A stretch of 35,004 nucleotides of DNA, taken from a virus. The stretch is from IMG/VR virus record IMGVR_UViG_3300025402_000037, positions 1 to 35,004 of that record; one strand, given 5' to 3'. This document shows positions 1 through 35,004 of the stretch, one piece after another; positions within the stretch are counted from its first letter, which is position 1, and each line of letters opens with the position of its first letter. The position numbers and the translations under genes are program-made. The notes under the pieces were generated by a model. It was not told where the DNA came from. It worked only from the letters and a program-made list of their open reading frames with translations, and did not search any database.

Positions 1-213
1 ATATTCTTTCTTCCATTCCTTGCCTTTATCAGATTTAATATATTTTTTATATATTTCCGGCGATCTATTTTTAGTACTATTAGTAGCACAATTAACACAT
101 GCCCAATTGCTGACATACTTTTCTTCTTTACCACATGACTTACATGGCTTACCAATATAAGTCTTCAAGCCATTTGATATCGCAACATCTCTATTATTAT
201 TCTTATTAACCAT
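1..213 (-). CDS. Zinc-ribbon protein, N-terminal part of an HNH/endonuclease VII-like gene (partial)
   Basis: Seventy-one codons are visible from ATG at 213. The reading frame is open to the left edge, so the C-terminus is missing. The protein has a zinc-ribbon pair, C24-x2-C27 and C39-x2-C42, in the context GKPCKSCG and ACVNC, followed by a lysine-rich stretch. Zinc ribbons of this kind are common at the N-terminus of small phage HNH or endonuclease VII-type nucleases. The catalytic half would lie outside the window, so the nuclease assignment is inference. A perfect late-type box lies about 30 bases upstream (241-248), with GGGAG before the start. It could instead be a non-catalytic zinc-binding protein. 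Confidence 0.5.
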   Translation of the reverse strand, partial: MVNKNNNRDVAISNGLKTYIGKPCKSCGKEEKYVSNWACVNCATNSTKNRSPEIYKKYIKSDKGKEWKKEY

Positions 214-240
214 TAGTAACTCCCAAGTGTGTTATTGTTT

Positions 241-248
241 TATTTATA
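241..248 (-). promoter_or_regulatory. Late promoter (TATAAATA)
   Basis: The minus strand reads TATAAATA, a perfect match to the T4 late-promoter box recognised by gp55-type sigma. It lies 28 bases upstream of the ATG at 213, so it most likely starts the transcript of the partial zinc-ribbon gene. The rest of the gap 214-271 shows no gene. Confidence 0.7.
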
Positions 249-271
249 AACATTGGGGTTTTGAGATTAAT

Positions 272-520
272 TCATACGTTGTTTCTACCAATGCGAGAAT
301 AATTTAATTGTGACTTTGTCTTTCTTAAAACACTGTTCTTCTTTGGTGGAACAAAGTTTGTCTGCTGATGTGCAGATTGTAAAACTTCATCACAGTAATC
401 ACGAATTGTTTCAAGACGTAGCTTGTATGTATCTTTAATGTTTGGCTGAGCTGACTTCAACATATTCTCACCAACATCAATAACAACTTGAGGGACTAAA
501 TGTATTCTACTATCATTCAT
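272..520 (-). CDS. Hypothetical protein downstream of gene 55
   Basis: An 82-residue basic protein that I do not recognise. The ATG at 520 is preferred over the TTG one codon upstream, because GGA lies about eight bases before it. The start overlaps the last eight bases of the late sigma factor gene, which indicates translational coupling. The C-terminal third is rich in K, R, N and S (KKNSVLRKTKSQLNYSR), so nucleic-acid or RNA-polymerase contact is possible but unproven. No membrane segment, signal peptide or cysteine pair is visible beyond a single Cys. Co-expression with gene 55 is the only functional hint. Confidence 0.65.
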   Translation of the reverse strand: MNDSRIHLVPQVVIDVGENMLKSAQPNIKDTYKLRLETIRDYCDEVLQSAHQQTNFVPPKKNSVLRKTKSQLNYSRIGRNNV

Positions 521-1139
521 CAATAATATCCACTTCTATATCTAAATCTAATAGAGCTAGAGCATCGGCATCAGCCTTCTTTTCTTTATTCTTACGGAGC
601 TTCTCTGCTTGCTTCTTGTCAAAGGTGTCAACGAGACTCTTCATATACTCATTATCTAGATTGACGTTGACAGACCTGTTATCTTCACCAATGCTTTGTT
701 CAGCCAACATGCCTTCAAAGTAAAAATTCTCTAATGTCTTTTGTTTAATATAAAGGTGCTTCTTTTCTTTGTCGATTCGTCTAATAAAAGCAAACCAAAT
801 AATCTGTGTAAAATATGCAAAAGGATTGTCTGACTTTTCTGGATTGAAATTGTTCAGATAGTTTACACAATTTTCTAACCCATCTGAAATCATTTCATCT
901 CTAAAGGTATAACCAATGAAGTTAGGCTTTAGTGATAATCGAGTAGCAATCTTAAATAGACACTCACCAATGTAAGCAGGTATTCGAGGATCTATCTTAC
1001 CTTCTGCTCTTGCAACTTCAACATCACGTTTGTGTTGTAGGATGGCTGTGTAGAATTTCTTGTTGTCGATGTAATGTTTATTTGGTGCACGAGACTTATC
1101 TTTAATTTGTGGTTTAATAGTTTTAACAGGTCCACTCAT
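513..1139 (-). CDS. 55: Late-transcription sigma factor gp55
   Basis: A 208-residue protein matching T4-like gp55, the minimal sigma factor that directs host RNA polymerase to TATAAATA late promoters together with gp33 and the gp45 clamp. Recognisable family stretches are NKHYIDNKKFYTAI near the N-terminus and the sigma region 2-like core with NCVNYLNNFNP, NPFAYFTQIIWFAFIRRI and KKHLYIKQ. T4 gp55 is 185 residues, so the length fits. The C-terminus is acidic after a lysine-rich linker. The start ATG at 1139 has AAGGA seven bases upstream. A sigma70-like promoter (1180-1208) just upstream lets the gene be read early by host polymerase, before the late boxes in this window can be used. Confidence 0.93.
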   Translation of the reverse strand: MSGPVKTIKPQIKDKSRAPNKHYIDNKKFYTAILQHKRDVEVARAEGKIDPRIPAYIGECLFKIATRLSLKPNFIGYTFRDEMISDGLENCVNYLNNFNPEKSDNPFAYFTQIIWFAFIRRIDKEKKHLYIKQKTLENFYFEGMLAEQSIGEDNRSVNVNLDNEYMKSLVDTFDKKQAEKLRKNKEKKADADALALLDLDIEVDIIDE

Positions 1140-1179
1140 AATTATTCCTTTAATAGTATTAAATTAATTAATAATTATT

Positions 1180-1208
1180 ATTATAGTTGATTTATTAAAT
1201 TAATGCAA
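1180..1208 (-). promoter_or_regulatory. Sigma70-like promoter for gene 55
   Basis: On the minus strand, -35 TTGCAT (1203-1208) and -10 TATAAT (1180-1185) are separated by exactly 17 bases. The -10 is directly followed by AATAAT, as in the two divergent promoters near 5.1-5.3 kb. It overlaps the stop codon of the upstream 113-residue gene and lies about 40 bases before the gene 55 start. Confidence 0.7.
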
Positions 1209-1541
1209 CGATTTATTTACAATCTTTTCCATTGGAGAATCTTCTTCTTGCTCATCACCATCTTCTAGTTTAAACACTAGCTTCTGGTTTTTGTATAGAT
1301 CAACCATGTCATTGTAATATTTTTTAATTTCATCATTTACTGTCGCAACACTGACAATATTACTTGTCTTGAATACGACGACACCACCATTAGCAAATGG
1401 CATGTACTGGAATGTATACACATTAGGAGTATCCTTCATTAGAGCCAAAGGATATTCAACAGTGAGATAGTCAGTTTCTTCTTTGAGGATGTTAGCAATT
1501 AGAGGAGGACTACCAGGCACTGTGAAAAGCACAATCTTCAT
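1200..1541 (-). CDS. Conserved small T4-like phage protein between uvsW and 55
   Basis: A 113-residue protein. The sequence is beta-rich (IANILKEETDYLTVEYP, YTFQYMPFANGGVVVFKTSNIVSV), followed by a helical stretch and an acidic tail (EDGDEQEEDS). The beta pattern resembles a small barrel of the Sm-like kind, but this is a reading of the pattern and not a family match. A gene of this size and character commonly sits between uvsW and 55 in marine T4-like phages. The start at 1541 has GGAG nine bases upstream, and the gap to the uvsW stop is three bases, so it is co-transcribed with uvsW. Function unknown. Confidence 0.75.
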   Translation of the reverse strand: MKIVLFTVPGSPPLIANILKEETDYLTVEYPLALMKDTPNVYTFQYMPFANGGVVVFKTSNIVSVATVNDEIKKYYNDMVDLYKNQKLVFKLEDGDEQEEDSPMEKIVNKSLH

Positions 1542-1544
1542 TAT

Positions 1545-2978
1545 TTAAAGCTCCATATTGAAGATCCGATACTCGAAACCTTCGTCATTGTAAATATTTA
1601 GTCTCTCTGTAAAATGCTGTAGTGTGAAGTTCATTGTTGATCCTGACTTTAGATCATCAGCAATATCATACAATGTCATTTCAAACTTGTCATCCCCGAT
1701 GCGTAATCCACGACCGATAGACTGTAGTACTCGAACACGAGACTTAGAAGGAGAAGCAAGGACAACAGAATGAAGGTTTCGTATGTTGATTCCTGTAGAA
1801 AACGTGCCATAGCTTGCCACAATAATAGCATCGGATTCTGTCTCAACAATTCCTCTAATTCTCTCTCTGTCATTGCCTTCTACTCCTCCGTGTACAAAAA
1901 ATATCTTTCGGTCAGTATCTTTGGCAGACAGCATATCATATAACATTTTGCCATGCTTGTCTACATATTGAAATAAAATAAGAGAGTTTCCTTTTAAGGA
2001 AAGAGCAAGGTTGCGAATGAATTTATTTCTCTTCTCCAACCGTACAAGGAAGTCCATTTCATCTTGGTATGTGAATTTCTTTGCCAGCTTTCTGGATTCA
2101 GCATCGTGCTGAAGAATCAACGCTTTGATTTTTAGGTTAGCAACATGACCTTGTTCCATTAACTCGGTAGTTGTTGTCACCTGCTTTACAGGACCAAATA
2201 AACCTTCAAGAGTCATCTTGTTTGTAAGAGAACCATCAAGCGTTCCTGTGAACCCAAAACGGTATTTGCACGTCTCCAGCTTTTCCATTATTGATTTGAG
2301 AGACATTGCTTTGAATAGATGGACTTCGTCCCCTATCACACAACCAAATTGTCTAAACCAATCCTTTGGCATCTTGTAGATTGATTGCCATGTGCTGATT
2401 ACAATTTCTTCAGTAGATGTCTTATCGACACCTGCTGTAATGCTATGGATCTTTAATTTGTCTGAGGTGTAGCTATCAAAGTCTTGCTTCATCTGTATGA
2501 CGAGAGATACAGTTGGCACAATGACCAATGTTCTCATTCCCATCTTATTATAAAAACGGGATAGCATAAAGATTATGAAACTTTTACCAGAAGCAGTAGG
2601 AGAAAGGAATACGCCTCTTTCTCTTTTAATAGCTCTTTCGAAAGCTGCTAGTTGATAATCTCTTGGCTGCTTGGTTAATTTAAATTCGTCAAGCTCATAA
2701 TCATATTTTTCAGGAACAAGAGCATTATCTATTTCAACATCGTAGTTTCTAGTACCAGCAAACTCTACAATGTTCTTGACGAGACCTGTGTATGTAAGGC
2801 CTGTCATTGTATTATACAATCTTACTTTGCCATCCCAAAATTTATTTTTAACAGCCGGCATGAATTTGGCGCCAGGCACCTCAAACGTAAAGTAGTCTGA
2901 TATCTCTTGGGAAGTCGAAGGTTCTGCCTCTATTCGTAAATAGGTTTCATTGACCTTCTTTAAATATATATCAGGCAC
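1545..2978 (-). CDS. uvsW: UvsW RNA-DNA / DNA helicase
   Basis: A 477-residue superfamily 2 helicase (T4 UvsW is about 500). UvsW unwinds R-loops, reverses forks and drives branch migration, switching replication from origin-dependent to recombination-dependent mode. Visible motifs are Walker A SPTASGKS (126-133), the DEVH box (217-220), motif III GFTGTL (242-247) and, near the C-terminus, motif VI QSIGRGLRIGDDK. The N-terminal 100 residues, with KFWDGKVRLYN, match the small DNA-binding domain of the family. The start is GTG at 2978, overlapping the uvsY stop by eight bases. An ATG 39 codons downstream is possible but would cut off the N-terminal domain. Confidence 0.94.
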   Translation of the reverse strand: MPDIYLKKVNETYLRIEAEPSTSQEISDYFTFEVPGAKFMPAVKNKFWDGKVRLYNTMTGLTYTGLVKNIVEFAGTRNYDVEIDNALVPEKYDYELDEFKLTKQPRDYQLAAFERAIKRERGVFLSPTASGKSFIIFMLSRFYNKMGMRTLVIVPTVSLVIQMKQDFDSYTSDKLKIHSITAGVDKTSTEEIVISTWQSIYKMPKDWFRQFGCVIGDEVHLFKAMSLKSIMEKLETCKYRFGFTGTLDGSLTNKMTLEGLFGPVKQVTTTTELMEQGHVANLKIKALILQHDAESRKLAKKFTYQDEMDFLVRLEKRNKFIRNLALSLKGNSLILFQYVDKHGKMLYDMLSAKDTDRKIFFVHGGVEGNDRERIRGIVETESDAIIVASYGTFSTGINIRNLHSVVLASPSKSRVRVLQSIGRGLRIGDDKFEMTLYDIADDLKSGSTMNFTLQHFTERLNIYNDEGFEYRIFNMEL

Positions 2979-3405
2979 CTACTTTAAATTTTTCAAAATC
3001 GATTGCATTTTTAATTAAATAGCCTCTGTTGGTTATTGCTCTAATGATTGACTCCAATGAATCAACCTTTTCTTGTTGCATAGAAATCTTTAGATTTAAT
3101 TTGATAATATCTTGGTCTGCATCCAGATGCATAGGAAGATCAGACTTCAATACGTTTAACCTAAATGGCTCCCAGCCATTTGCCTTGAGGTCTTCTTCAG
3201 GCATCACACCCCTGTAGTAGTCGTGCTTTTCCTTGACCAATCCCTTACGCTCTTCTTCTAACCGACGAAGTAGCAATCGCTCTTCAGAAAACACTCTCAA
3301 ATATTTGCTGTGTAATTTTGGAAGCTTTAGACTCTCTTCACCTAGTTCAAACTTATTCACCTGGCAGTCTTCTGCCCACATATCTAGAATTTCATCAAGC
3401 TTCAT
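2971..3405 (-). CDS. uvsY: UvsY recombination mediator
   Basis: A 144-residue protein (T4 UvsY is 137). UvsY loads UvsX recombinase on gp32-covered single-stranded DNA. The protein opens with the typical MKLDEILDMWAEDC helix. It continues with conserved KLPKLHSKYL and LVKEKHDYYRG, a GWEPFRLNVLKSDL-type central region and long charged helices at the C-terminus that would form the oligomer. The start ATG at 3405 has AAGG six bases upstream. The stop overlaps the uvsW start, keeping the usual uvsY-uvsW pairing. UvsX itself is not in the window. Confidence 0.93.
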   Translation of the reverse strand: MKLDEILDMWAEDCQVNKFELGEESLKLPKLHSKYLRVFSEERLLLRRLEEERKGLVKEKHDYYRGVMPEEDLKANGWEPFRLNVLKSDLPMHLDADQDIIKLNLKISMQQEKVDSLESIIRAITNRGYLIKNAIDFEKFKVGA

Positions 3406-3413
3406 AATATACC

Positions 3414-3932
3414 TTAAATTTTGGACACCGTAAATATTCTGTATTTAAATTCTACGGTTGCCGTTATGTAATTAACATCAGTATCAGTCACTCTAAATTC
3501 AACGTCACTTAATGAAATTGGATAAAGATCTTGGAAGGTAACTTGGATGTTTGGAACCATGGCACTTGTCAAGATTGTTAACTCTGCATCCGAGTAAATG
3601 CTTGTCTTTGTGCCAGAGTCACTAGCAGATAAAGTTTTATATTGGCTAAAGCTATCAGGAAATCCCAATGCAATTATCCAATTGTAAATCTCAAAATAGC
3701 CAGAAAAGTCTTCGTCCATTCTAAAGGTCACATTGAATGACCCCATGTCTAATTTATTACCAGCAATTTCAAGATTCTTAAATGGAGTTGGGAAATCCAC
3801 AAATCCAAGAGAGATTGAAGGTAAGTTAGCTTCAGTGACAAAGAAGTTAACGCTAGGGGACCTGCTCAATGAGAACTGGAACCCTAGCGGTGAAAGAAAG
3901 TTGATATTAGCTGGTTGTGTTAGTAGTGCCAT
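3414..3932 (-). CDS. Tail-tube-like structural protein (gp19-like fold; gene 3 position)
   Basis: A 172-residue protein. Its pattern parallels the tail tube protein of this same window (17152-17703). Both have an N-terminal beta region with ANLPSISLG against TAQLPASTLG, then LEIAGNKL..FNVTFRMDEDF against LKLAGDRKFDPWTVTIINDEDF, and a C-terminal strand with a pre-proline turn (FQDLYPISLSDVEF against FNGIFPETITPIDL). A tube-like baseplate or tube-terminus role is therefore likely. Genes at this position between 23 and uvsY in marine T4-like phages are sometimes labelled gene 3 (tail completion). I cannot decide between a gp3 role and another tube-like role. A weak late box lies upstream at 3951-3958. 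Confidence 0.75.
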   Translation of the reverse strand: MALLTQPANINFLSPLGFQFSLSRSPSVNFFVTEANLPSISLGFVDFPTPFKNLEIAGNKLDMGSFNVTFRMDEDFSGYFEIYNWIIALGFPDSFSQYKTLSASDSGTKTSIYSDAELTILTSAMVPNIQVTFQDLYPISLSDVEFRVTDTDVNYITATVEFKYRIFTVSKI

Positions 3933-3950
3933 GATAATACTCCATATCGA

Positions 3951-3958
3951 GTATTTAT
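3951..3958 (-). promoter_or_regulatory. Probable late promoter (GATAAATA)
   Basis: The minus strand reads GATAAATA, one mismatch from the T4 late box. It starts 19 bases before the ATG at 3932, leaving a very short leader in which GGAG of TATGGAGTATT is the RBS. This fits late expression of a virion protein. Confidence 0.45.
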
Positions 3959-3964
3959 CTCAAC

Positions 3965-4177
3965 TCAACCCTTCTTATTGGAGTTGGTGCTAGGAGCACT
4001 ACGTACAATCGAAGTCAGAACAACCATTGCAAACCACGTTTCAAAATTATACGGAATGTTGAGGATAGGGAAGAGAGTGTTAAGAGCCCAGATAGAAAGA
4101 TATGGACCAAGAACAAGAACCATAAAAAGAAAGGCAACGATGCCAAACAAACCAAAGTTTTTGAGTGACGTAAGCAT
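3965..4177 (-). CDS. Small two-helix membrane protein
   Basis: A 70-residue protein with two hydrophobic segments, about residues 9-30 (LFGIVAFLFMVLVLGPYLSI) and 47-60 (WFAMVVLTSIV), with the aromatic NIPYNFETWF stretch between them and a basic, polar tail. Small proteins with this layout recur in T4-like marine phages. Function is not known to me; a holin or inner-membrane role is conceivable but unsupported. The start ATG at 4177 has GGAG eight bases upstream, and the gap to the preceding gene is two bases, so it belongs to the short-gene operon that starts at the 5135-5163 promoter. Confidence 0.7.
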   Translation of the reverse strand: MLTSLKNFGLFGIVAFLFMVLVLGPYLSIWALNTLFPILNIPYNFETWFAMVVLTSIVRSAPSTNSNKKG

Positions 4178-4179
4178 TT

Positions 4180-4383
4180 TTAAATCTCCGATACGAGGTA
4201 AACTTCTTTGTGTGATTGGAGTAGATCCTTTAAAGATGGGCCACGCAGGCCACCTACTTTAAGGTCATTTGTCTTAGAGGAATCGACAACCACTTCAGCA
4301 AAACCTTGTTCATAGACAATTCGTTTGCCAAAATAATTGAAGTCATTGTAGTTACGAAGGTCGAGAGGTATTAGAATTTTCAT
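4180..4383 (-). CDS. Hypothetical protein
   Basis: A 67-residue soluble protein of unknown function. It reads as alternating short strands and helices (MKILIPLDLRNYNDFNYFG, FAEVVVDSS), with no cysteines, membrane segment or recognised motif. It lies between two coupled genes with gaps of one to two bases. The RBS is weak (GAAGAA about nine bases before the ATG), so translation probably depends on coupling to the upstream 135-residue gene. Confidence 0.6.
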   Translation of the reverse strand: MKILIPLDLRNYNDFNYFGKRIVYEQGFAEVVVDSSKTNDLKVGGLRGPSLKDLLQSHKEVYLVSEI

Positions 4384-4384
4384 T

Positions 4385-4792
4385 CTAGAATTCTTCTTCT
4401 AAAGCATTATCAGATTCTTCGTACGATTCAACAAACTCATCATACACAGGATCTGTATCAATGACAACAGCTCCAAAGTGAAGGAGAGCACCATCTTTAT
4501 AGACCTGGAAGTCTGAGCCATAATCAAACGTGCGACCTGCGCAGCTTTCCAACGATTCGTTGCACTGCAAAATACCAATCGTGCCAGAGTCAACCCAGTA
4601 CTGATTGCCATTGAGATCAGGATAGCTACCATCTCCGTATGCTGTACGGAAGATTATATAACTGCGGCCAGAACGAAGCGTGTGGATCTTACCATCGATG
4701 TGATCAATCATTTCTTCCCAGATTTCATCATCATGATAACAAAGATCACCAATCAAATAACGGCCAGCAGGAAGAGTAACGATGTTTGTCAT
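4385..4792 (-). CDS. Hypothetical acidic beta-rich phage protein
   Basis: A 135-residue protein starting MTNIVTLPAGRYLIGDLCY. The N-terminal LPAGRYLIGDLCY motif followed by a large beta-rich body (SYIIFRTAYGDGSYPD, YWVDSGTIGIL, FQVYKDGALLHFGAVVIDTDP) and an acidic tail is a pattern I associate with a widespread family of uncharacterised phage and bacterial proteins. The ATG at 4792 is preferred to the TTG at 4798 because AAGG lies seven bases before the ATG. The start overlaps the stop of a 32-codon ORF upstream by a few bases. Function unknown. Confidence 0.7.
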   Translation of the reverse strand: MTNIVTLPAGRYLIGDLCYHDDEIWEEMIDHIDGKIHTLRSGRSYIIFRTAYGDGSYPDLNGNQYWVDSGTIGILQCNESLESCAGRTFDYGSDFQVYKDGALLHFGAVVIDTDPVYDEFVESYEESDNALEEEF

Positions 4793-4794
4793 GT

Positions 4795-4893
4795 TCAAGC
4801 CTTATCGAAAAAAAACTCATATACAGCACATAGTGCCAACATACCAAAACCAAGTTCAATCCAAGGCGCATAAGCCATAATCACAGTGGTCAT
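4795..4893 (-). CDS. 32-residue membrane peptide
   Basis: A short ORF with strong local support. ATG at 4893 has AAGGA seven bases upstream (inside the end of the preceding gene). The stop sits three bases before the next ATG, and the product has one hydrophobic segment (IELGFGMLALCAVYEFFF) followed by DKA. It fills an otherwise empty 100-base gap in a tightly packed operon. A small membrane regulator or a coupling leader are both possible. No family recognised. Confidence 0.5.
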   Translation of the reverse strand: MTTVIMAYAPWIELGFGMLALCAVYEFFFDKA

Positions 4894-4894
4894 G

Positions 4895-5107
4895 TTAGAT
4901 TCCTTTATGACGTGCGTTATAATCATCTACTTCTGCTTTTATAGCATTGTACATATCAGTATCAAGCTGGTCAGCATAGCTGCGGAGCTGAGTGACGATG
5001 TCTAGGATCTCATTCTCGAGACCAAGACGAGTAACATCGCGGCGGCGGGCATATTCAACGACCTCTAAAAGACGATCGGCGAAGGTAACAGCATCATTGA
5101 CGTTCAT
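4895..5107 (-). CDS. Hypothetical helical protein, first gene of the leftward small-gene operon
   Basis: A 70-residue, mostly helical protein (AVTFADRLLEVVEYARRRD, ENEILDIVTQLRSYADQL), with no recognised family. The start is ATG at 5107, preceded by GGAGAG eight bases upstream. A 26-codon N-terminal extension is open but would run through the mapped -10 and -35, so it is rejected. The promoter, leader and RBS are a near copy, in inverted orientation, of those of the divergent metallopeptidase gene, so the two genes are likely expressed at the same time. Confidence 0.65.
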   Translation of the reverse strand: MNVNDAVTFADRLLEVVEYARRRDVTRLGLENEILDIVTQLRSYADQLDTDMYNAIKAEVDDYNARHKGI

Positions 5108-5134
5108 TTGTATCTCTCCATTGCTCATATTATT

Positions 5135-5163
5135 AATATAGGGCATTCTGAATAAAAAAGCAA
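5135..5163 (-). promoter_or_regulatory. Sigma70-like promoter, leftward
   Basis: Minus strand: -35 TTGCTT (5158-5163), 17-base spacer, -10 TATATT (5135-5140), followed by AATAATAT. The transcript would start near 5128 and carry a short leader ending in AATGGAGAGATACAA before the ATG at 5107. The layout and sequence mirror the rightward promoter at 5266-5294. Confidence 0.7.
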
Positions 5164-5193
5164 CAAAATAATTTAAAATAATCATAAAATGTG

Positions 5194-5210
5194 CCCTTGA
5201 TATTACAGGG
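5194..5210 (-). promoter_or_regulatory. 17-bp dyad element upstream of the leftward promoter (putative operator)
   Basis: Read leftward, the site is CCCTGTAATATCAAGGG, with dyad ends CCCT-N9-AGGG. It lies 30 bases upstream of the leftward -35. A second copy with the same orientation relative to its own promoter is at 5229-5245. On the plus strand it is followed by seven T, but the stem is only four pairs, so a terminator is less likely than a protein-binding site. Confidence 0.45.
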
Positions 5211-5228
5211 TTTTTTTATTTTAATTTT

Positions 5229-5245
5229 CCCTGTGTTTTCAAGGG
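5229..5245 (+). promoter_or_regulatory. 17-bp dyad element upstream of the rightward promoter (putative operator)
   Basis: The plus strand reads CCCTGTGTTTTCAAGGG, again CCCT-N9-AGGG and matching the 5194-5210 site at 14 of 17 positions when that site is read leftward. It lies 20 bases upstream of the rightward -35, ten bases (about one helical turn) closer than its partner. The position upstream of -35 suits an activator or an UP-like element better than a blocking repressor. Confidence 0.45.
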
Positions 5246-5265
5246 GTGATTTTTTAATAAAATCG

Positions 5266-5294
5266 TTGCCTTTTTATCCGTCTTGTCCTATTAT
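5266..5294 (+). promoter_or_regulatory. Sigma70-like promoter, rightward
   Basis: -35 TTGCCT (5266-5271), 17-base spacer, -10 TATTAT (5289-5294), followed by AATAATAT. It drives the ten-gene plus-strand cluster. The leader carries AATGGAGAGATAGAA before the ATG at 5322, nearly identical to the leader of the divergent gene. The gap 5108-5321 holds only this double control region. Confidence 0.72.
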
Positions 5295-5321
5295 AATAAT
5301 ATAAGGAATGGAGAGATAGAA

Positions 5322-5831
5322 ATGAATTTGATCACTAAAGGCAATGTTGAAACGACTCATCAAGCGTTTTATGTCGATAAGAAGCATAAAGCCAAAACCA
5401 AGAATCGTGTTGAGATTGCTTCGAAGTTGATTCCATTTTTGAAAACCAAGTTGAATTTTGCTTCTGACGTGAAGATCATTATTTCTTTCATCAAAGCAAA
5501 GAACACAGCTGGGATGTACCAGCCCACTTTTAAATATGCCACAATCGATCCTCGCATGGGGACAATCGAGCAGTTCATCGATTGCCTCTGCCATGAGTTG
5601 GTTCATGCAGAACAGTATCACACTGGCATGCTTAGCACCGTATTTGATTGCAATGAAGGCACCAAGTTTGTTTGGAACAAAGGCCAACCTAAAGGTCTTC
5701 CATACAGCCATGCCAAGTACTTGGCACTCCCTTGGGAAGTTGATGCTCGTACGCGTGCAAAAGAGCTTGTCAAGGAAATCCAGGAATCTGGAATCCTTGG
5801 CACCACCTATCTGAAACAGATGTACATTTAA
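5322..5831 (+). CDS. Putative zinc metallopeptidase (SprT-like / HExxH)
   Basis: A 169-residue protein with the zinc-peptidase motif HELVH (91-95) in the context DCLCHELVHAEQYH. A downstream glutamate in LPWEVDARTRAKEL (E139) would be the third zinc ligand or part of the usual second motif. The layout, a small alpha/beta N-terminal half and then HExxH in a helix, matches SprT-like and other small phage metallopeptidase-like proteins. The substrate is unknown. The start at 5322 is set by GGAGAG nine bases upstream; a 13-codon extension would overlap the -10. It is the first gene of the plus-strand cluster. A non-proteolytic zinc protein is possible. Confidence 0.7.
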   Translation: MNLITKGNVETTHQAFYVDKKHKAKTKNRVEIASKLIPFLKTKLNFASDVKIIISFIKAKNTAGMYQPTFKYATIDPRMGTIEQFIDCLCHELVHAEQYHTGMLSTVFDCNEGTKFVWNKGQPKGLPYSHAKYLALPWEVDARTRAKELVKEIQESGILGTTYLKQMYI

Positions 5832-5846
5832 TTTAAGGAAAGCAAT

Positions 5847-6035
5847 ATGACTTACGTTTTTGTGCTTACAATGTCGATGCTCGTTTCTGGAACAGAGCCT
5901 TCCAAGATTACAGTGGAAACGCCTATGAAGGACAAAGCTGCATGTGAGATCGTCCTGCAGAATTTTAAAACCACGTTTGCTACTCAAACTGGAATCCCTT
6001 CCCTTCCTACAATGGAATGCAAGAAAAAGCCATGA
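5847..6035 (+). CDS. Hypothetical small protein, possibly exported
   Basis: A 62-residue protein with a hydrophobic N-terminus (MTYVFVLTMSMLVSG) that could act as a weak signal peptide or membrane anchor. The rest is polar with two cysteines (residues 33 and 58) that could pair in the periplasm. The leader lacks the basic residues expected of a strong signal peptide, so export is uncertain. AAGGAA lies about six bases before the ATG. The end overlaps the next gene by ATGA, a sign of coupled translation. Confidence 0.55.
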   Translation: MTYVFVLTMSMLVSGTEPSKITVETPMKDKAACEIVLQNFKTTFATQTGIPSLPTMECKKKP

Positions 6036-6343
6036 TTGTAAAAACCAAAACTGGACTTCATGAAGGTGAACTCGTAGCGACACCACGTTGGGTCGACTAT
6101 GAGGCAATTGCTCTTACAACCAACGAACCTAAGTTCAGGGTTCGTATCATCCCAAAAGAATCAATCGTTTCAATTGGTGGTGAAGCCAGCAAGTTTATTG
6201 CAGCTCCTGTCGAACGTGAGATAACTGTTGCTGGATCTAAAGGCAACGTGTATACTGTCACTATTGGGACCAAACATAAGAGCTGTACGTGTCCTGCATT
6301 TCAGTTCCGTAGATCATGTAAGCATGTAGCAGAGGCTGTATAA
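6032..6343 (+). CDS. SWIM-type zinc-finger protein
   Basis: A 103-residue protein ending in a SWIM zinc finger, CTCPAFQFRRSCKH, which fits the family pattern CxCx(n)CxH. The preceding strands (VEREITVAGSKGNVYTVTIG) form the usual beta lead-in to the finger. SWIM domains bind DNA or proteins; here the domain makes up the C-terminal third, and the N-terminal part (LHEGELVATPRWVDYEAIAL) is not recognised. The start at 6032 is chosen because it overlaps the upstream stop as ATGA. An in-frame ATG at 6017 would add five residues. Function in the phage is unknown. Confidence 0.75.
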   Translation: MIVKTKTGLHEGELVATPRWVDYEAIALTTNEPKFRVRIIPKESIVSIGGEASKFIAAPVEREITVAGSKGNVYTVTIGTKHKSCTCPAFQFRRSCKHVAEAV

Positions 6344-6344
6344 T

Positions 6345-6683
6345 ATGAATCCCGAAGACTTTATGGTGGATGTTGAGCATGTACCTTCTAAATGGGGTAG
6401 TGAAGTTGAAATCGAAAGACGTAATAGGATTAAACTATCAGTTGCGGCCTACGCTTACGAAGTGCATTCTGATTCTATTATGTCTGATGGTGAATTTGAT
6501 CATCTGGCTTTGCAGATAAACGAAGTTTTAGTCACAGGCAACGAATTATTGGATAAGTTCTTTGTTGAAGAATTTAGTCCATATACAGGACAATGGATAC
6601 ACAAGCATCCTGATAAGGCTGGACTAGAAAAGATATATCTGGCTTTTTATGCAGGGAAGAAGAAGGGTAGGCGGAAGCTATGA
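6345..6683 (+). CDS. Hypothetical protein with a LigA-Ia-like helical motif
   Basis: A 112-residue protein. One stretch, AAYAYEVHSDSIMSDGEFDHLALQI, resembles in pattern the Ia domain of NAD-dependent DNA ligases (Y-x-Y....x-I-S-D-x-E-Y-D-x-L). Ligase catalytic residues are absent and the length is far too short, so at most it is a stand-alone NAD-binding-like or structural module. The C-terminus is very basic (KKKGRRKL). ATG at 6345 has GAGG about ten bases upstream, and the stop overlaps the next ATG by four bases. Function unknown. Confidence 0.65.
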   Translation: MNPEDFMVDVEHVPSKWGSEVEIERRNRIKLSVAAYAYEVHSDSIMSDGEFDHLALQINEVLVTGNELLDKFFVEEFSPYTGQWIHKHPDKAGLEKIYLAFYAGKKKGRRKL

Positions 6684-7132
6684 GTGTATTGCAGTGTAAT
6701 ATTAAGAATGAATCTTCATGGTTAGATGACAGCACAATCGTTAAGATTGAAGATAGCTACAATGCTACGTATGTGTTTGAATCATGTCTGAAAGACGTTT
6801 ATGGCAACTGGGCTAACTTTCCTGTTGCTATCTTTTATACAGAAGTAGCACATCCTCAAGGATCCAATTACTTTGGTCTGTATAAAACAGAAGGTGGCAC
6901 TGTTATGATAACCAACGGCATTAAGGCAACAGAGAATCCTATCTCTGGTGTGATGTCTAAGAATGGTGATGTTATATATTCTCGATATCGTCATGACTAT
7001 CGGACTTCTGATGATGGTTCGGTCTTTGTCGATGGAGGTAGAGATTATTTCCGTTCTGGTGTATATGATAAAGATCAGTATGTGAAATTGCGTGTCAATA
7101 AGGATAAGCTGGAGGCTTTTAGAGATGATTGA
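6680..7132 (+). CDS. Hypothetical protein
   Basis: A 150-residue beta-rich protein. Stretches such as NATYVFESCLKDVYGNWANFPVAIFYTE and NYFGLYKTEGGTVMITNG alternate strands and turns, followed by a Tyr/Asp/Arg-rich segment (YSRYRHDYRTSDDGSVFVDGG). There is no signal peptide, membrane segment or known motif. It starts with ATGA overlap on the preceding gene and overlaps the following start by eight bases, so the four genes 6032-7322 form a coupled set. I do not recognise the family. Confidence 0.6.
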   Translation: MSVLQCNIKNESSWLDDSTIVKIEDSYNATYVFESCLKDVYGNWANFPVAIFYTEVAHPQGSNYFGLYKTEGGTVMITNGIKATENPISGVMSKNGDVIYSRYRHDYRTSDDGSVFVDGGRDYFRSGVYDKDQYVKLRVNKDKLEAFRDD

Positions 7133-7322
7133 TGACGAATATAAAGTAGTATACCAGTTCACTAAGACTATGAGGAATAGTGGGATGGAAGAATATCCAG
7201 ATGAGAACGTCCAGATTACGTTTGATGGAACAGAAACAAATATACATGTAATGTTGAGTCAATTTGAAACATTCTTGCGAGCGGCAGGATACATTTTTGA
7301 CCATTTGGTGGTAGTACGATGA
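7125..7322 (+). CDS. Hypothetical small protein
   Basis: A 65-residue protein starting MIDDEYKVVYQFTK. The ATG at 7125 is chosen over upstream in-frame starts because GGAGG lies nine bases before it. The sequence alternates charged and aromatic residues, with NVQITFDGTETNIHVMLSQFETFLRAAGY suggesting two strands and a helix. The stop overlaps the next gene start as ATGA, so it is coupled to the membrane protein gene that follows. No family recognised. Confidence 0.6.
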   Translation: MIDDEYKVVYQFTKTMRNSGMEEYPDENVQITFDGTETNIHVMLSQFETFLRAAGYIFDHLVVVR

Positions 7323-8512
7323 TTAGTAATATTATTAAGACCCTTGTAGCCACGATGGCTTACTTGGTTTTCATTAGCCTTGTTAATCCTTTGGCAACGT
7401 TGATTACAGGCGTTGTAGCAGGAGGTCAATTTGACAACAGTTCTATGTCATATCTAAGTGCAACTTTTGTTTTTACAATGTTTAACACATTGTATTTTGT
7501 TGCTACGTTTGGATTCTTGATGTCACTATTTGCAATTTGGATGAAGACGCTGAAGGAATTTATCGCTGCTTCAGTTGCGTTGGGTTTGCTGTTTGTGGTA
7601 GCACAACCACAACAGGCTTTTGCATATGCAGACACAACTGATAAGACAGAAGCATATACAATCCTTCCTAATGAATCTGCTTTCTGGATTCCAGATGTTG
7701 GTGCTAATAAGGATATACAAGTTAAGTTTGACTCTGAATCGTATCTGAGTGATAATAAGGTTGCAGCAAAGCGCTTTATTGTACCTCATGCTAAGCTTGG
7801 TAATTCTGGTGGGTTCCTTGGATGGGATTATTATGTTCCTACAGGACGTTTGATTATTGTAGATCGTACACCATATTCTCGTGAATGGGTTAAATCCAAT
7901 GCACGTGGTACATCTACTGGCGATCAATCATTTCCATGTCAGTCCAAGGAGGGGTTGAATATCACTGCAGGTGTTTCAATTGGTGCTTCTGTATCTGAAG
8001 AAAATGCTGCTAAGTTCTTGTATCGCTTTGGTGTTGTAACACCTCAGGGTGATCGTAAGGATCCTCAGGTAATCTTTGCATCAGTATATACAGGTCGTTC
8101 GCTAGCCAATGTGATGGATGATGTGGGTCGTAAGAAGATTCAGACACTTGTTTGCGCAGAGATTGGCAAGCGTACGTTCGACCAGGCAAACGATGATATG
8201 ATTGTTATGATGGATAGCATTCAGAAGACGACCAAAGAGTATTTTGCTTCTGTTGGTATCACCCTAGACTTTATCGGATGGGCTGACACGTTTGAGTTTG
8301 ATCCATCTGTACAGAAGGCTGTCAACGATCGTTATATTGCTAACAAGCTAGCTTCTGCACTTCCTGTCCTGCAAGCTGTTGCTGGTCTTAAAGTTCAAGA
8401 AGGTCTTGGTTCTGGTTTGGATAAGCATGGCTTGCCTATCGTAGTCACTCCTCAGATGATTGATGCGTTGATTGGATTGGCTCCTAAAGTCATTGTTCCG
8501 GAGGCAAAATAA
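7319..8512 (+). CDS. Membrane-anchored SPFH/Band-7-like protein
   Basis: A 397-residue protein with three hydrophobic segments at about residues 5-35, 46-74 and 80-98, followed by QAFAYA, and then a large soluble domain. That domain begins with LIIVDRTPYSREW, continues with EGLNITAGVSIGASVSEENAAKFLYRFG, and ends with a long helical part (VMDDVGRKKIQTLVCAEIGKRTFDQ, KTTKEYFASVGITLDFIGWAD). The strand order and the closing G-I-x-L-x-x-I-G-W motif resemble SPFH (prohibitin/stomatin) domains, which build ring-like membrane scaffolds and control membrane proteases. The soluble part probably faces the periplasm. The three-helix anchor is longer than usual for the family. The fold is inferred from pattern only; the phage role is unknown, with envelope remodelling or exclusion possible. 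Confidence 0.65.
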   Translation: MISNIIKTLVATMAYLVFISLVNPLATLITGVVAGGQFDNSSMSYLSATFVFTMFNTLYFVATFGFLMSLFAIWMKTLKEFIAASVALGLLFVVAQPQQAFAYADTTDKTEAYTILPNESAFWIPDVGANKDIQVKFDSESYLSDNKVAAKRFIVPHAKLGNSGGFLGWDYYVPTGRLIIVDRTPYSREWVKSNARGTSTGDQSFPCQSKEGLNITAGVSIGASVSEENAAKFLYRFGVVTPQGDRKDPQVIFASVYTGRSLANVMDDVGRKKIQTLVCAEIGKRTFDQANDDMIVMMDSIQKTTKEYFASVGITLDFIGWADTFEFDPSVQKAVNDRYIANKLASALPVLQAVAGLKVQEGLGSGLDKHGLPIVVTPQMIDALIGLAPKVIVPEAK

Positions 8513-8793
8513 TGAATCGTCGTAGTTTATTTGGAGCATTAGCACTATCGCCTTTAATGGCGGTAGCTGCTTTTGCTAAAGAAGACATCTCTAATGATCA
8601 ACCTATTCCAGAATCAACACAAATTACTATTATGGGTAGTAAAAAACTTAAGCCAGTTAAATCAAAATACGGTTTGAGTTTTAATAATGCTGAGACTGAT
8701 CCTAATAAAGCAGTATCAATGGCAGTAGGAGAAGATGTTAATCTTTGGTTGAAAAATAAAAATGGAAATTGGAAAAGGATCGTAACAGAATGA
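8512..8793 (+). CDS. Small exported protein with Tat-like leader
   Basis: A 93-residue protein whose first 22 residues form a signal peptide: MNRRSLFGALALSPLMAVAAFA, with an AxA-type cleavage site before KED. The RR followed by SLF resembles the twin-arginine motif, but the sequence is not a full S-R-R-x-F-L-K match, so Sec export is possible. The mature part (about 70 residues) is polar, with VGEDVNLWLKNKNGNWKRIVTE at the end suggesting a small beta domain. GGAGG precedes the start, which overlaps the SPFH-like stop (TAATG). It probably works with that membrane protein in the periplasm. Confidence 0.65.
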   Translation: MNRRSLFGALALSPLMAVAAFAKEDISNDQPIPESTQITIMGSKKLKPVKSKYGLSFNNAETDPNKAVSMAVGEDVNLWLKNKNGNWKRIVTE

Positions 8794-9119
8794 AAAAGTT
8801 ATTGATTGCTGGTATGTTGCTTATTACAACTCCAGTATTAGCAGACAAACCAGTTACATTGACTTGTGCATTCCAAACTGGTGAAAGTTTTACTGCAGTA
8901 GGTACAGGCAATAAAACAATTATTCAATGGGACAAATCTGCTACGTTCTTTGAAGCTTCGAGTGTATATGTTGACCCATGGCTTTTTATCACAGAAGCTA
9001 GTGAGCAAGGCAACGTATTCAAAATGGCTTTTAATGTTCGTACAAAAGAAGCATATGGTGAAACACAATTTGCTGATGGACACAAATCAAATGGACCTTT
9101 GTGGTGCATTTTTAAATAA
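8790..9119 (+). CDS. Small secreted or periplasmic protein
   Basis: A 109-residue protein with a classical Sec signal peptide (MKKLLIAGMLLITTPVLA, cleavage before DKP). The mature domain has cysteines at LTCAFQ and near the end (LWCIFK), likely forming a disulfide that closes a beta sandwich-like fold (VTLTCAFQTGESF..., TIIQWDKSATFFEASSVYV). Start ATG at 8790 overlaps the upstream stop as ATGA; an open extension of seven residues would destroy the signal peptide. No known family. It is the third envelope-directed product in a row. Confidence 0.7.
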   Translation: MKKLLIAGMLLITTPVLADKPVTLTCAFQTGESFTAVGTGNKTIIQWDKSATFFEASSVYVDPWLFITEASEQGNVFKMAFNVRTKEAYGETQFADGHKSNGPLWCIFK

Positions 9120-9155
9120 GGACAATGTTAGTTGAAAATCGTGGAGGTTACAAAT

Positions 9156-9410
9156 ATGTCGGATGAAGTGCAAGATGTTATTGATGGGTATCACAAAGAA
9201 ACATCAGAAGAACGCAAACAGCGTAAGGATCGTGAAGATCGTCGTTGGAATAAGCAATGGGCTATGGAAAAGTCTATTGAGTGGTCCAAGCATATTAACG
9301 AGTTGGTGTCGACACCAGATAATGGCGTAACAGGTGTTATTATGACAAGTATCGACGTTCATACTATTGCAGATGGTTTTTACAAATGGCTTTATAAAGA
9401 TACCCAGTAA
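9156..9410 (+). CDS. Hypothetical charged protein, last gene of the plus-strand cluster
   Basis: An 84-residue protein starting MSDEVQDVIDGYHKE, with a highly charged helix (EERKQRKDREDRRWNKQW) and a C-terminal half without known motif. The ATG at 9156 has GGAGG eight bases upstream; the TTG at 9132 is rejected. It ends four bases before the terminator stem. The charge pattern would fit an RNA- or protein-binding helix, but this is speculation. Confidence 0.6.
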   Translation: MSDEVQDVIDGYHKETSEERKQRKDREDRRWNKQWAMEKSIEWSKHINELVSTPDNGVTGVIMTSIDVHTIADGFYKWLYKDTQ

Positions 9411-9414
9411 AAGG

Positions 9415-9442
9415 AAAGGGGCCCTTTCGGGCCCCTTTTTTT
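9415..9442 (+). terminator. Strong rho-independent terminator
   Basis: Perfect stem GGGGCCC (9418-9424), loop TTTC, GGGCCCC (9429-9435), then seven T. The stem can extend by three A-T pairs. It ends the plus-strand cluster. Read from the other side it has the same stem followed by a shorter T run, so it may also stop transcripts coming leftward out of the capsid gene. Confidence 0.93.
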
Positions 9443-9470
9443 AGTTGAGCAGGTTAAACCCTGCCTCTTA

Positions 9471-10868
9471 TTACATGATGTTATTGATAATAACAGCGCG
9501 GTAGTAAGCGTTAGTGTTGTACTGGATATTGTAGTTTGAGTAAGCAGAAGTTGTAGGATACAACTGAGCTCCACCAGACTGTGTAGACTGTGCGAATGGA
9601 TTTGCAACCATGCCGTAACGAGTCTTGAATCCAATCTTAGGCTGGAAGTCTGACTGACCAACTGCACGAACCATCTGAAGTGGAACGTATGGGCAGTAGA
9701 ATAGACCAGCATCAAATGCATTAGCGCCCTTATAACCAACTGTCATGTAGTTAGCAGTGGTATATGGATCGATGTACACTCTGAAGCGACCATTTAGAAT
9801 ACCAGCGAAAGTGTTGCCAGTATCATCAACCTGAAGGTTGTTAGAAGCAAGAGCAGGAGTGTAGTCAAGAACACCAGCCATCTGAAGTGCAGAAGCAACG
9901 TCTGAAGAGCAGATAACGATGTTACCCTTACCACGACGAGTGTCTTTTGCGATCTGGTTAGCTTCCTGTTCAACATGGAACATCATGCCCTTGAACTTTT
10001 CAACTGACCAACGACCGTTTGAATCGGTGTCAAGATCGAACACACCAGCAGTAGTAGTACCTGACTGAGCACCACGAACAGCTGAAACGTTGATTGTACG
10101 AATAACTTCACGGTTGATTTCAGCAAGAATTTCTGACTGAAGGATGTTTGCTAATTCAGTCTCAGCATCCAATCCATGAACAGCCTTAAGATCCTGTGCC
10201 AATTCCATAGTGTATTCTGCCTTTAGAGCACGAGACACTGCAGTAACGGAAACCTTATCGATTGAGAAGGCCATTTCTGGGAATGTATAAGTTGAACCAA
10301 GAGCTTCTGCAGTAGTAGTAGCAGCACCAGTTGCATAGTTGTAGTAAGTAGTATTAGCTGCAGCTGGGTTAGTAGCTGGACCTGTACCAACCTGTGCCTG
10401 ACCAGCACCAGTTGTAGGATCGCCACCTGGAGTAACTGAAGAAGCAGCTGCTGAGAATGCAGTGTTAACTTCGTTATAGAAGGTTTCAGCACCCTTTGCA
10501 GTTGAGTTAGCATATTGTGAACGCATTGCGAAGATAAGACCAGTTGGTCCAGTCATTGGCTGAACGCCGCAGATATCATAAGCAATGAGGTTAGGCATAG
10601 AACGACGAATCAAAGAGATCAAGATTGGATCGTAACCAGCTACGCCAGTTCCGCCCTGTCCACCGTAACCACCAGTGCCAACTGCGTTGACGCCAGTTTC
10701 AAGAAGTGACTGTGCACCACTTGGGCCTTGCTCTCTAATCATCTTTTCTGTGTTCTCAAGAAGAACAGCAGTAACATTGCGCTTGTGTGCATCGTTGATT
10801 CTACCAAGATCTTGATGCTCAAGAATTGGCTTCCACTTTGCGATTAAGTCTTCATTAAAACCGATCAT
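9471..10868 (-). CDS. 23: Major capsid protein gp23
   Basis: A 465-residue T4-type major head protein (HK97 fold). Conserved landmarks are the N-terminal MIGFNEDLIAKWKPILEH, the SMPNLIAYDICGVQPMTGPTGLIFAMRS block, AKGAETFYNE, the FDLDTDSNGRW and KGNIVICSSDVASAL region, and the C-terminal PLQMVRAVGQ/GFKTRYGMVANPF. A likely prohead protease site is after LLE (55-57), which fits the T4 rule of cleavage after an x-x-Glu, giving a mature chain of about 408 residues. RBS AAAGGAG eight bases before the ATG. A late-like box is upstream. The gene runs convergently towards the plus-strand terminator. Confidence 0.95.
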   Translation of the reverse strand: MIGFNEDLIAKWKPILEHQDLGRINDAHKRNVTAVLLENTEKMIREQGPSGAQSLLETGVNAVGTGGYGGQGGTGVAGYDPILISLIRRSMPNLIAYDICGVQPMTGPTGLIFAMRSQYANSTAKGAETFYNEVNTAFSAAASSVTPGGDPTTGAGQAQVGTGPATNPAAANTTYYNYATGAATTTAEALGSTYTFPEMAFSIDKVSVTAVSRALKAEYTMELAQDLKAVHGLDAETELANILQSEILAEINREVIRTINVSAVRGAQSGTTTAGVFDLDTDSNGRWSVEKFKGMMFHVEQEANQIAKDTRRGKGNIVICSSDVASALQMAGVLDYTPALASNNLQVDDTGNTFAGILNGRFRVYIDPYTTANYMTVGYKGANAFDAGLFYCPYVPLQMVRAVGQSDFQPKIGFKTRYGMVANPFAQSTQSGGAQLYPTTSAYSNYNIQYNTNAYYRAVIINNIM

Positions 10869-10904
10869 TTGTGTGTCTCCTTTAGAGTGTTGATTATATA
10901 ATTT

Positions 10905-10912
10905 TATTTATT
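10905..10912 (-). promoter_or_regulatory. Possible late promoter of gene 23 (AATAAATA)
   Basis: The minus strand has AATAAATA, one mismatch from the late box, 36 bases before the capsid ATG and just inside the 49-base gap to gene 22. It is the best candidate in that gap; a TATAAT-like sequence closer to the gene has no fitting -35. Confidence 0.4.
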
Positions 10913-10917
10913 AAAGT

Positions 10918-12006
10918 TTACTTTTTGGCAATTTTTGAAAGTGCAGAAACGTAGCTTTGCATGTCAGGACCAACTGAAGATTCTCTTGTAGGCTCTTCAA
11001 CTGTTTCGCTAAGAAGTTGATCCTTTGCAACTCTTACTACTTCCCCATTCTTAGGGAAATAGGTTTCTTTAATGATGGAAACCTTCTTGCGAAATTCACT
11101 AGCGTCAGAATAGTTAATAGCTTCAGTTAGCTTTAGGAACTTATCCTTCTGTGTATCAGACATTCCTTCTGCCATTGAAAGAGTAATATCGTTAACTTCA
11201 TTTTCGTTAACTACCTTGCTAAGTTCAATGTTCTTCTCAGTCTGCTCGTTCAAACGATCCTTGAGTGATTCGATCTCTTCAGCCATTGTTTCAACGATAT
11301 CAACTTCGTCATCAGGAATGCTCACATAGTGTTCTACGAAAACATTCTTGAGGCTTGCCATGAAAGATTCGGCCATATTGGTACGAATGTTATTCTGGAT
11401 AGCTAGTTTATTTTCGTTGATCCATTCTGCAACGGCATAGTTAAGATAGTTATCAACATTCTCTACCATTTCGTTCTTAATTTCTTCTACAGACTCTTCA
11501 AGGGTCTGTTCAAATTGCTCTTCAATCTGTGATTGAATGGTAGCATAATGCTCTTCAATCTTAGCAACTTCCATGTTCACTCTAGTTGAAACAGCTGCTT
11601 CAAAGAGAGCTTCTGTCTTCAACTTAAAATCTTCTGATAGTTCATCAGATCCACCAAATAGAAGAGCAAGGTCTTCTTTAACTGATGGCATTGGATCTTT
11701 CTGCTTGCCAGCTGACTTAATAGATGCCTTATTCTTTTCAGAATTGTCACCAGTAGCTAGGTGTGCGTTGTTGTTGTAAATCTCATCGTTTGAATGAGTA
11801 AGTTCTTCTGGAGCTGAACCAAGGCTAGCAACGAAAGATGCGAGATCTTCCTTGTCAGCTCTTGAAGCGTAGTCTACCATCTTAGCCATTAGCTCAGAAC
11901 GAGATACGCCAGTTGGCTTAGCTGCAATTGAGGCCATGTTAGATGAAGACTCATCTTCATTAACAAGGTCAAAATTTTCATCTGTTTGATTATATTCTTC
12001 AGACAT
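10918..12006 (-). CDS. 22: Prohead core scaffold protein gp22
   Basis: A 362-residue scaffold protein. Conserved family blocks are the central amphipathic YLNYAVAEWINENKLAI and the C-terminal DKFLKLTEAINYSDASEFRKKVSIIKETYF. It is acidic and coiled-coil-rich (EEHYATIQSQIEEQFEQTLEESVEEIKNEM; SLKDRLNEQTEKNIELS), as expected for the core that capsid gp23 assembles on and that the gp21 protease digests. T4 gp22 is 269 residues; the extra length is mainly the N-terminal acidic and Asn/Ser-rich part. RBS AGGAG before the ATG at 12006. Confidence 0.92.
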   Translation of the reverse strand: MSEEYNQTDENFDLVNEDESSSNMASIAAKPTGVSRSELMAKMVDYASRADKEDLASFVASLGSAPEELTHSNDEIYNNNAHLATGDNSEKNKASIKSAGKQKDPMPSVKEDLALLFGGSDELSEDFKLKTEALFEAAVSTRVNMEVAKIEEHYATIQSQIEEQFEQTLEESVEEIKNEMVENVDNYLNYAVAEWINENKLAIQNNIRTNMAESFMASLKNVFVEHYVSIPDDEVDIVETMAEEIESLKDRLNEQTEKNIELSKVVNENEVNDITLSMAEGMSDTQKDKFLKLTEAINYSDASEFRKKVSIIKETYFPKNGEVVRVAKDQLLSETVEEPTRESSVGPDMQSYVSALSKIAKK

Positions 12007-12031
12007 TAGATTCTCCTAAGGTTGTATACAT

Positions 12032-12039
12032 TATTTATG
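12032..12039 (-). promoter_or_regulatory. Possible late promoter of gene 22 (CATAAATA)
   Basis: The minus strand reads CATAAATA, one mismatch from the late box, in the 36-base gap between genes 21 and 22 and 25 bases before the gene 22 start. Confidence 0.45.
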
Positions 12040-12042
12040 TAA

Positions 12043-12690
12043 TTATAATTTTGAAAGGAAATGCTTGAAAACTCTAATCTTAGCTTCTGATAAATCAGCT
12101 TTTGGAGCTTCCTTGATAATTTTTTTATGTTGTTCTACTGTTTGAGCCTTTAACACACCATTGTTCCAAACCCATTCGACGCCTTCCATAACACCATTAA
12201 CATAAGCATCAGGAGCGGAAGGATCAGCAACAATGTCTGCAGCTGTGGCTAGAAAGAAATCATCCTGAACAACGTTAACACCATTAACTTCTTTTAGAGA
12301 ACCCATACCACGTGAAGAAACGCCAAGTGTAGCACCTTCTGACATAAGATTCTTTACGATATTGCCATACGGAGTATCCATAATCTTAGCTTTACCAATA
12401 AAGTTATTACCTTCTCTTTTCAGAGATTTAATCATCATACAAACACGCTCAAGATTAATAGAAGGACCAGAAGGATGACCCAACTCACCATATGCACGAT
12501 TCTTATCAATACTCTCAGCATGATAACGACTTACTTCTTTTTCTAGAATAGAAGGATCATACATTCTTCCGTTGCGATTAACAAGACCACCTTGCAAAAA
12601 GATACCTTCGATGTAAAGGTTCTTCTTACCTTCAGCACCTTCCTCTGCAATATACTTTACTTCTTCTGTTACTTCAGTAATCAGTTTCAT
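12043..12690 (-). CDS. 21: Prohead protease gp21
   Basis: A 215-residue serine protease of the T4 gp21 type (T4 gp21 is 212). The likely catalytic residues are H72 in AYGELGHPSG, S125 or S126 in LGVSSRGMG and an aspartate in TAADIVADPSAPDA (D152 or D156). It matures the prohead by cutting scaffold, core and capsid proteins after Glu, then digests itself. Its gene is adjacent to the preceding one (TAAATG), so it is coupled. It lies between the core genes and gp22, the standard T4 order. Confidence 0.95.
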   Translation of the reverse strand: MKLITEVTEEVKYIAEEGAEGKKNLYIEGIFLQGGLVNRNGRMYDPSILEKEVSRYHAESIDKNRAYGELGHPSGPSINLERVCMMIKSLKREGNNFIGKAKIMDTPYGNIVKNLMSEGATLGVSSRGMGSLKEVNGVNVVQDDFFLATAADIVADPSAPDAYVNGVMEGVEWVWNNGVLKAQTVEQHKKIIKEAPKADLSEAKIRVFKHFLSKL

Positions 12691-13740
12691 TTAAATATCC
12701 TGTTCGGCTGCAAACTGCAACAATTTAAAATATCCATCTTCTGTTTCTAGCATCTCTTCAAACATTACTTTGTTGCTGTCAGATAATTTTTCATATAAAT
12801 TATTTAGCAATTCTTCTTCTGCCAGCATTAATTCTTCGTTTAAATCGTCTGATTCATCGTAACCATATGATTCAATTTTAATTTCTTTTCTAGGAGGAGC
12901 ACGTAAAACTACTTCTTTAGAACCATCAGGCTTTGTAACGGTAATTGCTTCTTTAGCTTTTCTATCAGAAGTTATGACACGAGGATCAGCATCTTCCCTA
13001 ACTGACTTCTTGACCATAGAACCAAGAGTAATTTTTGGCTTAGCAGCTTCTTCTGGTTCACCTCTAATAGCAGACATGAAAGATTTGTGTGAAGTAGCAA
13101 GACGCTTTTCAAATTTTTCTTTTTCCATAGGCTTCATATTCATGTGCATATTAAGAGCCTTCTTAACATGCTCCACAGGAAGCTTGTGCTTTTCACTATC
13201 ATTAAACTCTGTATGGCGATCGCCACGGAGGTTCTCTGCCTTACGAAGTTGAACAATAATGTGTTCACGTCCACCTTCGTCTTCACCATCTGGCTTGCTT
13301 GAGCCATCTTTACGAGGGCGGCCACGACGAGCTTCTAAAATTGTATCTAAAACCATTTCCGTTTCCTCTGCTCTATCTGCGCCACCTGCAAACTCAGAAG
13401 GTATTCTTGACGCATCTATTGATAATCTATGGGTGATGTTTGTTTTAACCTTACCAAATTTTCTGGAAGGTCTTTCTACAGGCTTATCAGCAATCTCTGC
13501 TAGATTAATATTAGCTTTAGAAAGGTCTTCGTTCTTCATCTGAAGACCCTTCTTTTTAGCTAATGATTTAATTTTTTCCGGAGTAAATTTCTTTCCTACT
13601 GCTTCTACTATTTGTTCAAATGTTTGATTTGATTGTTCAGGAGAAGTTTCAGAATTTAACTTATACTTTCTTACAGCACTACCTTCTTTGATGGCACTTG
13701 ATCTGATATCTTTGATGGTAATTACTATATTACTTGACAT
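12691..13740 (-). CDS. Head core-like protein with AT-hook motif
   Basis: A 349-residue charged protein in the prohead core region. A classical AT-hook-like sequence, ARRGRPRKDG (137-146), is followed by long charged stretches (EHIIVQLRKAENLRGDRHTEF, MKPMEKEKFEKRLATSHKSF) and an acidic C-terminal helical region (ELMLAEEELLNNLYEKLSDSNKVMFEEML). There is no T4 counterpart in this position that I recognise. Its place between gene 21 and a larger core protein, and its composition, suggest an internal head protein that may contact DNA and be processed by gp21. It overlaps the upstream stop by one base (TAATG). Confidence 0.65.
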   Translation of the reverse strand: MSSNIVITIKDIRSSAIKEGSAVRKYKLNSETSPEQSNQTFEQIVEAVGKKFTPEKIKSLAKKKGLQMKNEDLSKANINLAEIADKPVERPSRKFGKVKTNITHRLSIDASRIPSEFAGGADRAEETEMVLDTILEARRGRPRKDGSSKPDGEDEGGREHIIVQLRKAENLRGDRHTEFNDSEKHKLPVEHVKKALNMHMNMKPMEKEKFEKRLATSHKSFMSAIRGEPEEAAKPKITLGSMVKKSVREDADPRVITSDRKAKEAITVTKPDGSKEVVLRAPPRKEIKIESYGYDESDDLNEELMLAEEELLNNLYEKLSDSNKVMFEEMLETEDGYFKLLQFAAEQDI

Positions 13741-15146
13741 TAATCTGGACTCTTGTTAAGATTATGACGGAAAGGAGATTTTTGACCGTGTAGTTTACCT
13801 AGATTATTATGAAGAGTATGCTTCTTGAGCTTTAAGCTATTAAGAGCTGATTGCTTAACAAGATTTAAAGTATCTGTTTCTTCTTTGAGTCTCTTGTCAT
13901 TCTTTGCAATGATATCATTTCTTTCATCATTTGCAGGCTTTTTCTTCATAGAAGCAAGGTCTGGCTTCATTGTAGTTGCAATTGTGCTAGAACCATATGT
14001 GCCTACATTATCCTCTTTCATAGAATGAGGAGTAGCACCACACTCGTCGCACTTGATACCACCCTTAGTTTCTACATAATGACCTTCGCCACAATCTTTG
14101 CAAACTCTTGCTTCGTGAATTTTCTTGCTAGCACGAAGAACTTTAAAATCATCAGCATCGATCTTATCTGGATCTCCAGCTATTGATGCAATCTTTTTTT
14201 GCTTAGGAGAAAGTTCTGGTTGACCTTTGCGAGAATCTCTATACCTCATCATTGCACCAGCTTTTTGGTTTCTGATAGAACCCAATGCTTCACCAACATA
14301 TTCTTCCCTATTCATGAAAGGATCTTGGTATGATGAACCTGTATTAGAAGGAAGGTTGGAATCGTAAGGTTGATCATCTTTATCTGAATATAGCATGTGA
14401 TCATGAACACCACAGACCATTGATTTAGCGATTGCAATCTTTGATTGTACCCATGGTTCAACATGCATATCCATAGACATATTATTAAGAAGATCCTGAG
14501 CGCTTGCAATCATAGCTTTTAGCTCTGTTCTTACCATTGATACTTCATCGTGTGTATCATCATAAGATTCAGCAACCTTCTTAGCAGTTGCTGTAGCAAT
14601 AGCCATCTTCTTGCTCATTGGCATAGAAGGATTTTTGCGAGCAATAGCTTTTGCAACTTCTTCACGCTTTTTTAATTCAGCAGGAGTTAGATGCTTCTCT
14701 TCTACGTAATCAATTTCTTCCTTACGAAGCTTGGCAAGGATAGCTCCAGCTACCTTCTTACCTGCTTCCTTGGAGCCATAACGCTTTGCAGCAGCATCAG
14801 CAATCTTAGAAAAATTCTTACCTGGCTTGCCAATATCTTTACCAGCATGTGCTTCTTTGGCAGAGTATGAGGTAGATTCAAACTTAGCTGTTTCGTAGCC
14901 GTTGTCTGACTCTGAGCCATCAACCTTTACATTCTTATCGTAAACAGTACGATCGCCACCTGGCTTATAAGAATTAGGAAATTTATTTTCATATGGCTTT
15001 GTAGCACCACTAAACACATGCTCTTGATCTGTTACGCCAGGAACAAGATTTTTGTGGTTTATAGGATTATGTAAGCCTTTAAAATTCTTCTCACCCTGTG
15101 ACTGAGGTTGTTCAACCTCATGAATGTTCTGTCTTTTATTCTTCAT
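13740..15146 (-). CDS. Large prohead core/virion protein at the gene 68 position
   Basis: A 468-residue protein of several small modules. The first, about residues 112-141, has ADAAAKRYGSKEAGKKVAGA, and a second, about 152-193, has LTPAELKKREEVAKAIARKN and MPMSKKMAIATATAKKVAES. A third, about 203-255, has EPWVQSKIAIAKSMVCGVHDHM; such modules recur in large phage head proteins. A zinc ribbon with C349, C352, C366 and C369 follows. The position between 67 and 21 is that of T4 gene 68 (141 residues), but this protein is three times longer, so true orthology is uncertain. It starts inside gene 67 (11-base overlap). It is likely packed in the head core. Confidence 0.65.
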   Translation of the reverse strand: MKNKRQNIHEVEQPQSQGEKNFKGLHNPINHKNLVPGVTDQEHVFSGATKPYENKFPNSYKPGGDRTVYDKNVKVDGSESDNGYETAKFESTSYSAKEAHAGKDIGKPGKNFSKIADAAAKRYGSKEAGKKVAGAILAKLRKEEIDYVEEKHLTPAELKKREEVAKAIARKNPSMPMSKKMAIATATAKKVAESYDDTHDEVSMVRTELKAMIASAQDLLNNMSMDMHVEPWVQSKIAIAKSMVCGVHDHMLYSDKDDQPYDSNLPSNTGSSYQDPFMNREEYVGEALGSIRNQKAGAMMRYRDSRKGQPELSPKQKKIASIAGDPDKIDADDFKVLRASKKIHEARVCKDCGEGHYVETKGGIKCDECGATPHSMKEDNVGTYGSSTIATTMKPDLASMKKKPANDERNDIIAKNDKRLKEETDTLNLVKQSALNSLKLKKHTLHNNLGKLHGQKSPFRHNLNKSPD

Positions 15147-15378
15147 CTGGTGTTTCCTCGGTTGTATAATCTTCGAAATCTTCTGTTTCGTATTGATCCT
15201 GTGGAGCTAAATCATACTGATTACCAGTGGTGCTACCAAACATACTTGCTGCAACATCTGCAGACATTAACTCAATCTGCTGCTCTGCTCGAGCTGTCAT
15301 AACAGCGTCGAGAGCAGGCTTCAAGCTAACTGCATCTTTGTTCCACGAATATGCTAAAATGTCTTCTACGTTGCTCAT
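15136..15378 (-). CDS. 67: Prohead core protein gp67-like
   Basis: An 80-residue protein (T4 gp67, the PIP core protein, is also 80). It begins MSNVEDILAYSWNKDAV, has a central ARAEQQIELMSADVAASMFG, and ends in a very acidic tail (EDFEDYTTEETPDEE), as in the family. The ATG at 15378 is chosen rather than the TTG at 15390 because GGAG lies seven bases upstream. It follows the portal gene directly, the T4 order 20-67. The assignment rests on position, size and acidic tail more than on exact motifs. Confidence 0.7.
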   Translation of the reverse strand: MSNVEDILAYSWNKDAVSLKPALDAVMTARAEQQIELMSADVAASMFGSTTGNQYDLAPQDQYETEDFEDYTTEETPDEE

Positions 15379-15400
15379 GTTAGTCTCCAAATCTATTACA

Positions 15401-15408
15401 TATTTATA
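15401..15408 (-). promoter_or_regulatory. Late promoter of gene 67 (TATAAATA)
   Basis: A perfect late box on the minus strand, 22 bases before the gene 67 ATG. A second near-box (TATAAATT) directly upstream at 15412-15419 makes a tandem pair, right after the portal stop codon. Confidence 0.72.
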
Positions 15409-15419
15409 AAAAATTTATA

Positions 15420-17084
15420 TTATCTTCCAGAGCCACCAGTATTTGGTACAGCCCTACCTCTATTTGCTCTGCCGCCCGATACATTTCCTGTATTGGGGTT
15501 GGCATCATTTGTTCCTGGTGTTGTTTGCGTAGGAACAGGATTATTTAAATTACCACCCATATTTTCAATATCAGTGGTGTTTTTAACTTCATCATCGGGG
15601 TCAACGACACCTTGTGCCTCTTGCTGCATCTGAACTAACATTACCTTAATGTCATCATCAGTTTGCATCAGAACATTCTTTCTAATCCATTCTTGTGAAT
15701 AGTATGTTCCAATGAAAGGTTGAATGTTAGTTAGAGTTGCAATTCTTCCCTGAAGAAGTTCTGCCTCTTTAAATTCTTCAAAATGACTATCGATTGCAAA
15801 GTCAAAGTTAATCTGATTTGAAAGCTCATCCCAATCAGATTCGGCAATAACACCTTTAAGGATTAATTGCTTTTCAAGAGCACCAAGAAGGAGTAGTGAG
15901 AATCTTCTTCTTAAACGTCCAACAAACTTAGTAAACTTTACTTCGTCTCTTGAAATTTCCGATGCTCTACCAAGTGTAAATACCTCTGCAGATGACTGCA
16001 ATCTTGATACAGGGACGTTCAACGATTGATATAACTTTCTTTGGAAGTATTCAACGTCAGCCATTTCGCCAAGGTTTTGACCTGAAGGGAGTGTTGTAAT
16101 TTCAGTACCACGACTACCTTCACGACGTGGGAACCAATAATCTTCCAACATCGTCATATACTTACGATCGTCTTTAACGGCACCAGTGGTTGCATCGTAT
16201 ACAAGACGATTTTTATGCTTGACCATCATATCTCTTAGATATTGTTCTGCCTTTGGTGTAGGAAGGTTACCAACATCGATGTAGAAAATACGGCGTTCTG
16301 GGGCACGAGAAATACGATAGATAACAGTTGCATCTTCAAGAGTACGCAATTGATTCAAAGGCTTGATTGCCTTTTGAATGTATGAATACACGAGAGCATT
16401 GTTTTGGTCCATCAATCCTGAAGTCACGTGAAGGATAGAATCTGCAGCAATCTTAATACCGTTGACTGCACCTGAGTCAAAAGGAAGACCAGCATTACCG
16501 CCAGCAGGAAGGAAGTTCTTTTCATTGTAAACAAAGTATTCTCTTTGGGCTGAAGTAATTGTAACTTCACCTTTTGCTTTTCTCTTTACTTCCCTTACCT
16601 TGCGAATCTTTCTAGGATCGATGTAACGAAGTTCGAGGATACCTTTTCTTGGATCTTTTTCATCGATGATTACGTGGTAGTACATTCTACCATCAATATA
16701 CCATCTTTTAAAAATTTCGTATGCTTCTTGTTGAAAATTGAACAATTCTAAAATAAGTTCAAATTCTTGTCTGATACGATTCTTTACATTGTCACCGTAT
16801 TTAATTTTATCGGTGTTTAAAACAACAACAGCTTCAGAGTCTGTATCAATAGCTTCATTGACGATATCATCAATTGCTTGTTCTAACTCTGGTTGTAATG
16901 CAATTTCTCTGTATTTGGATACTAACTGAGATTCCGTTCTAGCTGTACCATCAAGATCAATATAGGTGCCATATGCACCACCTGCTGCAACAATGACAGC
17001 ACCATCGTCATTTACTACTGGAGCAAATGATTCGACTGGTTCTTCTTTTGGACGTGTAATTTCAAAACCTAAAAACTTAGCCAT
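15420..17084 (-). CDS. 20: Portal protein gp20
   Basis: A 554-residue T4-type portal (T4 gp20 is 524). Landmarks are GAYGTYIDLDGTA near the N-terminus, ESQLVSKYREIALQPELEQAI, VIIDEKDPRKGILELRYIDPRKI, LEDATVIYRISRAPERRIFYIDVGNLP, MLEDYWFPRREGSRGTEI and VSRLQSSAEVFTLGRASEISRDE. The dodecameric portal starts head assembly, gates DNA packaging by gp16/gp17 and joins the neck (gp13/gp14). The C-terminal 60 residues are low-complexity Asn/Gly/Thr (NTGNVSGGRANRGRA). The start at 17084 has AAGGAAA upstream and a late box in a hairpin before it. Confidence 0.95.
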   Translation of the reverse strand: MAKFLGFEITRPKEEPVESFAPVVNDDGAVIVAAGGAYGTYIDLDGTARTESQLVSKYREIALQPELEQAIDDIVNEAIDTDSEAVVVLNTDKIKYGDNVKNRIRQEFELILELFNFQQEAYEIFKRWYIDGRMYYHVIIDEKDPRKGILELRYIDPRKIRKVREVKRKAKGEVTITSAQREYFVYNEKNFLPAGGNAGLPFDSGAVNGIKIAADSILHVTSGLMDQNNALVYSYIQKAIKPLNQLRTLEDATVIYRISRAPERRIFYIDVGNLPTPKAEQYLRDMMVKHKNRLVYDATTGAVKDDRKYMTMLEDYWFPRREGSRGTEITTLPSGQNLGEMADVEYFQRKLYQSLNVPVSRLQSSAEVFTLGRASEISRDEVKFTKFVGRLRRRFSLLLLGALEKQLILKGVIAESDWDELSNQINFDFAIDSHFEEFKEAELLQGRIATLTNIQPFIGTYYSQEWIRKNVLMQTDDDIKVMLVQMQQEAQGVVDPDDEVKNTTDIENMGGNLNNPVPTQTTPGTNDANPNTGNVSGGRANRGRAVPNTGGSGR

Positions 17085-17109
17085 AATAATATTTCCTTAT
17101 AAGATAGAG

Positions 17110-17140
17110 AAGAGCTGCTATAGTATTTATAGCAGCTCTT
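17110..17140 (-). promoter_or_regulatory. Late promoter of gene 20 inside a perfect hairpin
   Basis: A perfect 13-bp inverted repeat (AAGAGCTGCTATA / TATAGCAGCTCTT) with a five-base loop. The late box TATAAATA (17124-17131, minus strand) covers the loop and part of one arm. It lies 12 bases after the gene 19 stop and 26 bases before the gene 20 start. In gene 19 mRNA the hairpin would follow the coding end as a stabilising or pausing structure. It lacks a T run in the leftward direction, so it is not a classical terminator for gene 19. Confidence 0.75.
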
Positions 17141-17151
17141 TTGCTCAGATC

Positions 17152-17703
17152 TTATGCGCCACCCGCATCACCAGTAGGACCACCAAGAATTTCAAACGTA
17201 TCATACTGGAAGCTAACCTGGAACTCTTCAATCTCATCAACAGTTGCCCATTGCAAATCGATTGGAGTAATAGTTTCTGGGAAGATTCCATTGAACTGAT
17301 AAGTTCTTAATTCAGAACCATCTTTACCAAACTGTGTTACAGTTGCCTGTGACTTATAAAGACTTGGTGCAGATGAACCAAGTGCAGTAATGTTTGATTG
17401 ATAAAGCTGAATATAATTGTTCCATTGTTCCATAGCATTTCTTACCAAGAAGTCTTCGTCGTTGATAATTGTTACGGTCCATGGATCGAACTTTCTGTCC
17501 CCTGCCAACTTAAGCTTTCTACCGAAGTATGGAACTTCGATAGTGCCTAATGTGGATGCTGGAAGTTGCGCTGTCTTACATAAGAAAGGCAACTTCAAAT
17601 CAGCAATAGGATTAACAGGGTTACTAATAATCACTTGGAAAAGTGAAGGACGAGCGCCGCCAAGAACTAACTGAGAGCGGATATCATTAATATTGAAAGC
17701 CAT
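17152..17703 (-). CDS. 19: Tail tube protein gp19
   Basis: A 183-residue tube protein (T4 gp19 is 163). Family features are RPSLFQVIISNP near the N-terminus, LPASTLGTIEVPYFGRKLKLAGDRKFDPWTVT, NDEDFLVRNAMEQW, and the end block YQFNGIFPETITPIDLQWATVDEIEEFQVSFQYDTFEI. Rings of this protein form the inner tail tube inside the sheath. The C-terminus has a short Gly/Ala tail (GGPTGDAGGA). The gene follows the sheath gene by 18 bases, with AGAGAGGAAAG as RBS. A diverged tube-like protein is at 3414-3932. Confidence 0.95.
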   Translation of the reverse strand: MAFNINDIRSQLVLGGARPSLFQVIISNPVNPIADLKLPFLCKTAQLPASTLGTIEVPYFGRKLKLAGDRKFDPWTVTIINDEDFLVRNAMEQWNNYIQLYQSNITALGSSAPSLYKSQATVTQFGKDGSELRTYQFNGIFPETITPIDLQWATVDEIEEFQVSFQYDTFEILGGPTGDAGGA

Positions 17704-17721
17704 TTTTCTTTCCTCTCTTTA

Positions 17722-19824
17722 TTAGAATTTACCAACAATTTCATTAAAGTCGACTCCAGTGCGTACTGCAACGAAGTTTAACTGAATGAAATTAATTGAG
17801 CGGGCTGGTTTAATGTAGATGTCACCAACAAATTGGTTTGAATCCACAACTTGTGGTGTATTGTTTGTTGCATCACAGACAACCTTGAAGTCTGTAATAC
17901 CACGGCGACCCTGAATGTCTCTTAGGTACGGAGTAACAAGGTTGCGGAATGAAGCCTGTGTAAATGTATCATTGAACTCGAACAATGAATACTTAGCAGC
18001 AGTTGAAATTGCCTTTTCAAGAACAATGAACAATCTACGAACGTTGATTCTATCAAATGCAGATGGCTGAGTAAGAAGTGTCTTATCACCATAAAGAACA
18101 GTGCCCTGACCTGGGAATGTTACAACTGGGTTGATATTGTTCTTATAAAGAAGGTCACGATCCGCTTTATTTGGATTGTAAGCCAACTTTACAACATTCT
18201 TAATCTGACCTCTGTTGAAGCCTGCTGGTGAATACCAAGGATCACGGATAGTATCTGTTCTTACACAAAGACCAGCAATATCACCGTTCAATGGAACCCA
18301 ACGATAGAGATCATTATACTTATCATACTGATACTTATAACCAGAATCTAGAACAGCATATGAAGTGCTTCTTAGACCATTTCTCATTGCAACAATACTT
18401 GTTGCTTCATTACCTGGGTTAGCTACAACAGCACCCTGGTATGGAGAGATGAATGAGATACAATCCATTCTGCTAGAAGTGATATTATCAATGATGTAGT
18501 TTGGAAGAGTGATACCTAGTGGATCACCAATAGTAGTAGACTTACCACCCAACACCAATGAGATGTCAATTGATTCTGCAGAAGCAAATACGTCATATGC
18601 TTCAGCTAGAGAAGAGATATCAATGCTTGATTCTGCAAGGCCATCAGCACCATTGTTGAATGCAATTGTTTCAACGCCAGAGTTTGTACTTACTGCAGGG
18701 AAAGCATTAGATGTTACAGCACTACCAAGATAGTCTGTTGTAGACCAAACATATCGTGAGCTCTTGTTTAGAACGTCTCTGTAGTAGATTGTTCCACCCT
18801 GTAATCCCTGTGCATCAATTGCACGAGAAAGATTTGGCCATACTTCAAGAATCTGTCCTGGAACACCAGTGAACATGCCAAGCTTATCTGTGACAACAAT
18901 GTGAACTTGATCTACGATTGATGTGTTAGATGTTCTTGTGTTTACATAATCAGAAATGCCAGGCGCATTATCAACAGCGTTGAAATGTTCCCAATTTCTA
19001 GTCATGAATGCATTTGTGCCATTTGCAGAGTTAGAGAAGTTCTGCTTAAGCTGAAGAACATTATTGAAGTTAACATTGAACCAAGCAAAAGCACTACCAA
19101 CGTTTGAAGTAACAGTGCTGATACCACTAACCTGAAGGTACTGAAGACCAATAGTAGAATTACCTACTGGAATGTAGTCGCCAATGTTAATTGCACTTGC
19201 AACTGCATGAGCTGTACTGGTAGCAAATGAAGAGTCATCACTTACAATAGTAACATTTGCAGAAGATGAGTTAACATTAATTGCTAAAGTACCCTGAGTA
19301 TTTGTTGCTGTATAAGTTGTGTTTGCTGGATTATATCCACCATTAATGTTTTGAGAATAACCAGCTGCTGTATCGCAGATAGAAATTTCAAGTGAATTAC
19401 CAATGTAACCAGGATATTTTGCAACGAATGGAGTGTTAGCACTGAAAGCACCAGAATTGTTAGGAATATCTGGGTTGCCTTCTTTAGCCAAATAGTCATT
19501 ATTATTTTCAATTACAACGTTGGCAGAAATTGTACCAGTGTTTGCAACTGCGTTATATGCTGCATCGGAAGCTGCTCTTGAAACATATAGCTGGTTGCCA
19601 TAGCCCAAGAAGTTAGCTGCTGTAAAGAATGTTTCGAAATTGTTTGCTGTTGGCTTACCGTATAGATTGACTAACTGATCTTCTGATCCCATTAGATGAG
19701 CCTCGTTTACAGGACCCCATCTAAAAACACCAGCGAATGCACCTGTAGTCGTAGAGACTGTAGGAACAATGGTTGTTAAGTCATATTCTGATACGCTTAC
19801 ACCAGGACTTACTTGAAATGCCAT
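17722..19824 (-). CDS. 18: Contractile tail sheath protein gp18
   Basis: A 700-residue sheath protein (T4 gp18 is 659). The start MAFQVSPGVSVSEYDLTTIVP and the following GAFAGVFRWGPV are the family signature. The conserved C-terminal half includes YNPNKADRDLLYKNNINPVV, PGQGTVLYGDKTL, DRINVRRLFIVLEKAI and FKVVCDATNNTP. The middle (about 130-300) is Asn/Ser/Thr-rich and corresponds to the variable protruding domain on the outside of the tail. A perfect late box is at 19869-19876 and AAGGAG precedes the ATG. Confidence 0.96.
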   Translation of the reverse strand: MAFQVSPGVSVSEYDLTTIVPTVSTTTGAFAGVFRWGPVNEAHLMGSEDQLVNLYGKPTANNFETFFTAANFLGYGNQLYVSRAASDAAYNAVANTGTISANVVIENNNDYLAKEGNPDIPNNSGAFSANTPFVAKYPGYIGNSLEISICDTAAGYSQNINGGYNPANTTYTATNTQGTLAINVNSSSANVTIVSDDSSFATSTAHAVASAINIGDYIPVGNSTIGLQYLQVSGISTVTSNVGSAFAWFNVNFNNVLQLKQNFSNSANGTNAFMTRNWEHFNAVDNAPGISDYVNTRTSNTSIVDQVHIVVTDKLGMFTGVPGQILEVWPNLSRAIDAQGLQGGTIYYRDVLNKSSRYVWSTTDYLGSAVTSNAFPAVSTNSGVETIAFNNGADGLAESSIDISSLAEAYDVFASAESIDISLVLGGKSTTIGDPLGITLPNYIIDNITSSRMDCISFISPYQGAVVANPGNEATSIVAMRNGLRSTSYAVLDSGYKYQYDKYNDLYRWVPLNGDIAGLCVRTDTIRDPWYSPAGFNRGQIKNVVKLAYNPNKADRDLLYKNNINPVVTFPGQGTVLYGDKTLLTQPSAFDRINVRRLFIVLEKAISTAAKYSLFEFNDTFTQASFRNLVTPYLRDIQGRRGITDFKVVCDATNNTPQVVDSNQFVGDIYIKPARSINFIQLNFVAVRTGVDFNEIVGKF

Positions 19825-19868
19825 TTTATTCTCCTTTTATAATAAAATTATCAAATCTTATATGTTCT

Positions 19869-19876
19869 TATTTATA
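19869..19876 (-). promoter_or_regulatory. Late promoter of gene 18 (TATAAATA)
   Basis: A perfect late box on the minus strand in the 57-base gap after gene 17, 44 bases before the sheath ATG. The T-rich leader ends in AAAAGGAGAATAAA. Confidence 0.75.
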
Positions 19877-19881
19877 AAAAG

Positions 19882-21492
19882 TCAGTTTAGAAGAAAATGG
19901 TTCAATTCCCCATCAGATAAAATACGTTTAGGATCCTCTTCAGTATCCATACCCATATCAATAAAACCAAATGGAGTAAAGTTATCACTAATATCATCCA
20001 TAATTCTTTTTCTAATATCAGAATTAGAAACGTCTTTAAAGTAGTTTTGACTTACCATCCAAGCAAATAAAACTAAACACATTACCAAGTCATCATGATG
20101 ACCTTCTTCTGCATTGTATGAAGAACCATCAACAACGTATGTTGAAAGTTCATTAATAAGATCATAGTCGTTTAATATAATCTTGTTGTTTTCTACTATT
20201 GATTTAAGATTAGAACAACCAATTCTTTTTGTTACTTTAGAAGTCTTAATACCCATTCTTGATTGCTGACCACCAAAAGCCCCAATCACTGTACCTCTTC
20301 TTCCACTCGTCTTAGTAGTTACAATATTATCATATTCTAGATCTTGCTGTAATATATTTACTACTTGTGAACCTACGTTAATTTCAACCAAGATAGAAGC
20401 ATTGTTATAATATTTACCAACGTTGTCTAATAAGGTAGGAAACATCAACTCGGTTATATTTGAATCTTTGTATGTAGCCACAACTTCATATGGCATCACA
20501 CTACAATCTATAATTGTAAATGCTGAACTATCTAATCCAAGACCTTCAGAGACGTCTACCGTCATACAATAAACATGATCCTTAATAGGCTGCTTATATA
20601 TTTTTAACAAACCTTGGTGTTCAAGCTGCACAGGATTGTTAAACACCATCTTAGAAAGAAACGAAGGATGAATAAGAGTATTGGTTGAACCCATAAACTC
20701 ACACTCAAATTCTTGACGGAATTGATCTACAGAAGTACTTCTGATCATCAAATCTTTCCAAGCTTCATCTCTTCCAGGAACATCAGACCAATGCACATCA
20801 ACTCTTGCATAGTCGTTATTTCCGTTGACTGAATCCATCCATATCTTGTAGAATAGATTCATACCATTTGGCGTAGAAGTAATTAATAGTTTCGATGTAG
20901 CACCAGATGTGATTGTAGGGAACACGGAAGCAAAGAATGCATCCTGTACGTTTCTAGGTACGAATGCAAACTCATCGAGATAAACAAGATTATATGATTG
21001 ACCACGAACCGCAGAAGACGAAGTTGCAGATGCTAAGATTTTGGAACCATTTTCTAGTTCTATATTACCTTTATTCCACTCTACTATTCCTTGCTGTAAC
21101 CACTTTGGTAGCCACTCGTATGCTAGCTGAACACGGGAAAGAATTTCTCTTGCCTGCACTTGTTTATTTGCTAGCACAGCAATGTTGTAATTTTCATTAA
21201 AAAGAATCTTATGTAAGAGATAACCAACGACACCTGTAGTTTTACCAACCTGACGAGGCATCTTACAAATAGTAAAGCGATTATCATCAAACGCTTTAAA
21301 CATATTTTTCTGATATTGGAATGGCTTAAAGGGAACGAGACCCTTATCGACAGAAACAATCTTTACATAATTTTCACAAAAGTAATCAACGTCACTAGCG
21401 CACTTGAGATATTCCTCAATCTGCTCTTTGCTAAATTGTAACTTGACATCTTTGTTCTTTAGGTTTTTATTACCTAGATATATATCAGCCAT
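19882..21492 (-). CDS. 17: Large terminase subunit gp17
   Basis: A 536-residue packaging ATPase-nuclease (T4 gp17 is 610). Motifs: Walker A MPRQVGKT (78-85), Walker B LVYLDEF (169-175), coupling motif TSTPNG (206-210). The RNase H-like nuclease has D313 in TVDVSEG, E370 in LVEINVG and D467/D468 in GHHDDLV. It cuts the concatemer and drives DNA into the head through gp20. The start overlaps the end of gene 16 by eight bases. The C-terminal 60 residues are acidic. No intron or homing insertion is seen. Confidence 0.96.
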   Translation of the reverse strand: MADIYLGNKNLKNKDVKLQFSKEQIEEYLKCASDVDYFCENYVKIVSVDKGLVPFKPFQYQKNMFKAFDDNRFTICKMPRQVGKTTGVVGYLLHKILFNENYNIAVLANKQVQAREILSRVQLAYEWLPKWLQQGIVEWNKGNIELENGSKILASATSSSAVRGQSYNLVYLDEFAFVPRNVQDAFFASVFPTITSGATSKLLITSTPNGMNLFYKIWMDSVNGNNDYARVDVHWSDVPGRDEAWKDLMIRSTSVDQFRQEFECEFMGSTNTLIHPSFLSKMVFNNPVQLEHQGLLKIYKQPIKDHVYCMTVDVSEGLGLDSSAFTIIDCSVMPYEVVATYKDSNITELMFPTLLDNVGKYYNNASILVEINVGSQVVNILQQDLEYDNIVTTKTSGRRGTVIGAFGGQQSRMGIKTSKVTKRIGCSNLKSIVENNKIILNDYDLINELSTYVVDGSSYNAEEGHHDDLVMCLVLFAWMVSQNYFKDVSNSDIRKRIMDDISDNFTPFGFIDMGMDTEEDPKRILSDGELNHFLLN

Positions 21493-21880
21493 TTTCTTTC
21501 TTTATCATCTTTAATAGTTCTGCAGAAGAACCAACAAATAAATTGTTATTCACAGTCGAAGGACCTTGGTCTTCTTCTTTATTTAACTCTTTGTGTTTCT
21601 TGGCTAGTTCTAGTAGATCCTTGTTAGCATCTACCATAGTTTTAATTAAATTGGTTACTACTTCAAAAGCTCTTGGTGATTCTGATTGCTTTGCAATATC
21701 CATGATATCTTCAAGAGCACTACTACCCTTTTCAATTACATCGTAGAGATTACGTCTTGCATACTCATAGTCATTATTCTTCTCTGCTTTAATTACAGGA
21801 AGAATATCTGTGATTTTTGAAGGAGAATCTTCCATTGGAGACAATCCTAAAGCACTGGATATTACATCTTTTTTTGCCAC
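21485..21880 (-). CDS. 16: Small terminase subunit gp16
   Basis: A 131-residue protein at the gene 16 position (T4 gp16 is 164). It is largely helical, with the central pair YARRNLYDVIEKGSSALEDIM and AFEVVTNLIKTMVDANKDLLELAKKHKEL, matching the helical oligomerisation core of T4-like small terminases. The C-terminal NNLFVGSSAELLKMIK segment is typical of the marine relatives. It recognises DNA and regulates gp17. The start is GTG at 21880, with GGGA nine bases upstream. It is coupled to gene 17 by an eight-base overlap. Confidence 0.88.
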   Translation of the reverse strand: MAKKDVISSALGLSPMEDSPSKITDILPVIKAEKNNDYEYARRNLYDVIEKGSSALEDIMDIAKQSESPRAFEVVTNLIKTMVDANKDLLELAKKHKELNKEEDQGPSTVNNNLFVGSSAELLKMIKKENG

Positions 21881-21881
21881 T

Positions 21882-22694
21882 TTACTTATTCCCTGTTGTA
21901 TCTATAATAAATCCAAAATCTGATGTTTCATCAATCTGTGAAAGAGCTACCGTTAGATCAGAGTTAGAGGTTGGTAGTCCATCAGCTGTTAATCCTGGTC
22001 TTATGCTTGTTGACACAGGAACTGTAGGTGAAGTTGTATCCAAGAATATATTGGTTTGAACAATCTTGATAAGTTTGCTTTCTGTGACAGGACCCCAGAA
22101 GTAACCTTTGATAACAAAGTTGAGCACAAACGTAAGAACTCTTCGTTCTGTAAAATCAGCTTCATAAGTATCATCAAGATTAACAGAAGTCAACACAATA
22201 GGAATATCTGTTTCCTCATTGAAATTTGTGCCAAGCATTGCTGCTGTAATAGTCCACTCTGGAGTAAAATAAGGAAGTATTTGTTCTACAATTTGTAGAC
22301 CATCTTCCATTGTCTTACTCATGATTTGAAGTTTCATTCCAATATCATAAGGTGCAGGTGTAAATACCTTCTTGTATACGTTCTTGCCATTGATATCGTT
22401 CTCTGTAACGATCTTCTTTACTGTCTGCAATTTTCTATCTGGAGCATACACAATACCATCGATTTCAAAGGCCATTCTTGGCAAAGTGATGGCTGTAGGA
22501 CTAGAACCAGTAGGGTTTTGCAAGATACGAGCAAGAAACTTATCTCTCGGTCCATATGCTATAGGTACTTGAATAGATTGCTGAAGGTTACCATCAGAAT
22601 CATGTCTTTCGATAATAACATTGTTAAACAACGTACCAAATATGGCTACGTACTTTTTAAACAAAGAATTATAAAATGGATTAGGACCTATCAT
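21882..22694 (-). CDS. 15: Tail sheath stabiliser and completion protein gp15
   Basis: A 270-residue protein (T4 gp15 is 272). It begins MIGPNPFYNSLFKKYVAIFGTLFNNV, a family signature, and contains PIAYGPRDKFLAR, LPRMAFEID, YDIGMKLQIMSKTMEDGLQIVEQILPYF and VLTFVLNFVIKGYFWGP. The hexamer caps the tail and connects it to the neck. The C-terminal 60 residues are low-complexity and less conserved. The start overlaps the gene 14 stop by four bases (ATGA). It lies in the standard order 13-14-15-16-17. Confidence 0.93.
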   Translation of the reverse strand: MIGPNPFYNSLFKKYVAIFGTLFNNVIIERHDSDGNLQQSIQVPIAYGPRDKFLARILQNPTGSSPTAITLPRMAFEIDGIVYAPDRKLQTVKKIVTENDINGKNVYKKVFTPAPYDIGMKLQIMSKTMEDGLQIVEQILPYFTPEWTITAAMLGTNFNEETDIPIVLTSVNLDDTYEADFTERRVLTFVLNFVIKGYFWGPVTESKLIKIVQTNIFLDTTSPTVPVSTSIRPGLTADGLPTSNSDLTVALSQIDETSDFGFIIDTTGNK

Positions 22695-23422
22695 ATTCTT
22701 GTCTGACTTTCGCTGAATGGATCTATTTCACTAAAATCTACAAATGTTAATACGTTGTTACCAAATGCAGCATTCTGTGCACCAGGATCTAAAGTATCCA
22801 ATACATATTCTTCTTCATATAAACCAGCACCATCTTCTGTTTCAAGTACAGAGAATCCATCTTCCATGAAAAGATCATATGCTTGTGATACTGAAGCAAT
22901 GGTATTGTACTTAATATCAATATCAGGAACGCCTGTATTGAATATTTCATTAGAGTATTGAAATAATTCACAGGTAATATCATAGAATTGCAATGCACCC
23001 ATTTGATAGAATACAGGTCTCATCTCAACGTACTTGATTTGGAACAAACCTTGATAAGGAGCAAACCAAATCAAATCACCTTCTAATGGACGGTCTCTTC
23101 TTAGATATGCACCTACATTAGTTTCAAAAGTTCTATATGCAATAGAGAATGTAATTTCTTCTTGAACCTGTACACCAAAGCTAGAAAGAAATTCACCATC
23201 ACCATCAAAGCCATCAATACTCTTGACATACATCTCTACATTAACTGCTGTATCATATGCAGAGTTGACAGCTTCTGTAAATGTAGAACTCTCGGCTGTG
23301 ATTACTCTAGGAACGTAATACACATCAATGCCGTAGATTCTAATAGATTCTATTACTAGATTCTCTATTAGATTCTGTTCTGCTTTAGAGTTAAAGTTGT
23401 TAAAATAAAGTGAGGTTGCCAA
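22691..23422 (-). CDS. 14: Neck protein gp14
   Basis: A 243-residue head-completion protein (T4 gp14 is 256). The N-terminus MATSLYFNNFNSKAEQNLIENLVIESIRIYGIDVYYVPR and the block EITFSIAYRTFE...LRRDRPLEGDLIWFAPYQGLFQIKYVEMRPVFYQMG are the family core. The start is TTG at 23422, four bases after the gene 13 stop; the conserved MATS-type N-terminus supports it and no nearby ATG would keep that. Together with gp13 it forms the neck ring that joins head and tail. Confidence 0.93.
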   Translation of the reverse strand: MATSLYFNNFNSKAEQNLIENLVIESIRIYGIDVYYVPRVITAESSTFTEAVNSAYDTAVNVEMYVKSIDGFDGDGEFLSSFGVQVQEEITFSIAYRTFETNVGAYLRRDRPLEGDLIWFAPYQGLFQIKYVEMRPVFYQMGALQFYDITCELFQYSNEIFNTGVPDIDIKYNTIASVSQAYDLFMEDGFSVLETEDGAGLYEEEYVLDTLDPGAQNAAFGNNVLTFVDFSEIDPFSESQTRI

Positions 23423-23426
23423 AGTA

Positions 23427-24173
23427 TTATCCCATCAAATATGTTGGCATGATGTTGTAGTCCATCATCATTCTCTCTTCCAACTTCTTTATCTCGTCAG
23501 TAGCATCATTGTATATCTTTTCACCATTGAACTGAACACCGCCTGGCAATTGCATACCAGTAAACTTTGTTAAGTTAGCACCCCACTGCTGCTTAATCTT
23601 TGCAGTAGCATATTCCTGTAACCATCTATCTTGCCACACAGATGAATACACATCTGGATCTACTGTTTGGTATACGCTGATAACAAGGAAGTACCCAGCA
23701 TTGATCTTTGACCAATCAGTATCAATGAACAATCTTTGTGATTTTCTATTATATCTTAAAGGTTGTTGACCAACAAGTAATTGTTCTAACAATTGCAATT
23801 GCTGGAATGCCATATAGTATGGTACCATTGATTGGTATGTCAATGTATACAAATCATTCAATGCAATCTGATAACGAATATTAAAAATGTTATTGGTAGC
23901 AATATAGTCACCAATAGCAAACATATCAACAGCACCAATGATATTATCTGGTAAAGTGATATATTTGTTTTGAATATCTTGGGGTGTAAGGATGTATGTG
24001 TAAAACATCTTTTCTGAGCCATCATAATGATAGTCCCAGTAATACTTTAATGCATCATCAATACGATCGCTAACCTGATCTGGATCAACGTTGATCTCAA
24101 TGACAGGTTTACCCAATCTTCTTAGGCAGTATTCAGCAAAATCATTTCTCGAAGCAATAGTAGCAATGGCCAT
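23427..24173 (-). CDS. 13: Neck protein gp13
   Basis: A 248-residue protein (T4 gp13 is 309). Landmarks are RNDFAEYCLRRLGKPVIEINVD, QVSDRIDDALKYYWDYHYDGSEKMFY, YITLPDNIIGAVDMFAIGD and the C-terminal WGANLTKFTGMQLPGGVQFNGEKI. It assembles on the portal and seals the filled head. A perfect late box (24193-24200) and AAAAGG lie before the ATG at 24173, so it heads the transcription unit 13-14-15-16-17. Confidence 0.94.
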   Translation of the reverse strand: MAIATIASRNDFAEYCLRRLGKPVIEINVDPDQVSDRIDDALKYYWDYHYDGSEKMFYTYILTPQDIQNKYITLPDNIIGAVDMFAIGDYIATNNIFNIRYQIALNDLYTLTYQSMVPYYMAFQQLQLLEQLLVGQQPLRYNRKSQRLFIDTDWSKINAGYFLVISVYQTVDPDVYSSVWQDRWLQEYATAKIKQQWGANLTKFTGMQLPGGVQFNGEKIYNDATDEIKKLEERMMMDYNIMPTYLMG

Positions 24174-24192
24174 GTTTTATATCCTTTTTAGA

Positions 24193-24200
24193 TATTTATA
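24193..24200 (-). promoter_or_regulatory. Late promoter of genes 13-17 (TATAAATA)
   Basis: A perfect late box on the minus strand in the 34-base gap between the PAAR gene and gene 13, 19 bases before the ATG. It separates the lysin/tip genes from the neck-terminase unit. Confidence 0.75.
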
Positions 24201-24207
24201 GAATTAA

Positions 24208-24477
24208 TTATCCTAAAGGTGCTGTAGTGTTGGTGCTCCCAACACTAATTTTAGCTCCACAACCACAAACACTTCCTATAACAGCAACCAAAGCACCCTC
24301 ACAACTAAAATGCCCTGAACCTGAAGCAATCGATGTTATTCCATGTCCTGGAATAGGGCAAGAGTGACTATCTCCTACTCTTGCAACCAATATTCCATTT
24401 ACTGATGTCTTGGAAGCAGATGAGATAATAACTCCACCATGATCGCTTCCATCACCCAGTCTTGCTACGTCAGGCAT
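24208..24477 (-). CDS. PAAR-domain tail tip protein
   Basis: An 89-residue PAAR protein, the size of T4 gp5.4. It starts MPDVARLGDGSDHGGVI, with the PAAR hallmark SDHGG, then SVNGILVARVGDSHSCPIPGHG and SGSGHFSCEGALVAVIGSVCGCG. Histidines and cysteines in the second half (HSC, GHG, GHF) include the expected zinc ligands of the sharpened tip. PAAR proteins cap the central spike of contractile tails and pierce the outer membrane. The start overlaps the lysin stop (TAATG), so it is coupled to the GH19 gene. Confidence 0.9.
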   Translation of the reverse strand: MPDVARLGDGSDHGGVIISSASKTSVNGILVARVGDSHSCPIPGHGITSIASGSGHFSCEGALVAVIGSVCGCGAKISVGSTNTTAPLG

Positions 24478-25094
24478 TATACACCAAGAATTTCTTTAAA
24501 CTTTGCAGTGTTTGCTTCACGCTCATCTAGACCAATAGTTCCACCATTTACTTTTCTTGTAACAGCTTCACAATTATCTTCATCTGCAGCAGAGTTGACC
24601 TTACTATTTTTCCAAAACCATCCTGCTGATTCTACTGCACCTTTTGGTGTTGCAAGAAACTCAACAACCTCATCAAGAGATACACCAAAGTCTTGAGACA
24701 TATATGTGTAATTGTGTCTACCAGTCAATTGAATTAAACCATGACCACGAAAGCGATACCCATCACCACTATCTTCATCACCATTGCCCATACGATTTGC
24801 ATATACTCTATTTGCAATCTTTTCTGGATTATGTGCATAATCTTGAGCAGTATCTTCATCAGGAAAGTACTTGTGAAATGTGGTAACAAGACCTTCAGCT
24901 TTGTAGTTTAAATTTTCTTCTGTTACTCTAAATCCACCTGACTCATGTGCACACTGAGCAAGAAAATGAGCAAGTCGCAAAGGAGAATTGATCTCATATT
25001 TGGTTGATAAAATATCAATACTATCCACGATTGCTGTTGCAATATCATCTTTTGCGGAAGGAAAAGCTTCCTTGATTTGTTCTTCCGTAATCAT
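24477..25094 (-). CDS. GH19 chitinase-like peptidoglycan hydrolase (endolysin)
   Basis: A 205-residue glycoside hydrolase family 19 protein without a signal peptide or cell-wall-binding domain. The two catalytic glutamates are likely E51 in FLAQCAHESGGF and E60 in VTEENLNY; the downstream YRFRGHGLIQLTGRHNY block is the family signature. Phage GH19 enzymes cut peptidoglycan during lysis. Here the gene sits between fibre genes and the PAAR gene in a late virion unit, so a tail-associated lysozyme role is also possible. It starts 13 bases after the fibre gene stop. Confidence 0.9.
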   Translation of the reverse strand: MITEEQIKEAFPSAKDDIATAIVDSIDILSTKYEINSPLRLAHFLAQCAHESGGFRVTEENLNYKAEGLVTTFHKYFPDEDTAQDYAHNPEKIANRVYANRMGNGDEDSGDGYRFRGHGLIQLTGRHNYTYMSQDFGVSLDEVVEFLATPKGAVESAGWFWKNSKVNSAADEDNCEAVTRKVNGGTIGLDEREANTAKFKEILGV

Positions 25095-25107
25095 CTATAA
25101 TCTCCAA

Positions 25108-26724
25108 TTATGCTATAGTATTGTTATACATTATGAATCCTAAATTTACATTAGGAGGTACCAAATCAAATTGATTATTCTGTGTAGAAGTAATATTGTT
25201 AAGATATTGACCTGTCAAAGGATCTGGAAATGAAAATACAGTCGATATAGGATGTGTGTGATTTGTACCTGATTCAAAATCATGACTACCTATGTCAGTA
25301 GTAGTGCCATATATTGTAGGACTTGATATCTTTTTGCCAGCTGGACTTACGTGTGAATGGTAACCGTTGGCTTGTACTGTTATGTTATTAAATGTCAATG
25401 TTCCTATATCAGGACCCATCATTCCCATTCCATTCGCAAGCTGTACACCATGATCGGGATCTGATGGATTCATATTAACTAAAATAAATTGACTTCTTAA
25501 GTCAGGAGTTCCATTTGTACCATCACAAAAATGCCAGTTGGGAGGAAGATTACCAGAAACGTCTAAATCAGGACCAGAGTAACCAAGATTATTACTTAAT
25601 GCATACCCAATTATTACACCGTTTGCAATTGGTGTTTGAGAGCTGGTAGTAATCCAACCTTTTAACTTAGTTATGTTTAACCCTAGTGTTGTATTGTAGG
25701 TTACTAGGTGTGAATGTAATCCTGAGTTTATTAATACATTAGCCACTTGACTTGTTTTGGTGGATAGTTGATTGACCTTAGGAATAATACCTGTATGGGT
25801 ATGAGCACCACTTGTATTAGAAAATAAACTTACATTAAATCCTGCATTGCTATTATAAGAAGTCCAATCGTTGTTTTGATTATCAAAATATCCTGTGCTA
25901 TTTAATTGAAACGCTAGGATAGAATTGTTGGATCCAGTAATGGTATTACCAGATGCACCATAGGTTGTTCTAGGCAAACCTGTAATAGGATTAGTGCTAC
26001 CAGGAGCAAAGTGTTTGTTGTCTGACTGAGTGTAATGGTCTGTAGGAAGATTGTTGCCAAACACAAGAATATCTTGAGGTAACCATCCAATCTTATCATT
26101 ACCCTTGTTTAAATTAGGGTCTCTTAACAAAGGGTTGACTTTAGTTAGTGGTAGACCAAGGGTGTTTGTGTTTCCTGAATAATCAGTAACACCAAACAAC
26201 GAAGCTGATGATGTGGTGGTATATTTAATAATTTGTTTGTTAATATCAAGACCATTCAATGAATGATAGTGGCCAGGAACAGGTGATGTTTGAGAGGTAT
26301 ATGTATTACCTTTGCCTGTAGTTAGAGGATCGCCAGATAGAGCACCCCATGAATAAGGAATAGAAGTTCTAAACCCTATCGTTGTTGGGTTGTGTGCTCC
26401 ACTAATATCAAGCAGTGTACCATATGTGTCATCTAATAATGTAATAATTGGCTTATGATACATACCTAGAGTTTGATTCCAGGCTCCATAAGAAGGACCA
26501 TCTGTGTCACCAAATGCAAGAACATTAGTAGGCAAATTAGGATAACAAAATTCCTTTACTTGTCTATAGTAATCTTGATTTATTACACCGTTGTTTGTGC
26601 CATTGTTTGTATTGAAAAGACTTAGATCAACATCATAATAAAACAATACAGCATAGTCAGGAATGTATACAGGAACATTGGCTACAATAGATTGGTTTTC
26701 AGATGTAAATTGGGTAATGGCCAT
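25108..26724 (-). CDS. Fibre protein with collar domain and five HxH motifs
   Basis: A 538-residue protein ending in a tail-collar-like block: NGVIIGYALSN, LPPNWHFCDGTNGTPDLRSQFI, then GTLTFNNITVQANGYHSHVS and LVPPNVNLGFIMY. Five HxH motifs are spread along it (GHYHS, AHTHT, LHSHL, YHSHV, NHTHP). In T4 gp12 and gp37, HxH histidines bind metal ions on the fibre axis, so this is probably a trimeric, metal-threaded receptor-binding fibre. The N-terminal half with YIPDYAVLFYYD is not recognised. The GH19 gene follows it directly. Confidence 0.75.
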   Translation of the reverse strand: MAITQFTSENQSIVANVPVYIPDYAVLFYYDVDLSLFNTNNGTNNGVINQDYYRQVKEFCYPNLPTNVLAFGDTDGPSYGAWNQTLGMYHKPIITLLDDTYGTLLDISGAHNPTTIGFRTSIPYSWGALSGDPLTTGKGNTYTSQTSPVPGHYHSLNGLDINKQIIKYTTTSSASLFGVTDYSGNTNTLGLPLTKVNPLLRDPNLNKGNDKIGWLPQDILVFGNNLPTDHYTQSDNKHFAPGSTNPITGLPRTTYGASGNTITGSNNSILAFQLNSTGYFDNQNNDWTSYNSNAGFNVSLFSNTSGAHTHTGIIPKVNQLSTKTSQVANVLINSGLHSHLVTYNTTLGLNITKLKGWITTSSQTPIANGVIIGYALSNNLGYSGPDLDVSGNLPPNWHFCDGTNGTPDLRSQFILVNMNPSDPDHGVQLANGMGMMGPDIGTLTFNNITVQANGYHSHVSPAGKKISSPTIYGTTTDIGSHDFESGTNHTHPISTVFSFPDPLTGQYLNNITSTQNNQFDLVPPNVNLGFIMYNNTIA

Positions 26725-26726
26725 TA

Positions 26727-27713
26727 TTAAATACCTGCAAATCCTTTAGCAGCCAACATACCAAACCAAGTAGCACCACCATCAATCGTATACAAGTTAA
26801 TGATGTCTACATATCCACCTGTTGTTGAAAGAGTAGGACCTGTTGAAGGGACGTTCTCTGATGTAGGCCAGTATATTGTTTGATTAGACCAGTCAATTGT
26901 TCTTGAACCATAAGGATCCTGTGCAACAAAGAAGGTATACGAATATAACTTACCTGATACTAATCCTGTGGTATCCATTACGATTGGAACAATACTTGCT
27001 GTCAGCGTAATATTAACAATGTTGCCAAGAGATAACGATACTGTTGTGCTTATGCTACGATTGGCAAGATTATTTACATTTTCACCATATCCTTGGAATA
27101 CAGGAACATATATCGTGTTGCTATTGAAATTAACATCTGTTACCATGTTATTGGTAATGTATGTATTGGAGTCAAATACAATTCCAGTTGCTGCTGCATT
27201 TACTCTTAAGAAGTTACCAGCGTGTCCAGTATATGAAGAAGGTGCATCTATCAAAGTAGTAAATGCAACTGTGCCTGCTGAACCTGTGTATCCAGTACTA
27301 CCTTGTGAACCTCTAAAGCCTGCAGAGCCCAAATATCCAACAGAACCATTGTAACCAATAGCAACACCTGTGCTGCCCATGTAACCTACTGAACCTTGGA
27401 AACCAATATCACCAATTGATCCTTGATAACCAATACTAGTCACGCCAACCGAACCTTGGTATCCAACGTCACCCATAGAGCCTTGGAAGCCTGTGTCGCC
27501 AGGGAATCCTAAAAGACCTACCGATCCTACATAACCTGTATCACCCTGTGATCCTTGAAAACCTGCTGATCCTTGAAAACCAACAGCTGTGTATGTAGAA
27601 GAATTAGCCCAATACGCTCCATTACTTCCAAAAGTAATGATCGAACCCGCTGAAGCACTTTGTCCGTTGGCTTGTGTTCCATTAATTTGGGAAACAAAAA
27701 TTTGAGTAGTCAT
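26727..27713 (-). CDS. Collagen-like fibre protein
   Basis: A 328-residue protein. Residues about 45-145 are Gly-X-Y repeats (GFQGSAGFQGSQGDTGYVGS and similar), a collagen-like triple-helix stalk. The C-terminal 180 residues form a beta-rich globular region (ITLTASIVPIVMDTTGLVSGKLYSYTFFVAQDP, GYVDIINLYTIDGGATWFGM) that may be the receptor or trimer-closing domain. The N-terminus MTTQIFVSQINGTQANGQ differs from the other fibre genes. The start overlaps no gene; late box at 27748-27755. Confidence 0.75.
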   Translation of the reverse strand: MTTQIFVSQINGTQANGQSASAGSIITFGSNGAYWANSSTYTAVGFQGSAGFQGSQGDTGYVGSVGLLGFPGDTGFQGSMGDVGYQGSVGVTSIGYQGSIGDIGFQGSVGYMGSTGVAIGYNGSVGYLGSAGFRGSQGSTGYTGSAGTVAFTTLIDAPSSYTGHAGNFLRVNAAATGIVFDSNTYITNNMVTDVNFNSNTIYVPVFQGYGENVNNLANRSISTTVSLSLGNIVNITLTASIVPIVMDTTGLVSGKLYSYTFFVAQDPYGSRTIDWSNQTIYWPTSENVPSTGPTLSTTGGYVDIINLYTIDGGATWFGMLAAKGFAGI

Positions 27714-27747
27714 TATTGAAACTTCCTAAGAGGTGTGTTGTTTTAAG

Positions 27748-27755
27748 TATTTATA
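27748..27755 (-). promoter_or_regulatory. Late promoter (TATAAATA)
   Basis: A perfect late box on the minus strand, 34 bases before the ATG of the 328-residue collagen-like gene, in the 51-base gap after the 612-residue fibre gene. Confidence 0.72.
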
Positions 27756-27764
27756 GCTTTACTA

Positions 27765-29603
27765 TTATGCAGCGAATGCACCTGAAGATATACTAATCTT
27801 TTCAACAGTATAAAAACTACCAGCTAGCACTGTTGCAGTACCAGCAGATTGTGTCAAGCGTAATCTCCAGTTAGTGGCAGCGTTAGTGGTAACCCACATC
27901 TGTAGCATATACATATGGTTGACTGCCGTTGTTAACGATGTAGCAGAAGGATTCCATGCCCACGTTGCAGCACCTTGGTCGTAGAAATATTGCTCTATCT
28001 GTGTATAAGCAGCTGCGGTTGCAGCAGTCATACCTGTAACTGGCGTTACATATTGATAACCATTCACAATTGTTGGTGCAGAACTAAATGTCTGTGTCCA
28101 TGTAGCAGTACCTGCTGTATTTTTAGTAAAATAAACCCAACATCTAATTATATAAACAGAAGTTGCTTCTAAAGAAACTGAACTTGGTGAAGTAAACACG
28201 TCAGCAATTGCTGCACCAAAAGCTGTTTCGTTTGCTGTGACACGAAAAGTTTGTATAGTTGGAATGTGACCTCTACCAGAAGTAGCATTTTCTGTTCCGT
28301 ATAGATATGTACCATCATATTCCATGTAACCAGCAGTTGCAGTTCCCAACGAAACACTTGAAAACTTAATTGGACTTTTAATAGTAGGTGCATTAATGGT
28401 AACCGTAGTACCTGTAGAAAGAAAGTTGTTACCTACTAAAGCTGAAGTTCCATATGAGTTACCCACCAACGCAGTTACAGCATAGTTGTTACTGACTAAT
28501 GATGCTGTAGCATAGGAGTTGGATACACCAACTGCTGCTGATTGGTAAAATGCGTTGGAAACGTATGCATTGGTAGCATAGGTGTTTGACACTAACACAC
28601 TACCGTTAATTGAAACAGAAGTACTATTAATAACGGTATTTGTTGTAGCATTACCTACAACAATATATGATGCAGCATTTACAGACAAGTTTGCATTGAA
28701 TGTAGTTACACCTGTGCTTGATATAACAATTGGTTCTATATAAGTTTCTGAGCCTACGGCTCCAGAATGTACCCAAACCTGTAATCCACCACCAACCGTT
28801 CCTTGGATAGCACCACCACCATTGTTATTGGCTGTAAATTGTACACCGCCACCAGAAAGGCCTGAACCTGCACTATTGACTACTAATGCAATTGCATTAT
28901 CAGATGGTAATGTTCCTGCAGCACCTATACTGACATTGGAATAGAATATTGATGCTGAACTACCAGTATCTAAGAAAGAAGTATTTAATATACCACCACC
29001 ATATAATGTCAAACCACCATAATTTAATTGAGCTGATAGATAGGTACCTTCATAAAAGTTAAAGCTACCAGCACCTGTTGAAACACCAAGCCACATATTA
29101 GTACCATCCGTACCAACAGCTATATCAGCACTGCTGCCAGATTCACCTGCATACAATTGTAATCTTGTACCAACACTTGGTGTCGAGAAAGATGGGGTAC
29201 CAATATCAGCATTATTGAATGCAATATAGTTAGATGTTGCTCCATTGAGTGTTATTTGAGGTCCATAAGGATTAGTAATAAAAACACCAGTAGCGTTTGC
29301 TGTAAATGTATTATTGACAGTCAATGAGGTGTTGACTGAAGTAACACCCATATATGTGGTGTTAGTAGATTTATTAAAGGTAAGGGAAGGTGATCCATTT
29401 GCAAAGCTACTGTCGTTAAAAAGTACTTGTGTGTTGGAACCAGAGATGGGACCAGTAGCACCAGCGCTACCCTGATACCCTAGACTACCTTGATATCCTG
29501 AGTTGCCTACTATAGTCCACGTAGTGCCTGTCCATCTCCAGGTTTGTCCACCTGTAACTGTTAATTGTCCTACTGAAGGACTTGAAGGAAATGATAATGA
29601 CAT
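27765..29603 (-). CDS. Large fibre protein with short collagen-like linker
   Basis: A 612-residue protein. N-terminal MSLSFPSSPSVGQLTVTGG followed by TWRWTGTTW is a module shared with the 404-residue gene at 31175-32389. Then come a short SGYQGSLGYQGSAG linker and a long Asn/Ser/Thr/Gly-rich beta region. Within it, near 330-410, is a repeated pattern of VSNSYATASLVSNNYAV-type units (Y-A-x-x-x-L-V-x-N-x), suggesting a repeated stalk. The C-terminal 140 residues (ETAFGAAIADVFTSPSSVSLEATSVYIIRCWVYF onwards) look like a globular beta domain. It is likely a receptor-binding or side-fibre protein. RBS AAGG, late box 19 bases upstream. Confidence 0.7.
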   Translation of the reverse strand: MSLSFPSSPSVGQLTVTGGQTWRWTGTTWTIVGNSGYQGSLGYQGSAGATGPISGSNTQVLFNDSSFANGSPSLTFNKSTNTTYMGVTSVNTSLTVNNTFTANATGVFITNPYGPQITLNGATSNYIAFNNADIGTPSFSTPSVGTRLQLYAGESGSSADIAVGTDGTNMWLGVSTGAGSFNFYEGTYLSAQLNYGGLTLYGGGILNTSFLDTGSSASIFYSNVSIGAAGTLPSDNAIALVVNSAGSGLSGGGVQFTANNNGGGAIQGTVGGGLQVWVHSGAVGSETYIEPIVISSTGVTTFNANLSVNAASYIVVGNATTNTVINSTSVSINGSVLVSNTYATNAYVSNAFYQSAAVGVSNSYATASLVSNNYAVTALVGNSYGTSALVGNNFLSTGTTVTINAPTIKSPIKFSSVSLGTATAGYMEYDGTYLYGTENATSGRGHIPTIQTFRVTANETAFGAAIADVFTSPSSVSLEATSVYIIRCWVYFTKNTAGTATWTQTFSSAPTIVNGYQYVTPVTGMTAATAAAYTQIEQYFYDQGAATWAWNPSATSLTTAVNHMYMLQMWVTTNAATNWRLRLTQSAGTATVLAGSFYTVEKISISSGAFAA

Positions 29604-29621
29604 TTGTACCTTTTTTAGTAA

Positions 29622-29629
29622 TATTTATA
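29622..29629 (-). promoter_or_regulatory. Late promoter (TATAAATA)
   Basis: A perfect late box on the minus strand in the 28-base gap between two fibre genes, 18 bases before the ATG of the 612-residue fibre gene. It overlaps no coding sequence. Confidence 0.75.
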
Positions 29630-29631
29630 CA

Positions 29632-31170
29632 TTAAACAAAAATAGTAGCTACGTTGGTAACGTATGCGTTAGTGGACCCACTGAAGAATGTAAAAAAAGT
29701 ATTAGAGAATGTTGATGTTACTAGCGAAGAGTTACTCGATGTGGTAATTGTAATTGATGAATTGGCAACGAAAATACTAGCAACTCCAGCAGCATCTGTG
29801 TATATATTAGTAGAATATAAATTCACATAAGGAACATATGTTCCTGTTCCCAGAGGACCATATGATCCTGATTTGTATCCAGATGCTGGTTGTTTTACAA
29901 CAAACCCAGATACAATATTTGTACCACCAACTTGAAATTCACCAGATTGGGATGTATATATGTTGTTGTTTGCATCAACGTAAGCCCCTCCCGACGAAGG
30001 ACTTATATTTGTATTACTGGATGTTCGATTGTAAAATGTTGAGTATTCAGATATATTAAAAGTTGAAGATAAAGTATTGGAGTATTGCATTAAAATGTAT
30101 TTATTGTTTATTATAAAATTTGAATTTATCTCTTCCACAAGACTCGTATAATAGACATTTGAAGATGCTTTATCTATTATTATACCTCTTGTATATGAAA
30201 GGGAACTACTGGCAAACGTGTTTGGTGTCAGTACCTGTCTTTGTCCTATAATAGTATTCAGTGTATTATTAATTTTAGCTACCATTGGCTGTGAATAACT
30301 ATAAGTTGTATTTGCTTGATGTGTAATTGTTCCTGAAATGTATATATTATTACCAGAATCAATAGTCATGCCATTAAGTGTAATCGAGTTGTTGCTGCTA
30401 GAACTTGTATAAAATGCACAAGTATTAATAACTGTAGTGCCTGTAGAGTTTATTTTGTAAATAGGGTTTACATACCCCAATGACCACCCACTATAAGAAG
30501 TTCCTGCTACAGCATATATGTTGCTATTGCTATCTACAGCAATTCCTCCAAAGGAATTGCTGTCACTTCTAGTCCAGCCATATAGTGTTGTATATTGAAG
30601 AATATTTTTTATGAATATAACTGAACCAGCACTAGAATATTTTGCTACAAAACCACTACCGTTTATATCGCTTCCAGCTATTACAATACTTCCATCGTTA
30701 GGATCTAACGCAGCACTTAGTGTTGGTGCTTCGTCTAATATTGCAGAAGTATTTGTTATTAAATTTTGAAAAATTACATTGGAATTGTAGTCTAGTTTTA
30801 GTAAAAATACACTGCCATTGTTATACCCCACTACGTAAACATATGTAGATGTAGAATCTACTAATATTACTTCTGCTCTGGTTCCCGACCCTGTACCAAA
30901 TTGTACACCACCATTGCCTTTCATGAAGGTTTGCCATACTGTTGAACCAGATTTATTCATTTTGAAAATAGTAGCGATGTACGTTGTCGTTGAGGACAGC
31001 GAATTTGCAGTATACCCTGCTACGTAGATATTTTGATATTTGTCTACTGCAATATTTCGCAAATATACATTTGGCCCTGTAAATGTACTATCACCAGCAC
31101 TAAAAGTAGAAATAAGTGTGTTGCTTACAAGGGGAAATGTTTTAAACGAATCAATAACAAAAGCTGTCAT
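29632..31170 (-). CDS. Fibre-region protein with seven beta-propeller-like repeats
   Basis: A 512-residue protein built from seven repeats of the type IAVDxxxNIYVAG (IAVDKYQNIYVAG, ILVDSTSTYVYVVG, AALDPNDGSIVIAG, IAVDSNSNIYAVAG, MTIDSGNNIYISG, IIIDKASSNVYYTS, AYVDANNNIYTSQ). Each is followed by a strand ending in a K-I/Y-N/S-x-x-G turn. This is the SBBP/NHL-like pattern of a beta-propeller, and seven units would close one seven-bladed ring. The C-terminal 100 residues are Ser/Thr/Asn-rich. It has no signal peptide. Between collagen-like fibre genes, it is probably a sugar- or surface-binding adhesin. It starts four bases after the preceding stop. Confidence 0.7.
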   Translation of the reverse strand: MTAFVIDSFKTFPLVSNTLISTFSAGDSTFTGPNVYLRNIAVDKYQNIYVAGYTANSLSSTTTYIATIFKMNKSGSTVWQTFMKGNGGVQFGTGSGTRAEVILVDSTSTYVYVVGYNNGSVFLLKLDYNSNVIFQNLITNTSAILDEAPTLSAALDPNDGSIVIAGSDINGSGFVAKYSSAGSVIFIKNILQYTTLYGWTRSDSNSFGGIAVDSNSNIYAVAGTSYSGWSLGYVNPIYKINSTGTTVINTCAFYTSSSSNNSITLNGMTIDSGNNIYISGTITHQANTTYSYSQPMVAKINNTLNTIIGQRQVLTPNTFASSSLSYTRGIIIDKASSNVYYTSLVEEINSNFIINNKYILMQYSNTLSSTFNISEYSTFYNRTSSNTNISPSSGGAYVDANNNIYTSQSGEFQVGGTNIVSGFVVKQPASGYKSGSYGPLGTGTYVPYVNLYSTNIYTDAAGVASIFVANSSITITTSSNSSLVTSTFSNTFFTFFSGSTNAYVTNVATIFV

Positions 31171-31174
31171 AATA

Positions 31175-32389
31175 TTAATTTCTCAAGAAGTAAATTGTTG
31201 CTTTCAAACCAACAGCATTTGTACCTGCAGAGGTTATATAATAGTAAATTGGCGTATCATCAGCCACTACTGACCCTGGTGTCCAAGTAGCCTGTGTTGA
31301 TGAGGCAACTGAAGTTGTATTACCTATATCTATCTGTAATTTATTTGTTCCAAAAATACTATTTGTAGTAGTACCAACTCTAATATCTATAACTGTTGCT
31401 GTTGTACCACTGCCTGTCAACATAGCTCTAGGGATAGCATTTAAAGTAAAGGCAAATGGAGCCCTAATCGTCATTGCAGGGGAAGCTACAGATAGAGGTG
31501 TAACTTCATCAGAAAGAGCAACAGTAATAGTTTGTAAAACTGAGCCTGTTGAACCTGAAAATCCTACGCTACCTACCGACCCTTGGAAGCCAACAGAACC
31601 TTGGAATCCCGATGCCCCTAATGAACCTTGGAAGCCTGCTGAACCTTGAAAGCCTACGGAACCTTGGAACCCAACACTTCCTTGAAATCCTGATATACCT
31701 TGGTTTCCTACTGAACCTTGGAAACCCACTGAACCTTGGAAACCCACGGAACCCTGAAAGCCTACAGAACCTTGGTAACCACCAAACGAAACAGAACCTT
31801 GATATCCAACAGATCCTTGAAAACCCACTGACCCTTGATACCCTATAGGACCTGGTAAGCCAACAGAAGATGCAGAAATCCATACACTATTACTTCCATA
31901 GTATAAGTTTAATGCACCAGTTGTAGTATCAAGCCACAAGTATCCATTTTGGGGAGAGGCTGGGGGTGTATCTGAGACTGATACGTTGGCAATGCCTTGC
32001 GATCCAAGATATCCTACAGAACCTTGGAAACCAACTGATCCTTGGAAACCTGCTGAACCCTGAAAGCCTACGGAACCTTGGAACCCCACAGAACCCTGAA
32101 AGCCTACGGAACCTTGGTAACCACCAAACGCTGCGGAACCTTGGAAACCCACAGAACCTTGAAAGCCAACAGAGCCTTGAAAACCAAAAGAACCCTGAAA
32201 GCCTACAGAACCTTGATAACCACCAAATGATGCTGATCCTTGAAAACCTACTGAACCTTGAAACCCTAATGATCCTTGGTATCCTGGTGTGCCTCCTGGA
32301 TTCCAATGCACTCCATCATAATACCAAGTTTTGCCACCTTGTGTGGTTACTTGACCTGGCGTAGGGTTTTGTGGAAAGCTTAAAGACAT
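31175..32389 (-). CDS. Collagen-like fibre protein with two Gly-X-Y stalks
   Basis: A 404-residue protein. The N-terminal MSLSFPQNPTPGQVTTQGG module (shared with 27765-29603) leads to a Gly-X-Y stalk of GFQGSV units, then a short globular insert with SVSDTPPASPQNGYLWLDT, then a second Gly-X-Y stalk and a C-terminal beta domain (about 115 residues) ending in YYYITSAGTNAVGLKATIYFLRN. The insert is shared with the partial fibre at the right edge. The periodic Gly at every third position indicates a collagen-like triple helix, so it is presumably a trimeric stalk. A late-like box is upstream. Confidence 0.75.
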   Translation of the reverse strand: MSLSFPQNPTPGQVTTQGGKTWYYDGVHWNPGGTPGYQGSLGFQGSVGFQGSASFGGYQGSVGFQGSFGFQGSVGFQGSVGFQGSAAFGGYQGSVGFQGSVGFQGSVGFQGSAGFQGSVGFQGSVGYLGSQGIANVSVSDTPPASPQNGYLWLDTTTGALNLYYGSNSVWISASSVGLPGPIGYQGSVGFQGSVGYQGSVSFGGYQGSVGFQGSVGFQGSVGFQGSVGNQGISGFQGSVGFQGSVGFQGSAGFQGSLGASGFQGSVGFQGSVGSVGFSGSTGSVLQTITVALSDEVTPLSVASPAMTIRAPFAFTLNAIPRAMLTGSGTTATVIDIRVGTTTNSIFGTNKLQIDIGNTTSVASSTQATWTPGSVVADDTPIYYYITSAGTNAVGLKATIYFLRN

Positions 32390-32412
32390 AATATATCCTG
32401 TAATGTTTTAAA

Positions 32413-32420
32413 TATTTATG
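32413..32420 (-). promoter_or_regulatory. Possible late promoter (CATAAATA)
   Basis: The minus strand reads CATAAATA, one mismatch from the late box, in the 36-base gap between the glycine-rich and the 404-residue genes, 23 bases before the ATG at 32389. Confidence 0.45.
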
Positions 32421-32425
32421 TTATA

Positions 32426-33310
32426 TTAAGGGGGATTGACGTTTGTTGTAGGAAACTGTCTTATATTACCAGGCCACACGATTCTAACAAATCCACTACC
32501 TCCAGCACCACCTGCAGGTCCTCCCCCTCCATATGAACCACCAGCAGAATAGGTTCCATCATTGCCTCCAGATCCTCCATTGCTAGGAAGTCCAGATGAT
32601 CCCCCTGATACTGTATCACTGCCACCGTTTGTTGCGTTGCCCGAAGCATCTACAGATGTTTGACCATATGCACCAACACCACCACCACCAGTAGTAGTTG
32701 TAGTACCACCTGGTCCACCTGAACCACCGCCACCTGTAGAATTAGTACCTGCTGTTGCAGAAAAGGTTCCAGCAGTACCAGTGCCACCTATACCACCATA
32801 GTTGCCAACAAACCCAGTTGCTGTGCCACCAAAGTACCCACCAGATCCTCCAAAAGCAAAGTTTGAGGTACCTCCCGAAGATCCACCAAAACCTCCGTTT
32901 GCAGAATATCCTCCAGCACCTCCACCACCACCACCTGTACCTGTACTTCCAAAACTAGCAACACCAGATAATCCACCCCCAGTAGCATAAAGGAAAGTAG
33001 CAGTATTAAACCACGAGTTTGATCCAAGGCCACCGTTCACGTTACCACTACCACCTGCACCACCAGAACCTACATTCAAGCTAAAAACTGTACCTGGTGT
33101 TACGGAGTAATTATTAAGGTAAATAAATCCTCCTCCACCACCGCCGCCACCTCTATTACCTCCGCCACCACTGCCACCTCCAACCATAGCAATGCTAATA
33201 GAGTAGACACTAGGAGGTACTGTGAACGTACTACCACCAACTGTTGTGTATATTGCACTGCCCCATCTAGGCCACTGACCATCTCCAATTAAAACATTAA
33301 TAACACTCAT
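32426..33310 (-). CDS. Glycine-rich adhesin-like fibre tip protein
   Basis: A 294-residue protein. The N-terminus ends in a beta segment TVGGSTFTVPPSVYSISIAMVGGG; a long glycine-rich body follows, with runs of up to eight glycines (GGGGGGGG), and the end closes with AGGSGFVRIVWPGN. The TFTVP...SISIAMVGGGSGGGG opening and SGFVRIVW closing are typical of the glycine-rich phage tail adhesins. In some T-even phages (gp38-like adhesins) such glycine-rich domains form the polyglycine receptor-binding tip. It is coupled by a four-base overlap (ATGA) to the upstream collagen fibre gene, which suggests the two work as fibre and tip or fibre and chaperone. Confidence 0.7.
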   Translation of the reverse strand: MSVINVLIGDGQWPRWGSAIYTTVGGSTFTVPPSVYSISIAMVGGGSGGGGNRGGGGGGGGFIYLNNYSVTPGTVFSLNVGSGGAGGSGNVNGGLGSNSWFNTATFLYATGGGLSGVASFGSTGTGGGGGGAGGYSANGGFGGSSGGTSNFAFGGSGGYFGGTATGFVGNYGGIGGTGTAGTFSATAGTNSTGGGGSGGPGGTTTTTGGGGVGAYGQTSVDASGNATNGGSDTVSGGSSGLPSNGGSGGNDGTYSAGGSYGGGGPAGGAGGSGFVRIVWPGNIRQFPTTNVNPP

Positions 33311-35004
33311 GATAAACCAGCTCCAGTAGCAACAAACGTACTTGTATTAACACAAATTAATGTAGCTAATCCTCTAGTAGCTAATATTCTATTTCCAGTA
33401 CTTGAAGTGCCGGCCAAGTAAAAAGTAACACCAGTATTTGCAATGATTGTAATGTTAGCTGAAGTATTGTTAAACACGCTAAAATTTTGACCGTTAGTAA
33501 ATATACCAGTGTTGACAGTGACGTTTGCAACAGCAGAGATTAAACTACCGTTATCGGATGTTTGAACAAGATATGTACCTGATTGAGGATTAAATGGTAA
33601 TGTTGTACCAATAGAACCTGTATAACCCAATGAGCCAGTATAACCAGTTGATCCATTGAAACCAGTTGATCCATTATAACCAGTTGGTCCTGCTGATCCT
33701 GTATAACCAATAGGACCACTAGTACCTGTATTACCAACAGGGCCAGCACCACCAAGTGATAGCCAGGTATTAGCTTGAGTAGAGAATGCTGAGAATATTA
33801 CAGCATTAGTGTCAAGCCATAGAAGACCATCATAACCTGGTGTTGGAGGCGTATCACTGTATACTACGTTTGCTTGACCTGTTGTTCCTACGCTACCTCT
33901 GAATCCTATTGATCCTTGAAAACCTACGGATCCTTGATATCCAGCAGATGCTGCTGCACCTGAAGAACCTTGATATCCAGTTCCACCAAAGGAACCCTGG
34001 AAACCTACAGAACCTTGGAAGCCAGCGCTTCCTTGAAAACCAATGGACCCTAGATACCCAGTTCCACCAAACGAACCTTGGAAGCCTACACTACCTTGAA
34101 AACCAGCAGAGCCTTGATAACCAGCCGCAGCAGCAGCACCAGATGATCCTTGATAGCCAGTGCCACCGAAAGAACCCTGGAAGCCAACCGAACCCTGGAA
34201 TCCAACGGAACCTTGGAAACCAATGGACCCTAGATACCCAGTTCCACCAAACGAACCTTGAAACCCTATGCTACCTTGGTAACCAGTTCCACCAAACGAA
34301 CCTTGGAAGCCTACACTACCTTGGAAACCAACACTTCCTTGAAATCCTATTGCTCCAACACTACCCTGAAAGCCTGCTGAACCTTGATAACCAGCCGCAG
34401 CGGCTGCACCAGATGAACCTTGATAGCCAGTGCCACCGAAAGAACCCTGGAAGCCAACCGAACCCTGGAATCCAACGGAACCTTGGAAACCAACAGAGCC
34501 TTGAAATCCAACGCTTCCTTGGTAACCACCAAATGAAGCAGAACCTTGGAAGCCAACGCTTCCTTGGTAACCTGTTCCACCAAAAGATCCTTGGAAGCCA
34601 ACAGATCCTTGGAAGCCTATAGATCCAACTGAACCCTGGAAGCCAGCAGATCCTTGATAGCCACCAAAAGATGCTGATCCTTGGAACCCAACAGATCCTT
34701 GAAACCCTACTGAGCCTTGGAAGCCTGTACTACCAACTGAACCTTGGAAGCCAGCAGATCCTTGATAACCAGCTGCAGCTGTTGCACCAGAAGATCCCTG
34801 GTAACCAGTGTTACCAAATGAACCTTGGAAACCAACTGATCCTTGAAAGCCAGCACTTCCTTGATAACCTGCAGCAGCTGCGGCACCAGAAGATCCTTGA
34901 TATCCTGTATTACCAAACGAACCCTGGAAGCCTACCGATCCTTGAAATCCAACTGAACCTTGAAATCCAACTGAACCTTGATAGCCAGTAGCACCAACAG
35001 AACC
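33307..35004 (-). CDS. Long collagen-like fibre protein (partial, N-terminus outside)
   Basis: The frame is open from the right edge to the stop at 33307, 565 visible residues. About the first 365 are Gly-X-Y repeats (GFQGSV, GYQGSA), interrupted by GAAAAAG segments and by FGGTG/FGNTG kinks at regular intervals. A TGQANVVYSDTPPTPGYDG module with GLLWLDT follows, then a shorter second Gly-X-Y stalk (GYTGSAGPTGYNGSTG), and a C-terminal beta domain of about 107 residues (LPFNPQSGTYLVQTSDNGS to TFVATGAGLS) that resembles a trimer tip. The internal ATG-less frame means that starts at 33630 (a TTG) are not real. It is the first and longest fibre in the window, upstream of the glycine-rich gene. Confidence 0.82.
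   Translation of the reverse strand, partial: GSVGATGYQGSVGFQGSVGFQGSVGFQGSFGNTGYQGSSGAAAAAGYQGSAGFQGSVGFQGSFGNTGYQGSSGATAAAGYQGSAGFQGSVGSTGFQGSVGFQGSVGFQGSASFGGYQGSAGFQGSVGSIGFQGSVGFQGSFGGTGYQGSVGFQGSASFGGYQGSVGFQGSVGFQGSVGFQGSVGFQGSFGGTGYQGSSGAAAAAGYQGSAGFQGSVGAIGFQGSVGFQGSVGFQGSFGGTGYQGSIGFQGSFGGTGYLGSIGFQGSVGFQGSVGFQGSFGGTGYQGSSGAAAAAGYQGSAGFQGSVGFQGSFGGTGYLGSIGFQGSAGFQGSVGFQGSFGGTGYQGSSGAAASAGYQGSVGFQGSIGFRGSVGTTGQANVVYSDTPPTPGYDGLLWLDTNAVIFSAFSTQANTWLSLGGAGPVGNTGTSGPIGYTGSAGPTGYNGSTGFNGSTGYTGSLGYTGSIGTTLPFNPQSGTYLVQTSDNGSLISAVANVTVNTGIFTNGQNFSVFNNTSANITIIANTGVTFYLAGTSSTGNRILATRGLATLICVNTSTFVATGAGLS
33901..35004 (-). repeat. Higher-order collagen repeat array (DNA and protein level)
   Basis: The Gly-X-Y region repeats at several scales: 18-base GFQGSV units, and blocks of GYQGSSGAAAAAG + GYQGSAGFQGSV + FGGTGYQGS about 60-90 residues apart. 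Bases 34148-34223 are identical to 34418-34493 (76 bases, 270 apart), and 34037-34080 to 34217-34260 (44 bases, 180 apart). Both offsets are multiples of nine bases, so the register of the triplets is kept. The array continues past the window edge. Confidence 0.85.

Follow-up and report, generated by a model that had tools for sequence, protein, structure and literature searches.

Back-to-back members of a dispersed promoter-leader family at a conserved divergent hub of a T4-like phage and its relatives

Promoter plus early stem-loop elements (PeSLs), which are said to go back to Arbiol et al. in 2010 and Comeau et al. in 2014, are the closest known kind to the repeated modules analyzed here, which represent a variant of them. 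Multi-operator control of a divergent region is exemplified by OR of phage lambda. As in OR, pseudo-palindromes of 16 to 17 nt are repeated between divergent promoters at the locus described below, but they lie upstream of both promoters (at about -55 to -75) rather than on them, and in a T4-like phage. PeSLs are described as "mobile regulatory cassettes" of T4-type phages (PMC4503421). Like PeSLs, the hub modules comprise repeated, intergenic promoters of the sigma70 type, predicted to be early, in a T4-like phage; they are densest where genes shuffle, genes are gained or lost at the repeats, and many copies (up to 15 per contig) precede unrelated genes of 61 families. Unlike PeSLs, the hub-module repeat runs through the leader into the ribosome binding site (RBS), the element upstream of it, rather than a demonstrated terminator, is a dyad that is conserved, phased with the helix, and weak in its stems, and the modules gather at one conserved divergent hub. 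With T4 early promoters (PMC2988021) they have in common a UP-like AT stretch, a good -35 and -10, and an expected use of host RNA polymerase, whereas the copies analyzed here are without the TGn extended -10 and hub modules have upstream dyads and a very strongly conserved transcribed leader and RBS. By these features, the hub promoters appear to resemble the early, and not the middle, promoters of T4.

The window, i.e., the whole stretch of DNA analyzed, comprises the 35,004 bases of an IMG/VR virus record, with genes for UvsW, UvsY, a tail tube protein, and the late sigma factor gp55. It is a T4-like genome, as indicated by gp55, UvsW, UvsY, and gp23 similarity and by synteny with Stenotrophomonas phage DLP6, the nearest cultured record, with whose gp23 the window protein shares 64% identity. 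The original prediction was that a whole promoter module is present here twice, as a divergent inverted duplication. The two inverted occurrences were borne out by the sequence itself, by alignment, and by a repeat search, in which 5103-5178 and 5251-5326 (76 nt, 78% complementary) constitute the longest inverted repeat of the window. Local alignment of arm against arm, suggested at the outset as a check against shuffled controls, gave a score of 70, compared with a mean of 18.8 (standard deviation, 3.0) and a maximum of 37 for dinucleotide-preserving shuffles (n = 2000). When the final 25 nt, which comprise the RBS and start, were left off, the score was 37 and the shuffle maximum was 35; the upstream part of the arms alone is beyond shuffles, though only just, and the alignment signal comes mostly from the -10, leader, and RBS.

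In both arms, as in the consensus of the wider family, a 17-nt spacer separates a -35 from a -10, and these are the elements of a sigma70-like promoter, with early timing as a prediction (Table 1). The -10 is followed in both by AATAATAT, an RBS block, and ATG, and the RBS/start blocks of both arms match AATGGAGAGATASAAATGAA exactly; a third copy of this block is absent within the 35-kb window. A -10 of the TAT(A/T)TT type had been expected on both sides, which holds for the left (TATATT) but not for the right (TATTAT). Similarity over about 100 bases had also been claimed. It is real, but because the distance from dyad to -35 is unequal (26 bp in the right arm and 36 bp in the left, a difference of about 10 bp), the full 100 nt are collinear only with a gap of ~8 nt.

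Table 1. Positions of promoter elements, dyads, and gene clusters in the window
Feature	Position	Strand	Remarks
Small-gene operon from left promoter	3965..5107	-	ORFs 4895-5107, 4795-4926, 4385-4798, 4180-4383, 3965-4177
Left leader and RBS AATAATATGAGCAATGGAGAGATACAA	5108..5134	-	Ahead of ATG 5107; sequence
Identical 30-nt stretch of both parental modules (91-aa gene, L004; 5107 gene, L007)	5112..5141	-	Putative crossover segment
Left promoter -10 TATATT	5135..5140	-	17-nt spacer; predicted start about 5128
Left promoter -35 TTGCTT	5158..5163	-	Sequence; fits family consensus GTTG[AC]C
Left dyad CCCTTGATATTACAGGG	5194..5210	.	Putative regulator site; 36 bp from left -35
Right dyad CCCTGTGTTTTCAAGGG	5229..5245	.	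Putative regulator site; 26 bp from right -35
Right promoter -35 TTGCCT	5266..5271	+	Sequence, family consensus
Right promoter -10 TATTAT	5289..5294	+	17-nt spacer; predicted start about 5301
Right leader and RBS AATAATATAAGGAATGGAGAGATAGAA	5295..5321	+	Ahead of ATG 5322; sequence
Opposite-strand cluster from right promoter	5322..9410	+	SprT/DUF6782-like, SWIM zinc finger, NAD-ligase N-domain-like, and Band-7/SPFH-like proteins and small ORFs

Further copies, for which a search of related phages had been proposed, are numerous: the exact 21-nt leader TAATAATATRAGSAATGGAGA occurs in 63 IMG/VR contigs. Gapless alignment of 40 distinct promoters yields the consensus GTTG[AC]C-N17-TATATT-type -10-AATAATATRAGSAATGGAGA, which includes leader and RBS and in which the leader letters were set by the search pattern. 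Family promoters also carry an A/T-rich UP-like stretch, and a profile search without the exact anchor adds degenerate copies with altered leaders. Long contigs (32 to 118 kb) have between 1 and 15 copies at an E value of ≤0.01, and the 35-kb window fragment has only 2. Neighboring modules are divergent in 29 cases, tandem in 64, and convergent in none. The 237 module-headed ORFs encode 157 distinct proteins belonging to about 61 families, and the genes behind modules are therefore truly unrelated, as had been stated for the genes flanking the two arms. To describe the arms as a copy of the whole module made at this site is misleading; they are two members of a family dispersed in a clade of uncultured T4-like phages, the left one hybrid-like. 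Coordinated (early) expression of the two transcription units, the functional consequence originally proposed, is plausible and is strengthened, if indirectly, by the presence of a near-identical promoter family at the head of many genes.

No module was found in phage DLP6, and a blastn search of 50,697 cultured phage records returned chance matches only (E values of 0.3 and worse), a further difference from PeSLs. Matches in bacterial genomes were restricted to three contigs, none with a complete module: one match lies in Clostridium sequence that has nothing else of the module, and two are at ends of Chloroflexi metagenome-assembled-genome (MAG) contigs, in both of which only the leader part is matched. 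In an Rfam search of 4700-5700, the sole hit was a chance one that fell well short of the gathering score.

The island at 3965-9410 sits between gp23 and the tail tube gene, and its two halves diverge from the module pair. Its plus-strand cluster encodes a DUF6782/SprT-like peptidase, a SWIM zinc finger protein, an NAD-ligase N-domain-like protein, a Band-7/SPFH-like protein, and small ORFs, with the DUF6782 and Band-7 matches lying under the curated cut-off. The ligase-like match, in a 112-amino-acid (aa) ORF at 6345-6683, is limited to the N-terminal (Ia) domain of NAD-dependent DNA ligase (PF22745; E = 6e-10). In DLP6, gp23, an exonuclease gene, and the tail tube, UvsY, UvsW, and gp55 genes are consecutive on one strand, and the island is absent. 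The order gp23, opposite-strand cluster, divergent modules, small-gene operon, and tail tube-uvsY-uvsW-gp55 recurs in contigs L004, L047, L029, G008, G011, and G013, as far as each contig extends, with the small-gene operon itself kept at the same location in L004, L047, L029, and G011. The number of modules on the two sides of the hub is 1 + 1 in the window, 2 + 1 in L004 and L047, and 2 + 2 in G011 and G013. Judged from this synteny, the divergent hub and its polarity switch are an old shared feature.

Both window dyads, 36 bp apart from center to center, belong to the motif CCNTTGAWATCANNGG. This motif occurs at 1.3 per kb within 150 bp of modules and at 0.03 per kb elsewhere, a ratio inflated by the training of the motif on hub sites. 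Dyads occur as arrays of two to four similar sites and are found upstream of 28 of 35 divergent modules but only 31 of 127 other modules. In 51 distinct modules, the nearest dyad lies 17 to 20 bp (25 modules), 27 to 29 bp (16 modules), 37 to 41 bp (9 modules), or 47 bp (1 module) from the -35, with none between these classes, and 0 of 100,000 uniform simulations were as clustered. The clustering was seen and tested on one set and then repeated on the modules of a second scan, in which the distances were 19, 19, 19, 19, 20, 27, 27, 28, 29, 29, 31, and 47 bp (P = 2e-4). Spacings from dyad to dyad are 25 to 28, 34 to 37, 44 to 48, and 58 bp, with a best period of 10.25 to 10.5 bp. An independent scan of same-strand pairs, in which 18 to 48 bp was allowed, found those beside modules at 25 to 28 and 33 to 37 bp, with one poor match at 21 bp, and those away from modules spread over the whole range; inverted pairs beside modules are 36 bp apart. 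The spacings may be partly inherited through shared descent of the modules, and a repeat unit 26 bp long may also account for part of them. With 36 bp between them and 26 bp (right) or 36 bp (left) to the -35, the two window dyads fit the family spacing. Dyads have both orientations about equally often, in divergent and other contexts alike. A hairpin with the hub-dyad core, ATTGAAATCATT-N14-AATGATTTCAAT, was also observed after a stop codon in L312-L322 (e.g., L312 7360-7397), a phage group without the module; the spacing between its centers amounts to exactly 26 bp.

A gene for a 91-aa protein, absent from the window, separates the left hub module from the 5107-type gene in L004 and L049. 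A 57% relative occupies the same place in G011. The final 48 codons of the gene are likewise found at this place, at the contig end, in L007/L042, which matches the window over 899-5166 with 98.5% identity. Gene content thus differs between close relatives exactly at the module, with the 91-aa gene being present in L042 (in part) and L004/L049 and absent from the window. The upstream part of the left window module (dyad and AT stretch) corresponds to the module of the 91-aa gene, and its leader and start correspond to the module of the 5107 gene; the two parental modules have 30 identical bases in common, CTATATTAATAATATGAGCAATGGAGAGAT. Such a hybrid is what would be expected if recombination within the 30 identical bases had deleted the 91-aa gene, and deletion by recombination between modules is the simplest reading; the argument depends in part on contigs that end near the module. 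Alternatively, the window junction could be an assembly collapse, since L041, whose identity to the window is 99.96% from 5114 onward, breaks off right at the junction with a fold-back, and a search for the exact junction in other contigs found none. Two contigs of sample 3300025723 (L041, at 1-30, and L042, the same as L007, at its end) stop at or beside the module, one of them with a fold-back, and these ends are assembly breaks at the repeated cassette. Module-headed members of the 91-aa family are present in L004 (2061-2333), L006, L040, L058, G008, and G011. The AlphaFold model of the 91-aa protein has three helices and a hairpin (pLDDT of 85), and helix-turn-helix-like matches of the family are weak only. 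As a candidate for a protein acting on the dyads, it was rejected: matches in the PDB were not significant, and no Pfam or PHROG family fits.

On balance, we judge it probable that the two arms are family members placed at a conserved hub, that they provide early co-reading of the two gene clusters and module-mediated gene exchange, and that the dyads are regulator sites. Copies of the family stand before unrelated genes, the hub is conserved, and genes are present or absent exactly at module boundaries. The exchangeable cassette would be a sigma70-type promoter with a fixed short leader and an RBS, two such cassettes being back to back at the hub center, and host RNA polymerase would read both clusters early and together from the two promoters. 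The ~30 nt common to modules could serve as homology for phage recombination, by which units of a module and a small gene may be gained, lost, or swapped with their expression signals kept; the window may have lost its 91-aa gene by such module recombination. The 16- to 17-nt dyads upstream of the UP-like AT stretch may be sites for a dimeric host or phage protein. Distances quantized at the helical repeat, both orientations, and enrichment in divergent regions together point to a putative protein site on DNA. The putative dyad-binding protein would act on both promoters from one helix face, most likely as an activator, given the dyad positions of about -55, -65, and -75, upstream of the promoters. 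We offer more tentatively a stronger version, in which phased dyad operator arrays at one fixed divergent hub drive both banks of exchangeable early-gene cassettes, forming a regulated gene-capture platform. If cassettes are exchanged in this way, a T4-like phage could trade small accessory genes without loss of expression, because the same promoter, leader, and RBS precede each gene, and the shared module sequence would double as recombination homology. Accessory genes of uncultured phages could also be located by a simple rule, a module plus its first ORF, and an early-transcription regulator with an exact, testable putative binding site is predicted from the phased dyads.

The sequence features seem to favor regulator sites on DNA over terminators, but terminators stay a serious rival because of the T-runs after most dyads (57 of 68, on the TTGA strand). 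The dyads would then be the stem-loop terminators of PeSL cassettes, insulating the promoters from read-through or antisense transcription, and their spacing would follow from unit length and descent, an account that we consider unlikely but by no means negligible. This cassette type is known in T4-like phages (PMC4503421), a scanner places a terminator-like site at 5195-5210, and elements with the dyad core are found after stop codons in unrelated phages. Folded together, the two window dyads form a hairpin of -21.9 kcal/mol, whereas single window dyads fold at a weak -4.9 to -6.7 kcal/mol, and covariation of the dyad flanks is not significant (2.41 pairs versus 2.27 by chance; P = 0.08). Terminators would also not be expected to be commonest between divergent promoters, where no gene ends, to point either way about equally, to be rare elsewhere in the genomes (by the hub-trained motif), or to have distances quantized at the helical repeat.

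The remaining alternatives concern the hub as a whole. One of them, suggested in the original prediction, holds that the whole promoter region was copied here in a single inverted duplication, which created the polarity switch on insertion of the plus-strand cluster. The inverted repeat (78% over 76 nt) and the single polarity of DLP6, which is without the island, are in keeping with this, but six other diverged contigs have the divergent layout too, often together with additional modules, and the modules are a dispersed family. Arms within a hub showed no significantly greater similarity than arms taken from separate hubs, and concerted evolution of hub arms was not significant by permutation (P = 0.08 for promoters and P = 0.25 for dyad arms). 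Since relatives have the same hub, the window copy is unlikely to have created the polarity switch; its origin by a single duplication is largely refuted, and we regard this explanation as improbable. It is very improbable, too, that the hub is a replication origin with the dyads serving as iteron-like initiator sites and the promoters as the source of primers, comparable to oriF of T4, a promoter-primed origin beside uvsY. Arrays of two to four similar sites in an AT-rich divergent region near uvsY would suit an origin; GC skew, however, tracks the gene strand with no separate inflection at the hub, and dyads also accompany non-divergent modules. Hardly any weight can be given to the idea that the promoters are of the T4 middle type, with a MotA box. 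The left -35 region does contain TTGCTTTTTTA, which resembles the MotA box core TGCTT, but the distance between a MotA box and the -10 is 12 ± 1 bp (PMC2988021), whereas here the TGCTT-like element occupies the -35, separated from the -10 by a spacer of 17 nt, and GTTG[AC]C is the consensus of the family.

Outside the hub, the region 27269-35004 of the window has very many collagen-like repeats of 9/18 nt (CCTTGGAA.CC) in minus-strand ORFs that are cut by the contig end; these are probably tail-fiber or adhesin genes.
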